A DNA stretch of 64,000 bases from Atribacter laminatus (GCF_015775515.1 NZ_CP065383.1:1860001-1924000); one strand, 5' to 3'. Numbered from the stretch's first letter, positions 1 through 64,000 are shown. Notes: a model not told the origin generated them from the letters alone. A program made the numbers and translations.

Positions 1-652
1 AGGGTTGTGACTCGTTATCTCGGTAAAGAATACTGGTGTTAACTCCATCACTGGTTATGGCGAGTCGCAGTAGGCCTTCATGATCGGTTAACCAGCCGAT
101 GATATTACCCGGGTTTTCGCCAATTAATTTCAATTCACCAGTTTCAATATTAATTCGATAGGCGTCGTAAAACCTTGGATCTCTCTTGTTGAGAGAAATA
201 AGCATGTCTTGATCGTTGTCCCTTAAATCGTCAATTACACCGGCACGAACTCCCTCAAAGGGAGTTAAATCAACGGGATTTGAACCATCAATATTCACGG
301 CATACAAATGAAAATTTTCTTCTCCAGCTTGATCACGAGCATAGACGATTCTTTCATTGCTTGCCCAAAAATATCCCACTAAATCTCGATCGGTAACTGA
401 CGTGACCCGCTTGGCTTCAGTTTCACCAAACTTTTGGATAAAAATATTTAACCGATTTTCCCAGGGAGCGAGAAAAGCGAAATATTCACCTTCAGGAGAA
501 AGAAAATAACCAGCTTTCTCGGGATTACGGAAGAAATCTCGCAAGGGAATGAGTGATATTTCTTCTGAAGAAGCGTTTGCTAAATTTCCGAAGCTTACTA
601 GAGAAAAGAAAATAAAAGCCAGTAATAAACAATTATAAGTATTTCTTTTCAT
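1..652 (-). CDS. S9-family prolyl oligopeptidase-like protein, N-terminal part (cut by window edge)
   Basis: The start codon is the ATG at 652-650 on the minus strand and the frame stays open to base 1, giving about 217 residues. Translation shows a signal peptide (MKRNTYNCLLLAFIFF then a small-residue region ending near NANAS), then ISLIPLRDFFRNPEKAGYFL and SPEGEYFAFLAPW. Further on come 'RDQAGEENFHLYAVNIDG' and 'DPRFYDAYRINIETGEL'. These are typical of the seven-bladed propeller that precedes the alpha/beta-hydrolase domain in secreted dipeptidyl/acylaminoacyl peptidases. The catalytic domain lies outside the window, so peptidase activity is inferred from the family. It is divergent from addB with 259 bp between them. 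A TolB-like propeller without a hydrolase domain is the alternative. Confidence 0.75.
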   Translation of the reverse strand, partial: MKRNTYNCLLLAFIFFSLVSFGNLANASSEEISLIPLRDFFRNPEKAGYFLSPEGEYFAFLAPWENRLNIFIQKFGETEAKRVTSVTDRDLVGYFWASNERIVYARDQAGEENFHLYAVNIDGSNPVDLTPFEGVRAGVIDDLRDNDQDMLISLNKRDPRFYDAYRINIETGELKLIGENPGNIIGWLTDHEGLLRLAITSDGVNTSILYRDNESQP

Positions 653-911
653 TGTGAAAACACCTCAAATATAATTTAATTGGTTTGCAATTAAACTTTA
701 AGAAAAATGTAGGTTCCCTTTCTATTTAATTTTCTGGTTTGAATGGTTGATAAAAATGATAATCTAATAAAGTCGATAACAATAAAGAAATCTGATTTCC
801 ATTATAATAGAATACATTATAGGTTGAAAGTGAATAAATCTTTGAGAAGGAAAAAGAATGATTGGAAAGAACTATAAAGTTTAAAAAATAGCATGAGGAA
901 GGTTTTCTAAA

Positions 912-3785
912 TTGCCGTTTGAAGTATTTCATTATAAACGTTTAAATGATGTCAAAGAATATCTTGGTCAATTAACTACTCAAGTAATCAATCCGATTAT
1001 TATTGTTCCTTCTTTATCAGATAAAAGTGAATTTCGTGAAATGAGTCCTTTTGAAGAATCCAAAATTTTTCAATGGAACGACTTATATAATGAAATTCAT
1101 ACATTTTTAAAAAACCAGGTGAGTATGCCGCCGAAAAGGAAAGAAGTCGATCAGAGTATAAATTGGTTGTTGATTCATAAACTTTGGAAAGAATTGAATG
1201 AAAAAACTAAAACTATCGAGGTTCCGGAGGGATTACGAAGAATAGAAAGTGTCACTCATATTTTAGAAAGCATCCGTGAACTCCTCCGTGAAGAAGTGAG
1301 TTGGAGCGATTTCAATCGCTTTATGGGTTGTGATGATTGTTTTGATGATTCCCTTTGTAATCAAATCCAGGACCCGACCAGCTGGTTATGTTGGATTTAC
1401 CGGAGATACCTTAAGGAATTTGAACAGTATCAACTCAGTGATAACCTTCAAATACCAGGTTTAACTGCCGATCTGATAAGAAAATCCTGGCAAAATGAAG
1501 AGTTAAAAAAGTGGATTAATAAAAATACTTTTATTTTTATTGGTTTTTTTCAATTCACTCCAGGGCAAAGGCAATTATTGCATAGTTTGAATTCGAACTC
1601 TGGTCAGGTTTACATTATCAAACCTTGGTGTGGAATCCCTCTATTTGATAAAGATTTTTCTGTGCAACCAGACCATTCTAATTATCCCCTACCGATAAAT
1701 AATCCAGTTCCAATTGGTGAAATTGCTGCTGGAGATGCCCGCCATCAGTATGAAACCATTGCACGTGAGTTGGTTTTATGGTCGGCAGAGAAGGGTCAAC
1801 TTTCCCGGTGGGGTCAATTCCCCGGTTGGGATGATATTGTGACGATCATTCCTCCCCAAAGAAGAAAAACTTTTCAAGAAGTTTTGCAGAAATACCAGAT
1901 TCCCTTTCAATTCCTGCAAGGATTTTCAGCCAAGGAATCCCCTTTGTGGGGAATTCTCAAACGATTACGAAGTGCTGGTCAAAATAATTGGCCAGAAGAA
2001 GAAACTCTTCATCTTCTAACCGAACCATTATTAGGAGAAACGGATATTTCTGTCAAAGAGGCTTATCACCTATCACCTCGGGGAATTGAAGGATGGAGAG
2101 ATTTCTTAAAAGATTCTCCCCAATCTTTATTGAAATTTGATCAGCTGGTCAAATCTTGGCGAACTATTGAATCCTGCAGAACACCACAAGAGGTTTATCA
2201 CGTCCTTCACCGGATTTTTAACAAAACTTTCAATATTTCTATTAATGCCTCAAAACTTTCTGGGTTAGATCCTTCCCGAGATGAGTTGGTTGCTTTGCTA
2301 ACAGCTTTTTTGATGGAAATTGAGCAAAAAGTTCTTTATTTTTCTGAAGATGAGACTTTGGCATCCTTTGTTCAGCAAATAAATTTTGCTTCAACTAATG
2401 AAGTTTATGGTTTTTTGGAGACATGGATTAATCACGCCACCCTCCGCCCACCACTTATCGAAAAGGGATCCTTGAGAGTGTATCTCAGTTCTCCCCCATC
2501 GTTGACCGAAGCACCAGTGGTGATAATTACTGATATAATTTCAGCTTTCTGGCCGGGAAGCTTTTTGAATACCCCTTTTTTGGAAGACGAACTGAAAAAA
2601 AAATGGAATCAAAATCCAGGATTAAATCAGGCCACTCTTCCTACCATACATCAAAAGAGAGATGAAAAACGAGCTTTATTTCGAAGACTCATTGCCACTG
2701 GATTCCAATATACCATTGTGACCTACCCATTACAGGACGAAGCAGGACGGCCAACATCACTTTCTCCTTATTATGATGAAATATTTACAGGTGATGATCC
2801 TTGGGCAGGAAAAGTGGTTTTCTTTAAACGACCATTGAGTGCTATCCTTCCTCAAGCCATTGAACCATATTTAAAACCGGTGGAAATCCCAGAGGATGTA
2901 CCCTTGATTGCTCGTAGTCTTCCTTGGTTACCCAATCAAATTTCAGAGATACCTCCGATACCGATCAGCGAGTTGGACACCTGGGTAGAATGCCCTTTTT
3001 TGTTTTACCTCAAAAATTTCTATAAATTAACCGAACCGACTCCACCCGGTTTTGATCCCCGTCGAGGTGGAATAGTTTTGCATGAATTGTGGGGAAAAAC
3101 GTGGGATACCTATTTAAAAGGAAAATCAACCAGTCTTCGGGAACTGGTGTTGTCGCTATGGCCGGAAATTGTCCAACGGGTTTATCCAGAGCTTTTGACG
3201 ATTTTTACTAGCGATGAACTTCGCTTGAGGCTTGATGCTTTAAGATTGGCCGACTACCAGGAACATATGGAAAGTTTTATAAATCATTACCGTACCGAAG
3301 AAAAAAATGAATTTGTACTCCCGCCGTATGAAATAAACCAACTTTCTTTTACTGGTCGTTGCGACCGTCTGATTGGTTTAAAAGACGGATACTGGCTGAT
3401 CGTAGATTATAAAAGTGGGAAATCAAATTATGCGAGAACATCGTTGCAGTTGGCTGGATACAGCCACGTTTTAACCAATAATGGATATCCTGTTGTTGGG
3501 TATGTTTATCTCTGTCATGGCGATGGAAAGGCAACCGGAGCGTTTGAAGGAACTTTCTTTGGCAATGAACTGAGAAAGTCGTTTTTGGGGTCGAGTCGCT
3601 CTGGTAAAGATTTAAGCGTCGAAATAGATCTTGCTCGACAAAAAATGAAGGAACTCTCCTTGGGTTTGGCAAGCGGTGATGTCCAACCAAATTATCATAG
3701 CCAAACTTGTAGTGGATGTTTTGGGAGATCACTTTGTCGAAGAGACGAGATGCGAAGTCGTGGAGGAGAAGATGAAGAGAGTTGA
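912..3785 (+). CDS. addB: AddB/RexB-like PD-(D/E)XK exonuclease subunit with Fe-S cluster cysteines
   Basis: A 957-residue protein starting at TTG 912, behind an AGGAAGG ribosome site. It is the B subunit of an AddAB-type helicase-nuclease that resects double-strand breaks. The C-terminal nuclease shows the RecB-like set: a His in VLHELWGKTW, then GRCDRL and the catalytic IVDYKSGK near residue 830. One Cys at about 693 (WVECPF) and a CxxC-x5-C group at about 931-942 (CSGCFGRSLC) match the four-Cys 4Fe-4S staple known in AddB. The N-terminus (IIVPSLSDKSEF) shows no Walker A, as in RexB-type subunits. It overlaps addA by 14 bp, so the two are translationally coupled. The protein is shorter than B. 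subtilis AddB (about 1160 aa). Confidence 0.88.
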   Translation: MPFEVFHYKRLNDVKEYLGQLTTQVINPIIIVPSLSDKSEFREMSPFEESKIFQWNDLYNEIHTFLKNQVSMPPKRKEVDQSINWLLIHKLWKELNEKTKTIEVPEGLRRIESVTHILESIRELLREEVSWSDFNRFMGCDDCFDDSLCNQIQDPTSWLCWIYRRYLKEFEQYQLSDNLQIPGLTADLIRKSWQNEELKKWINKNTFIFIGFFQFTPGQRQLLHSLNSNSGQVYIIKPWCGIPLFDKDFSVQPDHSNYPLPINNPVPIGEIAAGDARHQYETIARELVLWSAEKGQLSRWGQFPGWDDIVTIIPPQRRKTFQEVLQKYQIPFQFLQGFSAKESPLWGILKRLRSAGQNNWPEEETLHLLTEPLLGETDISVKEAYHLSPRGIEGWRDFLKDSPQSLLKFDQLVKSWRTIESCRTPQEVYHVLHRIFNKTFNISINASKLSGLDPSRDELVALLTAFLMEIEQKVLYFSEDETLASFVQQINFASTNEVYGFLETWINHATLRPPLIEKGSLRVYLSSPPSLTEAPVVIITDIISAFWPGSFLNTPFLEDELKKKWNQNPGLNQATLPTIHQKRDEKRALFRRLIATGFQYTIVTYPLQDEAGRPTSLSPYYDEIFTGDDPWAGKVVFFKRPLSAILPQAIEPYLKPVEIPEDVPLIARSLPWLPNQISEIPPIPISELDTWVECPFLFYLKNFYKLTEPTPPGFDPRRGGIVLHELWGKTWDTYLKGKSTSLRELVLSLWPEIVQRVYPELLTIFTSDELRLRLDALRLADYQEHMESFINHYRTEEKNEFVLPPYEINQLSFTGRCDRLIGLKDGYWLIVDYKSGKSNYARTSLQLAGYSHVLTNNGYPVVGYVYLCHGDGKATGAFEGTFFGNELRKSFLGSSRSGKDLSVEIDLARQKMKELSLGLASGDVQPNYHSQTCSGCFGRSLCRRDEMRSRGGEDEES

Positions 3786-6700
3786 AAAAAAAGAATTCCT
3801 GGAGCTTATTGCCGATTCCCGACCAGCTCAACAGGAAGCAATCATGGCTGATGAAGATTTGGTGGTGGTGAATGCTGGCGCTGGCACCGGAAAAACCGAA
3901 ACCTTAGCTCGCCGCTATGCCTGGTTGGTCACCACTGGACGAGCAAAATTCAATCAAATCCTGACTCTAACCTTTACCGAAAAAGCCGCCCTTGAAATGA
4001 GAGAGAGAATTCGAATGCGACTGCGGAACTGGTATAAGCAATTATCTAATCAGGGAAACTTTCAACATCTTTACGAAGCAATTGATAACCTCGATGAAGC
4101 TCCCATATCCACCATTCATTCTTTTTGCATGAGAATAATTCAAAAGGCAAGTTTGTATTTTAATATTGATCCAAATATCCGAGTCATTTCATCACCGGAA
4201 GAGTTCGGATTTTGGAATAATCTTCAAAATATTTTAAGTCGAAATGACTGGAATTGGTTTGATGAAAACGTTTCTGATCCGGTATGGCGAAGTCGTTTGT
4301 CGGTATTAAACCAAGAACCATTTTTTCTCCTTTTAAACCATGGTGGTGCTGATGGTTTAGTTCAGTTGGTCAATAGTCTTACCGACCTTTTTGGAAGTTG
4401 GGGAGAAAAACCTGAATGGCTTTGGCAGAAAGGTGAAAGAGTTGAAAGGGATTGGGAAGAAATCCAAGAAAGCCTCCTATCCTGGTATGCACCTGAATGG
4501 GACAAGGAATGGTCGTTTTGGATAGAGCAAATTTTGCCTTTAATAGGTTTACGCGGATCGAGTAAAGTCATTGATACCTTTATCGATTTTAATCTAAAGT
4601 GGCATAATCGACCAGACAAAAGACAACTTCCCTATTTTATGAGTGATTTAATTGATTCCCTCGCGGCCATTGCCAGGAGCTCAAGGAATGCAGTATATCT
4701 GAAAATCCAAGATCAGCTTTTACTTTCAAGGCCTTTCCAATCTATGATTGAATACCGAAATCAATTAAAAGAGAAGTACATTCGTCTCATTGATATCTTG
4801 TGTGGGAAGGGGGAATTAACCGAAGACCTTCGTTGTCGTCAATTACTCATACAATCATCAGCCATTTTCTGGCATATCTGGGAAGAATTTAAGAAGAAAA
4901 AAAGTGTGCTGTCCTTTAATGATATGATTGCCTATGCCGGTGAGGCAGTAAAAAGGTATCCCACTTTAACTGCACAATATTGCTCTATTATGGTTGATGA
5001 GTTTCAAGACACCGATCTCCTCCAGGAATCCTTGATTCGTAATATAGTCCAAAACAACCAAGCCTCACTCTTTGTTGTTGGGGATTTGAAGCAGTCCATA
5101 TATCGTTTTCGCCATGCTGACCTGAGTATTTTCCATCAATATATTCAAGAAACTCAATATAATCCAGAGGGTGGAAGACATATCGTGCTTAGTGAAAGCT
5201 TTCGTAGTCGGGATGATTTGGTCAGCGAAATGAACAGTTTATTTAGTTTTATCTGGAAAGATGGATTAAGTCAAAAAATCCTTCATGAATATGAACCACT
5301 CCAAGTTCCCAATGAGCTCTCCTGGTGGGAAGAGCGCTCAACATCGGTATCGGCTCCTCATCTGCGGTTTCTCTTCCTAGGAAACACCGATCAACCGACC
5401 AAAGAAACCGAAAAACGCTGTCTTCTGACACGATACTTAGCAGATGAGGTCAATAATTTGGTAGGGAAAGCAATAGTTTGGGATAAAGCAGAAAAAAAAG
5501 CCCGCTTGTGTCAGTACCGAGATATTGTGATCTTGGTTCCCACTCGAACTTTTTATAAACCGCTCGAGCAAGTGTTACAAGATGAATTAAATATACCAGT
5601 TATTTTCGTTACCGATGTCAATTATTTTTCTCGAGGAGAAACCTTGGATGCCGTAGCCTATTTAAAAACCGTTGTTGATCCTCAGGATGACCTGGCTTTA
5701 GCTAACTATCTTTCTTCCCCCTTTTCCGGACTCAGTTTGGCTGAGGTACACGACTTGTTTGTCAATGCTGATAAATCATGTAAAAACGGTTGGTTGTGGA
5801 AAAATTTGCAGGAGCAATATCCAAATTTCTGCGAAAAGTTGATTGATTTGAACCAAAAGATGAAATTAACGGGTCCAGCTTCAATTTTGTCCGAGCTTTT
5901 AAAAGAATCCTCCCATTTAAAAGCAATCCCACGGTCTTTGCGAAGAAGAGTGGCAGTCAACCTCCGGCGGGCCATTGATTTAGCCCGAGAATATGAAAAT
6001 ACCATTGGAAACAGCGGATTGGGTTGCACCCGTTATTTACAAGATGCCATTTTGAAAGAAGTCAAAAGTGAGGAGGCCAATCCAGTAGGAGAAGAAGAAG
6101 ATGTAGTAAGAGTGATGACTATTCACTCTGCGAAAGGTTTAGAATTTCCTGTCGTTGCTCTTTTTGGTTTGGAATATACTCCCTATCGACGCCCAAGGAA
6201 CAAATTTCAATCCTCGCGTGAACTGGGAGCGATAACCAGGTATTTCCCGGATTATTGGGAGATGAATGGTCAACCACATGTGGAGAGTGATGTTGATTTT
6301 CCTTCTTTTTTTATCGAACAGCAACTCCAGCAAGCCGAGGAAGTTTCTGAACAACAGCGGTTATTTTACGTAGCTTGTACGCGGGCTCAAGATACTTTGA
6401 TTTTATCGGGTGTTTGTCCGATCAGCAACGGAGAAATAGTTATCAAACCGAAAACCTGGTTGAGCTGGGTTTGGGATTGGATTGAAAAGGAAAGAAATGA
6501 GGATCCTCGACAATACCTAATCAAATTTTTCCCTGGCTACCAAGATTCTTTATTCATTTCCACTTCAAAGGCAAATGAAGAGATGGAGGGAGGGATGGAG
6601 CTTCCTCGGCAGCCTCTTCCTCGTTTACAACGCCTGACAGCAACCGCTTATGCCTTTTATCGGTTTTGTCCCCATGCCTATCGAATGAGATATCGGCAGG

Positions 6701-7389
6701 GGATCACTTTACCGTGGGAGCTTCCTTCTGATGATGAAAAAGGGGGAGCCGATCTGGGGAATATGGTTCATTGGATTCTGGCTCAATGGGATTTTAATGA
6801 ACAAAGTCTGAATCATTGGTTGCCACTTCATCAGGATAAATTTCTGGAAATAAAATCGCAGCTTTCGATTGAGCTTCGACCTTTTTTGAATACCAACCAA
6901 GATTGGGAGAAAGTAAAAATTTGGTTAACCAATTTATCTCAAAGCCATCTGGGCTTATCTCTCCAAAAAAATTACAATGACCAAAAACTTGAGCGGGAAA
7001 AGCCTTTTGAAATCAAGATTAATGGAGGATTGGTATTGGCAGGGATACGAGATCTTTTGTGGAAGGATGAACAGGGAGTGCATATTATTGATTACAAAAC
7101 CTCTTCGCCCGATGAGTCAGTATTTCCTCTTTATCGAGAACAAATGTACTTTTATGGCTTGGTAGCCCAAAAGCAATATCCTGGCCTTCCGATCCATCTT
7201 GGTTTATATTTCGTTCGAGAGAATTTATACCAGAAAATTCATGACTTACCGACGGAAGATAAGATGATGCTACAAGTGGGTGCGGTCGCTCAAAATGCCG
7301 CTTCTCAAGGAAGCTTTCAGCCAGCTATCGAAAAATGCCCATCATGCCCCTGGAAAAACCATTGCTCTTTTTATTCAACTAAAGAGTAA
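3772..7389 (+). CDS. addA: AddA-like UvrD-family helicase with C-terminal PD-(D/E)XK nuclease
   Basis: I place the start at ATG 3772 because GGAGGA lies 5 bases upstream (3762-3767); the frame is open back to 3676 but has no better ribosome site. The result is 1205 residues. SF1 helicase motifs appear in order: Walker A GAGTGKTE (about 35-42), TFTEKAALEMRERI, STIHSFC, VDEFQDTD (about 407), GDLKQSIYRFRHAD, MTIHSAKGLEFPVV and LFYVACTRAQ. The C-terminal nuclease has GNMVHWI, GIRDLLW and IIDYKTS (about 1106). Unusually for AddA, one Cys (YRFCPHAYRMRY, about 965) and a terminal CPSCPWKNHC (about 1188-1198) repeat the Fe-S staple pattern of its partner. It acts with AddB to unwind and degrade DNA ends. 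Confidence 0.92.
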   Translation: MKRVEKKEFLELIADSRPAQQEAIMADEDLVVVNAGAGTGKTETLARRYAWLVTTGRAKFNQILTLTFTEKAALEMRERIRMRLRNWYKQLSNQGNFQHLYEAIDNLDEAPISTIHSFCMRIIQKASLYFNIDPNIRVISSPEEFGFWNNLQNILSRNDWNWFDENVSDPVWRSRLSVLNQEPFFLLLNHGGADGLVQLVNSLTDLFGSWGEKPEWLWQKGERVERDWEEIQESLLSWYAPEWDKEWSFWIEQILPLIGLRGSSKVIDTFIDFNLKWHNRPDKRQLPYFMSDLIDSLAAIARSSRNAVYLKIQDQLLLSRPFQSMIEYRNQLKEKYIRLIDILCGKGELTEDLRCRQLLIQSSAIFWHIWEEFKKKKSVLSFNDMIAYAGEAVKRYPTLTAQYCSIMVDEFQDTDLLQESLIRNIVQNNQASLFVVGDLKQSIYRFRHADLSIFHQYIQETQYNPEGGRHIVLSESFRSRDDLVSEMNSLFSFIWKDGLSQKILHEYEPLQVPNELSWWEERSTSVSAPHLRFLFLGNTDQPTKETEKRCLLTRYLADEVNNLVGKAIVWDKAEKKARLCQYRDIVILVPTRTFYKPLEQVLQDELNIPVIFVTDVNYFSRGETLDAVAYLKTVVDPQDDLALANYLSSPFSGLSLAEVHDLFVNADKSCKNGWLWKNLQEQYPNFCEKLIDLNQKMKLTGPASILSELLKESSHLKAIPRSLRRRVAVNLRRAIDLAREYENTIGNSGLGCTRYLQDAILKEVKSEEANPVGEEEDVVRVMTIHSAKGLEFPVVALFGLEYTPYRRPRNKFQSSRELGAITRYFPDYWEMNGQPHVESDVDFPSFFIEQQLQQAEEVSEQQRLFYVACTRAQDTLILSGVCPISNGEIVIKPKTWLSWVWDWIEKERNEDPRQYLIKFFPGYQDSLFISTSKANEEMEGGMELPRQPLPRLQRLTATAYAFYRFCPHAYRMRYRQGITLPWELPSDDEKGGADLGNMVHWILAQWDFNEQSLNHWLPLHQDKFLEIKSQLSIELRPFLNTNQDWEKVKIWLTNLSQSHLGLSLQKNYNDQKLEREKPFEIKINGGLVLAGIRDLLWKDEQGVHIIDYKTSSPDESVFPLYREQMYFYGLVAQKQYPGLPIHLGLYFVRENLYQKIHDLPTEDKMMLQVGAVAQNAASQGSFQPAIEKCPSCPWKNHCSFYSTKE

Positions 7390-7587
7390 ATTATTCTTAA
7401 ATTGTGGTTTTTTATAAAGTTAAAACCTTATGTTTTTGAAGCATAAAATGACAATTCAAAATTCCTCTCTCTTGATGGGAGAAAATCAGGACGGAGGTAA
7501 AATCCAAGATTCTAATCCAAGTTTGATGTTAAGAAATTGGCCAAAGGGAAATATCGAAGTTTCCTCTCAACTTAATTTTGTCCCTTC

Positions 7588-8421
7588 TTATTTGGTTGTC
7601 CAGCCAACTAAGCCTTTAATATAGTATTTTTGTAAGAAAGCAAAGATAAATAGGGGAGCAATCATCGAGACAATTGACGCAGCAGTGAGAACTCCCCAGT
7701 CGACATGATATTGGCCTCTCATAAGAGGAATTCGTTGGGTTGCGAGAAGTTTGCCGGGGGTATAGACGAGGATAAGAGCCAGGAAAAAATCACTCCAAAC
7801 CCACATAAATTGAAGAACAATCGAAGATATAAGTGCAGGCCAGGATATTGGAAGGATAATTCGAGAAAATACTACAAAATCCGAAGCTCCATCAATCTTG
7901 GCGGATTCTTCGATCTCAATGGGAAGAGTAATAAAGAAATTTCGAAGAAAGAAGATAATCCAAGGCATGCCCCAGGCTGAATGGATAAGAATTAATCCAG
8001 TGTAAGTATTCAGGAGGTTTAAATTTTTCATCAGCTGGAAAATTGGAATCGCAATCATTTGTTGGGGGAGAGCCATCAGTATAATCACTAGAATAAAAAG
8101 CGAGGTTAGCAAAGATAAACGAAAACGCGCAAAACCATAGGCTGCCAGTGAAGCGGCGAGGATGGGAATGAGTGTTGAGGGGAGAGCAACCAGCAAGGAA
8201 TTAAAAGTACCCTGAGAGAGAGGGGCGGTAGGATGATTCCAAGCATTTATGTAATTCACCATCGAAGGGGTAAACGGTTTCAAATTCCACCAACCATAGA
8301 TGACTTCTTGTAAGGGTCGAATTGAAGTCATGACAATTCCTAAAAAAGGAAGAATCCAAATGATGGATATCAAAATTGCTATAAAGTATTTTATTGTAGT
8401 GGTAATTTGATTTCTCTTCAT
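7588..8421 (-). CDS. Sugar ABC transporter permease, MalG/UgpE type
   Basis: A 277-residue inner-membrane permease of the carbohydrate-uptake-1 group. It has an N-terminal membrane anchor, about six hydrophobic segments and the EAA loop (EIEESAKIDGAS followed by ILPISWPAL) that docks on the ATPase. A strong GGAGGAAAG precedes the ATG at 8421, which overlaps the stop of the upstream permease by 4 bp (ATGA). It is the last gene of a binding protein-MalF-MalG operon on the minus strand. No ATPase gene is adjacent, so an energising subunit encoded elsewhere (MsmX/MalK type) must be shared. The substrate cannot be told from the sequence. Confidence 0.9.
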   Translation of the reverse strand: MKRNQITTTIKYFIAILISIIWILPFLGIVMTSIRPLQEVIYGWWNLKPFTPSMVNYINAWNHPTAPLSQGTFNSLLVALPSTLIPILAASLAAYGFARFRLSLLTSLFILVIILMALPQQMIAIPIFQLMKNLNLLNTYTGLILIHSAWGMPWIIFFLRNFFITLPIEIEESAKIDGASDFVVFSRIILPISWPALISSIVLQFMWVWSDFFLALILVYTPGKLLATQRIPLMRGQYHVDWGVLTAASIVSMIAPLFIFAFLQKYYIKGLVGWTTK

Positions 8422-9329
8422 CTTTCCTCCCCCAAGCTACTCTTAATTAAGGGAATAGTTACAAACAGGGTGAGTAACATCAGCAAGGTTGCGATAACTG
8501 AAGCATTTTGGAAATTGAATTGACGAAAGGCATAGAAATACATTTGTAGAGCCATAACATTAGAAGCTCCGCCAGGGCCACCCATAGTAGCTACATAAAC
8601 TAAATCAAAAATTTTGAGTTCCCAGAGGATGGTCATAGTGATGACGACAACAGTCATTTGTTTTAAAAGTGGTATGGTTATTCTAAAGAAGATGACAAAA
8701 GGAGTAGCGCCATCTAAAGCAGCAGCTTCGTAGTATTCTTTGGGGATGTTTCCCAAGCCAGATGAATAGATAATCATGCTGAATCCGGTCCATAACCAGA
8801 CAGAACCGAATATGAGCGAAAGAAGGGCAGTTTCTGGATAGGCTGTCCAGGTAAAAGCTTGGAATCCAAGAAGCTCCAGGATCGCATTGATAATACCCAC
8901 CTCTTTTTCATAGATAAATCGTAAAATAACACCACCAATTACCATAGGGGTAACCATTCCTAAGAATATTGATGATTTAAATATATAGTTATACTTCAAA
9001 TCTTTGAAAAGGACCGCCAAAACTAGACCTAAGAAAGTAGTAAGGGGGAGGTGGATTAAAATCCATAGAAAATTATGAGGGAGTGCCCCCAGGGGAAAAC
9101 CCTGGGTAAATCCTTTCTGGTTAAAAACATCTTTGCTGGATAAAACCTTTTTATAGTTATCTAAAAAAACAAACTGATGGTCTTCTGAAGTAAAGCTCGT
9201 CCAAAGGGTATTTAAAACTGGATAGAGCAGGAATATGATCATTAAAATTAACGCAGGAAGAAAAAAAACTATTTGATGAAGAGTTGTTTTCAAGCTTTTT
9301 CGTCGTTTTCGACGATGGAAAAGATCCAT
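8418..9329 (-). CDS. Sugar ABC transporter permease, MalF/UgpA type
   Basis: A 303-residue permease with a basic cytoplasmic N-terminus (MDLFHRRKRRKSLK), six predicted membrane spans and the EAA loop EYYEAAALDGATPF. GGGAGGG precedes the ATG at 9329. It pairs with the MalG-type permease encoded 4 bp downstream. A 173-bp spacer containing a perfect long hairpin separates it from the upstream binding-protein gene. It forms half of the membrane channel. Substrate unknown; a mono- or oligosaccharide is likely from the family. Confidence 0.9.
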   Translation of the reverse strand: MDLFHRRKRRKSLKTTLHQIVFFLPALILMIIFLLYPVLNTLWTSFTSEDHQFVFLDNYKKVLSSKDVFNQKGFTQGFPLGALPHNFLWILIHLPLTTFLGLVLAVLFKDLKYNYIFKSSIFLGMVTPMVIGGVILRFIYEKEVGIINAILELLGFQAFTWTAYPETALLSLIFGSVWLWTGFSMIIYSSGLGNIPKEYYEAAALDGATPFVIFFRITIPLLKQMTVVVITMTILWELKIFDLVYVATMGGPGGASNVMALQMYFYAFRQFNFQNASVIATLLMLLTLFVTIPLIKSSLGEER

Positions 9330-9385
9330 AAATCCCTCCCGAAGTTAGAATGGGCAAGGAGTTAATTCTTCACTGAATTTTTTAG

Positions 9386-9444
9386 ACAGAAATGAGGATG
9401 GTGACTTTGAGGGAATATGCTCACTGCACCATCCTCATTTCTGT
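9386..9444 (-). other. Intercistronic stem-loop between binding-protein and permease genes
   Basis: Bases 9386-9403 and 9427-9444 are perfect reverse complements: an 18-bp stem around a 23-nt loop. In the transcribed (minus) direction the stem is followed by CTAAAAAATT, with no U-run, so it is not a classical intrinsic terminator. Its position after the binding-protein gene fits an mRNA-stabilising or processing hairpin that raises the binding protein over the permeases, as known for malE-malF in enterobacteria. Confidence 0.75.
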
Positions 9445-9502
9445 ATTCAGACTGAGGAAGAGCTTTTCTTTTAACGGACTTTTTTTAGAGCCCTTCATAG
9501 AA

Positions 9503-10693
9503 TCATTGTTCAAACACCGATTCCAGTGTATCTAAGACATCATCTACTTGCTCGGGTTTAACCCAGAGGAGTTTCAACTGATCCCAGAATTTTGATTGGA
9601 ATTCACCTCCAATGGTATCATCCAAATCAGGGAGAGCCATTTTCCCTTCGAGTATTTGAGCAACATTTCGATCTACTTCAGGATAAAACTCGATTGGTAC
9701 ATTTAGATAAGTTGCCAGGTGGCCTCCTTGCTGAACCTGAAGTTCTTGTCCTTGAGTTACCAAGAAGGCTAAAAGTTTTTTAGCGTTTTCTGGATTTTGG
9801 GTATAAGCAGGAATGAAAAGGTAATCTGGAGCGAAAACCAATCCCTGGGTTCCGGGGAGCGAGAAAACGCTAAGGTCAGATGGGTCGTCTACCATTCCAG
9901 TGATCCAACTTCCCATAAAGAACAAACCATAATCACCATTCCACCATTTTTCCAAAACCATCGTCCATTCAGAAGGCTCACCAAAGTAATTTTCCTTGAG
10001 AAGAACAGCAAGCCTATTTTCAAAGATTTCTTTAACTTTTGCATCATTCCAATGAATAGAATGGTTGATAAGATTATGGAAAAGCTCGGTACCGCCAAAG
10101 GCAACTATAAAGTGCTCGGTTATATCAGATAGAGGCCAACCTACTCCATTGCCACTGGCTATCGGAGCCGAAATACCCTCGATACCTTTCATTTTTTCTA
10201 AAAGTGCTTGGAAGTCTTCCCAATTATTTGGAACCGTCAGTTGATTTTTTTCGAAAAATGATTTTCGAAACCAGAAGCCAGGTTTTACCTTACCGGTATA
10301 GGCAGCTCCATAAAGCTTGCCGTCTACTTTTAATCCGTCCAAAGACCCTGGAATGAAGTCATCCTCAGTTATGACAGCTGAAATATCCATTATATGGCCT
10401 TTTTTAGCTTGGTCTTGAATGAACCAGCTCTGCATGAAAATAAGATCACCAAGAGTACTTTCGGCAGTAAATTGGGCGGGGAGAAGCGTGGAAAGGTCTT
10501 CAGCTCGGTAGGTCAGAAATTCAACTTTTATGCCAGTTTCTTCCTCAAAAGCTTTTAAAACCGGGAGAAAGGCATCCATTTCACCTCCAGACCAAGGACC
10601 AATAACGGTAAGAGAACTATCTTGAGAGTAAACCGGAAGTCCAATGAAAAGAATAGCCGAAAAAATTACCACAATCCAGGTTATAAATTTCAT
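9503..10693 (-). CDS. Extracellular solute-binding protein family 1 (MalE-like)
   Basis: A 396-residue secreted protein with a signal peptide (MKFITWIVVIFSAILFIG, cleavage likely after VYSQ). The mature part starts with SSLTVIGPWSGGEMDAFLPVLKAFEEETGIKVEF, the standard opening of cluster-B sugar-binding proteins. Later features such as GKLYGAAYTGKVKPGFWFRK and FMGSWITGMV also fit this fold. GGAGGG stands 8 bases before the ATG. It captures the substrate outside the inner membrane and delivers it to the two permeases encoded downstream. No Cys follows the signal, so it is probably periplasmic, not lipid-anchored, unless the cell has a single membrane. Confidence 0.92.
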   Translation of the reverse strand: MKFITWIVVIFSAILFIGLPVYSQDSSLTVIGPWSGGEMDAFLPVLKAFEEETGIKVEFLTYRAEDLSTLLPAQFTAESTLGDLIFMQSWFIQDQAKKGHIMDISAVITEDDFIPGSLDGLKVDGKLYGAAYTGKVKPGFWFRKSFFEKNQLTVPNNWEDFQALLEKMKGIEGISAPIASGNGVGWPLSDITEHFIVAFGGTELFHNLINHSIHWNDAKVKEIFENRLAVLLKENYFGEPSEWTMVLEKWWNGDYGLFFMGSWITGMVDDPSDLSVFSLPGTQGLVFAPDYLFIPAYTQNPENAKKLLAFLVTQGQELQVQQGGHLATYLNVPIEFYPEVDRNVAQILEGKMALPDLDDTIGGEFQSKFWDQLKLLWVKPEQVDDVLDTLESVFEQ

Positions 10694-11170
10694 CTTTATC
10701 CCTCCTAATCAATAATACCCAAAAGAAATTGGGCAGATTATAAACGGCTTTAAGTCATTCCGAAAATACTAGTAGGTTTTAGAAGGGAATCGATATTAAA
10801 GAAAATAATGAGGTTAATGGCTAATTTACTGTTAGCTTAAAAACAGATTTTCTGTTGTGAATAATAACTCATTAAATCAAATTAACTTTGTTTTTTATAA
10901 AATTACGATAACAGATATATTCAATGTATCTATTCAATTTTTTTTATAATATCATTTGGATTAAAAAGGGTCAAGTTACTTTAGAAAAGACTTTCCTATG
11001 ATTACTCAAAGTTGGTTAAGCCAGCTGAAAGTTAAAGAAATATGAGGCAATAATAGCTAAGATATAAGAAAGAAATTAACCAGTTGATTTTATCGAAAGT
11101 ATGCGGCTTCAATTAAGACCTTTTTTTATCGATAAAAATCAATTAAAAGCTACAGGCTTGAGGATTAATT
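10694..11170. other. Intergenic region with probable promoter of the MalEFG-type operon
   Basis: Very AT-rich, with no convincing gene. A minus-strand TATAAT at 10742-10737 sits about 45 bases upstream of the binding-protein start and could be its -10 box, but I see no good -35 at the right distance. A short palindrome (TTTTTATCGATAAAAA) around 11128-11145 lies just past the end of the next minus-strand gene and may help terminate it, though it lacks G+C. Confidence 0.35.
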
Positions 11171-12694
11171 TCAAGAAGCTCTTTCTTTGTTATTCTCCAA
11201 AGTGAAACTCATAATTTTGACTTGATCAGCTTCTTGATGGTGAAGAACCCCTTTTAATTGACCATGATGCATGACCATAATCCGGTCACAAAGGGCGAGA
11301 ACTTCAGGAAGCTCTGATGACAGGAGAATAATGGAAACGCCCATCTTGGAAAGGTCGTCTATAAGTTTGTATATTTCTGCTTTTGCTCCAACGTCGATTC
11401 CATGGGTTGGTTCATCCATAAACAATATTTTTGGTTGATGCATAAGCCAGCGAGCGATAATGGTTTTTTGTTGGTTTCCACCGCTGAGGTTTTTCGAAAT
11501 TTGTTTCAAGCTAGGAGTTTTAATTGACAATAAATTAACATATTTATTAGAGATTTCTTTTGATTTCTTTTTATTTATAAACTGTAATGCACTGGATAGC
11601 TCTTTTAGGTGAACGATGGTCATGTTATCCTGCACCGATAATTTTAACAACATACCTTGTTCTTTACGATTTTCGGCTATCATACCCAAACCGAGTTTTA
11701 TAGCATCCACTGGATGATTGATTTTAACCTCTTTTCCTTTAATTAATACCTTACCGGAAGCCTTCTTTTCCATACCGAAAATACTCTGGAGCAATTCAGT
11801 TCGTCCTGACCCAACTAAACCAGTTAAACCTAAAACTTCACCTTTGTAAAGTTTGAAACTGACGTTTTTTACTTGATCTGAAGCGGTTAAGTTTTGAACT
11901 TCTAAAATAACCTCTCGATCGGAGTAGTCTTGTATAAACTCTCGATGAGCTTTTTTTTCAAAATTACGACCGACCATAAGAGACACCATTTTTTCCAAGG
12001 TTGCATCTTCTTTCTGAAGTGTATTTATATAACTCCCATCTCGTAAAACGGTTATTCGGTCGGCAATTTCTAAAACTTCTTCAAGTTTATGGGTGATAAA
12101 AAGAATCGAAACACCTTCGTTTTTTAAAGATTTCATAATTTTTAGAAGAAGAGTTATTTCACCAGTAGTGAGTGATGAAGTCGGTTCGTCCATGATGAGG
12201 AGCTTGGCATTTAACGAAACTGCTTTAGCAATTTCAACTAATTGCATTTGAGATACGCTGAGATATTTCACCAAAACTCTCGGATCTATATTATCTACTC
12301 CAAGGCTTCTTAAGTATTTCCAACATTCTGAAACCATTTTTTTGCGATCGATAAAGCCAAAAGATTTGGTTAGCATTCTGCCTTGATAAATATTTTCAGC
12401 GACACTCATGTAACGAGACAATGAGAGCTCCTGATGGATCATAGCTATTCCGGTATGCTGGGCGTGTCTTGGATCCCTAAATTTGACAACGTTTCCTTCA
12501 AATTCGATGTGGCCTTCATCGGGATGATAGACACCCGAAAGGATATTCATCAAGGTAGATTTTCCTGCTCCATTTTCACCAATAATGGCATGAATTTCAC
12601 CCTTTTTAATATCAAAACTAACATTATTTAGGGCAACAACTCCTGGGAATGCCTTGGTTACATTTACAATTTTACAAATGATTTCTTCACTCAT
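11171..12694 (-). CDS. Sugar ABC transporter ATP-binding protein, RbsA/MglA type (two ATPase domains)
   Basis: A 507-residue fused dimer of ABC ATPase domains that powers a ribose-type importer. Domain 1 has Walker A GENGAGKST, signature-like LSVSQMQLVEIAKAV and Walker B LLIMDEPTSSLT. Domain 2 has the variant GLVGSGRTELL, LSGGNQQKTIIARWL and ILFMDEPTHGIDVG, the usual pattern of carbohydrate-uptake-2 ATPases. The ATG at 12694 follows GGAGGAAG. It is last in the order permease, binding protein, ATPase on the minus strand and is separated from the binding-protein gene by a strong hairpin. Substrate likely a pentose or related sugar taken to the divergent kinase operon. Confidence 0.93.
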   Translation of the reverse strand: MSEEIICKIVNVTKAFPGVVALNNVSFDIKKGEIHAIIGENGAGKSTLMNILSGVYHPDEGHIEFEGNVVKFRDPRHAQHTGIAMIHQELSLSRYMSVAENIYQGRMLTKSFGFIDRKKMVSECWKYLRSLGVDNIDPRVLVKYLSVSQMQLVEIAKAVSLNAKLLIMDEPTSSLTTGEITLLLKIMKSLKNEGVSILFITHKLEEVLEIADRITVLRDGSYINTLQKEDATLEKMVSLMVGRNFEKKAHREFIQDYSDREVILEVQNLTASDQVKNVSFKLYKGEVLGLTGLVGSGRTELLQSIFGMEKKASGKVLIKGKEVKINHPVDAIKLGLGMIAENRKEQGMLLKLSVQDNMTIVHLKELSSALQFINKKKSKEISNKYVNLLSIKTPSLKQISKNLSGGNQQKTIIARWLMHQPKILFMDEPTHGIDVGAKAEIYKLIDDLSKMGVSIILLSSELPEVLALCDRIMVMHHGQLKGVLHHQEADQVKIMSFTLENNKERAS

Positions 12695-12718
12695 TATGCG
12701 CTTCCTCCATTGTTGTTG

Positions 12719-12750
12719 AGTAACAAGGCGGTTTTTACCGCCTTGTTACT
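12719..12750 (-). other. Intercistronic stem-loop after the Rbs-type binding-protein gene
   Basis: A perfect 14-bp inverted repeat (12719-12732 and 12737-12750, core AACAAGGCGG) closes a 4-nt loop. In the transcribed direction it is followed by CAACAACAATGGAGG with no U-run, so it probably acts by stabilising or processing the mRNA. It leads directly into the ribosome site of the ATPase gene. Confidence 0.8.
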
Positions 12751-12768
12751 TTAATCAATATGATTCAT

Positions 12769-13785
12769 TTATTGCGGGATCTTCTCGTTCACATTTTCTG
12801 GAGTAGCAACATCCCCTTCGAAAAAGTTAATTTCTTCTGGAACAATACCAGCGACGATCTGATTGAAAGCCGAAATCACTGGTGCATACCCTTGGTTGAA
12901 AGGATCCTGATCGAGGCAGGCAGTGACTTCACCCGACCGAATATAAGCAACAGTTTCTTCCATCCAGTCATGGCACACCAATTTCAATTTCCCAGTCAAT
13001 CCAGCATCCTTAATGGCTTTGGCTGCTCCAAAAGGACCACCGGCAGTGACATAGATACCTTTCAAATCAGGATTAGAAGTAATCAAGTTCTGGGTAACGT
13101 TATAGGCTTCCTCAGCTTTATCTTGGTTTTCAAATTCTCCCACCAGAACCATCTTCTCGTTTTTGTCGATGACATCTCGAGCACCAGTTCTTCTCAATTC
13201 ATGGCCCAACACATTAAAGGAGCCAGTTATGATGGCATATTTTCCTTCTCCATCCATGGCATCCATTAAGAGCTGACCGCACTTTTGACCACCGGCAAAA
13301 CCGTCTTGGCCCCAGTAAGCGATTCTCTTTGACTCCATGCCGGGCTCAGTGTTAAAAGAGTATACTTTAACTCCGGCATCCATGGCTTTATCTACCACTG
13401 GTTGAAGAGCTTCGGAAAGACCGAAGAGGGTGACAGCATCATATTGGGCGGTAATGACATTCTGCATGGCATCTTCAAACTTTTTGGGATCAAAGTCTGG
13501 AACCGAGATCCAATCGACTCGGCAGTTCCGGTCTTTTAAAACTTCCTTGGCGAAGAGAGTCCCCTTCATAACTGCCATTCCAAAAGGATTGTTCTGCACC
13601 ATAATAGTGGCAATGCGCAAGGGTTTTTCAGATACTTGGTCAACAGGTAATACATAGAGTGACGCACCGGCTGGAGCTTTGAGTTCAGCTGCCGGAACAA
13701 AGTCTGCAGCAAAAACGATTCCGGTAAACAATGAAGCACAGAAAATTCCAAGCAGTGCTATTAATAATAGCTTTGTTTTTGACAT
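12769..13785 (-). CDS. Sugar ABC transporter substrate-binding protein, RbsB type
   Basis: 338 residues with a signal peptide (MSKTKLLLIALLGIFCASLF, cleaved near VFAA). The mature part is a periplasmic-binding-protein-4 fold: KPLRIATIMVQNNPFGMAVMKG, DAVTLFGLSEALQPVVDKAMDAG, GQDGFAGGQKCGQLL and ACLDQDPFNQGY, which lines the sugar cleft in this family. GGAGG precedes ATG 13785. It lies between the permease gene (66 bp upstream) and the ATPase gene. It delivers the sugar to the permease; the ligand is not identifiable by eye. Confidence 0.92.
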   Translation of the reverse strand: MSKTKLLLIALLGIFCASLFTGIVFAADFVPAAELKAPAGASLYVLPVDQVSEKPLRIATIMVQNNPFGMAVMKGTLFAKEVLKDRNCRVDWISVPDFDPKKFEDAMQNVITAQYDAVTLFGLSEALQPVVDKAMDAGVKVYSFNTEPGMESKRIAYWGQDGFAGGQKCGQLLMDAMDGEGKYAIITGSFNVLGHELRRTGARDVIDKNEKMVLVGEFENQDKAEEAYNVTQNLITSNPDLKGIYVTAGGPFGAAKAIKDAGLTGKLKLVCHDWMEETVAYIRSGEVTACLDQDPFNQGYAPVISAFNQIVAGIVPEEINFFEGDVATPENVNEKIPQ

Positions 13786-13851
13786 AATCTTACCTCCTCA
13801 AGGGTTTTTATATTTTAATAGCATAAGCTATTAAAACCAATGAAAATACGG

Positions 13852-14820
13852 TTAAGCTGTTCCTTTTCTTCTTAAGCTATCTATTGAAACAGCTCCAATT
13901 ATTACTACTCCGATTACCACGGTTTGCCAGTAACCAGGAACAGCCAATAGGACAAAAGCATTTTTTAGAACTCCCATTAATGCTGCACCTACTATAACCC
14001 CCAAAGGATTTCCTTCTCCTCCGGACATACTAATACCACCAATAACCGCGGCAGCGATAACATCTAATTCATATCCATTCCCGTAAAAAGCATCTGCTCC
14101 TTCAAGCTGACCCATGAGAATAAGGCCACATATTCCGGCTAAAAAACCAGTTATGGTGAAAACCATGATTTTTACTTTTTCGACTTGGATACCGGAAAGT
14201 TTGGCAGCTTTTTCACTGTTACCTACTGCATAAACATTTCTCCCAGGAACAGTATTATTAGCAAATATGTAACCAATTGCTACGATTATTAGCATAACTA
14301 AAACCGAAACTGGTACATTTCGAATATAACCGCCTCCAAATACCGATATCCAAGTTGGATTATAGTGAATAGGAACTCCCATAGTAATGAGAAGCGAAAA
14401 ACCTCTGGTTATACTCATCATACCCAAAGTTGCAACAAAAGCCGGAAGGCCTATTTTACTAACCAGTAAGCCATTGGATAAACCAACCACAGCACCCATT
14501 CCCAGAATTGCAATGAGCGTTAATAAAGGAGAGGCTCCGGATTTCGCAACCATAGCACCAAAACATGCAGTAAAACCTACTAAAGATCCCACCGAAAGGT
14601 CAATCCCACCAGTAATGATGATAAGAGCTTGTCCAACAGCCAATATGGCTATGAGTGAAAATTGTCGGAAAACATTTACGATGTTTCTTGCGGTTAAAAA
14701 GTACGGACTGGCAATGGATAGCCAAACGCAGATTGCTAATAGAGCAAACAAAACGCTAATTTCCGGTCTCCCCAATATAGCCTTGATATTATTATTGAAT
14801 GAAGTATTTTTAGAACTCAT
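13852..14820 (-). CDS. Sugar ABC transporter permease, RbsC type
   Basis: 322 residues, strongly hydrophobic with eight to ten membrane spans. Family hallmarks are AVGQALIIITGGIDLSVGS near residue 65, GLPAFVATLGMMSI, YAVGNSEKAAKLSGI (cytoplasmic loop) and DVIAAAVIGGISMSGG near the end. The ATG at 14820 follows GGGGAGAAC. It is the first gene of the minus-strand importer operon and diverges from the FGGY kinase across a 687-bp control region. It forms a homodimeric channel with the ATPase. Confidence 0.92.
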   Translation of the reverse strand: MSSKNTSFNNNIKAILGRPEISVLFALLAICVWLSIASPYFLTARNIVNVFRQFSLIAILAVGQALIIITGGIDLSVGSLVGFTACFGAMVAKSGASPLLTLIAILGMGAVVGLSNGLLVSKIGLPAFVATLGMMSITRGFSLLITMGVPIHYNPTWISVFGGGYIRNVPVSVLVMLIIVAIGYIFANNTVPGRNVYAVGNSEKAAKLSGIQVEKVKIMVFTITGFLAGICGLILMGQLEGADAFYGNGYELDVIAAAVIGGISMSGGEGNPLGVIVGAALMGVLKNAFVLLAVPGYWQTVVIGVVIIGAVSIDSLRRKGTA

Positions 14821-15507
14821 AGTTCTCCCCTAGGTACATTAGATTTTTTATTTCATCAGATTATCTAAACTATGGTACAACAAAAAAATGGCATGATTAT
14901 TAGACTTTAGTCCATTCTTTTGCGGAGCAACCAAGGAGCCCCGAATCGATATGGTAAAATGTTTGAGATTCAAAACATAATTCTGAGTAAGTCAATTAAT
15001 TTTCATTGAAAATCTGGTTATTTTTTGATGTTTTATAGTGAGATGATCGTAAGATTGAAGAAGGGGACGAAAAAAGAGCACACCTATATATCGGGATAAA
15101 ACTGAAGAAATTATGAATAGAGAAAACAGAAGCTTATTAGGAAAAACGAAGTTAAATAGAAAAATAGGACTTAAAAAAAATGAAACTAACCATTTTTTAG
15201 AAAGAGTATCAGGAAAATGATAACTCATCGTTGTTCTTTCAATGGTTTTGCTTCCCTTCAAGTAATTCACAAGAGATTCTTGCCCCCCTCAGAAGACCAT
15301 TAATCAAACAACTTTTTAAAAAACTTTATATTACAATTTATAGATGAAGTAAGAAAGCTTTCTTTATTATAATTCCCGGAGTTAAAAAGTCAATCAGATA
15401 ATGATGATTATTGTCCCGACTATCTTGCTATAGCTTCTAATTCACATTATTCTTGATAGAATATCTTAAACATTTTATTATTTTGAAATTTCTTAGAGGA
15501 TGGAAAA
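14821..15507. promoter_or_regulatory. Divergent control region between Rbs-type importer and sugar-kinase operon
   Basis: On the plus strand TTGATA (15453-15458), a 17-base spacer and TATTAT (15476-15481) make a good sigma-70-type promoter about 25 bases before the kinase start. AGAGGATGG is the ribosome site. The minus-strand promoter of the importer is not obvious. The middle of the region is AT-rich; a 92-codon minus-strand frame with a GTG start and poor ribosome site is not convincing. Confidence 0.55.
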
Positions 15508-17046
15508 ATGGCTAAACATATCATTGTTTGGGATTTAGGAACCGGAGGAAACAAGGCTTCTTTATACGATGAAGAAGGGAACTGCCTGGCAGGAGTATTT
15601 GTTCCTTATGATACGATTTATCCTGCCCACGGGTGGCATGAACAAAAACCAAATGATTGGTGGAAAGCAATCGTTCAAAGCACCAGGCAATTACTAGATA
15701 AAACCAATGTTAAAAAGGAAGAAGTATACTGCTGCAGTATTTCAGGCCATAGTTTGGGCGCAGTTCCCTTAGATAAAAAGGGAAATCTATTGAGAGAACA
15801 GACGCCGATTTGGTCCGATGGTCGAGCAGTAAAACAAGCACAAAAATTTTTTGATGGTTTTGATGAAATAAGATGGTATTCGATAACCGGAAATGGTTTT
15901 CCACCCCAATTATATTCTTTGTTTAAAATATTGTGGTATAGGGATGAAGAGCTGGAAGTATTTAAAAAAATAGATAAAGTAATTGGAACGAAAGATTATA
16001 TTAATTTTAAATTAACTGACAGAGTTACAACTGATTTTTCTTATGCTTCCGGATCGGGAGTGTATGACCTAAAAAATTGGAACTATTCCGAAGAACTTAT
16101 AGAAGCCAGTGGGCTCTCTGCTTCAATTTTCCCCGAAATAGTTCAATCAACCGAAATTATCGGTCAAATTAGACCAGATCCAGCAGAAGAACTTGGTTTG
16201 CACTCCAGTGTTTATGTGGTATCGGGTGGGGTGGATAATTCTTGCATGGCCCTTGGTTCAAAAGCCTTTAAGGAAGGTAGAGCATATAATTCTTTGGGTT
16301 CTTCTTCCTGGATTGCCGTCTCTTCTCGTTATCCCTTACTCGATCCAATTGCCCGTCCCTATGTCTTTGCTCATGTCGTTCCTGGTTTTTTCGCTTCAGC
16401 TTTGGCGATTATTTCAGCAGGTTCAAGTTTCCGGTGGTTAAGAGATCACATTACCATTGATCTAAAAAACCAGGCTAATAATCAGGGGGTAGATGTTTAT
16501 GAATTGATGACTGCAGAAGCTTCTCAATCGAAGGTTGGTTCTCACAAACTATTATTTAATCCCAGTCTAGGCGGTGGAATGCCTATTGATAAAAGTATCC
16601 ATATTCGTGGGGCTTTTGTCGGAATTGATTTAGCCCATACCCGAGCTGATATGATTCGAGCAGCGATGGAAGGCATTGCTCTTGGGTTAAAATGTTGTCT
16701 GGATAAACTTGAAGAGATGACGAGTTTGAGCAATGAAATGTTATTGGTCGGTGGAGGGAGTAAGAGCAAGCTCTGGCGTCAAATCTATGCTGATGTATAC
16801 AATATGAAAGTCAGTAAAACTAATATCGATGAACAGGCAGCGGCATTAGGGGCTGCTGCCTGTGCAGCAGTTGGAACTGGCTTATGGAAGAGTTTCGAGA
16901 GGATCGATGAATTGCATGATCTTGTAGAAAGTATTACTCCTATTCCCGAGAATGTAGAGAAGTACCAAAAGATTTATGAGGTATATAAGAGAGTTTCAAA
17001 TAGTTTATCGGACATTGGCGATGAAATGGGAAAGCTGGTTATTTAG
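15508..17046 (+). CDS. FGGY-family carbohydrate kinase (xylulokinase-like)
   Basis: 512 residues in two actin-like domains. Motifs seen are the N-terminal phosphate loop IIVWDLGTGGNKASLYDEEG, GWHEQKPNDWWKAI, the substrate region SISGHSLGAVPLD, the catalytic-Asp region VVSGGVDNSCMALG and the C-terminal ATP loop MLLVGGGSKSKLWRQIYADV. It transfers phosphate from ATP to an incoming sugar or sugar alcohol. It heads an operon with a DeoC-type aldolase (46 bp downstream) and a hexulose-phosphate isomerase, and diverges from an Rbs-type importer that probably supplies its substrate. Xylulose, another ketose, or a polyol are all possible. Confidence 0.88.
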   Translation: MAKHIIVWDLGTGGNKASLYDEEGNCLAGVFVPYDTIYPAHGWHEQKPNDWWKAIVQSTRQLLDKTNVKKEEVYCCSISGHSLGAVPLDKKGNLLREQTPIWSDGRAVKQAQKFFDGFDEIRWYSITGNGFPPQLYSLFKILWYRDEELEVFKKIDKVIGTKDYINFKLTDRVTTDFSYASGSGVYDLKNWNYSEELIEASGLSASIFPEIVQSTEIIGQIRPDPAEELGLHSSVYVVSGGVDNSCMALGSKAFKEGRAYNSLGSSSWIAVSSRYPLLDPIARPYVFAHVVPGFFASALAIISAGSSFRWLRDHITIDLKNQANNQGVDVYELMTAEASQSKVGSHKLLFNPSLGGGMPIDKSIHIRGAFVGIDLAHTRADMIRAAMEGIALGLKCCLDKLEEMTSLSNEMLLVGGGSKSKLWRQIYADVYNMKVSKTNIDEQAAALGAAACAAVGTGLWKSFERIDELHDLVESITPIPENVEKYQKIYEVYKRVSNSLSDIGDEMGKLVI

Positions 17047-17092
17047 TTATAAATCATAAAAATCATAATTTAGAAAAGAGGCATTATTTTAA

Positions 17093-17770
17093 ATGAAAAT
17101 TCATCCGAAAGAATTGGTTAAAATGATTGATGTCAGTATGTTGCAGTCGGTGAATACTGAAACCGATATTCAATATTTAATTGAAAAGACTAAGAAATAC
17201 CAATTTATTTGTGCTTTTGCTTTACCTTGTTACTCTCAAACTTTGGTGGAAGCTTTTAAAGATGAAGATATAATGGTTGGAGCACCAATAGGCTTCCCAA
17301 CCGGAGCTGAGTTAACCAAAGTGAAGGTATTCCAAGCAAAAACTCTTTATGATATTGGATGTGACGAGTTTGACATGGTTATGAATGTCGGATGGCTTAA
17401 ATCAAAACAGTTCGGAAAAGTAGCAAAGGATATTCAAGCCGTTTATCAAACAATAGTGGAAAAACCATTGAAAGTCATTGTCGAAGCTATGTATCTTACT
17501 GATGATGAGCTAACTGATGCCTGTAAAATTGTTATGAACAGTGGAGCTGAATTTATAAAAACCGGGACTGGTTGGGCATCGAAACCAACAGAAATTCGAC
17601 ACGTTGAAATAATGGCTAAAGCTATTCAAGGAAGAATAAAAATGAAAGCCGCTGGTGGTATTAGAGACTACGAAACTCTTTGTAAAATGCATGATATGGG
17701 TGTTTCACGATTTGGAGTAAGTTTGAGTTCGGGAATCAAGATTGTTGAAGAAGCGAATTCAGAGCAGTAA
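17093..17770 (+). CDS. deoC: DeoC-type aldolase (deoxyribose-phosphate aldolase family)
   Basis: 225 residues, the usual length of bacterial DeoC. It is a TIM barrel with the Schiff-base lysine in FIKTGTGWAS, a second active-site lysine in KMKAAGGIRD and the conserved acidic stretch DEFDMVMNVGWLKS. The enzyme class I reaction cleaves 2-deoxyribose-5-phosphate to glyceraldehyde-3-phosphate and acetaldehyde. Placement between a kinase and a hexulose-phosphate isomerase suggests either 2-deoxysugar breakdown or a related retro-aldol step on another sugar phosphate. ATG 17093 is preceded by AAAAGAGG. Family assignment is firm; the substrate is not. Confidence 0.88.
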   Translation: MKIHPKELVKMIDVSMLQSVNTETDIQYLIEKTKKYQFICAFALPCYSQTLVEAFKDEDIMVGAPIGFPTGAELTKVKVFQAKTLYDIGCDEFDMVMNVGWLKSKQFGKVAKDIQAVYQTIVEKPLKVIVEAMYLTDDELTDACKIVMNSGAEFIKTGTGWASKPTEIRHVEIMAKAIQGRIKMKAAGGIRDYETLCKMHDMGVSRFGVSLSSGIKIVEEANSEQ

Positions 17771-17889
17771 TAATTTTATTTAAAAAAAATCCGGATGATT
17801 CTCTCTATTTATTAATAAACCGCGAACTCTTTTGAAATTTATTGCTTTTCCTTAATTTATAGTTACCACTATTAAAAGGGGTGAAAAAG

Positions 17890-18447
17890 ATGATAATTCG
17901 AGAATTAGCTGCAACTGTTGTGAATGAGTTGAAACAGGTTTTTGAGAGATTAAATGAGGATGAAGTGGAAAAATTTACTCAAGCAATTGTTGATGCCAAA
18001 CGGGTATTTTTGGTTGGTGGAGGGAGAGAAGGATTATCTTTAAGAGCTTTTGCTATGAGGTTAACCCATCTTGGCAAAATTGCTCACTGGATTTGGGATG
18101 ATACAACACCGGCTATAGGTGAAAGAGATTTATTGGTTGCCACTTCTGGAGGCGGAAATGTTCCCCATATTCATCATATTGTTGTGGAATCAAAGAAAGC
18201 AGGAGCCAAAATTGCCATTGTAACTGGTAATCCCAGTCGAGAAACCCCCAAGCTGGCAGATCTTATTCTCATGGTTCCGGCTTCGGTTTATCGAGGAGGA
18301 CTTAACACTGTTCCTTCCATTCAACCCATGGGATGTCTCTTTGAGCAGTCTCTTTATATAGTCTTTGATTTGATAGTCCTCATCCTTGCTGATAAGATGA
18401 AAGTTAGCCGAGAAGAAATGGAAAAACGTCATCGAAATGTTGAATAA
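17890..18447 (+). CDS. hxlB: 6-phospho-3-hexuloisomerase-like SIS-domain protein
   Basis: 185 residues from ATG 17890, which has GGGGTG 7 bases upstream; a GTG at 17881 is in frame but sits on the ribosome site. It is a single SIS (sugar isomerase) domain: RVFLVGGGREGLSLRAFAMRL, LLVATSGGGNVPH, AIVTGNPSRETPKLADLIL, then the family-specific end IQPMGCLFEQSLYIVFD. Known members interconvert D-arabino-3-hexulose-6-phosphate and fructose-6-phosphate. No hexulose-phosphate synthase is nearby, so here it may act in a sugar-breakdown route with the kinase and aldolase just upstream instead of in formaldehyde fixation. Confidence 0.82.
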   Translation: MIIRELAATVVNELKQVFERLNEDEVEKFTQAIVDAKRVFLVGGGREGLSLRAFAMRLTHLGKIAHWIWDDTTPAIGERDLLVATSGGGNVPHIHHIVVESKKAGAKIAIVTGNPSRETPKLADLILMVPASVYRGGLNTVPSIQPMGCLFEQSLYIVFDLIVLILADKMKVSREEMEKRHRNVE

Positions 18448-18743
18448 AAAGTAAAATTGCTTTGATCAATGATTAGCGATCAGTGGAAAATTTCACTTTT
18501 ATCATCCCCTGGTCTTGAAAGAAGGCAAGGTTAGGGGAGGTATTATTTTTCAAATAATTCAATCTATGGTATATTTTATTATATGATACGAAGGTTAAAG
18601 AGATTTTCTATTGATTTTTATGGTGAAGGATTTTCGTTCTTTTCAGTCATAGCTCACTATACCCTTTAATTATATCGTAGAAAAAACTGCTCATTTCTTT
18701 CGTGTTCATTCCAAACCAAGACTGAATGATAAGGAGGTAGAAA

Positions 18744-20936
18744 ATGCCTCGATTAGTGATTATTTCTAACCGATTGCCGATTAGTATTCAGAAAAAACCT
18801 GGAGGTAGTATTGAATATCAAAGAAGCGCTGGGGGACTAGCCACCGGCCTTGGTTCTTTTTACAAAAATTATGAAAGTTTATGGATAGGCTGGCCAGGCA
18901 TAGTCCGTGAAGGTTTAAAATTAGAAGAGACCAAACTGGTTAAGGATTCTTTAAAAGAAGAAAAATGTTACCCAGTCTTTATGGGAAGAAGAGATATTGA
19001 TTGGTATTATAATGGATTCTGTAATCGAACCATTTGGCCTTTGTTCCATTACTTTCCTACATATGTAAAGTATGATAATGAATATTGGGAAACGTATAAA
19101 AAAGTCAACAAGATATTTTTCGATACCGTTGCGGACATTCTTCAGCCGGACGACTTGGTCTGGATTCATGACTATCAACTGATGCTTCTTCCTAATTTGA
19201 TACGTGAAATGTATCCTGAAATCGTTATTGGCTTTTTTCTCCATATCCCATTCCCTTCTTATGAATTATTTCGCTTGCTTCCCTGGAGAAATGAAATATT
19301 AATGGGTTTTCTTGGGTCTAACTTAATTGGTTTTCATACCTATGACTATGCTCGGCATTTTCAATCCAGTGTTCGGCAATTATTGGGATTGGATTCTTTA
19401 TTAGGACAAATTAATGTGAATGGAAGAATTGTAAAAGTGGATGCCTTTCCCATGGGTATTGATTATCATTTTTACTCGCAAGCGAGTAAAAATAAGGAAA
19501 TTATTAATGAAAGTGATAAATTGAAAGAAAAATTTGGCAATCGTAAAATCGTTATTTCGGTTGACCGATTGGATTATACCAAAGGAATAATAAAACGATT
19601 AAAAGCCATTGATCTCTTTTTGGAAAAAAATCCTGAATATGAAAAGAAATTCACCTTGGTACTGGTGGTGGTTCCATCGAGAATCGGGACTAAGAATTAC
19701 TTTCTTTTAAAAAAGCAAATTGATGAAATGGTTGGCTATATAAACGGAAAATATGGTTCAATTGATTGGATACCCATTTGGTATCTCTACCGGCAATTAC
19801 CGCTCATGAATCTCACAGCTCTTTATAACATCGCTGATGTTGCATTGGTAACGCCATTGCGAGATGGTATGAACTTGGTTGCTAAAGAATATTTAGCGAC
19901 GAAAGCTGAGAGGAAGGGGGTTTTAATTCTTAGTGAAATGGCCGGAGCAGCTCGAGAATTAGGAGAAGCCATTATCGTCAATCCAAACGATGTAGAAGCA
20001 ATTGTTGAGGCCATAAAAAAAGCATTCTTGCTTTCTGCAGAAGAACAGGTTGAGATGAATCGAACCATGAACCACCGCTTGTCACGTTATACGATCGAAA
20101 AATGGGCGAAAGAATTTCTGGATAATTTAATCAAGGCAAGAGACACCCAGCTAGAATATTCGACAAAAAAACTGACTAAAACCATTCGAAATCGTATTCA
20201 GAATGAATATATCTCTGCTCACCAACGCCTATTGTTGTTAGATTATGACGGAACACTGGTTTCTTTTGCTGACGCTCCTCGAAAAGCGAAACCCGATGAA
20301 AAGCTCCTTCATTTATTGGAAAAATTGACCAGAGACCAAAGAAACCAGGTGGTGATAATCAGCGGGAGAAAGAAAGAAACCTTAGAATCCTGGTTTGATT
20401 TTTCCAGATTGATATTGGTTGCTGAACATGGCGCTTGGATTAAGAGAATCCCAGATGATTGGCAAACTATTGAACCTTTGTCGAACCAATGGAAAGAACA
20501 GATACGTCCACTTATGGAACATTATGTCGACTGGACACCCGGTTCATTTTTGGAAGAAAAAGACTTTTCATTGGTATGGCACTATCGGAAAGCTGATCCA
20601 AACTTAGCCGATGTTCGGACAAAAGAATTGGAAAATGCTTTGCTGGATTTGATTGCCAATCTTAATTTAGGAGTTTTAAGAGGGAACAAGATTGTCGAAG
20701 TTAAAAATGTGTCCATCAATAAAGGTCGAATAGCGAGCTTATTGTTAAACGATTATCCTTCTGATTTTATCCTGGCTATCGGTGATGATTATACCGATGA
20801 AGATATATTCACGATGTTACCTGAAACTGCCCATTCAATAAAAGTGGGAATTGGATCGACATATGCCAATTACAGCATTCAAACACCGGGAGATGTTCGG
20901 CAACTCCTTCTGGAAATAACGGAGGTGACTAAATGA
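18744..20936 (+). CDS. Bifunctional trehalose-6-phosphate synthase/phosphatase (OtsA-OtsB fusion)
   Basis: 730 residues behind AAGGAGG. Residues 1 to about 470 are a GT20 synthase (IISNRLPISI, SAGGLATGL, WIGWPG, WIHDYQLMLLP, FFLHIPFPSYELFR, DRLDYTKGI, TPLRDGMNLVAKEYLA), which makes trehalose-6-phosphate from a nucleotide-glucose and glucose-6-phosphate. Residues from about 490 are a HAD phosphatase (LLLDYDGTLVSF, VIISGRKKE, AEHGAW, AIGDDYTDEDIF), which releases trehalose. Both active-site sets look intact. The stop overlaps the start of treT by 4 bp. Trehalose is a compatible solute, so the pair probably serves osmotic or heat stress. The 296 bp upstream hold no gene, only an imperfect C/G-rich hairpin near 18504-18540. 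Confidence 0.95.
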   Translation: MPRLVIISNRLPISIQKKPGGSIEYQRSAGGLATGLGSFYKNYESLWIGWPGIVREGLKLEETKLVKDSLKEEKCYPVFMGRRDIDWYYNGFCNRTIWPLFHYFPTYVKYDNEYWETYKKVNKIFFDTVADILQPDDLVWIHDYQLMLLPNLIREMYPEIVIGFFLHIPFPSYELFRLLPWRNEILMGFLGSNLIGFHTYDYARHFQSSVRQLLGLDSLLGQINVNGRIVKVDAFPMGIDYHFYSQASKNKEIINESDKLKEKFGNRKIVISVDRLDYTKGIIKRLKAIDLFLEKNPEYEKKFTLVLVVVPSRIGTKNYFLLKKQIDEMVGYINGKYGSIDWIPIWYLYRQLPLMNLTALYNIADVALVTPLRDGMNLVAKEYLATKAERKGVLILSEMAGAARELGEAIIVNPNDVEAIVEAIKKAFLLSAEEQVEMNRTMNHRLSRYTIEKWAKEFLDNLIKARDTQLEYSTKKLTKTIRNRIQNEYISAHQRLLLLDYDGTLVSFADAPRKAKPDEKLLHLLEKLTRDQRNQVVIISGRKKETLESWFDFSRLILVAEHGAWIKRIPDDWQTIEPLSNQWKEQIRPLMEHYVDWTPGSFLEEKDFSLVWHYRKADPNLADVRTKELENALLDLIANLNLGVLRGNKIVEVKNVSINKGRIASLLLNDYPSDFILAIGDDYTDEDIFTMLPETAHSIKVGIGSTYANYSIQTPGDVRQLLLEITEVTK

Positions 20937-22141
20937 AGAGATTAGAAGATTATCAAGAAATTGTAGGAGATGAAGTAATATTTCGAATTCATAACAAAAT
21001 GACGAAATTGTATGGAAAACATGTCGTGCATGTCAACTCGACCTATCAGGGTGGTGGGGTGGCTGAAATGTTATCTTCTCTAGTCCCTTTGATGAATGAT
21101 ATTGGCCTTGATGCTGGATGGAGAATTTTACATGGGAACCCTGATTTTTTTGGAATTACTAAAAAATTTCATAATGCGCTTCAAGGTGACCCTCTTCACT
21201 TTACACACATTAAAAGGGATTTATATGTTAATAATAATGAAGATTTTTCACAGTTTACTCACCTTGATCATGATGCCTGCATTATTCACGACCCCCAACC
21301 TTTGCCCTTGGTTCGTTTTTATAAAAAAAGACAACCGTGGATTTGGAGATGTCATATTGATTTGACTGATCCCAATCAGCGTCTTTGGAATTTCCTTAAA
21401 AGTTTTATATTAAAGTATGACTTAGTAATTGTTTCGAATGAAAAGTATCTCAGAAAAGATCTTCCAGTTAAACAGATTATCATCCCACCAGCCATTGATC
21501 CCCTTTCACCAAAAAACAAACCACTCACTGAATATACCATCCAAAAAACTATGAAGAAATTTAGAGTTCCCCTCAATAAACCTATCATTACTCAAATTTC
21601 TCGTTTTGATAAATGGAAAGATCCTGAGGGAGTCATAGACATTTATCGAGAGGTCCGAAAGGCAATTGATTGCCGTCTGGTTTTGTGTGGAAGCATGGCT
21701 AGCGATGATCCCGAAGGATATAAGATTTATTCAAAAATTATGAAAAAACATGATGCTCTCATAAAAAAGCGAGAACTAATCCTGCTTACCACCGAAAACA
21801 GTATTCTGGTTAATGCCTTACAGAGACAAGCGAATGTGGTCATTCAAAAATCAACTCGCGAAGGTTTTGGACTGACTGTTACCGAAGCTCTTTGGAAAGG
21901 AAAACCGGTAATTGCTTCCAATATTGGAGGTATACCTTTACAGATTCAAGACGGAGAAAGTGGTTTTCTCATCGATCCTCAAGACAAAAAAGGAACTGTC
22001 GAGAAAGTCATTTCTCTCCTTAAAAACCCTGAAATGGGAATAGAAATGGGAGAAAAAGGGAAGGAACACGTACGAAAAAATTTTCTTATAGTCAGATTAT
22101 TAGAAAATTATCTCGACCTCCTAGCTGAAGTAATCAAATAA
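20933..22141 (+). CDS. treT: TreT-type trehalose synthase (GT4 glycosyltransferase)
   Basis: 402 residues of two Rossmann domains (GT-B). Diagnostic stretches are HVNSTYQGGGVAEMLSSLVP, IIHDPQPLPLV, WIWRCHIDLTDPNQ, ISRFDKWKDPEGV and the donor-site loop STREGFGLTVTEALWKGKPVIASNIGG. Known TreT enzymes of Thermococcales and Thermotogota join ADP- or UDP-glucose and free glucose to trehalose, in some cases reversibly. It overlaps the synthase/phosphatase fusion by ATGA, so both trehalose routes are made together. The nearest alternative is a trehalose phosphorylase of the same family. Confidence 0.88.
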   Translation: MKRLEDYQEIVGDEVIFRIHNKMTKLYGKHVVHVNSTYQGGGVAEMLSSLVPLMNDIGLDAGWRILHGNPDFFGITKKFHNALQGDPLHFTHIKRDLYVNNNEDFSQFTHLDHDACIIHDPQPLPLVRFYKKRQPWIWRCHIDLTDPNQRLWNFLKSFILKYDLVIVSNEKYLRKDLPVKQIIIPPAIDPLSPKNKPLTEYTIQKTMKKFRVPLNKPIITQISRFDKWKDPEGVIDIYREVRKAIDCRLVLCGSMASDDPEGYKIYSKIMKKHDALIKKRELILLTTENSILVNALQRQANVVIQKSTREGFGLTVTEALWKGKPVIASNIGGIPLQIQDGESGFLIDPQDKKGTVEKVISLLKNPEMGIEMGEKGKEHVRKNFLIVRLLENYLDLLAEVIK

Positions 22142-22161
22142 AGAAAAGTACTTTTTCTTTA
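22139..22161. terminator. Short bidirectional hairpin made by two convergent stop codons
   Basis: TAAAGAAAA (22139-22147) and TTTTCTTTA (22153-22161) form a 9-bp stem with a 5-nt loop. The left arm begins with the stop codon of treT and the right arm ends with the stop codon of the minus-strand neighbour. The stem is A/T-rich and so weak, but gives a U-rich 3' side in both directions. Confidence 0.45.
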
Positions 22162-23385
22162 ATCGTTTATTCGAATGAGTAGTGGTAGAGTTTTGGTGAC
22201 GGTGGCTTGGAAGGCTCCTAAGAGCCAAATATCGTTTTCAACTTGTAGAAATTGAACTGGGCTTTCGTCATTTAAAGTTCCCAGGCATTTATTTTCCAAA
22301 ATATTACCATCTCGGTCCAGTTGAATGACCCAGATATCCCAACCGCCTTGGTTATTAAGGATGTCTCCATCTTTTGATTCGGTCATTCCTGCTATCCAAA
22401 TGGTTTCTTGTTCATCATATAAAACAGTTATTCCAATATCCCGATATTGGCCTCCCAGTCGCCGTAACCATTTTATATTTCCATCAATATGGTATTTTAA
22501 AATGATCAGATCACTCTTCCCTTTTGGAAGTCCCCAGTCGTTATTATCTGAGTCAGTTGTTCCAATTATTAAAAAATGATCATCATCAATTTTTTCGATA
22601 TCATTTACTAGATCTGAGCCTGAACCATTCATGATGGTTTTTTCGTTGATCACTCGGCCGAAATTATTAAGCCCAACCATCTGTATATTCCATCTCTCAC
22701 CAGGAAACCAGGTGTTATAGACCACGTAGAAAAGCTGGCCAATTTTTATCATTTGTCCCATAACATTATCTTGTTGATTACCAATTTCCGTGGTCCAAAT
22801 ATTCTCTCCGTTGAAACCAAGACAATCTAATCTTATCTGCCAATCATTCCTTGTCTTTAGTCCTTGCGATAGAGTAGTATGGGTTCCGCTTAGGAGAAGG
22901 ATTTCTTTAGCCTGCTGATTGATTAGTAGACTATTATTAAAAGTCAAATCAATGTTTTTCAAAGTGGCAATGTTTAGAATTTCGCGGTCAAAATTGGTTG
23001 AGAGAGTTACAACTTGGGTATCGGGCAAGGGATTTTTTTCATCATTCATAGAGGGTGTGGATACGAAGATCAGCTTTCCCGGGTTCCAGTAAGCTGCTTT
23101 TGAAATGAGCCCAATGGTAGACTGATCAATCACTTTCTCTTCAATAAGCTCTCCATCCTTTGAAAAAAACCAAAAATGATTAAACCTTTTACCAATCTCA
23201 TCTTCGGCAATCCCAATGAGGATAATTTTTTGCTCGGTTTCATCCCAAACTAAATTTACAGGAGTGATGCTGGGAAAGGATTGAGAAGATTGAATTGATA
23301 AGTATTTAGCAAAAGATAATGATGAAAATAAAAAAGGAATTAGAAAGCCTGTCAATACCATTCTAAAAAGTTTTCTTGGAAACAT
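22159..23385 (-). CDS. Secreted beta-propeller-like protein of unknown function
   Basis: 408 residues with a signal peptide (FRMVLTGFLIPFLFSSLSFA). The rest is a run of short beta-repeats in which a Trp/Asp-rich strand ends each blade, for example NNDWGLPKGKSDLIILKYHIDG followed by NIKWLRRLGG, and GGWDIWVIQLDRDGNIL. These resemble the WD-like repeats of secreted SBBP/delta-60 propellers. No catalytic residues are recognisable. It stands alone, convergent with treT with overlapping terminator arms. GGAGGAAGG precedes the ATG at 23385. A binding or surface role is possible; no function is assigned. Confidence 0.7.
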   Translation of the reverse strand: MFPRKLFRMVLTGFLIPFLFSSLSFAKYLSIQSSQSFPSITPVNLVWDETEQKIILIGIAEDEIGKRFNHFWFFSKDGELIEEKVIDQSTIGLISKAAYWNPGKLIFVSTPSMNDEKNPLPDTQVVTLSTNFDREILNIATLKNIDLTFNNSLLINQQAKEILLLSGTHTTLSQGLKTRNDWQIRLDCLGFNGENIWTTEIGNQQDNVMGQMIKIGQLFYVVYNTWFPGERWNIQMVGLNNFGRVINEKTIMNGSGSDLVNDIEKIDDDHFLIIGTTDSDNNDWGLPKGKSDLIILKYHIDGNIKWLRRLGGQYRDIGITVLYDEQETIWIAGMTESKDGDILNNQGGWDIWVIQLDRDGNILENKCLGTLNDESPVQFLQVENDIWLLGAFQATVTKTLPLLIRIND

Positions 23386-23471
23386 GAGACCTTCCTCCTG
23401 ATAATTTATAACTAAGAATTTAATTCAATTTTGAGATGATAATAGCATATATGTAAAAAGTTAATTTTTTC

Positions 23472-23550
23472 TTGACAAATCAATTCATTCCTATATACTC
23501 TAAAGGTACACTGTATACTGTATACAAAGAATTATAATACAGGATACAGT
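23472..23550 (+). promoter_or_regulatory. Strong promoter with a GntR-type operator
   Basis: TTGACA (23472-23477), a 16-base spacer and TATACT (23494-23499) form a near-consensus promoter. Just downstream, over the expected transcription start, ACTGTATACTGTATAC (23510-23525) is mirrored by AATACAGGATACAGT (23536-23550): a 15-base inverted repeat with two mismatches, each arm made of two TGTAT-type half-sites. GntR-family repressors of the FCD group often bind TGTATACA-like sites, and such a regulator is encoded in this operon (28230). Confidence 0.7.
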
Positions 23551-23576
23551 AAAAAAACCAGTAAGGGGGGTTCGTA

Positions 23577-24587
23577 GTGAAATTAAAAGTTTTGTTCATG
23601 ATATGTGTTTTAGTCTTTAGTTTGGTATTTGCTTCAACACTTCCAGTTTTTTCCCAAGAAAAAGAGCAGTATTACTGGATAGCCAGTGTTTCAACCCTTC
23701 CGCTTTTTTTAACCCATGATTATCCAGCGTTAAAGGAAGAAGCCGACCGGGTAGGTGCTGAGATTCATTTCATGGGACCGCAAAACATTGATATTGAAAT
23801 GCAAAACAATGTCCTCCAGCAAGTCATGGCTAAAAATCCAGATGGAATACTTTTTATGCCTTTTGGAGAAGGTCACAATACCGTTATTGACCAGGTTTTA
23901 GCTCAGGGAGTGCCTCTGGTTTGCATTGACGGTGATGCACCAAATACCAACAGAATTTGTTATTCCGGAACCGACTGGGAAGAATTGGGAAGATTTCAGG
24001 CAAGACTCATGGCTGAACTCATTGGAGAAAAAGGGAAAGTAATGTTGAGTGCCGTTATTCCAAACGATAATACCTTAAAAGCACGGAACGGTATTGAGAA
24101 AGAAATGGAGAAATATCCAAACATTGAAATTGTTGGTCTCCAAAACGACCAAGGTTCAGTTATCGAAGCGGCCAGGCTCACTGCCGAAGCCATTCAAGCT
24201 AACCCAGAAATTAATGGATTCATTGGCATCAATGCCTCGAGTGGTCCGGGTATTGCCCGAGCTATTGAGGAAGCAGGAAAAGTTGGAGAAATCAAAGTGG
24301 TTTGCGTTGACAATACACCTGACATTATTGAAGCAGTTAAAAAGCAAACCATCCAAGCTGCCGTAGTTCAAAAGCGGGAAGCCTTCGAAATTTGGGGATT
24401 CCGAGTTCTTTATGAATACAATCACCCCAGCACACCAATCTTGCAGAAATATAAAGATATGGGTTTCCCCATGGTGCCGAAATTGATTATGACCGGTGTT
24501 TTGGTTATGACTCCCGATAATGTCGATCAAATGATTGATGTTTTGGATTACCAAGAACAAGTCTATAAGGATATGGGATTAATGTAA
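23577..24587 (+). CDS. Sugar ABC transporter substrate-binding protein, RbsB type
   Basis: 336 residues from GTG 23577 behind AAGGGGGG. The signal peptide is MKLKVLFMICVLVFSLVFAS, cleaved near VFSQ. The mature protein is a periplasmic-binding-protein-4 fold: YYWIASVSTLPLFLTHDYPAL, PDGILFMPFGEGHNTVIDQVL, CIDGDAPNTNRICYSGTDWEELG and VVCVDNTPDIIEAVKKQ. It is the first gene of the large catabolic locus. A perfect hairpin separates it from an acetamidase-like gene, which lies between it and its ATPase. The ligand is unknown; the unusual neighbour suggests it might be an amide or a hydroxyacid/sugar derivative. Confidence 0.9.
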   Translation: MKLKVLFMICVLVFSLVFASTLPVFSQEKEQYYWIASVSTLPLFLTHDYPALKEEADRVGAEIHFMGPQNIDIEMQNNVLQQVMAKNPDGILFMPFGEGHNTVIDQVLAQGVPLVCIDGDAPNTNRICYSGTDWEELGRFQARLMAELIGEKGKVMLSAVIPNDNTLKARNGIEKEMEKYPNIEIVGLQNDQGSVIEAARLTAEAIQANPEINGFIGINASSGPGIARAIEEAGKVGEIKVVCVDNTPDIIEAVKKQTIQAAVVQKREAFEIWGFRVLYEYNHPSTPILQKYKDMGFPMVPKLIMTGVLVMTPDNVDQMIDVLDYQEQVYKDMGLM

Positions 24588-24591
24588 GAGG

Positions 24592-24630
24592 AAACAAAAG
24601 GGGCGAAACCTCTTTACGCCCCTTTTGTTT
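24592..24630 (+). other. Stem-loop after the binding-protein gene (attenuating terminator or mRNA stabiliser)
   Basis: AAACAAAAGGGGCG (24592-24605) and its exact complement (24617-24630) form a 14-bp stem with an 11-nt loop, five bases after the stop codon. The 3' arm ends in TTTTGTTTTAATT, so partial intrinsic termination is plausible, giving more binding protein than downstream products. Confidence 0.75.
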
Positions 24631-24664
24631 TAATTATTAAAATTTGAGGAGGGAAAACAGGAGA

Positions 24665-25564
24665 ATGTTCCACGTTATTCCAAAGTCTTACCGAACCTTT
24701 CGTTTTTCATCACATTTTCAGCCAACTATAATTGTTTCACCGGGAGATTATCTTCTTTTTCATACTCAAGATGCTCATAATGGAACCATTGACATATCTC
24801 AACCATGGACTGATGTGCCTTTTCCTGAGCTTGATCAAGATAGTGGGAATCCGGTGACGGGGTTAGTTTCAGTTAAAAATGCGTTGATTGGAAAATTGCT
24901 TCGGGTAAAAATTTTACAAATCATTCCTGATCCGGTTGGGATATTGCCGGTGAGGTCATATATGGGAATAATGCGCAATGTGGTTTCAGACCGTTTAGCA
25001 CGAACTGTAAAATACCAAGATAAAAAGATATGGATTTCTCAGGAATTAGCACTTCCCGCTCGACCAATGGTTGGAACCATTGGCATTGCGCCAGAAAAGG
25101 GTGAGATTCCGACTATTACAGCTGGTTCCCATGGTGGAAACATGGATGATAACTTGGTTGATGAACATGCTGAGGTTTTCTTTCCCATCCAACAGCAAGG
25201 GGCATTGCTCGGTTTAGGAGATGTACATGCTGCCATGGGAGAAGGTGAGCTCACTGGTGGAGGGGTCGATATTTCTGCCCAAGTATTAGTTCAAGTTGAT
25301 GTTGTTGATTCTTTCTTTCCATCAAAAAACCCGGTTATCATAAGAAAAGGGATGGTTAGTACTCATGGGTTTGGTAAGGACTATTCAGAAGCGGCTAAGA
25401 TAGCCTCAGAAGAAATGGCCCAACTTTTAATATACCAATTAAAATTATCCAAATATGAGGCAGTCCTCCTTATGGCAGCTCGGGGTGATTTAGGGCTTTG
25501 CCAGGCTTGCTTGTCCGATTCGTCAGCTACCGGAGTGAGAATGACTTTCCCAATCCTATGGTAA
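24665..25564 (+). CDS. Acetamidase/formamidase family hydrolase
   Basis: 299 residues from ATG 24665; a TTG at 24644 is in frame but lies on the GAGGAGGG ribosome site. The FmdA/AmdA fold is clear: FHTQDAHNGTI near the start, the conserved AGSHGGNMDDN stretch at about 160-170, then LGLGDVHAAMGEGELTGGGVDISA. Known members hydrolyse formamide, acetamide and other short amides to the acid and ammonia. It lies between the binding protein and the ATPase of one importer, which ties its substrate to that transporter. The true substrate could be another small amide or a cyclic compound. Confidence 0.9.
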   Translation: MFHVIPKSYRTFRFSSHFQPTIIVSPGDYLLFHTQDAHNGTIDISQPWTDVPFPELDQDSGNPVTGLVSVKNALIGKLLRVKILQIIPDPVGILPVRSYMGIMRNVVSDRLARTVKYQDKKIWISQELALPARPMVGTIGIAPEKGEIPTITAGSHGGNMDDNLVDEHAEVFFPIQQQGALLGLGDVHAAMGEGELTGGGVDISAQVLVQVDVVDSFFPSKNPVIIRKGMVSTHGFGKDYSEAAKIASEEMAQLLIYQLKLSKYEAVLLMAARGDLGLCQACLSDSSATGVRMTFPILW

Positions 25565-25578
25565 GAGGAGGTTTATCT

Positions 25579-27090
25579 TTGAAAGAAGCCATTTTAGAGA
25601 TGAAGAGTATTACCAAGGCTTTTCCTGGCGTTATTGCTCTTGATTCAGTGAATTTTTCTGTATTTCCTGGGGAAATTCATGCTTTAGTTGGTAAGAATGG
25701 AGCCGGAAAAAGCACACTTATATCAATCATTTCCGGAGTATATGGTCCAGATAAGGGTGAATTATTTGTTGATGGATCGAAGGTTTCATATTCCCATTTG
25801 CATAATCTACCAATATCTACGGTATACCAGGAAAGTACTGTTTTTCCAAATCTATCAATTGCTGATAATGTTTTTGCCGGTGATGAACCTATCAATCATT
25901 TATCTTTAGTTTCAAATCAAACCAAAATTGGAGAAACTAAAAAGCTTTTAGAAATTTTCCAGTTGAATTTCGATCCTTTGACCTTGGTAACCCAACTCTC
26001 CCCAGCTGAAAAAAAATTAGTGGAAATTCTTCGAGCATTGCAAAAAAAGAGTCGAATTATGATTTTGGATGAACCAACTGCTGCGTTAACTTTGTCGGAA
26101 ACCAAAAAACTTTTTCAACTCCTTCATAATTTAAAAAAATCTGAAATTGGAATTATCTATATTTCTCACCGCTTGGAAGAAATATTCGAAGTAGCCGATA
26201 GGGTTACAGTTCTTCGAGATGGAGTTTGGCAAGGAACTGAATATATCAATCAAATTGACATGCCACGTTTAATTACGATGATGGTAGGAAAAAAGAAGGA
26301 ATTAATTGAGGAGGTAAAAAAAGACGAGGTAGAAGTTAGAACCAAGGGTGAAGTGCTTTGTGAAGTTAAAAATTTAACTCACTATTATCGAAAATTTAAA
26401 AATGTAAATTTTCAAGTTCGAAAAAACGAAATTTTAGGTTTAGCTGGTTTAATTGGAGCAGGAAAGACCGAATTGGCCAAAGCGATTTTTGGCCAAGAAA
26501 GATTGGAAACCGGGGAAATTGAACTTGAAGGGGAAAAGATTTCTATTCATAGCCCCTTAGATGCGATTCACTATGGAATTGTTTATATTACTGAAAACAG
26601 GAAAGAAGAAGGATTGTTTTTAGATACTTCAATTAAAAATAATATTGTTGCTCCGGATTTAACTACAGTAGCAAACAATCTGGGTTTTATAAGTGATCAT
26701 AAGATTAATCAAATATCCAATCAGGTCATTCAGCAATTTAATATTAAAGCTTATGACGCCGATCAAATTACCAATACCTTAAGTGGTGGAAATCAACAGA
26801 AAGTCCTCCTGGGGTTATGGCTTCATCTCAAACCAAAAGTATTGTTGGTAGATGAACCGACTGTAGGAATTGACGTTGAATCAAAAACTGAAATTTACAA
26901 ACTTCTCAGAAAAATAGCCGACTCTGGAGTGGCTGTTATCATGATATCTTCTGAAATTAAGGAGTTGCTGAATAACTCTGATCGAATCATCACCATGTAT
27001 AAAGGAACCATCATTGAAGAATTTATTGCTTCACAAGTGAGTGAAAAGGAACTTCTGGCATCGATTTCCGGGATTTCCAATCGAGAATAG
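25579..27090 (+). CDS. Sugar ABC transporter ATP-binding protein, RbsA type
   Basis: 503 residues from TTG 25579, which has GAGGAGG 7 bases upstream, just past the acetamidase stop. The frame is open to 25498, but that part overlaps the acetamidase. Domain 1 shows GKNGAGKST, LSPAEKKLVEILRAL and IMILDEPTAALT; domain 2 shows GLIGAGKTELAKAIFG, LSGGNQQKVLLGLWL and VLLVDEPTVGIDVE. It energises the permease encoded 29 bp downstream with the binding protein at 23577. Standard double-ATPase length. Confidence 0.92.
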   Translation: MKEAILEMKSITKAFPGVIALDSVNFSVFPGEIHALVGKNGAGKSTLISIISGVYGPDKGELFVDGSKVSYSHLHNLPISTVYQESTVFPNLSIADNVFAGDEPINHLSLVSNQTKIGETKKLLEIFQLNFDPLTLVTQLSPAEKKLVEILRALQKKSRIMILDEPTAALTLSETKKLFQLLHNLKKSEIGIIYISHRLEEIFEVADRVTVLRDGVWQGTEYINQIDMPRLITMMVGKKKELIEEVKKDEVEVRTKGEVLCEVKNLTHYYRKFKNVNFQVRKNEILGLAGLIGAGKTELAKAIFGQERLETGEIELEGEKISIHSPLDAIHYGIVYITENRKEEGLFLDTSIKNNIVAPDLTTVANNLGFISDHKINQISNQVIQQFNIKAYDADQITNTLSGGNQQKVLLGLWLHLKPKVLLVDEPTVGIDVESKTEIYKLLRKIADSGVAVIMISSEIKELLNNSDRIITMYKGTIIEEFIASQVSEKELLASISGISNRE

Positions 27091-27119
27091 AGAAGGTATC
27101 TTTTAAAAGGGGGTTTATT

Positions 27120-28196
27120 ATGTCCAATCGGATTAAGCAAGATGAAAATTCTCGTACTTCAAAAGAGAAAATGATACCAGAGCAGAAATCGTCGGGAACA
27201 AAGGGATCTTTCTCAATTCCTGAAGAATCGATTTTAACAAAACTTTTAACCCGACGAGAAATAATTCTCATCATCTGCATCGGAATTATAGTTATTTTTG
27301 TTCCATTCTTTAATAAGAACTTTTTAACCTTCTCAAATTTAAAGATATTGCTCCTTAGCAACTCAACGGTTGCAATTATGGCTCTTGGAATTGGTATGCT
27401 CCTTATAATGGGAGAAATTGATTTAAGTATTGGAGCCAATATGGCTTTGTCGGGAGTTTTGGCGGCTATTTTTATGCAAACCTATGGCTATAGTGTGCCA
27501 GTATCCATCGGAATTGCTTTGATTGCAACCCTTTTGGTAGGGTTAGTTAATGGACTTTTGGTTGTAAAGGTTGGTATTAATTTTCTGATTACAACCTTAG
27601 CTATCCAAGGCATTATTCGAGGAACCGTCATCATTTTGGCGGAAGGAGGAGTAGCTTTCCTTCCCCCGGCTTTTAATAAGATTGGCCAAAACACATTACT
27701 AGGATTTCAACTGCCGGTTTGGTTTATGTTTATACTAGTCTTATTTTTTGGTTTGATGGTTGCGAAACATCGATTTTTCCGTCAGCTCTATTTCATCGGT
27801 GGAAATATTAAGGCAGCTCGTTTGGTAGGAATATCCACTGACAAAACTCGGATGATTGTCTATCTTTTATCAAGCCTACTAGCTGGAATGGCGGGTATTC
27901 TCAATACTGCCCGTTTTGGTTCTGCTTTTCCTTCTGCAGGAACCGGTGCTGAGATGAGCTGTATTTCAGCAGCAGTGTTGGGAGGATGTAGTCTTTCCGG
28001 CGGACAAGGAAATATGTTCGGAGTATTTCTGGGTGTTATTTTTATTGGTCTTTTGTCCAATGTGTTAGTCATGTTGAATGTTTCAACCTATTGGCATCAG
28101 ATTATTAATGGCATGGTTCTTATTGCTGCCATAACCTTTGATATTGTGATGCAGAAGGTTAGAAAAGAAAAACAAAGGAAAATGTTATTACAATAA
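27120..28196 (+). CDS. Sugar ABC transporter permease, RbsC type
   Basis: 358 residues. A 45-residue hydrophilic N-terminal extension (MSNRIKQDENSRTSKEK...) precedes the usual eight to ten membrane spans. Motifs are MALGIGMLLIMGEIDLSIGA, GINFLITTLAIQGIIRG, YFIGGNIKAARLVGI and CISAAVLGGCSLSGGQG. It forms the membrane channel for the importer whose ATPase is directly upstream. AAAAGGGGG precedes the ATG. Substrate undetermined. Confidence 0.92.
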   Translation: MSNRIKQDENSRTSKEKMIPEQKSSGTKGSFSIPEESILTKLLTRREIILIICIGIIVIFVPFFNKNFLTFSNLKILLLSNSTVAIMALGIGMLLIMGEIDLSIGANMALSGVLAAIFMQTYGYSVPVSIGIALIATLLVGLVNGLLVVKVGINFLITTLAIQGIIRGTVIILAEGGVAFLPPAFNKIGQNTLLGFQLPVWFMFILVLFFGLMVAKHRFFRQLYFIGGNIKAARLVGISTDKTRMIVYLLSSLLAGMAGILNTARFGSAFPSAGTGAEMSCISAAVLGGCSLSGGQGNMFGVFLGVIFIGLLSNVLVMLNVSTYWHQIINGMVLIAAITFDIVMQKVRKEKQRKMLLQ

Positions 28197-28229
28197 AGTG
28201 TCGTCGAAAGTCGAAGGGAGACTTGTAAC

Positions 28230-28865
28230 TTGGCGCTTATAAAAAAAGACCTTTTTGAAGAAGCTTATACCATCATTAAAGAAATGATCATGGAGGGAAA
28301 TTTAAAACCGGGAGAAAGATTGGTTCAAGAGCAAATTGCCCGAAATTTGGGCATTAGCCGAACCCCAGTCATGCATGCATTAAGAATTCTTGAGACAGAA
28401 GGATTATTAACCGCAAACCCTCGAACCAAAGTGATGCAGGTTCGTGATCTCTCTCAGGAAGAATTGGTGACGATATTTGAAATACGATTATGTATTGAAC
28501 CTTTAGCAACACGATATGCCTGTCAAGTTATTACTGATGAAGCTGTTGAAGAATTAGAAAAGAATTTTACCGCAGCATTTAAAAACAAGAATGAAAAAGA
28601 ATATCGTCGTTTAGATAACAAATTACATACCTATATTTCAGAAATCTGTCCTAATCGCGACTTAAGAGACTTTACCATTCGATCCGGTTTAATTTCCAGA
28701 TTTCTCATCAAGGGACTTATTCGTCCACCCCGGGAAACCTATTATGAGCATCTCCAAGTATTGGAAGCATTTCGTAAAAAGCAACCACAAGAAGCCGAAA
28801 AAGCAATGAGAGAACATATCAAAATTACTTTAGCTTATATTCAAAGAAGCGGAAAAGAAGAATAG
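28230..28865 (+). CDS. GntR-family transcriptional regulator, FCD subfamily
   Basis: 211 residues from TTG 28230 behind GAAGGGAGAC. The N-terminal winged helix shows MEGNLKPGERLVQEQIARNL and GISRTPVMHALRILETEGLL. The C-terminal all-helical FCD ligand domain carries the metal-binding Asp and His pattern (RRLDNKLHTYIS, YEHLQVL, AMREHIK). Such proteins are usually repressors released by a small acid or sugar acid. Its position inside the importer/catabolic locus and the TGTATAC-type inverted repeat at 23510-23550 suggest it controls this operon. The ligand may be the imported compound or its hydroxyacid product. Confidence 0.92.
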   Translation: MALIKKDLFEEAYTIIKEMIMEGNLKPGERLVQEQIARNLGISRTPVMHALRILETEGLLTANPRTKVMQVRDLSQEELVTIFEIRLCIEPLATRYACQVITDEAVEELEKNFTAAFKNKNEKEYRRLDNKLHTYISEICPNRDLRDFTIRSGLISRFLIKGLIRPPRETYYEHLQVLEAFRKKQPQEAEKAMREHIKITLAYIQRSGKEE

Positions 28866-28909
28866 TCGGGAAGTTCTTTTCTGAACTGAATATTAGAGGG
28901 GGTTTAATC

Positions 28910-29872
28910 ATGACATTACAATTTGCAACTATTACAGGTTTTTTTGGACAACTCAAAGATCGTTTTAAATTTTACCATGAGACAAAAATTTTGGAAGAAA
29001 AGTTGAGCTTAATCAGCCAGGTGGAAGGAAATCAGGGAGTTGAACTGATCTATCCTTATGATTTTAAAGATAAATATCAGACTAAAACTCAGCTTGAAAA
29101 AAATAGATTAATTGGAGCAGCGGTTAATGTCGACATTAAAGGCGAGATGGTCTGGAATCAACGATCTCTTACTGCGCTCTCAGCAGAGACACGGAAGAAG
29201 GCTTTCGATTATATTGCTCAAGGAGCTGAAATGTCTCGTTTTTTGGGTGCAAATTTAGTCACTGTTTGTCCCCTTCAAGATGGTTATGACTATCACTTTG
29301 AAGTTAATTATGAAAGAAGTTGGCAGTATCTTATTGATGGATTAAAAGAAGTAGCCCAATCTTATCCCGATGTAAAAATAAGTATAGAGTATAAATTCCA
29401 AGAACCACTCTCCCATTATTTGGTGGGCACAGCTTTCAATGCTCTTTATGTTTGTCTCAAGGCTAATGTTCCTAACCTGGGCGTGACTCTCGATTTTGGA
29501 CATGCCTTGCAGGCGGGAGAAAATCCGGCTGAAACCATGACAATCTTAGCACGAGAAAATAAACTGTTTCATGTCCATATTAATGATAATGATGGGAAGT
29601 GGGACTGGGACCTCATATCCGGGAGTAGGAATTTAATGTCCTATCTTGAATTTCTTTACATAATGAAAAAAATTGATTATCGAGGATGGATTGCTTTAGA
29701 TGTCACTCCAAGACACCGTAATCCAATTGAAATATTTTCTACGAGCATTTATATCACCAAAAAATTAGCCAAGCTGGCTGAGAGGTTAGATGAATTTCCG
29801 CTCCAAGAATCGATGGAAAAGGATTCTCCCCAACTGATTATCAGAAAAATTTATGATGAACTTATTAAATGA
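28910..29872 (+). CDS. Sugar isomerase/epimerase-like TIM barrel (AP-endonuclease-2 superfamily)
   Basis: 320 residues with a xylose-isomerase-like TIM-barrel pattern. Likely metal ligands are the Glu in VKISIEYKFQEP, the Asp/His in GVTLDFGHALQAGE, the His pair in FHVHINDNDGKWDW, and the late Asp in WIALDVTPRHR. The family includes isomerases of rhamnose, erythrulose-type and other sugars. GAGGGGG precedes the ATG. It is followed closely by a second, different member of the superfamily, so the two may carry out successive isomerisation and epimerisation steps on the imported sugar. Specificity not determined. Confidence 0.8.
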   Translation: MTLQFATITGFFGQLKDRFKFYHETKILEEKLSLISQVEGNQGVELIYPYDFKDKYQTKTQLEKNRLIGAAVNVDIKGEMVWNQRSLTALSAETRKKAFDYIAQGAEMSRFLGANLVTVCPLQDGYDYHFEVNYERSWQYLIDGLKEVAQSYPDVKISIEYKFQEPLSHYLVGTAFNALYVCLKANVPNLGVTLDFGHALQAGENPAETMTILARENKLFHVHINDNDGKWDWDLISGSRNLMSYLEFLYIMKKIDYRGWIALDVTPRHRNPIEIFSTSIYITKKLAKLAERLDEFPLQESMEKDSPQLIIRKIYDELIK

Positions 29873-29883
29873 AAGGATATCTT

Positions 29884-30741
29884 ATGGACTGGCCAATAGT
29901 GGTTGGATTAGTGAATTATCAAGGATACGGTATTGATCAGGTTTTTAGAAATTTGTATGGTCTTGGTGCTGAGTATGTTGAAGTTGATTATATTAAAACA
30001 CCCTTGGGAGTTGTCAATGAGTATGGCCTTACTCATTTAAACGAAAGCGATCTTCAAAAACCAAAGGATTTTTTTCAACTACTGAATCAGTATCAACTCA
30101 AAGCTCTCACCTTCAGTGGGCATGTAAAATTATCCATAGAAGAAGATGTGGAATTATTTCTCAAAAAAATGGAATTTGCCAAGAAAATTGGAGTGAAATA
30201 CATTACCACTGGAGAAGGTCCAGCTGAAAAAAGACAAGAAATTTTTAAGCATATCCGGTGGATTGAAAAGAAAGCGCGAGAACTGGATTTATTGGTTTGT
30301 CTTGAAACCGAAATGTCCAATACCTTGATTACTCGAGGTACTGAAGGGATTCCGATTATTAATGAAATAGCCTCACCCTATATTAAAATGACTTATGACA
30401 CTGGGAATATTTACTACGCTCAGAAAGGAAATATTGATATAATCGAAGATTTAAGGAGTGCTATTGATTACATCGAGGTCATTCATTTTAAAGATCCATA
30501 TATTATTGATGGAACAATCCAGTTTGGTGAGATAGGAAAAGGAGAAATCAACTTTTTCGAGTTGGCAAAAATAATGAAGGCAAAGGGTCGGATAATACCG
30601 ATCACTATTGAAATTCCCTATTTTTTCCAAAGTAATCAATGGGGTCCATTTGAAGTATCAGAAAAAATTCTTCCGATTGAGGATGTTAATCGTTTATTAA
30701 GCAAGTCAATAGGTTTTATTCAGGATCTATTTAAGGAGTAA
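29884..30741 (+). CDS. Sugar phosphate isomerase/epimerase-like TIM barrel (second member)
   Basis: 285 residues from ATG 29884, which has AAAGGA about 6 bases upstream; an ATG at 29869 overlapping the previous stop is also in frame. The TIM barrel shows VEVDYIKTPLG, TFSGHVKLSIEED, LLVCLETEMSNTL, KMTYDTGNIYYA and IEVIHFKDPYIIDG, with acidic and His residues at the usual metal-binding strands, and a closing GRIIPITIEIP. It resembles hydroxypyruvate isomerase, IolE and tagatose-epimerase relatives. Five bases separate it from the cupin gene. Its partner is the TIM barrel directly upstream. Confidence 0.8.
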   Translation: MDWPIVVGLVNYQGYGIDQVFRNLYGLGAEYVEVDYIKTPLGVVNEYGLTHLNESDLQKPKDFFQLLNQYQLKALTFSGHVKLSIEEDVELFLKKMEFAKKIGVKYITTGEGPAEKRQEIFKHIRWIEKKARELDLLVCLETEMSNTLITRGTEGIPIINEIASPYIKMTYDTGNIYYAQKGNIDIIEDLRSAIDYIEVIHFKDPYIIDGTIQFGEIGKGEINFFELAKIMKAKGRIIPITIEIPYFFQSNQWGPFEVSEKILPIEDVNRLLSKSIGFIQDLFKE

Positions 30742-30746
30742 CCGAT

Positions 30747-31148
30747 ATGAAAATCAAAAAAAGCCATGAACTGAATGGAATACAAGTTTCTAAACCCTTT
30801 AGCAGAGAAGTCCGAGTGATATTTTCACCAGATGTTGATGAAGGGTGTGGATGTAATCTCATTCGAGCGACCATTTATCCTTTCAGCAAAACTGATTATC
30901 GTCCGAGGGATCGAGTTGAAATTGTCTTTATTGTATCGGGGAAGGGGATATTTGTTTGTAACGATAAGAAATATCCCATCGAGAGTGAAACAGCACTCTA
31001 CATCGAAAAGGGCGATAAGATACAGATAATCAATACCGAAAGCCAAAATCTCAATCTGATTTCTTTCTATACCAACCCCTATAATTCCTATGACCTTTAT
31101 CAAAAACTTCTTAGTGCTGCTGAAAGAGCTCAAAGAGAAGTTGATTAA
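30747..31148 (+). CDS. Small cupin-fold protein
   Basis: 133 residues forming one double-stranded beta-helix. Cupin motif 1 is weak (RDRVEIVFIVSGKGIFVCNDKKY) and motif 2 is SETALYIEKGDKIQIINTE. The usual HxH metal ligands are not obvious, so it may bind a sugar or act as an isomerase/mutarotase without the standard metal site. It follows the two TIM-barrel genes with AAGGAG overlapping the upstream stop, so it is part of that operon. Function inferred only as an accessory sugar-processing or binding step. Confidence 0.65.
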   Translation: MKIKKSHELNGIQVSKPFSREVRVIFSPDVDEGCGCNLIRATIYPFSKTDYRPRDRVEIVFIVSGKGIFVCNDKKYPIESETALYIEKGDKIQIINTESQNLNLISFYTNPYNSYDLYQKLLSAAERAQREVD

Positions 31149-31228
31149 ATAAAACGTCTAGCGGCAGCTTCTTTATAAGTTCTACTTTAAGATGCCTCAT
31201 TGAAAATTGAGTGTTCACTCTTTTTTTA

Positions 31229-31258
31229 TTGCCAAGAAAAAACAGATGTTCCTATAAT
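31229..31258 (+). promoter_or_regulatory. Probable internal promoter before etfB
   Basis: TTGCCA (31229-31234), an 18-base spacer and a perfect TATAAT (31253-31258) lie about 100 bases before etfB, in a 212-bp gap after the cupin gene. The ETF/dehydrogenase genes could therefore be expressed separately from the upstream catabolic genes. Confidence 0.5.
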
Positions 31259-31360
31259 TTGTATAATTGCTATTCGTGGTGCAAAAAGATAACATTAAAT
31301 AAAAAAGAATTGGTTCTTTTATATATAGATTGACATTGAAAATCGAAGAGGTTTTTATCT

Positions 31361-32152
31361 ATGGAAATAATTGTATTGATAAAGCAAGTACCAGAAATTG
31401 GAGAGGCAAAGATTGATCCGAAGACTGGAACCTTGAATCGGAAAGGGATATCACTTACCATTAATCCAATTGATTTGAATGCCATTGAATTGGCTCTTCA
31501 GATAAAAGAAGAGCAAGGTGGCAAGATACGAGCAATAACTATGGGACCAGAATCAGCCGAGAAAGCTTTACGAGAAGCGTTAGCTCTAGGATGCGATGAG
31601 GCTTTTCTTCTCACCGGTCAGGAATTTGCAGCCTCCGACACTTATGCGACTGCTTATGCCTTAGCTCAATTAGTTACTTTTTTAAAACCTTGGGAAGTTA
31701 TCATTACCGGAGAAAAAGCCATTGATGGTGATACTGGCCAGGTTGGCCCGGCTGTAGCATCGTTTTTAAATATTCCCATTCTCACCTATGCCATTCAGTG
31801 TCAATTGGTTAATCGCTCTCTTTTTTTAATCGAAAGAACCATTGAATCCGGAGTTCAAAGAATCACGTTACCTCCTCCTTTTTTGATTACCGTTACCAAA
31901 GGGATGAATGCCCCACGATTTCCCACACTGAGAGGAAAAATATTCGCCCGGCAACAAGAAATTCAAAAATTCAATGCTCAGTCTCTGGGCATTTCTGTTG
32001 ATTCGATAGGGTTATCAGGTTCACCCACCCGAGTTGTGAAAGTTGAAAACTTTAAAATTGAACGAAAGGGAAAGATTTTAAAAGATATGGATCCAGTGCT
32101 TATGGCAGATCAATTGGTTCAGTTTTTAGTTGAACGAGGAGCTTGTAAATGA
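31361..32152 (+). CDS. etfB: Electron transfer flavoprotein beta subunit
   Basis: 263 residues with the EtfB/FixA pattern: IIVLIKQVPEIGEAKIDP, NPIDLNAIELALQIKE, ITMGPESAEKALREALALGCDEA, and the nucleotide-binding ITGEKAIDGDTGQVGP. It carries AMP or, in bifurcating types, FAD, and passes electrons from a dehydrogenase to an acceptor. It overlaps etfA by 4 bp, and etfA overlaps a GlcD-type dehydrogenase by 4 bp. The gene order etfB-etfA-dehydrogenase equals that of the lactate dehydrogenase/EtfAB complex of Acetobacterium (lctBCD). Whether this one confurcates electrons cannot be told by eye. Confidence 0.93.
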   Translation: MEIIVLIKQVPEIGEAKIDPKTGTLNRKGISLTINPIDLNAIELALQIKEEQGGKIRAITMGPESAEKALREALALGCDEAFLLTGQEFAASDTYATAYALAQLVTFLKPWEVIITGEKAIDGDTGQVGPAVASFLNIPILTYAIQCQLVNRSLFLIERTIESGVQRITLPPPFLITVTKGMNAPRFPTLRGKIFARQQEIQKFNAQSLGISVDSIGLSGSPTRVVKVENFKIERKGKILKDMDPVLMADQLVQFLVERGACK

Positions 32153-33135
32153 ATCACCATTTGCTGATAATAGGTGAAATTCACCGAGGGAAAGTCGAAC
32201 CGACTACATTTGAAATATTGGGAGCGGCACAACAACTTCGCAATAAAGGCGTTGAAAAGGTTGGCGTTTTTTTTGGATCTGGAAAGATTAATATAGAAGA
32301 ATTACAAAAACCGCTTCAGTTTGGAGCAAATTATGTTTACGGGATTAAAAATCCTATATTCGATGAGTTAGCCTTTCACCAGTCAACTCAATTCATTATA
32401 AATGTGATTCAAAAATTTAAACCAACCATCATTCTGGCAGCAGCTACCACCCGGGGAACTACCCTCATGCCCTATCTAGCAGCCAAACTCCATACTGGCT
32501 TAACCGCCGATTGTACCGGTTTTGATATCGATTCCGAAGATGGATCACTATTGCAAATCCGACCGGCTATTGGTGGAAACATTATGGCAACTATAAAAAC
32601 CAGAACCTTTCCCCAAATGGCGACAGTTCGTCCCAATACTTTTAAACCAATTCAGAGTGAATATCCTGATTCAACTCTTGTGATTGAGGAAGATAGTACA
32701 ACCTACTCCAGTGGATTCATAAAAAATGAATTTATCGAGGAAGATCATAATCTTGATATTGCCAAAGCGAAAATCCTGTGTAGTGGTGGTCGGGGATTAA
32801 AAAATGCTACTAACTTTTCTCACCTTGAAGAATTAGCGCAATGTTTAAAAGGTTGCGTGGGTGGAAGTCGAGTGGCGGTAGAGCAAGGATGGACCTCTTT
32901 CCCCCATCAAGTAGGTTTGAGCGGGAAAACCGTATCACCTGAATTTTATCTTGCTTTTGGAATATCAGGAGCGATTCAGCATTTAGCTGGGATGCAAACC
33001 TCTCGTTATATCATCGCTATCAACCGGGACCCAGAAGCCCAAATCTTTCATCTTGCCGACTTTGGTATTGTTGGAGATGTATTGGAAATTCTCCCGCAAG
33101 TCATTCGAATATTAAAACAAAGGAAAAATAAATGA
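32149..33135 (+). CDS. etfA: Electron transfer flavoprotein alpha subunit
   Basis: 328 residues. The N-terminal domain starts directly with LLIIGEIHRGKVEPTTFEIL, so the ferredoxin-like N-terminal extension of some confurcating EtfA proteins is absent. The C-terminal FAD-binding part shows CSGGRGLKN, AVEQGWTSFPHQVGLSGKTV and the canonical GISGAIQHLAGMQTS and AINRDPEAQIFHLADFGIVGD. It forms a heterodimer with EtfB in the cytoplasm and should take electrons from the adjacent GlcD-type oxidase. Overlaps of 4 bp on both sides show tight coupling. Confidence 0.93.
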   Translation: MNHHLLIIGEIHRGKVEPTTFEILGAAQQLRNKGVEKVGVFFGSGKINIEELQKPLQFGANYVYGIKNPIFDELAFHQSTQFIINVIQKFKPTIILAAATTRGTTLMPYLAAKLHTGLTADCTGFDIDSEDGSLLQIRPAIGGNIMATIKTRTFPQMATVRPNTFKPIQSEYPDSTLVIEEDSTTYSSGFIKNEFIEEDHNLDIAKAKILCSGGRGLKNATNFSHLEELAQCLKGCVGGSRVAVEQGWTSFPHQVGLSGKTVSPEFYLAFGISGAIQHLAGMQTSRYIIAINRDPEAQIFHLADFGIVGDVLEILPQVIRILKQRKNK

Positions 33136-34547
33136 ATCAGTTTAAACCGATCGATGATCGGGATATTCAATATTTTAAGACTATTATTGGTGAACAATTC
33201 GTTTCTGGAGATCCAGAAGTCCTTAAAAACTACTCAAAGGATGAGACTCCTGATGAAACCCTGCGATTGTTGCCCGAAGTGGTTATAAAACCAAAAACAA
33301 CCGAAGAAATCCAACAAATAGCCCGGTATTGTTTTGAAAAAAATATAGCGATAACACCACGAGGAGCAGGCAGTGGACTTTCAGGGGGATCGATACCGGC
33401 TTATGGTGGTGCTGTCTTGTCTTTGGAAAGAATGAACCGGATTTTGGAAATCGATACTGAAAATTTGATGGTGGTTGTCGAACCAGGAGTTATAACCAAT
33501 GACATTAACCGTCAGTTAAAAAGCTACAGTCTTTTTTACGCCGGCTATCCAATGAGTCTGGAAACTTGTCAGATCGGAGGAAATGTTGCCGAAAATGCTG
33601 GAGGTGGAAAGGCGGTTAAGTATGGTGTTACCGGTAATTATGTTCGAGGAGTGGAGTTTGTCACTGCAACGGGAGAAATGGTTCATTTCGGGGGGAAAGT
33701 TTATAAAGATGTTTCCTCTTATGATATCGTTCATCTCATGGTAGGATCAGAAGGAACACTTGGAATCATAACCAAAATTTATCTCAAGATTATTCCCCTT
33801 CCCAAGGAAAGAATTGTTTTGCTGGCTCCCTTTGATGATGTAAACCAAGCTTTGCGACTGCCAGTGATTTTACTGAAAGAAATGAAGATATTGCCCACTT
33901 CCCTGGAATTCATGAACCATGAAAGCTTATGTTTTGCTTATAAATATTGTAACCGCTCCTATCCCTTTCCAGATGCAAAATCACATGTATTGATTGAGAT
34001 AGATGGAGATGATGAAGAGAGAGTATTTTCGCTATCGGAAAAAATAGGGAATCGCTTATTTGATGTGGGGGCGAAAGAAATCTATATGGCCGATAATTCG
34101 ATTTTAATCGAAGAAATATGGAAAATGCGACGGGCAGTACCGGAAGCCATTCATCTTGCCCTCCCAGTGGAAATGAACGAGGATATATCACTTCCGATTC
34201 AAGAAATTGGTAACATTCTCCTTGTTATTGATGATTTGAGCCAACACTATCATTTATTTTCCCCGGTATATGGACATATTGGAGATGGGAATTTACACGT
34301 TACTTTGGCACCAAAACAAATTGAACACTGGAAGAAAGATGAGCCAATTATTCGCAAAATGTTTTATGAAAAAGTAAAAGAATTGGGAGGAGTTTTGAGT
34401 GGGGAACATGGAATTGGATTAAAAAGAAGAAACTATCTCTCTCAATTTTATTCGCCGGAAGAAATAAGGTTGATGAGAAATATTAAAAAAGCTTTTGATC
34501 CAAAAGGAATTCTTAACCCCGGGAAAATCTTCCCTGACCAGGAATAG
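33132..34547 (+). CDS. FAD-linked 2-hydroxyacid dehydrogenase, GlcD/D-lactate dehydrogenase family
   Basis: 471 residues. The N-terminal FAD-binding-4 domain is clear (TPRGAGSGLSGGSIPAYGGAVLS, VEPGVITNDINRQL, CQIGGNVAENAGGGKAVKYG, MVGSEGTLGIITKIYLK). The C-terminal FAD-oxidase domain has the metal/substrate residues PVYGHIGDGNLHVT and LSGEHGIGLKRR. Family members oxidise D-lactate, glycolate or other 2-hydroxyacids to 2-oxoacids. It overlaps etfA by 4 bp, so electrons go to ETF. In this locus it could oxidise a hydroxyacid derived from the imported compound. Lactate is the default guess; the real substrate may differ. Confidence 0.9.
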   Translation: MNQFKPIDDRDIQYFKTIIGEQFVSGDPEVLKNYSKDETPDETLRLLPEVVIKPKTTEEIQQIARYCFEKNIAITPRGAGSGLSGGSIPAYGGAVLSLERMNRILEIDTENLMVVVEPGVITNDINRQLKSYSLFYAGYPMSLETCQIGGNVAENAGGGKAVKYGVTGNYVRGVEFVTATGEMVHFGGKVYKDVSSYDIVHLMVGSEGTLGIITKIYLKIIPLPKERIVLLAPFDDVNQALRLPVILLKEMKILPTSLEFMNHESLCFAYKYCNRSYPFPDAKSHVLIEIDGDDEERVFSLSEKIGNRLFDVGAKEIYMADNSILIEEIWKMRRAVPEAIHLALPVEMNEDISLPIQEIGNILLVIDDLSQHYHLFSPVYGHIGDGNLHVTLAPKQIEHWKKDEPIIRKMFYEKVKELGGVLSGEHGIGLKRRNYLSQFYSPEEIRLMRNIKKAFDPKGILNPGKIFPDQE

Positions 34548-34593
34548 CTCCTGATTTCTTCAATTAAATTAAAAAATTAATGGACATTCAGAG

Positions 34594-34622
34594 TTGACAG
34601 AATTTGGTCTCGGGATTATGCT
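34594..34622 (+). promoter_or_regulatory. Probable promoter of the ABC exporter operon
   Basis: TTGACA (34594-34599), a 17-base spacer and TATGCT (34617-34622) lie about 90 bases before the first exporter gene. The -35 box is perfect and the -10 matches 4 of 6. Confidence 0.5.
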
Positions 34623-34712
34623 TTATTTTCTTGGATAATTTTTTTATAAGGGAATATGACAAATTGAACTCAGAAGACTCCTTTAAAGGTCATAATTCCG
34701 GGAGGTAGATGC

Positions 34713-36449
34713 TTGGGCAAGCTGTTATCCTATTTAAAGCCTTATTGGAAGTTTGTGGTTTTGGCACCACTATTAATGGTAGTTGAAGTCATAGTCGACC
34801 TTCTTCAGCCAACTTTATTAGCAAAGATTGTGGATGTTGGGATTGCCGGTCAAGATTTAACCTTTGTTATGAGAACCGGCCTTTTAATGATTGGCATAGC
34901 CGTTATTGGTATGTTAGGAGGAGCGGGCTGTACAGTTGCGGCCAGTATTGCCAGTCAGAACTTTGGGACCGACCTTCGGTCTGACCTCTTCAAAAAAATC
35001 CAAAGCTTTTCTTATGCAGACCTTGAAAAGTTTAAGATTTCAACTTTAATTACCCGTCTTACCAATGATATAGCCCAAGTGCAAATGTTAGTCCTCATGT
35101 CATTAAGGATTATGGTAAGAGCTCCGCTTTTAGGTGTAGGGGGAATTATCATGGCTATCTCAATTAACGCTCGGTTAGCCATGATTCTCTTCGCATCTGT
35201 ACCCGCACTTTTACTGATCCTATATTTTGTTATTCAAAAAAGTTTTCCTTTATTTACTACAGTTCAAAAGAAGTTGGATCGAGTAAATGCGGTAATGAGA
35301 GAGAATTTATCAGGTGTTCGTTTGATAAAAGTCTTTAATCGTTCAGATTACGAAAAAAAACGGTTTTCTGTAGCCAACAAAGAATTAATGAACACCACAA
35401 TAAAAGCTTTTAAATTAGTCATATCAATAATGCCGGTTATGATGTTAATTATGAATTTAAGCTTGGTGGCAGTGATTTGGTTTGGTGGTATACAGGTCAG
35501 TGGTGGAACGATGAAAGTTGGAGAGATCATGGCTTTTATTAATTATTTTATGCAAATTCTTTTCTCGCTGATGATGGTGAGCGCAATATTTATATTCATA
35601 ACTAGAGCAAATGCATCTGCAGAACGTATTCATGAGGTTTTATCCATTGTTCCCCAAATTCAGAACCCATCCCAACCTGACTCAACTCCAATAAAAAAGG
35701 GAATAGTTGAATTTGAAAAGGTTACCTTTCAATTTGGAGAAGACGGGGAAGAACCGGCTTTGAAAGATATTTCCTTTGTTGCTCAACCTGGGGAAACCAT
35801 TGCTATATTAGGAAGAACTGGATCGGGGAAATCAACTCTTATGAACTTAATTCCTCGACTCTATGATGTAAATAAAGGAAGAGTTAAGATTGATGAAAGA
35901 GATGTCCGGGTTTTCGATTTCGAAACTTTAAGATCGTCTATTGGTATCGTTCCACAAGATACTATCCTTTTTTCCGGGACCATAAAAGAAAATATTAAAT
36001 GGGGGAATCCCCAGGCATCTGATCAAGAAGTTATTGCTGCTGCAAAAATTGCCCAAGCCGATCAATTTATCATCCAATTTCCTGAAGGCTATAATACACT
36101 AATTAATCAAAGAGGGACTAACCTCTCTGGTGGCCAAAAACAACGAATTGCTATTGCCCGGGCGATTGTAAAGGAGCCGGCCATATTAATACTTGATGAT
36201 AGTACCAGTGCTGTCGATTTGGCAACGGAAAAAAAGATCCTATCGGCTTTAAAGAAAACTTTGGTTGACACCACAATTTTTATTGTTGCCCAGAGAATTA
36301 GCACTGTTTTAGATGCCGATTGTATTTTACTTTTAGACAATGGGCAGATTGTTGGACAAGGAAATCATTCCCAGCTTATGATGAATAATTCTATCTACCA
36401 GGAGATATATCAATCTCAACTGGGAGAAGGGGTGACAATTTATGATTGA
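34713..36449 (+). CDS. ABC exporter half-transporter with degenerate ATPase site (subunit 1 of heterodimer)
   Basis: 578 residues from TTG 34713 behind GGAGGTAG: a six-helix ABC exporter membrane domain (1 to about 320), then one ATPase domain. Walker A (GRTGSGKST) and signature (LSGGQKQRIAIARAI) are canonical. The catalytic Glu after Walker B is replaced by Asp (LILDDSTSAVD) and the switch His is replaced by Gln (IVAQRIST). This is the known pattern of the degenerate-site subunit in heterodimeric exporters such as TM287 or BmrC. It overlaps the partner gene by 8 bp. Likely substrates are drugs or lipids. Confidence 0.92.
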   Translation: MGKLLSYLKPYWKFVVLAPLLMVVEVIVDLLQPTLLAKIVDVGIAGQDLTFVMRTGLLMIGIAVIGMLGGAGCTVAASIASQNFGTDLRSDLFKKIQSFSYADLEKFKISTLITRLTNDIAQVQMLVLMSLRIMVRAPLLGVGGIIMAISINARLAMILFASVPALLLILYFVIQKSFPLFTTVQKKLDRVNAVMRENLSGVRLIKVFNRSDYEKKRFSVANKELMNTTIKAFKLVISIMPVMMLIMNLSLVAVIWFGGIQVSGGTMKVGEIMAFINYFMQILFSLMMVSAIFIFITRANASAERIHEVLSIVPQIQNPSQPDSTPIKKGIVEFEKVTFQFGEDGEEPALKDISFVAQPGETIAILGRTGSGKSTLMNLIPRLYDVNKGRVKIDERDVRVFDFETLRSSIGIVPQDTILFSGTIKENIKWGNPQASDQEVIAAAKIAQADQFIIQFPEGYNTLINQRGTNLSGGQKQRIAIARAIVKEPAILILDDSTSAVDLATEKKILSALKKTLVDTTIFIVAQRISTVLDADCILLLDNGQIVGQGNHSQLMMNNSIYQEIYQSQLGEGVTIYD

Positions 36450-38316
36450 TCCGAGAGCTTCAAAGCCTGGATTTTATTCAGGACCTCGACAACCAGGTCG
36501 CCCCATGAGTGGAATGGGAGGACATGGTCCTCATCAAATACCGGGACCGGTTTCAAAGCCAAAAGATACCAGGAAAACCATAAAGCAATTATGGATTTAT
36601 TTAAAAGACCATCGTGTTACCCTTATCTTTATTTTTATATCGGTGGTAATATCTTCGCTATTGAATTTGATTGGACCTTATTTAATTGGGAAAGCCATTG
36701 ATGATTTTATAATCCCAGGTGATTTTATAGGTTTAATGAGGATAGCTTTGATGATGGTTAGTATTTATGCCCTGGTTTCACTTTTTACCTATATACAAAA
36801 TCGTCTTATGATTCAGATTGCCCAAAAAACAGTGTTTAACTTGAGAAAGAATTTGTTTTCCCGGCTACAGCATCTTCCGATAAAATTTTTTGATAACCAC
36901 CTGCACGGGGATTTAATGAGTCGTTTAACTAATGATATTGATTTGATCAGTAATGCTCTCAGCTCAAGTATTGTACAGGTTTTTACCAGTATTATTTCTC
37001 TGATTGGTACAGTTATTATGATGCTCTGGCTCAGCCCTACGCTAACCATGGTTAGCGTAACTGTTGTTCCCTTAATGTTTTTATTCACCCGGATGATTGC
37101 CAGTCGAACTCGTGAATCCTTTCTTCAGCAACAATCACAATTAGGCGATTTGAATGGTTTAATTGAAGAGAATATTTCTGGGCAAAAGGTGGTGAAAATC
37201 TTTAATCGTGAAAGCCAAGAGATTGATGAATTTGAAAAACAAAATTCTGCCTTAAGAGGGATTGCTATCCGTGCTCAAATTTATTCAGGCATTCTCCCTC
37301 CCTTAATGAATTTGTTAAATAATTTTGGTTTTGCCGTTGTGGCAGGAGTAGGTGGATATATGGCAATTCGCCAAACCATAACCATAGGTATTATCGCTAG
37401 CTTTATAACCTATTCACGCCATTTTGCCCGTCCTTTGAATGAATTAGCCAATCAGTTTAATTTAATTCAATCGGGATTATCAAGTGCTGAACGAGTTTTT
37501 GAAGTTATGGATGAACCACCCGAAATGGCTGACTTGCCTAATGCTGCTGGGACTGAAGCTGTTCGGGGAGAGGTTGAGTTTAGCAAGGTGAGTTTCGGTT
37601 ATAAACCGGAAGAACCAGTTTTAAAAAATATCAATTTCCATATTTTCCCTGGTCAAACTGTTGCTATAGTCGGGCCAACCGGAGCGGGAAAAACAACTAT
37701 GGTTAATCTTTTAACTCGTTTTTACGACGTCGATTCCGGTACTATATTGATTGATGGGATTGATATTCGTAATATTAAGCGTTCTACTTTACGATCGTTG
37801 TTAGGTATTGTCTTGCAGGATACTTATCTTTTTGCCGAATCAGTAAGGGATAATATTCGCTATGGGTATCTTGAAGCCTCCGATGAAGAAATTGAAAATG
37901 TCGCACGTCTGGCTAACGCTGAACAGTTTATCCGACATTTACCAAACGGTTATGATACTATCCTGACTGAAGATGGGAGTGATCTCAGCCAGGGACAAAG
38001 ACAGCTAATTGCCATTTCTCGAGTTTTGCTGGCAAATCCTTCAATTTTGATTTTGGATGAGGCTACCAGCAACATTGATACCCGAACGGAAAAATACGTT
38101 CAAAAAGCTATGCTTAATCTTATGAAGGGAAGAACCAGTTTGGTAATCGCTCACCGATTAAGTACTATACGAAATGCCGATTCGATTCTGGTTATCAATA
38201 AAGGAGAAATTGTTGAGCAGGGAAATCACCAACAATTATTGGATAAAAAAGGATTTTATTACGACTTGTATATGAGCCAGTTTAACTCCAAATCCATCCA
38301 AAACTTGGAGATTTAG
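36442..38316 (+). CDS. ABC exporter half-transporter with catalytic ATPase site (subunit 2 of heterodimer)
   Basis: 624 residues. A Gly/Pro-rich cytoplasmic N-terminus (PGFYSGPRQPGRPMSGMGG) precedes the six-helix membrane domain and one ATPase domain. Walker A GPTGAGKTT, the catalytic Glu (LILDEATSNID) and the switch His (VIAHRLSTI) are intact, while the signature is altered to LSQGQ. The intact catalytic residues plus altered signature complement those of the upstream subunit, so the pair must form one canonical and one degenerate nucleotide site, as in TM287/TM288. GGAGAAGGGG lies in the end of the upstream gene. Confidence 0.92.
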   Translation: MIDPRASKPGFYSGPRQPGRPMSGMGGHGPHQIPGPVSKPKDTRKTIKQLWIYLKDHRVTLIFIFISVVISSLLNLIGPYLIGKAIDDFIIPGDFIGLMRIALMMVSIYALVSLFTYIQNRLMIQIAQKTVFNLRKNLFSRLQHLPIKFFDNHLHGDLMSRLTNDIDLISNALSSSIVQVFTSIISLIGTVIMMLWLSPTLTMVSVTVVPLMFLFTRMIASRTRESFLQQQSQLGDLNGLIEENISGQKVVKIFNRESQEIDEFEKQNSALRGIAIRAQIYSGILPPLMNLLNNFGFAVVAGVGGYMAIRQTITIGIIASFITYSRHFARPLNELANQFNLIQSGLSSAERVFEVMDEPPEMADLPNAAGTEAVRGEVEFSKVSFGYKPEEPVLKNINFHIFPGQTVAIVGPTGAGKTTMVNLLTRFYDVDSGTILIDGIDIRNIKRSTLRSLLGIVLQDTYLFAESVRDNIRYGYLEASDEEIENVARLANAEQFIRHLPNGYDTILTEDGSDLSQGQRQLIAISRVLLANPSILILDEATSNIDTRTEKYVQKAMLNLMKGRTSLVIAHRLSTIRNADSILVINKGEIVEQGNHQQLLDKKGFYYDLYMSQFNSKSIQNLEI

Positions 38317-38913
38317 TGCTTATTATAGTAATAATTATTTCATGGTATCATTTTTTTAATTATAGTATGCATGGAAAATGAGATGGATGTCTTTCGTTAG
38401 TAAAATTCTCAGGTATTAATTGATTGATTTTTTTCCCCTGAAAAGGGCACGAATAATTTTATTATTTAATTAATAATTGATATTATTTTTTATAGAAGAG
38501 ACTTGCAATTTTTTTAAAAATATGTATCATGTATTGGTGAGGTTAGGTAAAGTATTTTATATGAAATCGTATTCATTCTAACCCTCATTCTAGTTTCCCC
38601 CTCAGGGGAGGAGAAGGCTTAGGTTAAAATGAGCTAGGGGTGAGCTTGTTCAAACCTGAGCCTCTCCCGTTCAGTAAAATCCGGATTTGTTTTTATTTCC
38701 TCAAAATACTTCTTAAATTAGTTCATAATTTTAATCCAAGAATTCAGGTCCAGTGTTTATTGTTTTAAAATTAAGCATAAGAAGGATATGCATGTATCTT
38801 CTTTATGCTGATCTTCTTTGGCAGAGTGGTGATGAAAAAAAATTGAAAAAGAGAGGATATTGAAGAAATTTTTCTATTCACCTCTTACAATCTTTATCAC
38901 AAAGATTCTTTTA
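38317..38913. other. Intergenic region with a decayed palindromic repeat module
   Basis: No gene is visible. Around 38576-38675 is a C/G-rich stretch (TTTCCCCCTCAGGGGAGGAG and AGCTAGGGGTGAGC) of the kind found in dispersed palindromic repeats. Related hairpins occur near 46311-46345 and 7457-7495. A weak stem AATCTTT/AAAGATT near 38889-38908 lies just past the 3' end of the minus-strand giant gene and may aid its termination. Confidence 0.4.
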
Positions 38914-41900
38914 TTAAGATGGCGGAACAAAAATATAAATATATTCTTTCTCAGGATCTTTATTATATTTTTTACAGTTTTTAATTGCATCATTTTGAGC
39001 TTTGGTACAAGCATCGATGGCTTTATCAAAAGGTACCGATTGGGGATCAATTTTTACCACAGCATAGGTCAAAAACTGACCAGGCGTGCTCGTTACTTTT
39101 TTGATATACGGTGATACTTCAATATCAAAAAGTTTTAAAGCGAAATGGACGATTTCTGATCCAATAATCCAGGACCCCATAATGAAACCCCCTAAAGGTT
39201 CAACAACGCTGATACCTGCATCGATAGCAGTTGCACAGGTGTTACGGGCGGCTTCTTTTTTGCTGAGTACATCGTCGGCTTGAGTGTAAAGGTAGAGATT
39301 ATATCCAGTTTCAATGGTACCAGTGACCATCCCAATTACATTGAGAGAACCGCTTACGCTTTTGATTGGAATCCCTTTTACCCAGAAGCTTTTTTCTGGC
39401 ATAACGAGATAAGAAGGTAAATACGCTCCAAGCCGGGTTTGAGCTGCGATTCCTGCTAATTTAAAAGCTTCACCAGATAATTCAAGACCTCCCTTAAAGA
39501 TATAAACACTGACTCCCACCCAATCATCCTGGGAAGAACAGGCATAAATTTGGCTTCCACTGCTAATAAGAATAGTCCCAACTTTCGCTCCAGAGATGAA
39601 AGCCTTGAATTGGAGAGAATGGTGCATTTGACTGAGGAGCGATGATTGATTGAGTTCGGTTTCCTGTACAATCTCGGTTTTTTCCTTAACCCGTATCAGA
39701 GTTTCTTGTTGGAGAGTTTGGGTTTGAGTTGTGGTTTCTTTGGCAAGAATGGTTCCCGAGGATGTTTTTTGAGTTAAAAGAGTTTGAAGAGATTCAGTAT
39801 TGGAAAAAGCCTCGTCTCCCGATTCAATCCAAGAGGTATCGACTTTGGTTTCGATGGGTTGAGCGCTGGCAATTTTTTGCCAAGAACTATAGATTTTTAT
39901 TCCAGCTGAAATCACGTTTTTCACTTTTTTGAGGTTTTCGAGGAGAGGATCTGCTGATATATCAGATTGAGGAGCAACGCCTCCAAATCCACTTTCAGAA
40001 AGCAGAAAAGAGGTTTCTTCTCCGGAGATACTTTTTCCTTCCGACCACCACTGTCCGGGTAAATTCCAGGGAAGGTTTTGGAAAAGAAGAGAAAGTTCAT
40101 ACTGGTTTGGAGCAACCAAACAAACAACATCGACCTCATCCAGTGAACTTCCCTGGATCAAATTTTTAAGTTGAGGTTCTAACCCTGCTCTTTTCCATTG
40201 GTTACGCATTCCGATAGAATTGATACATCGGATGGCATAATTCACTCCGTCTATGGTTTGAAAATAGTCATAACAACCATAAGGTGAAGGCCAGCTATTT
40301 GCCGATGATGAAAGAGATGTTATGAGCTGTTCCAAAATCTGATCATTGAGAGGATGATTTGGTCGAGGTAAAAGGCGGGGGATCCATTCCTGAGTTGGAC
40401 TGAGAGTCTCGACAATAACACCGGAAACTGTAATAGGAGAGTAAGGAGGATCTTGAATAATTGCCATAACTTGTTGATTATTGTCCAGAGTGATTGATTG
40501 AGTGGTCTTGGCTGGAAGCGGGAACGGTTCGAAAGTAATTTTGGAGCGAGATTTTTTAACCCAAAAAGGAGTGAGTTTTATAAACAATGAATTTCCAGGA
40601 GTTAATCGTTCACCTGGCAATTTGACTGAAGCATAGTAAAGGTGATTACCCTGAGGCTGAGCCAGGACCTGATCGGTATAGAGAACTGTATTCCAGGGAA
40701 GGATTGGTCCGGGTTTTAGAAGTGGACTCGATGAAGATACGGGGAGGTTTATCTGAATACTGTTTCCTGGAAATTGAATAACCTGATCGGAGTGGTAGAC
40801 TTCCACTAACCAGCCTAATTGGGCAAACCCATCTCCCGGAGAAGAGGGGAGTTTGGTTTGGTCAGCATCTTCTTTAATACGCCATTGAAAAGTAAGGGTT
40901 CGGTCAAGAAAATCATCGCTTCCTGGAACTTCGACCATCATATAGCCACGGTGAATACCGGTTTCGGTAAATGTAACCACATCTATGGGTTCAACGTTGT
41001 TGATCAAACCTACTCCGCCCGCAGTCTTAGAATGATAATAAAAATCAACATATTCTTGATTTTTTTTGATAGCGAATTCGTACATTCCTAAAAATTCATC
41101 CCTCCAATTTAATTGAAGATTGCCTCCCTCAAAGGAAGTGATAGCGAATGGTGGCACACTTGGTTCGGTTTTCCCTGATGAAGGAGGTCTAAGATGAGGT
41201 TGGGCATGATCGTCAAAAGGGAGTTGGGGAATTTCAATGTCGATTACATTATTCCAATCATCTTGAAGCTGGCTTTGAATTGAATCCCAAGATGGAGCAT
41301 CAAATTGGTTCTGGCTTTGTATAGAAAACTGCATATTTTGGGAAACAGGTAATATGGTAAAAATATTGAGTTCACCAGTTTGACCGGGAAACAACATTGA
41401 GTTAGCCAGCTCTTTATTGTGCTGAGCTGACGTGACTTCGCTTTCGATGATTCCTTCTCTTCCTAAATCGTGAAAAAGTTTGAATTTTTCGTCTGGGTCG
41501 TCATAGCAATAATAGGACCACCGGACTGTATGACTTCCCGGACCACCTATTCCGTAAAAGCAAAGCGGGAGAGCTTTCCCTAGCATGCTGGGATGGTAAA
41601 TTTTATGCCAGCATTCCTGATAGGTCGTTCGCGGTGCTAAATCCTTCCCATCGATGACCCCATCTCCATCGGAATCGGGATGGTTTAAAAAGGTGGAGCA
41701 ATAATCGTCGTTTTCGGCCAGTATTTCACGGATATCAGGCATCCAGTCTTGATCTTCATCTTTCATGACCAAAAGATTGAATTCAGCCTCCAAGAGGTTG
41801 CTTACTCCATGGTCGGCAATCACAATTTGGTCGCTGCGAGGGAGGGCACAGCGTACTGTTACTGATTGAGAGACAACATCAGGGCTTTGCCACAAAACGG

Positions 41901-44900
41901 TGTTTTGAGATTGAATATACGTGCCAGCGTCAAAGGAAATGTGAAGGAGGGCATGAGGAAGAGGACGAGGTTTCTCCGGATTGGTTACATCAACGACGTA
42001 AAAATGGAGTTCATGTTGAGAATCAGTAAAAAAGTAGGGGGTGACTAAGGTTTGAAGATCGGTCTGAATTTCAATATGGGAATATTGTCGAGGATTGGTT
42101 CCCAAGGCTAATTCTTCACTATTGCTAATTCCATCACCATCATCATCAAAGGCAACCTGGGCGATTGATTCGCTGGAATTTCCGGCAGTATCCCAGGCTA
42201 CAACCCTGACTTCCACACCCGCATCCCGATAATCATTGGAGAGATACCAACTCGCTAAAATATCATCTTGAGGGTTTTGTTTTTCATTAAAAGGAGGAAG
42301 GGCTAAATTGACTTGATTCCAACCTCGTTCGCTCCCAGCTTTACGATACCACACTCCATAATGATCAAAGTTTTTCTCTTCAATATGTCCTTTGAGAGTA
42401 TACTGGTCTTGGTCTATTGTAGCCATTCCCGATGAGAGGATGAATACTTTGGGAGGTATATTATCGATTTCGACTTGACCACGAGCCAGAATCACTTCTT
42501 GACCGATGGACCACTTTTCAATTCGGATTGGTAAAGGTTCGTTGTACGACCAATCGGATTCCATTATTTCAAGTTCATTCTCCTGCGCCAGGAGTCCAGG
42601 AATCATAAAAGACCAGCCGGGTTCCTGCCCCAATGACCATTGAAAGTTCCCTGACCGATCATAGGCAACCACCGACTGAAAATAAACCTTATAAAAAAAG
42701 TCTTTGCCAACGGCAAAAGGTGCTATGAGATCATCCTCGATATCGTAATTCATCCGGGGGACAATCCCATTTTTTTCATCTTCCAGATTTCGAGGAATAA
42801 TGAGGCGTACCTTATCGGTTTTGAGATCCAATTCACAAAATGCAGGTTCAAAATCTCCTTTTTGGTTTTGGTGCATGACCTGAACATAGATACCATCTTC
42901 AGGAGCTGAAACAACAGGACCAAAGAATCCTGGTTTTTCTGCCCAGTGGTGAGATTCATGGGCGGTTTTCTCATGAGTTGTCGAATTCACTGCCAGTGAT
43001 ATGGTTTTTACCGCTTGACCTTGAGGGTCAAAAATCCAGATCTTCCCCGGGTAACCTTCGGAGAATATCATATTCTCCTCTTGATCAATGAACAAACCTC
43101 CCCAGCCACCCGATGGGGTTTCTTTTTTTAAGTCCAAAGGAATTATTTTTTTGAAAACACCTGTGGAAGAGAATAAAGCAACTTGCTTCATTCCTGGTAG
43201 ATATATATCACCATTCGGACCAACATAAACTCCTTTTACTTGTTGTGATGTGTTGAAATAAGCCCATATCGGAAAGACCTGTTCGATTATTCCCTCGTTG
43301 TTCATGATCACACATCGTTCTAAGGCATTATCCAAAACGACCAAGCGATTTTGGTCAAGGCGAGCCATTCCTACTGGATTAAGGTAGGTGTCAGGCGGAG
43401 TTACAATTTCGGAGAGGATATGACCTTCTTGATCCATGATGACTATTCGATGGGAACCCTGCTGGTCGGTGACGTAGCAGATATCATCCTTGATGTTTAG
43501 GGAACGAATATAACTCAAATCTCCTGGTTGCCCCCAAGTATCAAGAACCTCGCCGAGGGGAGAAAGTTTGCAAAAAAGAAAAAAGGAGGAAGACGATTTT
43601 TCATCAGAAAATTCCAGAGGATGGAAAAATTGAGATGTTGCGATTAAGATTGAACCATCAGAGAAAATCCCTATTTCTCCCAACGCTGGGAGTGGAATGG
43701 GACCCCCACCATACAGGTTGGTGATCGTGTGGATAAGAACTCCTTCCGGCGAGAATATCTTAATCATCCCCGTTGGTATATTTTTTTGAAATTCCATCAT
43801 GGAGACATAGAGATACCCATCTGGTCCAAAAGTAATATCGTATATTTCATTATGAAAAGACTGGTTTTCGACGACTGGTATTTCCCGAAGAAAGTGACCA
43901 TGGTCGGAAAAGACCAGAATACTCCCCCAATCTTTACAGCTGATGAATATTTCTCCGCTGCTATGTACTGCTAATTTATCTTGATGATCGATTTTTATTT
44001 CAAGATCTTGAAAGCGACAGAGGATCATTTCCGACCGCTGGTCAGGATTAATTTTAAAAAGATATTTGGTATTGATTCCAATAATGTCTCCCTGGGGAGA
44101 ATATGCCAACGCGGTGGTTGTTTTTTCTTTTCCCAAAAATCGGATAAAATCCCCAGTTGGACTCAAGATCTGTAAGGGGCAACCCTCACTGGCTAATACC
44201 AAGTTACCGTTATTGTCAACAACCAAGGCTTGGGGTTGGTGGATAATCGCTTTTTGTTCTTGGCTCAGATTTCCGGTTTGTCGGATTAACTGAACTGGGG
44301 TCGATACTTCGATATCGTAAACTTGAGAAGGAAGAGCTTCGTTACAAAGCCCATTCCACCGAGAACGATCGGAATCCATGTGTGCTATATTGGCTCCCTG
44401 ATAACGATTAATATCTTTTGGTAATATCTTATCAATGAGTTTCCCTCCTGAATAAAAACGGATACTGAGTGGGATTTCTCGATTTAGTTTCCCTCCAATT
44501 TTGGTAATATCCTTTTTATCGGGGCTCCAAGCTGGCGAGAAAGGATTGGGATCGACGGATAAATCACTAAACATAAGAGTGGTATCAGCTGGTGCCGAGC
44601 GCCGAACAATGAGTTGGTAGTCTTGCAACCTTTCTCCCTCCGGTGATCGAGTAAAGATATGAATTGAATTGGTACCGACCTCCAAAGGAATGGGAGTGGA
44701 GGCAGTGCCACTGGAAACCGGGGTATCAGAGATCTCAATAGCGAGTTCAGGACAATTGGAAATTGGGGTAACGGCGATGGTCTCGGTTGCATATCCGACA
44801 TTCACCTTATATAACTTGATCTCAGGATCGAAATGAGGTTGGAGATCCCCGTGGTCGAGGGTAAACCCGGTAAGTTGAGGATCAGGGCAGATTAGATTGA

Positions 44901-45885
44901 GTGAAAGCACATCCAAAGTATGGTTTTGATTACAGTTGTTGGTGACGGTAAGGGAGACGGAAAAATGTCCATAATGAGTATAACTATGAGTAATGGTTGG
45001 CTGATCAGAATGTTGGCTGTTCCCGTCACCAAAATTCCAGAAATAATCTAAAATGGTTGATTCCATGCCAGGATCAGATCCAGTGCCGTTGAATTCAACC
45101 TTAAGCGGGTTTTCATGAGACTGTTGAGAAGTGAGTGTCGCTGTTGGAGTTGGGCAGGGAATGGTTGTCGGGATCGGTGTTTCGGATGGTGTTGGTGAAG
45201 GAGTTTCAATTGGCGGTGGAGATGGGGTCTCGGTTGGACTCGGTTCGGTAACGGTTATGGTCGTTTCAGTTGTTTTAAATTTATGACAAGAGTTGGTTAC
45301 TCTCAGTTGGACTTGATAGACCCCAGGTTCAGAAAAGGTATGGGTGGGATTGGCTTGGTTTGCCGGCAGGGAAAGGTCACCAAATGTCCATAAACAGCTT
45401 GAAATTGTTTCGCCTTCACCAGGATCTGATTGATTCGAATAAAAGTTGACGGTAAAGGGCGCATTCCCCGATAATGAAGGAGTGACAGTGATGCATGGAG
45501 AAGGATCAGGGCAGGGAGGAAGAACGGTAATTATTTGATAAAAAGACAGGCTTTTTTGATTATTGTTATTGGTAACCTGAAGCGAAACAGTAAAGGAACC
45601 GGGATTTGAGTAAGTATAAGTTGAACATGGATCACTGCCGGTACTAATCCAGTTGTCAGTTACCCTCTCGAATTTCCAATCGTATTGAGTGATATATGTC
45701 CCTCTACCAGGGCTTGAAGCGCTGGCATCAAAGGCAACGGTGAAGGGGGCAACTCCCGAGGAAGGAGTGGGGGTGAAAGAAGCCTGGGGAAGGATAGCAT
45801 TATCTGATAAAGCGAGCGTTGAAAAACTTAGAATACTGGTTAAAATAAGGAAAATGAAGAATAATCCTTTCCACGGAAAAACCAT
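38914..45885 (-). CDS. Giant secreted multidomain protein (PKD repeats, Pro/Thr linker, propeller, Ca-binding repeats)
   Basis: About 2323 residues from ATG 45885, which has GGGAGGGG 8 bases upstream; an ATG 18 bases earlier is in frame without that spacing. In order it has a signal peptide (GLFFIFLILTSILSFSTLA), three PKD-like domains (about 35-125, 130-215, 245-335; motifs YDWKF, CLWTFGD, YFWNFGDGN), a P/T/S-rich linker (about 215-250), a cadherin-like sandwich (about 340-430) and a FlgD-like domain. Then come an NHL-type propeller (about 550-1100) and two acidic thrombospondin-3-like calcium motifs (FDDDGDGISNSEE, DSDGDGVIDG). The last ~250 residues carry several hydrophobic, glycine-rich segments. 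A surface or extracellular adhesive/structural role is likely; no enzyme domain recognised. It is transcribed alone. Confidence 0.82.
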   Translation of the reverse strand: MVFPWKGLFFIFLILTSILSFSTLALSDNAILPQASFTPTPSSGVAPFTVAFDASASSPGRGTYITQYDWKFERVTDNWISTGSDPCSTYTYSNPGSFTVSLQVTNNNNQKSLSFYQIITVLPPCPDPSPCITVTPSLSGNAPFTVNFYSNQSDPGEGETISSCLWTFGDLSLPANQANPTHTFSEPGVYQVQLRVTNSCHKFKTTETTITVTEPSPTETPSPPPIETPSPTPSETPIPTTIPCPTPTATLTSQQSHENPLKVEFNGTGSDPGMESTILDYFWNFGDGNSQHSDQPTITHSYTHYGHFSVSLTVTNNCNQNHTLDVLSLNLICPDPQLTGFTLDHGDLQPHFDPEIKLYKVNVGYATETIAVTPISNCPELAIEISDTPVSSGTASTPIPLEVGTNSIHIFTRSPEGERLQDYQLIVRRSAPADTTLMFSDLSVDPNPFSPAWSPDKKDITKIGGKLNREIPLSIRFYSGGKLIDKILPKDINRYQGANIAHMDSDRSRWNGLCNEALPSQVYDIEVSTPVQLIRQTGNLSQEQKAIIHQPQALVVDNNGNLVLASEGCPLQILSPTGDFIRFLGKEKTTTALAYSPQGDIIGINTKYLFKINPDQRSEMILCRFQDLEIKIDHQDKLAVHSSGEIFISCKDWGSILVFSDHGHFLREIPVVENQSFHNEIYDITFGPDGYLYVSMMEFQKNIPTGMIKIFSPEGVLIHTITNLYGGGPIPLPALGEIGIFSDGSILIATSQFFHPLEFSDEKSSSSFFLFCKLSPLGEVLDTWGQPGDLSYIRSLNIKDDICYVTDQQGSHRIVIMDQEGHILSEIVTPPDTYLNPVGMARLDQNRLVVLDNALERCVIMNNEGIIEQVFPIWAYFNTSQQVKGVYVGPNGDIYLPGMKQVALFSSTGVFKKIIPLDLKKETPSGGWGGLFIDQEENMIFSEGYPGKIWIFDPQGQAVKTISLAVNSTTHEKTAHESHHWAEKPGFFGPVVSAPEDGIYVQVMHQNQKGDFEPAFCELDLKTDKVRLIIPRNLEDEKNGIVPRMNYDIEDDLIAPFAVGKDFFYKVYFQSVVAYDRSGNFQWSLGQEPGWSFMIPGLLAQENELEIMESDWSYNEPLPIRIEKWSIGQEVILARGQVEIDNIPPKVFILSSGMATIDQDQYTLKGHIEEKNFDHYGVWYRKAGSERGWNQVNLALPPFNEKQNPQDDILASWYLSNDYRDAGVEVRVVAWDTAGNSSESIAQVAFDDDGDGISNSEELALGTNPRQYSHIEIQTDLQTLVTPYFFTDSQHELHFYVVDVTNPEKPRPLPHALLHISFDAGTYIQSQNTVLWQSPDVVSQSVTVRCALPRSDQIVIADHGVSNLLEAEFNLLVMKDEDQDWMPDIREILAENDDYCSTFLNHPDSDGDGVIDGKDLAPRTTYQECWHKIYHPSMLGKALPLCFYGIGGPGSHTVRWSYYCYDDPDEKFKLFHDLGREGIIESEVTSAQHNKELANSMLFPGQTGELNIFTILPVSQNMQFSIQSQNQFDAPSWDSIQSQLQDDWNNVIDIEIPQLPFDDHAQPHLRPPSSGKTEPSVPPFAITSFEGGNLQLNWRDEFLGMYEFAIKKNQEYVDFYYHSKTAGGVGLINNVEPIDVVTFTETGIHRGYMMVEVPGSDDFLDRTLTFQWRIKEDADQTKLPSSPGDGFAQLGWLVEVYHSDQVIQFPGNSIQINLPVSSSSPLLKPGPILPWNTVLYTDQVLAQPQGNHLYYASVKLPGERLTPGNSLFIKLTPFWVKKSRSKITFEPFPLPAKTTQSITLDNNQQVMAIIQDPPYSPITVSGVIVETLSPTQEWIPRLLPRPNHPLNDQILEQLITSLSSSANSWPSPYGCYDYFQTIDGVNYAIRCINSIGMRNQWKRAGLEPQLKNLIQGSSLDEVDVVCLVAPNQYELSLLFQNLPWNLPGQWWSEGKSISGEETSFLLSESGFGGVAPQSDISADPLLENLKKVKNVISAGIKIYSSWQKIASAQPIETKVDTSWIESGDEAFSNTESLQTLLTQKTSSGTILAKETTTQTQTLQQETLIRVKEKTEIVQETELNQSSLLSQMHHSLQFKAFISGAKVGTILISSGSQIYACSSQDDWVGVSVYIFKGGLELSGEAFKLAGIAAQTRLGAYLPSYLVMPEKSFWVKGIPIKSVSGSLNVIGMVTGTIETGYNLYLYTQADDVLSKKEAARNTCATAIDAGISVVEPLGGFIMGSWIIGSEIVHFALKLFDIEVSPYIKKVTSTPGQFLTYAVVKIDPQSVPFDKAIDACTKAQNDAIKNCKKYNKDPEKEYIYIFVPPS

Positions 45886-45992
45886 TCGATACCCCTCCCT
45901 CATTCATAGAGACTAAAAAAATGAAAGATATTAAAATAATACCTTATCGAGTGGGAAAATACATCATTTTATTTTCTTTACCTTAAAATAAA

Positions 45993-46042
45993 AGGCACCC
46001 TCCTCGACATGGAGTTTCACTCCTCGAGGATGGGAATTGCCT
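45993..46042. repeat. Imperfect long hairpin upstream of the giant gene
   Basis: AGGCA (45993-45997) pairs with TGCCT (46038-46042), CCTCGA with TCGAGG, and GGAG with CTCC, with small bulges between. It lies about 110 bases upstream of the giant gene start, where it could be part of its leader or an unrelated palindromic repeat. Confidence 0.45.
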
Positions 46043-46094
46043 AATTCATTCTTTAACATTTTTTAGATTATATTTTAACCGTTTTTTGTATTTG

Positions 46095-46308
46095 CAGGAT
46101 AGACACTCATGCTGCTTTCGCAGCACCAGATGAGGATGAAAATATAAACTCAGAAACCAATCTCCCCCTATAAAAAAGGGGTAAGGGGGATTTGAATTTT
46201 TGGAAACCAAACGAATCCTAAAACATCTCCCTTTATCCAAAGGGAAAGGAATAAAAAAGATTGATCTCATGAGATTGCCACGTCACTTCGTTCCTCGCAA
46301 TGACGACT
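46095..46308 (+). repeat. Composite palindromic element, copy 1
   Basis: A 214-bp intergenic block of four short palindromic modules in order: a CAGGATAGAC head with a TGCTGC/GCAGCA hairpin and GATGAGGATG; a CCCCCT...AGGGGG hairpin; a TCTCCCTTT/AAAGGGAAA hairpin; and an ATTGCCACG...CGCAATGACG hairpin. The same modules in the same order recur at 59138-59360 on the opposite strand. It carries no ORF, so if mobile it is non-autonomous. Confidence 0.8.
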
Positions 46309-46510
46309 AGAATTCCTTCTCCCTTGATGGGAGAAGGTGAGGATGAGGGTGAAAACCCAGAATGAGATCCTGGTGAGTTGCTCTAAAAGAATTCCCTTAA
46401 AAAATGTTCCGGTATTTTCAGGATAGAACATCTTGTTGCTTAGCAGTAACCAATGAAAAAAATGGGGAGGATATAAATTTAGAAATCGACATCTCATGGC
46501 ATGTCGCTAC
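46309..46510. repeat. Degenerate repeat modules next to composite element copy 1
   Basis: It contains a TTCTCCCTTGATGGGAGAAGG hairpin (about 46314-46334), similar to one near 7457-7485. A second, decayed head module follows (CAGGATAG at 46419, then TGTTGCTTAGCAGTAACC). No gene is supported here. Confidence 0.5.
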
Positions 46511-46579
46511 CCTAAAAAATCTGGTTTGAGATCGTTTTAACCCTTAAGATGAAATCCTGTTGTAGTTGATGGATTGGTA

Positions 46580-46608
46580 TTGACAAAAGACGAGTCATGT
46601 GGTCAAAT
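46580..46608 (+). promoter_or_regulatory. trpB: Promoter of the T-box/trpBA transcript
   Basis: A perfect TTGACA (46580-46585), a 17-base spacer and TCAAAT (46603-46608, 4 of 6) place the transcription start near 46615, directly before the T-box leader. Confidence 0.6.
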
Positions 46609-46614
46609 ATTCAA

Positions 46615-46897
46615 AATCGAGAATAGGTAAACGCTGGGAAAAGGAAGAGTAACCTCCGAATCATGCATCCAAAGAGATCCAGGATAAAGGGTGGGAGCCT
46701 GGTGTTGCAACGGGAGTGAATGGACCTTGGAGCGGCTCTGCGAAAGCGAAGGCGAGTAGGGTGAGAAGGGTCTTTCCCTTTAAAGGAAGCTGGGTATCGG
46801 AGTGATCCCGTACCTGAGAGAGTGAATGGCAAGATCTGCCATTAATAAGAGTGGTACCGCGAGTGAAAGCCCTCGTCTCTTGACGAGGGCTTTTTTT
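46615..46897 (+). promoter_or_regulatory. T-box riboswitch leader, tryptophan-type (UGG specifier)
   Basis: The T-box core AGAGTGGTACCGCG spans 46848-46861 and is followed at once by a terminator hairpin and a T7 run. Upstream, stem I shows the loop-E pair AGTA (near 46645) and GAA directly before TGG (46721-46723), the expected specifier position, so uncharged tRNA-Trp should bind. Binding at the antiterminator bulge TGGT would allow read-through into trpBA. Gene context supports Trp. Minus-strand ORFs across this region are spurious. Confidence 0.9.
46867..46897 (+). terminator. Intrinsic terminator of the trpBA T-box
   Basis: AGCCCTCGTC (46868-46877) pairs perfectly with GACGAGGGCT (46882-46891) around a 4-nt loop and runs into seven T residues. 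It competes with the antiterminator formed by the upstream T-box core. Confidence 0.92.
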
Positions 46898-46951
46898 ATT
46901 GCTGGTGATAGGTTGGAAGGCCAATATAATTAAAAAGAGGAAGTGAGAGCT

Positions 46952-48142
46952 ATGCATGCCAAAGGATTTATAGGAGAATTCGGAGGACGGTTTGTCCCCG
47001 AAATTCTCATGTATCCCTTGAGTGAATTAGAAAAATCCTACGAATATTATTTGAATGACCGGTCATTTCACGAGGAACTTGGGTATTACTTATCCCGTTA
47101 CGCCGGACGTCCCTCACCATTGTATTACGCCTCAAGGCTGAGTGAGTATTGTCAGGGACGGAAAATATATCTGAAACGAGAGGATCTCAATCATACTGGT
47201 TCCCACAAGATTAACAATACGCTGGGACAAGTATTGTTGGCAAAAAAGATGGGGAAAAAACGAATCATCGCTGAAACCGGAGCAGGCCAGCATGGAGTGG
47301 CAACTGCCACTGCCTGTGCCCTTCTTGGAATGGAATGCCAAGTATATATGGGAGCTGTTGATGTAGAAAGACAAAAACTTAATGTTTATCGCATGCAAAT
47401 ATTAGGAACTGAGGTTATACCGGTTAAGTCTGGTACTCAAACCTTAAAAGATGCGATTAATGAGGCGATGCGAGATTGGGTACAAAATGTAGATAATACC
47501 CACTATGTCATCGGGTCGGTAGTGGGACCGGATCCATATCCTCGCATGGTACGAGATTTTCAGTCAATTATTGGTGGTGAAGCTCGCCAACAGATTCTTG
47601 ATGTTGAGAATCGACTTCCCGACAAAGTTATCGCCTGCGTTGGGGGAGGAAGTAATGCCATGGGAATTTTTCAAGGTTTTCATAAGGATCTCCAGGTTGA
47701 GCTCATTGGAGTAGAAGCTGGAGGTTTGGGATTAGAGACTGGAAAACACTCGGCAAGTATTGGGAAAGGCTCGAAAGGGATTCTCCACGGGAGTTTGAGT
47801 TACGTTCTTCAAGATCAATATGGACAAATCCTTGAAACACATTCAGTTGCAGCAGGCCTTGACTATCCAGGAGTTGGCCCGGAACATAGCTTTCTTTCGG
47901 TCAACGGACGAGCACGATATGCCGCAGTCACCGATTCAGAAGCAGTTGAAGCTTTCTTAGTTCTTTCCCATTTGGAAGGTATTATCCCAGCTCTGGAAAG
48001 CGCTCACGCAGTCGCATATGTGTTACAGATGGCTGCAAGTGTTCCGAAAAATTCAATTATTTTAATTTGTTTATCGGGACGGGGAGATAAAGACGTGGAA
48101 GAAGTTATTAAATATCAGGAAGGGATGAAAAAAAATGACTGA
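46952..48142 (+). CDS. trpB: Tryptophan synthase beta subunit
   Basis: 396 residues from ATG 46952, with GAGGAAG 8 bases upstream; a GTG at 46943 is in frame but lies on the ribosome site. It is a PLP enzyme of the TrpB1 type: [14 protein letters not shown], the lysine that binds PLP in [29 protein letters not shown], the phosphate-binding [11 protein letters not shown] and VGPEHSF. It joins indole and serine to tryptophan in the cytoplasm, with TrpA supplying indole through a tunnel. It overlaps trpA by 8 bp and is governed by the Trp T-box. No other trp genes are in the window. Confidence 0.97.
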
Positions 48143-48935
48143 TCGGTTAGCGGAAACATTAAACGTCAAGAAAATTGAAAAAAAGAAACTTTTCCTTCCT
48201 TATTTAACCTTTGGATATCCAAATATCCCGATATTTTTAGATTTATTGAAGATATGCCAGGATCAAGGTGTAGATGCTATTGAAATTGGTATTCCCCATT
48301 CTGACCCAGTTGCCGACGGTCCGATACTTCAAGAATCTTCCTATCATGCCTTGAAAAATGGAGTCACACCGAAGATGATTCCAGAGGTTCTCTCCAGTGT
48401 CCAGCTCAAGGTTCCTCTTATTGCAATGACTTACGGAAATATTGTTTTTCAGTATGGAATCGAGCGTTTTGGAAAGGATTATCACCAAGCTGGTTTTCAA
48501 GGTTTAATCGTAGCTGATTTCCCCTTGGAAACTTCCCGGATGCTTGATGACCTGAAAGAAATGCTTTCAGTTATCATCCTTGCTTCAACCAATACATTGG
48601 CTGAAAGACTACGAAAAATTGGGCAAGAAAGCTGTGGTTTCGTTTATATCGTTTCTGGAAAAGGAATCACCGGAAAAACCAATATCGACCTTGAACAAAT
48701 CAAACCGGTGATTACTGGCTTGAGAAAAACAACCACAGTTCCTCTCCTCATCGGTTTTGGTGTCAATTCGCCTGAAATAGCCCGGGAATTAGCGATGATT
48801 GCCGATGGTGTGATAGTGGGGAGTGCAGTAGTCCGTTTTATTGCTCAACACATCGATGACCCTGAATTGATGTGCGGATTTGCCAGGTATCTATCCCAAT
48901 ATCGTCAGGCATTGGATCAAGTGAGTGTTATTTAG
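48135..48935 (+). CDS. trpA: Tryptophan synthase alpha subunit
   Basis: 266 residues, a TIM barrel of the standard length. The catalytic Glu is in [18 protein letters not shown] and the catalytic Asp in [10 protein letters not shown]; the phosphate site is [11 protein letters not shown] and [11 protein letters not shown]. It cleaves indole-3-glycerol phosphate to indole and glyceraldehyde-3-phosphate. It overlaps trpB by 8 bp, so the two are translated together. Its presence next to trpB, without trpCDEFG, means the precursor is made by genes elsewhere. Confidence 0.97.
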
Positions 48936-48936
48936 G

Positions 48937-48975
48937 ATTTTAAAAGGGAGTTTAATCAAATACTCCTTTTAAAAT
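48937..48975 (+). terminator. Hairpin after trpA
   Basis: ATTTTAAAAGGGAGT (48937-48951) pairs with ACTCCTTTTAAAAT (48962-48975) with a single bulged G. There is no T-run after the stem, so termination may be weak and read-through into the next importer genes is possible. Confidence 0.5.
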
Positions 48976-49003
48976 AGAAGAATAGAAGGAAGGTGAAAGA
49001 AAA

Positions 49004-49912
49004 ATGAAAAAATTATTATTCTCAATTTTAGTTTGTATTATTATTTTAGTTATTCCGTCGGCATTTGCTGAAGAAACAAAAACTGTAGCCATGCTAACTC
49101 CCTACTTGGCTTCAGTAACAACCAACCAGATGATTAAAACCTTCGAAAAAGAAGCAAAAGTCAGGGGATGGGATGTGGTTACTATAGACACCAAAGGTGA
49201 TTTTGGAGCTCTGGCAAGCCGGATGGAAGATATGATCGCTCGGAAGGTTGATGCAATCGTATTGGGATCAGCAGATCCCAACCAACTTAAAGATCAAATA
49301 AAGAAGTCAAATGAGGCTGGTATCCCGGTTTTAGGAGCCGATGCCGGTTGGATTCCGGGAGTGACCTGTAATGTCACTTCTGACAACTATGTTATGTCGG
49401 AGATGATGACCACATTTTTGTTTAATGCAATCGATCGAAAAGGGAATATTGTGGTTTTCACTCACCGGCCTCACCACGGAGTGAGAAAAAGAACATTGAT
49501 TTTGGATGCCATTTTAATTGAAAATCCGGATATTAAAGTCATCACTGAGCACCACGTTCAAGTTCCAGGTCCCATAGAAGATGCGCGAAAGGCAATGGAA
49601 AGCATCTTGATTGCCAACCCTCAACCTGGCTCCATTCAGGCTGTTTGGGCAGGGTGGGATGAACCAGCTATTGGGGCAACTCAGGCGATTATTGCTGCCG
49701 GCAGACAAAATGAAATTGTAGTCGCAGGTGTTGACGGAACCAGCCAAGCAATTGAGCTTATTGAGAAGGGGATACCTTTGATTGCCACCGTATCCCAGGA
49801 TTTCGAAGGTATGATGGTGATCCTCGTTGAGCAGTTGGAACGAATTTTTAGCGGGAAGAACCCCATATCCATTGAAGTCTACACACCATCGAAGTTAATT
49901 TATATGGATTAA
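49004..49912 (+). CDS. Sugar ABC transporter substrate-binding protein, RbsB type
   Basis: 302 residues with signal peptide MKKLLFSILVCIIILVIPSA, cleaved near AFAE. The fold is periplasmic-binding-protein 4: KTVAMLTPYLASVTTNQMIKT, VDAIVLGSADPNQLKDQI, VLGADAGW, HHGVRKRTLILDAIL and VVAGVDGTSQAIELI. It is shorter than its relatives at 12769 and 23577, and lacks the hairpin found after those genes. AGAAGGAAGGTG precedes the ATG. It is the first gene of an operon with ATPase and permease, and an FGGY kinase follows 272 bp later. Ligand unknown. Confidence 0.9.
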   Translation: MKKLLFSILVCIIILVIPSAFAEETKTVAMLTPYLASVTTNQMIKTFEKEAKVRGWDVVTIDTKGDFGALASRMEDMIARKVDAIVLGSADPNQLKDQIKKSNEAGIPVLGADAGWIPGVTCNVTSDNYVMSEMMTTFLFNAIDRKGNIVVFTHRPHHGVRKRTLILDAILIENPDIKVITEHHVQVPGPIEDARKAMESILIANPQPGSIQAVWAGWDEPAIGATQAIIAAGRQNEIVVAGVDGTSQAIELIEKGIPLIATVSQDFEGMMVILVEQLERIFSGKNPISIEVYTPSKLIYMD

Positions 49913-49933
49913 AAAGAGTAGAATGGGTCGAAC

Positions 49934-51448
49934 ATGGCATATCTTCTAGAACTCAAGGGAATAACCAAAAAATTTCCCGGGGTGGTTGCGCTCCAAGATG
50001 TCGATTATTCATTACAAAAAGGGGAGATTCATGCCTTAGTAGGGGAAAATGGAGCAGGAAAATCGACTTTAATAAAAATCATAACCGGTGCTCTCCAACC
50101 CGATGTTGGCTCTCTATTTTGGATAGGTCAGCCAGTATCTCTGGATTATCCTTGGCAAGCACGTCAGATTGGTATAGCTTTTATCCATCAAAATAGAAGC
50201 TTAATTCCCTTTTTTTCTGGATTTGAGAATATTTATCTTGGTCGACCCTATCCTCGAAAACGAACCGGTCTGGTTTATTGGAAAAAAATGAGGGAAGAGG
50301 TGAACGCAGTCATTTCCCAGTATCACCTATCGGTCAATTTGGACAAGCCAATCCAAGAACTACCAGCTGGCCAACAAACCATGGTCGAAATTGTCCGAAC
50401 TCTTCTGGATAAAACCAATTTGATTGTATTGGATGAGCCCACGGCAACACTCACGAACGCCGAAACTCAGCTCTTATTTCAAGCCATCAGAACCCTAAAA
50501 GAGCAGGGAGTTGCATTTGTCTATGTTTCTCATCGTATTGATGAAATATTTGAAATTGCTGATTTTGTCACGGTTTTGCGAAATGGAAAGGTTGTAAAAA
50601 CCCTCCCTATTCATGAAGCAAAAAAATCGGATATCATTTCTTTGATGGCTGGGGAAACAGTAATAAGCACATTCCCGCCACCTCCACCAATTGAATTTTC
50701 GCAAACTGTTTTATCGGTTCAATCGCTCACAGTTACACGGAAGCAAATGAAAAATATCAATTTCTCTCTCAGAAAAGGAGAAATATTGGGAATTTTTGGA
50801 TTAATTGGCGCTGGGCAGAGTGAATTGATAGAAACATTGTTTGGGATGCATCATCCTTTTTCGGGTACCATTTTAGTAGATAGCGAAAAAGTAAACATAA
50901 AAAATTCCCGGTCTGCAATACAAAATGGAATTCTACTCGTTCCCGGAGATCGATTACTCCAGGGTCTGATTTTCCCCTTTAATGTGAGAGAAAATATCAC
51001 TTTGCCCATGTTGTACCGGTTTCGAAAAAATAGGTATTTTCCAATTCCCAATCGAAGGAAAGAAATGAAGCTGGCCAAAGAAATGATTACCAATCTGAAT
51101 ATACGAACATCGGGAGTAGAACAGAATGTGGCTACACTGAGCGGGGGAAACCAGCAAAAGGTTGTCTTATCCAAGTGGATTGGATATGGTGCCAAGGTCT
51201 TATTGTGTAATGAACCGACTTGTGGTGTCGATGTTGTTTCGAGAAGAGAGATTTACCGTTTTCTCTATGATCTTGCCCGTAAGGGGACGGGAATTATTGT
51301 TTGTTCAGCGGACATTGAAGAAGTATTAGCAATTAGTCATCGGATAGGAGTTATGAGCCAAAGAGAGTTCGTTGGTATATTTCCTAATGAAAATATAACC
51401 AAAACAGAAATTTTATCACTATGCTGTTTAAGGAATGGAACAGAATGA
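49934..51448 (+). CDS. Sugar ABC transporter ATP-binding protein, RbsA type
   Basis: 504 residues, two ATPase domains. Domain 1: GENGAGKST, LPAGQQTMVEIVRTL and LIVLDEPTATLT. Domain 2: GLIGAGQSELIETLFG with the usual incomplete Walker A, then LSGGNQQKVVLSKWI. Here the Walker B Asp is replaced by Asn (VLLCNEPTCGVDV), which would weaken Mg binding at a site that is often already inactive in this family. The stop overlaps the start of the permease gene by 4 bp. It energises the importer with the binding protein directly upstream. Confidence 0.92.
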   Translation: MAYLLELKGITKKFPGVVALQDVDYSLQKGEIHALVGENGAGKSTLIKIITGALQPDVGSLFWIGQPVSLDYPWQARQIGIAFIHQNRSLIPFFSGFENIYLGRPYPRKRTGLVYWKKMREEVNAVISQYHLSVNLDKPIQELPAGQQTMVEIVRTLLDKTNLIVLDEPTATLTNAETQLLFQAIRTLKEQGVAFVYVSHRIDEIFEIADFVTVLRNGKVVKTLPIHEAKKSDIISLMAGETVISTFPPPPPIEFSQTVLSVQSLTVTRKQMKNINFSLRKGEILGIFGLIGAGQSELIETLFGMHHPFSGTILVDSEKVNIKNSRSAIQNGILLVPGDRLLQGLIFPFNVRENITLPMLYRFRKNRYFPIPNRRKEMKLAKEMITNLNIRTSGVEQNVATLSGGNQQKVVLSKWIGYGAKVLLCNEPTCGVDVVSRREIYRFLYDLARKGTGIIVCSADIEEVLAISHRIGVMSQREFVGIFPNENITKTEILSLCCLRNGTE

Positions 51449-52380
51449 GTAATAAAATTCTAAGACAATATGGAACTCTTATTGCTTTATTGGTGGTTGT
51501 GGTCATATTCTCAGTTTTAAAACCTGGAGCCTTTCCAACCTTTGCCAATTTGGTCAATATTACTCGTCAAATTTCACTTCTCACTATTATTTCGGTTGGG
51601 GCGACCATTGCCATGGTGGTTGCAGAATTTGATCTTTCTGTTGGAGCGGTAGCTAGTTTCGGTGGCGTCTTGGCTGCCGGGTTTGCTGTTCAAGGAATGA
51701 ATATCGTTCTCTCAATACTCATTCCAATTGGGCTGTCGTTTTTATTCGGACTGGGAAATGGATATCTGATCACCCGCTTTCGGATATTTTCATTCATTGC
51801 GACCCTTTCAACAGGAACAGTGTTAGGAGGAATTACCTTTTGGTATACTGGAGGGGCAACTATTTTTGGTGGTATACCTGATTCTTTTCTGTGGCTCGGT
51901 CAAGCGAAAATCGGCTTTGTTCCGATTCCGACCATTCTGATGATAATAGTGGTGATTTTTTTCTGGTTTGTTTTTAGCTGGACGGAGTTCGGTCGCCGGT
52001 TATACGCAATTGGGGGGAACCCGGTGGCGTCTCGATTGAGTGGCGTTCATGTAAGTCGAGATAAAACTTATGCATTCGGGCTTTCTTCACTATTATCGGC
52101 TTTTACTGGAGTAATTTTGGCATCTCGGCTTGGTTCTGCCCATCCTACCGCCGGAAGCGGAATGCTTCTTCAGGCGTATGCTGCTGTTTTCCTAGGAATG
52201 ACAGCATTTAAGGCTGGCATTCCTAACATCTGGGGCACCTTCATTGGGAGTCTGCTCATCGGGGTTGTTGCGAATGGATTGACTATGCTCCAGGTTCCCT
52301 ATTTTCTTCAAGACATAGTGACCGGAATGATTGTGATTCTTGCGGTCATATTGCAGCATATCGATGAATGGAAGGGATAA
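51445..52380 (+). CDS. Sugar ABC transporter permease, RbsC type
   Basis: 311 residues from ATG 51445, which overlaps the ATPase stop (ATGA) and has AAGGA 10 bases upstream; an in-frame ATG at 51421 would add 8 residues. It has many hydrophobic spans and the motifs SVGATIAMVVAEFDLSVGA, FSFIATLSTGTVLGG, YAIGGNPVASRLSGV and LLQAYAAVFLGMTAF. It completes the third Rbs-type importer of the window. The following 271 bp hold repeat remnants, so the kinase downstream may have its own promoter. Confidence 0.92.
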   Translation: MSNKILRQYGTLIALLVVVVIFSVLKPGAFPTFANLVNITRQISLLTIISVGATIAMVVAEFDLSVGAVASFGGVLAAGFAVQGMNIVLSILIPIGLSFLFGLGNGYLITRFRIFSFIATLSTGTVLGGITFWYTGGATIFGGIPDSFLWLGQAKIGFVPIPTILMIIVVIFFWFVFSWTEFGRRLYAIGGNPVASRLSGVHVSRDKTYAFGLSSLLSAFTGVILASRLGSAHPTAGSGMLLQAYAAVFLGMTAFKAGIPNIWGTFIGSLLIGVVANGLTMLQVPYFLQDIVTGMIVILAVILQHIDEWKG

Positions 52381-52410
52381 TTAACGAAATAAAAGCCATA
52401 CCACTTTCAT

Positions 52411-52545
52411 GACAGCAGATGAGGATGAAAATGACTTGTTTAATAAATTAGTTCTCTTTTAATACGGAGGGATAAATCGATTTAAAAGGAATTTTTATGC
52501 AGCTGTATTTTCAGGACAAACTCTCAAGCTGCTTCGCAAGATCTT
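52411..52545. repeat. Decayed modules of the composite palindromic element
   Basis: CAGCAGATGAGGATGAAAAT (about 52413-52432) and CAGGACAAACTCTCAAGCTG plus CTTCGCA (52512-52538) match the head module of the composite element, but separated and diverged. They fill the gap between the permease and kinase genes. Confidence 0.5.
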
Positions 52546-52651
52546 TTGAATAGGAAAACTTGGAGAGTCTATCTTTTCGATATTTTAAATATTTTTATTT
52601 AACACCGTAGGTTGATTTTCTGTAAAAATTGTTAAGAAGGATGTTGATGCA

Positions 52652-54157
52652 ATGAAATTGATTCCAAAACAACCCGGGGTTCTTGGAATAGATGTTGGGA
52701 CCAGCGGGATGAAAATGGCTTTTTATGATTTTGAAGGGAATGAAATCCTTTCGACGAGAGAAGAATATCCAACTTATCATCCCCATCCAGGATGGATTGA
52801 GCAATCGCCGGAGGATTGGTGGAATGCGGTCATTCATGGGTTGGATACTTTTTGGAAGAGGAATTTAAATCCTCATCAAATTGCAGCAATTGGTTTGAGT
52901 GGCCAGATGGAAAACTGCTTACTTCTTGATCAATCTGGTAACCCCCTTCATCGAGTATTACTCTACTCCGATTCTCGTGCAATTCGAGAAGCCGATTTGA
53001 TAAATAGAAAAATTGGGAAAAAAAGAATCTTACAAATTTTTGGAAATCGAATTGACCATGCCACGACGATAGCAAAACTACTCTGGATAAAAAGGAATCA
53101 TCCAGAATGGTATCATTCAGCTGAAACAATGGTCTGTGGCGCAAAGGATTATATCATTTTCCGTTTAACTAACCATCTTGTAACCGACCCGACCAATGCT
53201 TCAACGACCGGTTCTATGAATATTCTTTCAGAACAGTGGGAAAAGTCTATAATAGAAGAAGTCGGTTTGCACAGTTCACTTTTCCCCGCTATCGTTTCGG
53301 CAACGGAGCAGGTTGGCGTCGTCAGTAAAGATGCATCTATACCAACCGGAATCACTACCGGGTGTCCGGTTTTTTGTGGGTTAGGGGATGCAGGGGCATC
53401 ACAGGTAGGAGCGGGCGTGATCGGCTCCGATCGTATACATTGTTATCTGGGAACCACCGGCTGGGTTGCAATAATGAAACCTGAATACCATCTACCCCAA
53501 TCTGAAGGACTTTTTGTTCTCAACGGCCCGGAGTTACGCCAATATTTATATATTGCACCATTGCTCAACGCCGGCCGTGCCTATGATTGGATTTTAAGGA
53601 TTACAACGGGAGATAAGAAAAAAAAATATCATGAGATGGAACACCTTCTCTCTACTGTTCCTTGCGGATCGAATGGGGTATACTTTTTGCCCTATTTAGT
53701 AGGAGAACGGTGTCCCAATCGAGATTCAAATGCAACCGGTGTATTTTTTGGCCTCACAGATCAGACAACCGATCTTGAGATGATCCGAGCAACTTTAGAG
53801 GGAGTGACGTATGGAATTCGGCAGTCTCTTGAAATAACGATGGATTCGACTACACTGAATGAGATTGTTGTAATCGGTGGTGGAAGTCAGAGCAAACTTT
53901 GGTGTCAAATGATAGCCGATGTATGCGGAAGTAAGGTAACAGTTCCAATTAGAAGCACCGCAGGTCCTTGTTTTGGTGCTGCGCTTTGCGCTTTGGTGGG
54001 GATGAAGGTAAAGAGAGATTTTTCCGATATTGAACCTTTACGGACTCAAGGCCAACAATTTTATCCTCGAGAAAAGAACCGAGAGATATATCAAAACTTG
54101 TTTCAATTCTACACAAAACTGTATCCAACTTTGAAACCTTTATTTAAAAAAGAATAA
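52652..54157 (+). CDS. FGGY-family carbohydrate kinase (xylulokinase-like)
   Basis: 501 residues. Motifs are LGIDVGTSGMKMAFYDFEG (phosphate loop), HPHPGWIEQSPEDWWNAV, IAAIGLSGQMENCLLLD (substrate site, as in XylB), CGLGDAGASQVGAG with the catalytic Asp, and IVVIGGGSQSKLWCQMIADV in the ATP domain. It phosphorylates a ketose, most likely D-xylulose or a relative. It lies 272 bp after an Rbs-type importer and probably handles the sugar that importer brings in. It is more XylB-like than the kinase at 15508, which has GTGG in place of the usual GTSG/GTSS. Confidence 0.9.
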   Translation: MKLIPKQPGVLGIDVGTSGMKMAFYDFEGNEILSTREEYPTYHPHPGWIEQSPEDWWNAVIHGLDTFWKRNLNPHQIAAIGLSGQMENCLLLDQSGNPLHRVLLYSDSRAIREADLINRKIGKKRILQIFGNRIDHATTIAKLLWIKRNHPEWYHSAETMVCGAKDYIIFRLTNHLVTDPTNASTTGSMNILSEQWEKSIIEEVGLHSSLFPAIVSATEQVGVVSKDASIPTGITTGCPVFCGLGDAGASQVGAGVIGSDRIHCYLGTTGWVAIMKPEYHLPQSEGLFVLNGPELRQYLYIAPLLNAGRAYDWILRITTGDKKKKYHEMEHLLSTVPCGSNGVYFLPYLVGERCPNRDSNATGVFFGLTDQTTDLEMIRATLEGVTYGIRQSLEITMDSTTLNEIVVIGGGSQSKLWCQMIADVCGSKVTVPIRSTAGPCFGAALCALVGMKVKRDFSDIEPLRTQGQQFYPREKNREIYQNLFQFYTKLYPTLKPLFKKE

Positions 54158-54542
54158 AAATGACGAAGGATCGAGCAGATATGATGATCCATAAAAACTG
54201 AAAATAGTAACAACCAAAGCAATGAGCCATTATTATCTTAAAGAATCGTTAAATTTTACTCTTTCATATTAAAATAAATTCTAATTCTTGAGAATTAATA
54301 CATTTCATGAAATTGACGATTATCTCCATAGAATTAGTGATATTTAATTATTATCCAAAGGAGAGGAGTTCGGTTTATTTGTATAATTTTATAATAATTC
54401 TAAAAAAAGGTTGATGGAAAAAATAAGTTGAGTTTTTGTAAGACCCCATGATGTATGCATATTAACAAACCTTTCGTATTAATAAAAAAAATAACAAAGT
54501 TACTTTTATTATGTTACTATTGGAAAAAAGGAGGGTTATAAA
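54158..54542. other. AT-rich intergenic region, no gene seen
   Basis: The 385 bases between kinase and lipoprotein are strongly AT-rich, with no open frame of interest and no clear promoter. The only clear signal is AAAGGAGGG just before the TTG start at 54543. Confidence 0.4.
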
Positions 54543-55865
54543 TTGCGGTATTTTAAGGTTTTGATACCTATCATTATTCTTGTCTTGGCAATAATTGTTG
54601 AAGGAGGATGTTTTCAAAAACCAATATTTTCACCAAGTAAACCCATCATCAAAGGAAAAATTGTCAATCAGATTATTCATAAAATGGAAAAAAAGATGAG
54701 TGAACAAGCAGTAACCGACGCTATAATCAATGTAATTGATCCTAAAACGGGTTTTACTCTTGCTCGGTCAACAACTGATCAAAATGGTTTTTATTCTCTC
54801 CAAGTCCCATCGGGAGGACCTTATGTTGTTCAAGCCGAAAAAGAAAAATTAAGATTAACAAAAGTAATTCCAATACTGAAAGCTGGAGAAACCAAGATTA
54901 TTCAATTAACCGATGCTCGAAATACTGCCTTGGTTTTAATATTTCAAGAATTAAAAAAAAGAGGTCAATATGCCGAAGATTTCGATGAGAATTGCTATTT
55001 AAATAACCAATATTTTTCTGATTTAGAGAGTTTGGTTAATGCCTCATTATTAAATAGTAAAGATCCAGCTAAAAATCAAATGGTTCAGAATTATATGCTC
55101 TTAGTTCTTTCCCAGTCTGGCTTAGACGCCCAAAACAATCTTGGGCAAACAGCTTCTCTTTATCCGGCTTACCGATCGGATAAAAAAAGTGGGTTTTCCA
55201 CTCTTAAACTGCAATTAAATGATCAAGCTGCAGCCTATGCTATGGATTTCAGTGAGAACGATTCATCGACTCAAACCAATATTACCCTTACCGTACCCTA
55301 TGGGACCGATGTTTCTAACCTGGTTGCGACATTCACGACTTCAGAAGGTGCAACGGTAAGGGTTGGAAGCGCAATCCAGGAGAGTGGAATAACTCCCAAC
55401 GATTTCTCCCGACCGGTAGAATATGTGGTCACGGCTCAAGACGGTGTTTCTAAAAAGACTTATACTATTGCAGTGGTGGTTGCTCCCAATACCGAGTGTG
55501 AAATCACTGAAATGAAATTTTCCTCTTTGGATTCAGAGGTAGTTGGGATTATTAATGATAATAATATTACCCTTACCGTACCATACGGAACTGATGTTTC
55601 CAACCTGGTTGCGACTTTCACGACTTCAGAAGAGGCAACAGTCACAGTAGGAAACGTAGTCCAGGAGAGCGGAGTCACTCCCAACGATTTCACTAAACCA
55701 GTTGAATACTTAGTCACTGCCCAGGATGGGGTTAATAAAAAGAACCTTACTGTTACTGTGGATATCGCTCCCAATACTGAATGTGAGCTAATTACGTTTG
55801 GTTTTATTGACCCACCGGTTAAGGCGAAGGTGACTGATGAAGAAGGAGCGTTATCACGACCCTGA
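54543..55865 (+). CDS. Probable lipoprotein with two near-identical DUF5018-like beta-sandwich repeats
   Basis: 440 residues from TTG 54543 behind AAGGAGGG. A hydrophobic signal ends in IIVEGGC, a probable though imperfect lipobox. Next comes a carboxypeptidase-regulatory-like beta domain (about 35-125: INVIDPKTGFTLARSTTDQNGFYSLQVPSGGPYVV). Two sandwich repeats of about 95 residues follow, each with NITLTVPYGTDVSNLVATFT and EYxVTAQDGVxKK, ending in APNTEC. A third begins (CELITFGF) but is cut off after about 30 residues, so the C-terminus looks truncated. It is probably exposed at the cell surface. Function unknown. Confidence 0.72.
   Translation: MRYFKVLIPIIILVLAIIVEGGCFQKPIFSPSKPIIKGKIVNQIIHKMEKKMSEQAVTDAIINVIDPKTGFTLARSTTDQNGFYSLQVPSGGPYVVQAEKEKLRLTKVIPILKAGETKIIQLTDARNTALVLIFQELKKRGQYAEDFDENCYLNNQYFSDLESLVNASLLNSKDPAKNQMVQNYMLLVLSQSGLDAQNNLGQTASLYPAYRSDKKSGFSTLKLQLNDQAAAYAMDFSENDSSTQTNITLTVPYGTDVSNLVATFTTSEGATVRVGSAIQESGITPNDFSRPVEYVVTAQDGVSKKTYTIAVVVAPNTECEITEMKFSSLDSEVVGIINDNNITLTVPYGTDVSNLVATFTTSEEATVTVGNVVQESGVTPNDFTKPVEYLVTAQDGVNKKNLTVTVDIAPNTECELITFGFIDPPVKAKVTDEEGALSRP
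55278..55785 (+). repeat. Tandem coding repeat, two 223-bp units at 285-bp spacing
   Basis: Units at 55278-55500 and 55563-55785 begin AATATTACCCTTACCGTACC and end in a TGAATGTG-like sequence. They are closely similar in DNA with no length difference, which points to recent duplication within the gene. Confidence 0.8.
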
Positions 55866-56530
55866 TTGAATGACCTAAAAACGTACTTTGAATGAAAAGT
55901 CTATCCTGTATGTAAACCGCGACAGGATTTCAGCCTACGGCGTAAGATGAAAAAGAAAGAGAGTAAAAAAATAAAACTGATTAGGATAAGCCTTCCCCGT
56001 TTTCATTGTCATGTGGTGCTGCTATGAGACATGAGGGTCTATCCTGTAAATACCATCAAATATTTATTCGCCCATTGAGGGGGGGGTGTGCCTTTAATCG
56101 GTCATCCTGAGCCCTCGCTTTTTGAGGGCGTGAGGATCTCATCTTTTAAGTTTTTTCTTCATAAATACTTTAAATGATGAGATTCTTACGTCGTCCGGCA
56201 AAAACACCGGACTCCTCAGAATGACTAAGTGGATGGTAGAGATTGCCACGTCGCACAAGACGCTCCTCGCAATGACGGATTTAGATAGGTATTTTCATCC
56301 TCATCTGGTGCTGCAAAGCAGCATGACGGTCTATCCTGTAAATACCATCAAATATTTATTCGCCCATTGAGGGGGGATTCAGGGGGGGGTGTGCCTTTCA
56401 TCAGTTTTCCTGAGTGATGCTTTCCCGCGTGCGGATCTCATCATTTCGGATTTTTCCTTAAAAATATTTAAAAGATGAGATTGCTCTCCTTTAATTTTGC
56501 AATTTGTTGAGAGACGATTTACTATGTTAC
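55866..56530. repeat. Palindromic repeat island
   Basis: No gene. A 49-bp block starting GGTCTATCCTGTAAATACC is present twice without change (56036-56084 and 56328-56376), each preceded by a hairpin head module of the composite element. Other families are ATTGCCACGTC...CGCAATGACG at 56239-56277, a GTCATCCTGAG-type palindrome at 56101-56141 and its partner ending CTCAGAATGAC at 56177-56225. A module at 55922-55956 recurs at 57267-57301. These resemble the common intergenic palindromes of many bacteria. Confidence 0.8.
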
Positions 56531-56549
56531 TCTATTGGTTTGTGGGAAT

Positions 56550-57200
56550 ATGAATATTGAGAAAACACCTCAAAAAAATAAGTTTTTTTTAGCCAGTGAC
56601 CGGATACAGGCCCTTACCGATGGAATCTTTGCCATCGCTATGACCCTCATGGTTTTGAGCATTGACCTTCCCAAGTCAGTGGATGAAATTGATCCCAATT
56701 CGTTGGGAAAATATCTACTCAGCCTGAAACCGGATTTTATCCATTATGCAATGAGTTTTATACTTTTAGCTCTTTTTTGGGTTGATCACCATCAACAATT
56801 CTATTACATTAAAAAAATTAATAGGAAAATCCTTTGGATCAATATATTTAATCTTCTTTTCGTAGCTTTATTTCCATTTTCCACCTCCTTAATGGGTGAT
56901 TACCCCAATCAACCAGTAGCAGCCGTTTTTTTCATTTCAAACCTTTTGTTGATCAGTCTTTTTCTTTCCTGGAATTGGTCAGCAGCTACATCTCATTCCG
57001 ACCTCGTTGACCCAAATCTGGATAAAACTATTATTGTTCGGGAAAAAAGGTATCGTCTTATTTTCATAGTTATATCTTTAGTATGTTTAGTTTTGGCGTT
57101 TGTGATACCCGAGTGGAGTACGATCCCTTACGTTTTTTCGTTTTTTTTCCATTTCTTCCTAAAAAACAAGAATCAAAAAAATTTGGAAGAGATTCAATAA
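56550..57200 (+). CDS. TMEM175/DUF1211-family potassium channel-like membrane protein
   Basis: 216 residues from ATG 56550; an upstream in-frame TTG at 56535 would add five, and the ribosome site is weak for both. The first helix carries the family motif in the form SDRIQALTDGIFAIAMTLMVLSIDLP, whose hydrophobic residues line the pore in bacterial TMEM175. Five more hydrophobic segments follow (HYAMSFILLALFWV, INIFNLLFVALFPF, AVFFISNLLLISLF, LIFIVISLVCLVLAFVI, VFSFFFHFFL). The usual FSD triplet is LTD here. It probably conducts potassium. It stands alone between repeat-rich gaps. Confidence 0.82.
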   Translation: MNIEKTPQKNKFFLASDRIQALTDGIFAIAMTLMVLSIDLPKSVDEIDPNSLGKYLLSLKPDFIHYAMSFILLALFWVDHHQQFYYIKKINRKILWINIFNLLFVALFPFSTSLMGDYPNQPVAAVFFISNLLLISLFLSWNWSAATSHSDLVDPNLDKTIIVREKRYRLIFIVISLVCLVLAFVIPEWSTIPYVFSFFFHFFLKNKNQKNLEEIQ

Positions 57201-57266
57201 AGAACTTCTCTTTGTACTGCGGAACTTACGAGAAATGGAATATGAAAACTTCTACTTGTAAACTCC

Positions 57267-57301
57267 ACAGGATAGCAGCCTAAGGCGTACGATGAAAAAG
57301 A
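57267..57301 (+). repeat. Direct repeat flanking the TMEM175-like gene
   Basis: This 35-bp block (ACAGGATAGCAGCCTAAGGC and following) matches 55922-55956 at 31 of 35 positions in the same orientation. The two copies bracket the repeat island and the channel gene. Confidence 0.6.
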
Positions 57302-57397
57302 TAAAAAACCAAACCTGATGCAATAAAAATGAACCTAATTTGTTAGCACCTAAAAAGAAGGGGGGAAATTATCCGAAAAAAATAAGGAGGGTTGAAT

Positions 57398-58159
57398 ATG
57401 AACAATACCTTTCGTGACAAAGTCGCTTTAATTACTGGTGGTGCTTCAGGAATCGGAAAAGCAACAGTATTAGCATTTGCCGAGGCTGGTGCTAAAGTTG
57501 TCATTGCCGATGTTTTAGAAAAAGAAGGAGAAGAAATAGCTCGATCTATCCAAGATAAAGCGAATGAAGCAGTTTTTATCAAGACAGATGTTTCGGATAC
57601 CACTCAAGTTAGAAGTCTTATTGAAAAGACGATATCTCGTTTTCAGCGATTGGATTGTGCCTGTAATAACGCCGGAATTGAAGGGGAAAATGCTCTAACC
57701 GCTGAGAGTTCCGAAGAAAACTGGGATCGAGTGATTGCCATTAATTTGAAGGGAATCTGGTTGTGTATGAAACATGAGTTACAGGTTATGGTAAAAAATG
57801 GAGGAGGAGCTATCGTGAATATGGCATCAGTCGCTGGATTGGTTGGATTTCAAGGGCTTTCAGCGTATTGTGCTTCTAAGGGTGGAGTTATTTCTTTAAC
57901 CCAAACAGCGGCCCTCGAGTATGCCCAACATGGCATTCGAATTAATGCGGTTTGTCCTGGAATTATCCGCACTGCGATGGTCGATCGGGTTATTGGCGGA
58001 GACCCAAAAAAAGAAGAACAATACACCGCCTTGGAACCCATAGGAAGGTTGGGAAAACCGGAAGAGATTGCTAAAGCTGTGCTATGGCTATGTTCGGATG
58101 AAGCATCCTTTGTTGTTGGACATCCTATGGTAATCGATGGAGGGTTTGTTGTTCAATAA
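57398..58159 (+). CDS. Short-chain dehydrogenase/reductase (SDR)
   Basis: 253 residues from ATG 57398, with AGGAGG 7 bases upstream; a TTG at 57392 is too close to it. It is a classical SDR: cofactor loop TGGASGIGKA, an acidic residue after strand 2 (VVIADVLEKEG) that favours NAD over NADP, NNAGIEGE, and the active-site Ser in MASVAGL with YCASK. It ends with the usual PIGRLGKPEEIAKAVLWLCSDEASFVVGHPMVIDGG, where the conserved C-terminal loop is found. It oxidises or reduces an alcohol/ketone; the substrate is unknown. It is alone in its transcript. Confidence 0.92.
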   Translation: MNNTFRDKVALITGGASGIGKATVLAFAEAGAKVVIADVLEKEGEEIARSIQDKANEAVFIKTDVSDTTQVRSLIEKTISRFQRLDCACNNAGIEGENALTAESSEENWDRVIAINLKGIWLCMKHELQVMVKNGGGAIVNMASVAGLVGFQGLSAYCASKGGVISLTQTAALEYAQHGIRINAVCPGIIRTAMVDRVIGGDPKKEEQYTALEPIGRLGKPEEIAKAVLWLCSDEASFVVGHPMVIDGGFVVQ

Positions 58160-58200
58160 CCGAATGAAAGTATTTTTAAGTATTGATGCTATTAAGCAAT

Positions 58201-58245
58201 AGGAGACAATCTCGCATTTGTTCACTTTTTTTGAGATTGTCTCCT
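58201..58245. terminator. Strong hairpin after the SDR gene
   Basis: AGGAGACAATCTC (58201-58213) and GAGATTGTCTCCT (58233-58245) form a perfect 13-bp stem with a 19-nt loop, 42 bases after the SDR stop. On the plus strand it is followed by A residues, so it is not a canonical Rho-independent terminator for the SDR. Confidence 0.55.
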
Positions 58246-58454
58246 AAAAAATAAGTTTTTATTCATTAAAGGAATCAAGCATATTTACGGATCAAAAAAT
58301 CTCTTCATTCTCATTTACCACCATTTAAAATTAGACAATATATTTAAAAATGAATGATGTTACGAGAAAGAAGACCGATTACAGTGATAAATAGGAATAT
58401 TGAAATCTGCCGAAAAAGTCCTGTAAGGTAAGTTAAGGCTGCTGATCTCAAAAC

Positions 58455-59028
58455 CTATTGTACGCTTTCTTCCTCTTCTTTAACCATAATTTTACTCTTT
58501 TTAAGGAGGGAAATTGCCCTCTTACTAGCATTCAGCTCGACGGGGAGGGTGATAATAGTAAATACAACAAAGGCTCCGAGCATAAAAAGAGCTAAAATCC
58601 TAAAAATGGGAATTCCAAACCATAGGCCACCAATAAATACCAATGGGCTAAATTGGCTTAAAATACTTAAGCGCTTGGCCAGTTTATTGCGTATTTTAAT
58701 ATATCGATATCCTTCTGCATCCTGTAAGGCATGACCAACTTCATGGGCGACAACTCCTAAAGAGGTGATAGAATCGGATTCAGAAATACTTGCTGATAAG
58801 GTGATTTTTTTGGATTTAGGATTATAATGATCGATGAAGTATGCCGGAATTTCCTCGACTATGACATCCTTTAACTGGTTTTCATCTAGGAGTTGTCGAG
58901 CAATATTTTTTCATTTATGTTTTTATGGTTTTTTACTATCGGTATTGTTGAAGAATATTTTGGACACGAAATTGTGCATACCAACTGAATAAAATAGGGG
59001 TAATAAGAAGCAAGTGTAAAAGACTCAT
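58455..59028 (-). pseudogene. YugP-like membrane zinc metallopeptidase, frameshifted
   Basis: A start at ATG 59028 gives MSLLHLLLITPILFSWYAQFRVQNILQQYR then a stop. Reading continues in a second frame (IVKNHKNINEKI) and then a third (ARQLLDENQLKDVIVEEIPAYFIDHYNP). That third frame runs through the zinc motif VVAHEVGHALQDAEGY and membrane helices to EEEESVQ at 58455. This matches Zn_peptidase_2 (YugP) along its length, so at least two frameshifts in A-rich tracts break the gene. The catalytic HExxH is intact. Sequencing error in homopolymers cannot be excluded. Confidence 0.82.
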
Positions 59029-59137
59029 AGGAGATTCCCTCCCTTTATTGGTACGAGATAGTAAACAAATATACAGATTTATAAATCAGATCCACCCCGT
59101 CATTCCGCGATATTCCTCCTTTGAAAGGGAATTGTTT

Positions 59138-59360
59138 AGTCGTCATTGCGAGGAGCAAAGCGACGTGGCAATCTCTTAAGAATAATTTTTATTCTTTATT
59201 CTTTATTTTCCCTTTGGCGAAAGGGAGATGGTTCGGGATTCGATCTATTCCCATTGGAGCCAAATCCCCCTCACTCCCTTTTCTAAAGGGGGACATTGAT
59301 TCCTGAATACATATTTCCATCCTTATCTGTTGATGGAAAGCAGCATGGTAGTCTATCCTG
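59138..59360 (-). repeat. Composite palindromic element, copy 2 (inverted)
   Basis: Read on the minus strand this 223-bp block has the same four modules in the same order as 46095-46308: CAGGATAGAC...CATGCTGCTTTC, CCCCCTTT...GAGGGGGATTTGG, CATCTCCCTTT...AAAGGGAAA and AGATTGCCACGTCGC...CGCAATGACGACT. The spacers differ more than the modules. Confidence 0.8.
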
Positions 59361-59454
59361 AAAAAGTTATTTATTACGCTTATTAAAAATTGATTCATAA
59401 TAAAAGGAATATTAAAAAACTACAAAAACACATCGTTAAAATATCGTAAATTCG

Positions 59455-59483
59455 GAATGCATTCTTTCTATTCGAATGCATTC
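59455..59483. promoter_or_regulatory. Paired 10-bp palindromes upstream of the chromate transporter genes
   Basis: GAATGCATTC, itself a perfect palindrome, occurs at 59455-59464 and again at 59474-59483, so the centres are 19 bp (about two helical turns) apart. This spacing on one face of the helix is typical of a cooperative repressor or activator site. The regulator is not identified. Confidence 0.55.
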
Positions 59484-59623
59484 ATTTTATTATTCTTTGT
59501 TTTTAAGTGAGCAAAAAGTTAATTGTCTCAACAAAAGAAAGAGATTCAAACTAGTGTACCATGTTGATAGATAAAAAAAATAACTTGAATTCATCAAATT
59601 TACTGAGCAAAGGTGCAAGAATA

Positions 59624-60169
59624 ATGGAAGAAAAAAAACAATTAAAAGTTGTATTCGAACTTTTTTCAATTTTTTTGTACGTTTCGGTTTTTACCGTCGG
59701 TGGTGGCATTGCAATGGTTCCTTTATTAGAAAGGATTTTAGTGGATAAGAAAAAATACCTTAAATTGGAAGAATTTATGGAAATATATTCTATATCCCAA
59801 ATTGTACCGGGTTCACTCATGATCTGTATGGCAACATACATTGGTTATAAGATTAGGAGGTTTTGGGGAGCCATTTTTTCTTGCATGGCAATTATCATAC
59901 CACCGTTGGCCATAATAACCATGATTGCATTTTTTTATCAAAGTTTTATAGAAATTGCGCTAATTAAAAAATTGATGCTGGGTATTTTATGTGGTGTTGT
60001 TGGAGAAGTCGGTGGGATAATTTATAAAATGTTTAAAAGAATACGATTTAATTTAGTTAAAGTTTTGATTCTTTTCTTTTCAATTACCTTAATTTTTATT
60101 TTTAAAGTAAATCCTATTTATACCGTTTTAATTGCTGGAATTATGGGCATATTTTTATTAAGGAGCTAA
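59624..60169 (+). CDS. Chromate transporter-family protein, first half (short CHR)
   Basis: 181 residues from ATG 59624, preceded by AAAGGTG; an ATG at 59561 would add an atypical 21-residue tail. The CHR domain is seen in FTVGGGIAMVPLLERIL near the start and SQIVPGSLMICMATYIGYKIRRFWGAIF, with five to six hydrophobic segments. Four bases after its stop a second CHR gene begins, so the two halves probably make a heterodimer equal to one full-length ChrA. Family members exchange or export oxyanions such as chromate; many genomes use them for unknown anions. Confidence 0.88.
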   Translation: MEEKKQLKVVFELFSIFLYVSVFTVGGGIAMVPLLERILVDKKKYLKLEEFMEIYSISQIVPGSLMICMATYIGYKIRRFWGAIFSCMAIIIPPLAIITMIAFFYQSFIEIALIKKLMLGILCGVVGEVGGIIYKMFKRIRFNLVKVLILFFSITLIFIFKVNPIYTVLIAGIMGIFLLRS

Positions 60170-60173
60170 AGAC

Positions 60174-60692
60174 ATGTTATTCAAAGTATTTTTAGAATTT
60201 TGTAAAATTGGTGTTATTGCTTTTGGAGGTGGAAATGCAATTTTCCCAATATTGCATAAAGAAATTGTGGAAGATCTGAATTGGATTTCAATGAAAGATT
60301 TTCTTTCCATGGTATCCATTGCTGAAACGACTCCCGGTCCAATTGGCATGAATCTTTCTACTTTTATAGGATACCGCTTGGAGGGATTTCCTGGAGCATT
60401 AGTGGCTACTCTGGGTTATAACTTTCTACCTTTTCTCATTATGTTTTTTCTTGCTATAACCCTTTTAAAAATTAAGGAAAACACAATTTATCAGCGGTTT
60501 TTAAGCGCTATAATGGTTGTTGTGCTTGTTCTCCTTATGCGCTCGATTTATCTTATAACAAGTAGTGGTTTTTTGGGCTTTCGTCCTTATTTGCTTGCCG
60601 TGGCTGCATTCTTTGTTTTTATGTTTTTTAAAAAATTAAATCCTATCTATTTACTTCTCATCTCGGGTTTAGTTGGAATGATAATCTTTTAA
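60174..60692 (+). CDS. Chromate transporter-family protein, second half (short CHR)
   Basis: 172 residues. CHR motifs are IAFGGGNAIFPILHKEIVE and AETTPGPIGMNLSTFIGYRLEGFPGAL, followed by hydrophobic helices (FLPFLIMFFLAITLL, SAIMVVVLVLLMRSIYLI, LLISGLVGMIIF). The conserved PGP is present here but is PGS in its partner, as usual for short paired CHR proteins. GGAGC lies across the upstream stop. It should assemble with the preceding protein in the inner membrane. Confidence 0.88.
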   Translation: MLFKVFLEFCKIGVIAFGGGNAIFPILHKEIVEDLNWISMKDFLSMVSIAETTPGPIGMNLSTFIGYRLEGFPGALVATLGYNFLPFLIMFFLAITLLKIKENTIYQRFLSAIMVVVLVLLMRSIYLITSSGFLGFRPYLLAVAAFFVFMFFKKLNPIYLLLISGLVGMIIF

Positions 60693-60793
60693 ATGAGCAC
60701 GTTTCGATACATTATGAGTATATAAAAATCGATGGAGATCCGGTTAAGAGCCAATAATAGTTCGACTTATTAAGAATGAAAAGGTATCATATT

Positions 60794-61009
60794 TTAGTAA
60801 ACCACGGGCTCTGAGGAATTAATTCCTGGAGAACTGGGGAAAAGGACCGTCTTTTCAAAGAGGGCGTTCGAAGTTTTTCCAGGTGGAGAAAAGAAGTCCA
60901 ATTCTGAAGCGTAGAGGATGTAAATGACATGATCAAAAACACCTCGGCGAGAAAAAGGAAGAGGTTTGTTAAAATCTGTTTTTTTGTGTTTCCGCAAGAA
61001 TTGGTTCAT
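60794..61009 (-). CDS. Hypothetical small protein with a good ribosome site
   Basis: 71 residues from ATG 61009, with AAGGAG 7 bases upstream. The sequence is rich in aromatic and serine/proline residues (FDHVIYILYASELDFFSPPG). I recognise no family, signal peptide or membrane helix. It is alone in a 425-bp gap between the chromate transporter genes and a decayed lipoprotein, so it may be a remnant or a chance frame. The rest of this gap shows nothing else. Confidence 0.3.
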   Translation of the reverse strand: MNQFLRKHKKTDFNKPLPFSRRGVFDHVIYILYASELDFFSPPGKTSNALFEKTVLFPSSPGINSSEPVVY

Positions 61010-61117
61010 TATGAACTCCTTTTTTTTGTATTATTTTGCCTGGAAATGTATTCATTAAAATTTCATTGCGTTCACTCTGTTATTTATAATTCGACGTGAA
61101 AAAACGAGGAGGAATTA

Positions 61118-61532
61118 ATGTTAAAACAATAGCGTTTTTTTACTTTTTAAGATAACGTTGATTGTTTTTTTTAAATGTTTACCCCAAGCAATATAACCAA
61201 CTCCATTAATTTTACCTTCGCCCACTCCATCACCACACATTAATACCATTACTCCTCAATCGGGACCGTCGGGTACGAAAATTACCATTGCCGGTTCAGA
61301 ATTTGGTTCCTTACAAGAGCAAAGTCTCCTGATTTTTAAAAGAGGAGATGATAAAATTTTAAGGGTAAGATTATAATCTGGTCGGATAACACCATTATTA
61401 CTCGTGTTCCTCAACTCATGAAAGATACCTATCGGGTTTTAGTTATAGTTAGTTATAGTGAATGGAATCCAAAGCGATGAGGTCGAGTTTAGGTTGCAGG
61501 TGCCAAGTTCTTGTCCGCAGTGTGCCAGGTGA
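61118..61532 (+). pseudogene. Decayed lipoprotein with an IPT/TIG domain
   Basis: GAGGAGG precedes ATG 61118, but the frame stops after four codons. Other frames hold a lipoprotein-like signal (VFLLFKITLIVFFKC), a Pro/Ser linker (PTPLILPSPTPSPH) and an IPT/TIG domain (ITPQSGPSGTKITIAGSEFG, then in another frame GKIIIWSDNTIITRVP). The end (VNGIQSDEVEFRLQVP...CPQCAR) is in a third frame. The last shift is explained by a 10-bp tandem duplication TTAGTTATAG (61439-61448 and 61449-61458). At least four lesions make this a real pseudogene. Confidence 0.8.
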
Positions 61533-61571
61533 TAAATATCATAAACATTTATTATTTAAAATAAAATTGGC

Positions 61572-62435
61572 TTATCCTTTGACCGCACCGGCAGTCAATC
61601 CCTCAACCAGATATTTTTGGAGTATTAAGAAAACAATCAAGACCGGAAGCGTGGCAACTACGCTGGCAGCCATCATATCCTCCCAGCGAACGTCAAATTC
61701 GCCTACAAAAGAGAGAACTATTCCGGGAGGAAGAGTCCGCATAGCATCTTGAGACATGAGGGTGAGGGAAAACATAAACTCATCCCAGGCAGAGAGAAAT
61801 GCAAAAATGCCAATGGCAACAACCCCAGGAGATACTAAAGGAATGACTACTCGCCAAAGAGCACTCATCCGACTACAGCCATCGATCAAGGCAGCTTCTT
61901 CAAGTTCTAAAGGAATTTTGTCGAAAAACCCTTTTATCATCCAGATACAGAAAGGCAATGAGAAGCTGGTGTAGGCAATAATCAAGCCGGTATAGGAATT
62001 TAAAAGTTTCAATCGCATAAACATGATATAAAAGGTGATTAAAAACATTGGAAGAGGAAACATTTGAGTTATCAGGATGCTGGTAAAAATACTTTTCCTT
62101 CCCCGCCGATGGAAACGAGAAAGTGCATATCCTGAAAAAATTGCTAATAGGATACAGAATATTACAGTAGCACCGCAAACTATGAGGCTATTTTTAAAAT
62201 AAGTTAGAAAATTTACTCCTCCAGCCCCAGCTCGGGAGATAAAAATCCGTTGATAGGCAGCTGCGGTTGGATTGCGGGGAATCCAGCGTGGTGGTGTTTC
62301 AAAAAGATCATGATGATCTTTGAAAGAAGTCGATACCATCCAGGCAATTGGAAACAGAACAGCTATGAGCAAAATTATGATAACTAGGTACTGAGTGGTA
62401 CTCGACAGGAGGCGGATGTTTCGGTAGCGCGACAT
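61572..62435 (-). CDS. Sugar ABC transporter permease, MalG type
   Basis: 287 residues with six predicted membrane spans. The EAA loop is LELEEAALIDGCSRMSALWRVVIPLVSPG. GGAAGGAG precedes ATG 62435, one base after the stop of the upstream MalF-type gene. It is last in a binding protein-MalF-MalG operon on the minus strand, with no ATPase gene visible in the window. It resembles trehalose/maltose-type systems (TTSFKDHHDLFETPPRWIPRNP), which take up di- or oligosaccharides. Specificity unproven. Confidence 0.9.
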   Translation of the reverse strand: MSRYRNIRLLSSTTQYLVIIILLIAVLFPIAWMVSTSFKDHHDLFETPPRWIPRNPTAAAYQRIFISRAGAGGVNFLTYFKNSLIVCGATVIFCILLAIFSGYALSRFHRRGRKSIFTSILITQMFPLPMFLITFYIMFMRLKLLNSYTGLIIAYTSFSLPFCIWMIKGFFDKIPLELEEAALIDGCSRMSALWRVVIPLVSPGVVAIGIFAFLSAWDEFMFSLTLMSQDAMRTLPPGIVLSFVGEFDVRWEDMMAASVVATLPVLIVFLILQKYLVEGLTAGAVKG

Positions 62436-62436
62436 G

Positions 62437-63333
62437 TCAATCTCCTTCCCCGAATTTTAAGGTTTTAATGTAGGATAGACTGAAAATCAACATAGCTATT
62501 AAAGACAAAGAACCCATGGCTGCTCCCATCCCCATATCATAATTTCGAAAAGCAGTTCGGTATATCTGAATCCCCATGGTTGTCGTCTGATATACTGGGC
62601 CTCCCTTGGTAAGAATCCAGATGATAGTAAAGTTTTGGAATTCCCAAATGATTTCCAGGATGGTTACGATGATGATTATTTCTTTGAGGCTAGGCAGAAT
62701 TATATATCTCAGTCGCTGAAAAAAGGTTGCCCCATCAATAGTTGACGCTTCAAAAAGTTCCTTAGGAATAGTTTCGAGGCCGGCTAAAAGCATGAGCATA
62801 AAGAAGGGAAAATATTTCCAACTAGTGGCTAGAATTACCGAAGGTAACGCTAAGCTGGGATTAACCAGCCACGATTGGAATTGTCTGATTAATCCCAAAT
62901 CTTTCAAAAGAAAGTTCAATATTCCATACTGGGGATTGAATATCCAAAGCCATAATAATGCTACAACTGTAGATGGAATGACCCAAGGGAGAAGAAACAG
63001 GCTGCGAAAGAGACTACGATTTCGAATCGGACCATAGAGCAGGAGAGCAATAAGGAAACCGAAGAAAAAAGAAACCCCGGTAGAACCAAGACAATAGAGA
63101 AAGGTTCGATAAAGGGATATCCAGAATATCCGATTTCCAAACAACAGCATCCGAAAGTTCTGAAGGCCATTAAAGACCACTCCTCGTGCAGGATCGGTTA
63201 GCCGGTAATAATGGAATCCAAGAATGATCCCATTAATCAGTGGGTAGCCTATGGTTAAGATTAAAATGGTAGCCGAAGGAAGTATCAGGAGAAAATAGAG
63301 CCTTTTATCGCTTCGTTTTTTTCCAATTAGCAT
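62437..63333 (-). CDS. Sugar ABC transporter permease, MalF type
   Basis: 298 residues. Short basic N-terminus (MLIGKKRSDKRLYF), six hydrophobic spans and the EAA loop IPKELFEASTIDGATFFQRLRYIILP. GGGAGAAG precedes ATG 63333. It lies 23 bp after the binding-protein gene and 1 bp before the MalG-type gene. It makes up half of the membrane channel of the second ATPase-less importer. The narrow gap to the binding-protein gene leaves no room for the hairpin found after the other binding-protein genes. Confidence 0.9.
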   Translation of the reverse strand: MLIGKKRSDKRLYFLLILPSATILILTIGYPLINGIILGFHYYRLTDPARGVVFNGLQNFRMLLFGNRIFWISLYRTFLYCLGSTGVSFFFGFLIALLLYGPIRNRSLFRSLFLLPWVIPSTVVALLWLWIFNPQYGILNFLLKDLGLIRQFQSWLVNPSLALPSVILATSWKYFPFFMLMLLAGLETIPKELFEASTIDGATFFQRLRYIILPSLKEIIIIVTILEIIWEFQNFTIIWILTKGGPVYQTTTMGIQIYRTAFRNYDMGMGAAMGSLSLIAMLIFSLSYIKTLKFGEGD

Positions 63334-63356
63334 TTTAAGTTCTTCTCCCAGTTCAT

Positions 63357-64000
63357 TTACATTGAAAGTTCTATATCAATCTGACGGACAGCTTCATCCA
63401 GAGCACCTTGAACATCCCGACCCATTAAAACCACTTCTTGGACGGCTGCCATGACGATTTCTCCAACTCGACCCCAACGAGGTCCCCAGCCAAGCGGTTT
63501 TTTCATGTACTCGGTCTGGTTCAATACTTGTCGGACAAAAGGATCGTCCTTGTATATCGGATCGTTAAGGAGTGAAATCCGTGTGGGCATGAGACCGGTA
63601 TCTTGGTAGTAGGTCTTGGTGATTTCAGGATCGCTGATGAGAAATTCCATATATTTCCAAGCTGCTTCTTTATTTTTACTATCTTTTGACAGGACCAGCA
63701 TATGAGAACTTGGGTTTGAATATCCATAGGGAACATCATCAGGGATGGCTGAACCCTTAGGAATAGGAGCCAGCGCCCAGTCTTTATCGAATTCTTCTTC
63801 ACGAGGATTCAATCCACGCAAAATTCCTCGAATCCAGGGTCCTTCCAGCATAAAACCGAGCTTTTCCTGAGCAAAAATGACTCGAATTTCTCTAATGCCA
63901 AGACCCGGATCCATGTATTTATTCTTTACCAGACTATTTACCCATTCCACGGCTTCGACTCCAGCAGCATTGTTGAGGATCACATTTCCTTCTTGGTCAA
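63357..64000 (-). CDS. Extracellular solute-binding protein family 1, C-terminal part (cut by window edge)
   Basis: The frame is open through base 64000, so only the last 214 residues or so are seen (DQEGNVILNNAAGVEAVEWVNSLVKN onward). Features of cluster-B sugar-binding proteins are KLGFMLEGPWIRGILRG, YGYSNPSSHMLVLSKDSKNKEAAWKYMEFL and GLMPTRISLL, and the end has MAAVQEVVLMGRDVQGALDEA. It belongs with the two permeases encoded directly downstream on the minus strand and captures their sugar outside the membrane. Signal peptide and start lie beyond the window. Confidence 0.9.
   Translation of the reverse strand, partial: DQEGNVILNNAAGVEAVEWVNSLVKNKYMDPGLGIREIRVIFAQEKLGFMLEGPWIRGILRGLNPREEEFDKDWALAPIPKGSAIPDDVPYGYSNPSSHMLVLSKDSKNKEAAWKYMEFLISDPEITKTYYQDTGLMPTRISLLNDPIYKDDPFVRQVLNQTEYMKKPLGWGPRWGRVGEIVMAAVQEVVLMGRDVQGALDEAVRQIDIELSM

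Follow-up and report, generated by a model that had tools for sequence, protein, structure and literature searches.

The window analysed here, a stretch of 64,000 nucleotides from Atribacter laminatus (GCF_015775515.1, NZ_CP065383.1:1860001-1924000), carries between positions 23472 and 34547 a run of genes for an ABC importer, an amidase-like hydrolase, a regulator, two TIM barrels, a cupin and an Etf-linked dehydrogenase. All eleven genes listed in the initial annotation are present on the + strand, in the order and of the families claimed, and the left edge given there, 23472, coincides with the -35 box of a promoter that matches well. The features are:

23472-23499, + strand: sigma-70-like promoter TTGACA-16-TATACT of the SBP operon, 11/12 matches, directly before the conserved operator
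23506-23525, + strand: tandem operator GTACACT-GTATACT-GTATAC, predicted from motif conservation to be the site of the GntR protein encoded at 28230
23577-24587, + strand: SBP, an RbsB/CUT2-type sugar-binding protein (Peripla_BP_4, 165 bits)
24591-24631, + strand: strong hairpin in the spacer that separates SBP from FmdA (-23.5 kcal/mol, z -5.0, 0/200 shuffles as good)
24665-25564, + strand: FmdA, a divergent acetamidase/formamidase-family hydrolase (PF03069) with its active-site motifs kept
25579-27090, + strand: double ABC ATPase of the CUT2 importer, start codon judged from the RBS
27120-28196, + strand: CUT2 permease (PF02653, 128 bits)
28230-28865, + strand: GntR/FCD regulator, with GntR and FCD domains
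28910-29872, + strand: TIM1, a xylose-isomerase-like TIM barrel (AP_endonuc_2)
29869-30741, + strand: TIM2, an epimerase-like TIM barrel (AP_endonuc_2)
30747-31148, + strand: small cupin without the metal-binding His pair
31267-31295, + strand: promoter-like element TTGCTA-17-TAACAT of the etfB unit, of equal form and spacing in G001, G003 and G005
31361-34547, + strand: etfB-etfA-glcD, a separate Ldh-Etf (LctBCD-like) module outside the GntR operon
31361-32152, + strand: EtfB
32149-33135, + strand: EtfA
33132-34547, + strand: GlcD

The intergenic gaps from SBP to GlcD are, in order, 77, 14, 29, 33, 44, -4, 5, 212, -4 and -4 nt. As far as the cupin none exceeds 77 nt, and the locus is divided into two units at the single large gap, the 212 nt between cupin and EtfB. 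Two start codons differ from those expected: FmdA has an ATG at 24665 with a GGAGG RBS before it, so that the listed TTG at 24644 is not a likely start, and the ATPase probably begins at TTG 25579, 14 nt past the FmdA stop, rather than at 25498. Elsewhere in the window, the - strand at 38914-45903 encodes a 2329-aa secreted protein with PKD-like repeats, and an ortholog (90-96%) lies at the equivalent place in G003.

The promoter scan as a whole did not rise above chance, and the SBP promoter is singled out by its position directly before the operator, which starts seven bases past the -10 box. The operator motif, GTATWCWGTATWC, occurs at one place only in the organism's own 3.10 Mb genome (one contig), and a reversed control pattern gave 0 sites; this genome-wide search found no further members of the regulon. 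Five relatives (G006, G007, G017, G019 and G023) have the motif immediately upstream of their GntR ortholog. In these the cassette opens with GntR; here GntR is the fifth gene, and the motif lies before the first. The short gaps, together with an operator that sits at the promoter here and is conserved before GntR elsewhere, suggest that importer, FmdA, GntR, TIM1, TIM2 and cupin form one GntR-controlled operon. The regulator has both GntR and FCD domains and the operator is conserved at the operon promoter, as in autoregulated GntR/FCD operons, the binding itself being a prediction. There is thus good evidence, at the level of sequence, that eight of the eleven genes constitute one regulated uptake-and-conversion operon, and to this extent the initial annotation is supported; as one unit, its import-deamidate-isomerise-oxidise pathway is not. 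The operon would be a defined one-operon regulon with a testable predicted operator, serving an uncharacterised TIM1/TIM2 enzyme pair. Hairpins are common after binding-protein genes in such operons, and the one between SBP and FmdA is probably an attenuator or mRNA stabiliser. Additional sites of the motif in G007 lie either where contigs end or at a distance from any clear gene; one of its contigs (L169 479-1519) carries two overlapping sites beside a creatininase-like amidohydrolase gene.

The full set of genes is not conserved together in relatives across the phylum sample, an outcome that the initial annotation had itself named as grounds for giving up its pathway. A shorter core does persist as a block: GntR-TIM1-TIM2-cupin is present in 8 of the 50 genomes sampled, all of one order. 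Across the order TIM1 is 55-95% and TIM2 36-93% identical, GntR orthologs in seven relatives are 45-90% identical, and TIM2 reaches an E value of 1e-20 in 11 of 386 genomes, again all in the same order. In the literature searched, the cassette and its operator appear undescribed; every part belongs to a known family.

The importers that accompany this core vary. In G006, G007, G017, G019 and G023 the cassette continues into TctC, plus TctA (and TctB) where the contig allows. A TRAP importer follows the Tct genes in G007, and RpiB, DhaK and DhaL follow the cassette in G023. In G004 the C-terminal end of a permease ortholog lies directly before GntR (L091 1-222, 82% DNA identity to the window permease) and a CUT1 binding protein lies downstream of the cassette. 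The presence of Tct, TRAP, CUT1 or CUT2 importers beside a conserved cassette suggests that the core is stable and the importer exchanged. FmdA is absent beside the cassette in all five relatives with Tct-type importers, which suggests that the chemistry of the core needs no amidase. Tct and TRAP systems mostly carry carboxylates, and both TctCBA and TRAP importers at times carry non-carboxylates too. Since relatives feed the core by a Tct-type carboxylate importer, its substrate is most likely, by analogy, a sugar acid or similar carboxylate. Beyond the order, plasmids of Roseibium and Paracoccus encode a TIM1 homolog (36% and 33%, respectively) downstream of genes for a GntR protein and a TRAP importer; behind it comes a further TIM barrel, not orthologous to TIM2. 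The second TIM barrel and cupin of Roseibium were ruled out as orthologs of TIM2 and our cupin, and only the link between TIM1, GntR and importer is claimed there. In more distant members of the phylum, distant TIM1 homologs (37-39%) lie directly behind apparent split transketolase genes (L105 and L107).

The core enzymes conserve their probable active sites. TIM1 has E160, K162, D195, H198, H223 and D264 invariant in 10/10 sequences, and the invariant E146, D177, H206 and E248 of TIM2 correspond to the tetrad of sugar epimerases. The cupin has R52-x-R54-x-R56-x-E58, invariant in eight orthologs, where metal cupins have His; the HxH...E motif of the metal-dependent cupin isomerases is replaced, which makes a role as metal isomerase unlikely. 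None of the three proteins reaches the cut-off of an equivalog model. Against solved structures, a TIM2 profile gave weak matches only (best UlaE, 34 bits), and single-sequence structure models were too poor for a fold search (mean pLDDT 38 for TIM2 and 48 for the cupin). The best solved match of TIM1 is 3KTC, at 149 bits, which we take to be the Pectobacterium protein later named OiaC. This match raises the possibility that the core serves a D-apionate-type pathway for a branched sugar acid or tetrulose, in which TIM1 would act as an OiaC-like decarboxylase yielding erythrulose, to be processed by DhaK-DhaL and RpiB as encoded after the cassette in G023. A TIM2-like gene also precedes DhaK-DhaL in Rhizobium tropici. 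However, the equation of 3KTC with OiaC is tentative, most cassettes have no adjoining DhaK and RpiB, and DhaK is otherwise general in the order, so that we consider this assignment unlikely.

The importer has an RbsB-type binding protein, a fused double ATPase and a BPD_transp_2 permease in one operon, as expected of a CUT2 ABC importer. The best solved match of SBP is the sugar-binding protein 2qvc/2h3h of a thermophile (138 bits), and among its best matches in the phylum nothing is closer than about 30% identity. A second RbsB-type importer (ATPase, SBP and permease) is encoded on the - strand of the window at 11171-18447, divergent from an FGGY kinase, a DeoC-like aldolase and a SIS-domain isomerase, all families being assigned by eye from the translations. 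FmdA is a member of PF03069 (73.6 bits against a gathering cut-off of 27), aligns to the solved structure 3TKK with 170 bits, and keeps the GGNxD, GDxH and GxGE motifs that are invariant in 35 homologs, among which it forms a lone long branch. It scores 42.5 bits against the cut-off of 500 for the formamidase equivalog NF045496.

A search of the five further genomes of the genus gave no FmdA, although in G003 and G004 the contig stops short of the expected SBP-FmdA stretch. It is a local addition to the conserved cassette, with the proviso that its absence from G003 and G004 could be an assembly gap. A higher G+C content (42.6% against 34-41% for its neighbours) was considered as a sign of horizontal transfer, and that reading is weak. 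The initial annotation called an FmdA-type gene inside a sugar importer unusual. In itself it is not: G007 and G008 have FmdA together with CUT1 permeases or binding proteins, G027, G033 and G047 have it at the end of HAAT operons, and in Actinobacteria it accompanies Opp-type importers; FmdA genes are also found alone. In Thermotoga, the acetamidase TM0119 (2F4L) presumably lies near the TM0114 sugar importer. What does hold is the pairing: among the loci inspected there was no other case of FmdA with a CUT2 importer or with the GntR-TIM1-TIM2-cupin core. FmdA in this kind of position is recurrent; its combination with a CUT2 importer and the core is so far unique. Several loci of the same phylum (L157, L158, L159, L163, L164 and L166) have FmdA-family genes inside CUT1 or HAAT importer operons, and in L158 the gene separates binding protein from permeases, an arrangement close to that of the window.

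The match of SBP to a sugar-binding protein, and the occurrence of FmdA genes with many importer types and alone, would also suit an ordinary neutral sugar operon, with CUT2 importer, isomerase and epimerase, in which FmdA is a passenger that simply releases ammonia from a small amide such as formamide. We consider this fairly unlikely, as FmdA lies in mid-operon, 14 nt before the ATPase, scores far below true formamidases, and the same core is served in relatives by carboxylate-type importers. FmdA may nevertheless have formamide or some other substrate and be merely co-expressed. That the imported compound bears nitrogen, as first proposed, is inferred from FmdA only.

In the initial annotation EtfBA-GlcD was the last step of one pathway, in which an amide-bearing sugar derivative is imported, deamidated and isomerised and the hydroxyacid product oxidised. 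All genes are on one strand with small gaps, and no strong terminator was found between cupin and etfB. Yet EtfBA-GlcD occurs without the cassette in G001, G005 and G008, and GlcD has no match in the cassette-bearing G006, G017, G019 and G023. No operator site with fewer than four mismatches precedes etfB (the best has four), and a promoter-like element, TTGNNN-17-TAAYAT, is common to the window, G001, G003 and G005 despite differing upstream genes. In G001 a CUT1 importer takes the place of the cassette upstream of etfB. In the sister species G005, EtfBA-GlcD is kept at 89-92% identity, the upstream block is missing, and TreT is directly followed by etfB (L093 6759-7060). The 51 nt between them correspond to the last 17 codons at the cupin gene's 3' end: 40/51 are identical, stop codon included, and the alignment scores 29, where 500 shuffles gave no more than 16. 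Such a scar suggests that G005 most likely deleted the whole cassette block and kept EtfBA-GlcD. Within the genus, the region between OtsAB-TreT and etfB (22142-31360 in the window) is variable and holds CUT2-FmdA-cassette, a CUT1 importer or nothing.

The 212 nt gap, the promoter-like site, the lack of an operator, the independent presence and absence and the deletion scar indicate that EtfBA-GlcD is a separate module. The order cupin-etfB is kept within the genus, in the window, in G003 (with a shared leader after the cupin) and as the scar in G005; with no strong terminator between, some functional tie between cassette and second unit is conceivable. A single pathway through all eleven genes is nonetheless quite improbable; as first drawn, it fails at its last step, oxidation, and is unproven at its second, deamidation.

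We therefore tentatively prefer an explanation in two units, which we would put somewhat short of probable as a whole. In the first (23472-31148), GntR would bind the tandem GTATWC operator over the transcription start and, judging from that position, be released by a pathway intermediate. The CUT2 importer would take up a small polyhydroxylated compound, a neutral precursor, and FmdA would most likely hydrolyse this neutral form, an amide or a similar derivative, and so release the acid that is taken up as such by relatives, a mechanism suggested by the transporter exchange. TIM1 and TIM2, aided by the non-metal cupin, may then isomerise or epimerise, and possibly decarboxylate, the acid to a ketose, which would enter central (sugar-phosphate) metabolism through kinases coded elsewhere. 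The second unit (31361-34547) would be a separately transcribed Etf-coupled dehydrogenase for a D-2-hydroxyacid, probably lactate. A more specific proposal is that GntR-TIM1-TIM2-cupin is a modular cassette for a sugar acid, with importer and matching hydrolase swapped together between relatives: here CUT2 imports the neutral amide and a new FmdA-family enzyme frees the acid, and relatives import the acid by Tct. We regard this as possible, if doubtful. If FmdA does supply the acid, the locus would show how a joint swap of importer and hydrolase gives a catabolic core a new food, and a family known to act on formamide and acetamide would gain a sugar-amide activity.

Compared with known systems, the importer shares its Peripla_BP_4 binding protein, double ATPase and BPD_transp_2 permease with the CUT2 (ribose-type) ABC sugar importers, but has the FmdA gene between binding protein and ATPase and stays below every NCBIfam equivalog cut-off, matching no known substrate. 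FmdA has the family score and motifs of the acetamidases/formamidases (PF03069; solved structures 3TKK, 2F4L and 2II1), but is at most 35-39% identical to anything found and departs at near-invariant sites (L67 for Pro, D202 for Glu), with GEGE for GDGE. TIM1 and TIM2 are AP_endonuc_2 TIM barrels with metal ligands kept, like the 2-oxo-tetronate/hydroxypyruvate isomerases and IolO-type epimerases, whereas their equivalog scores are far below cut-off (45 versus at least 325). The second unit differs from the Ldh-EtfAB complex (LctBCD) of Acetobacterium woodii (PMC9232219) in having no adjoining lactate permease or racemase and in its EtfA, which at 328 aa aligns from LctC residue 82 and is without the N-terminal [4Fe-4S] ferredoxin domain; confurcation in A. 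woodii needs this domain, and a related complex works without one of its own (PMC9232219). The same etfB-etfA-glcD set is present in both, and the best solved match of GlcD is LctD of A. woodii, at 342 bits, with the next at 241. GlcD has the metal-binding His pair, Glu-His and Arg: among the metal-binding and catalytic positions reported for LctD (PMC9232219), the equivalents R328, E344, D346, H377, H384, E422 and H423 are kept and L332 and Y386 are changed. By these features, the second unit most resembles the confurcating lactate dehydrogenase LctBCD.
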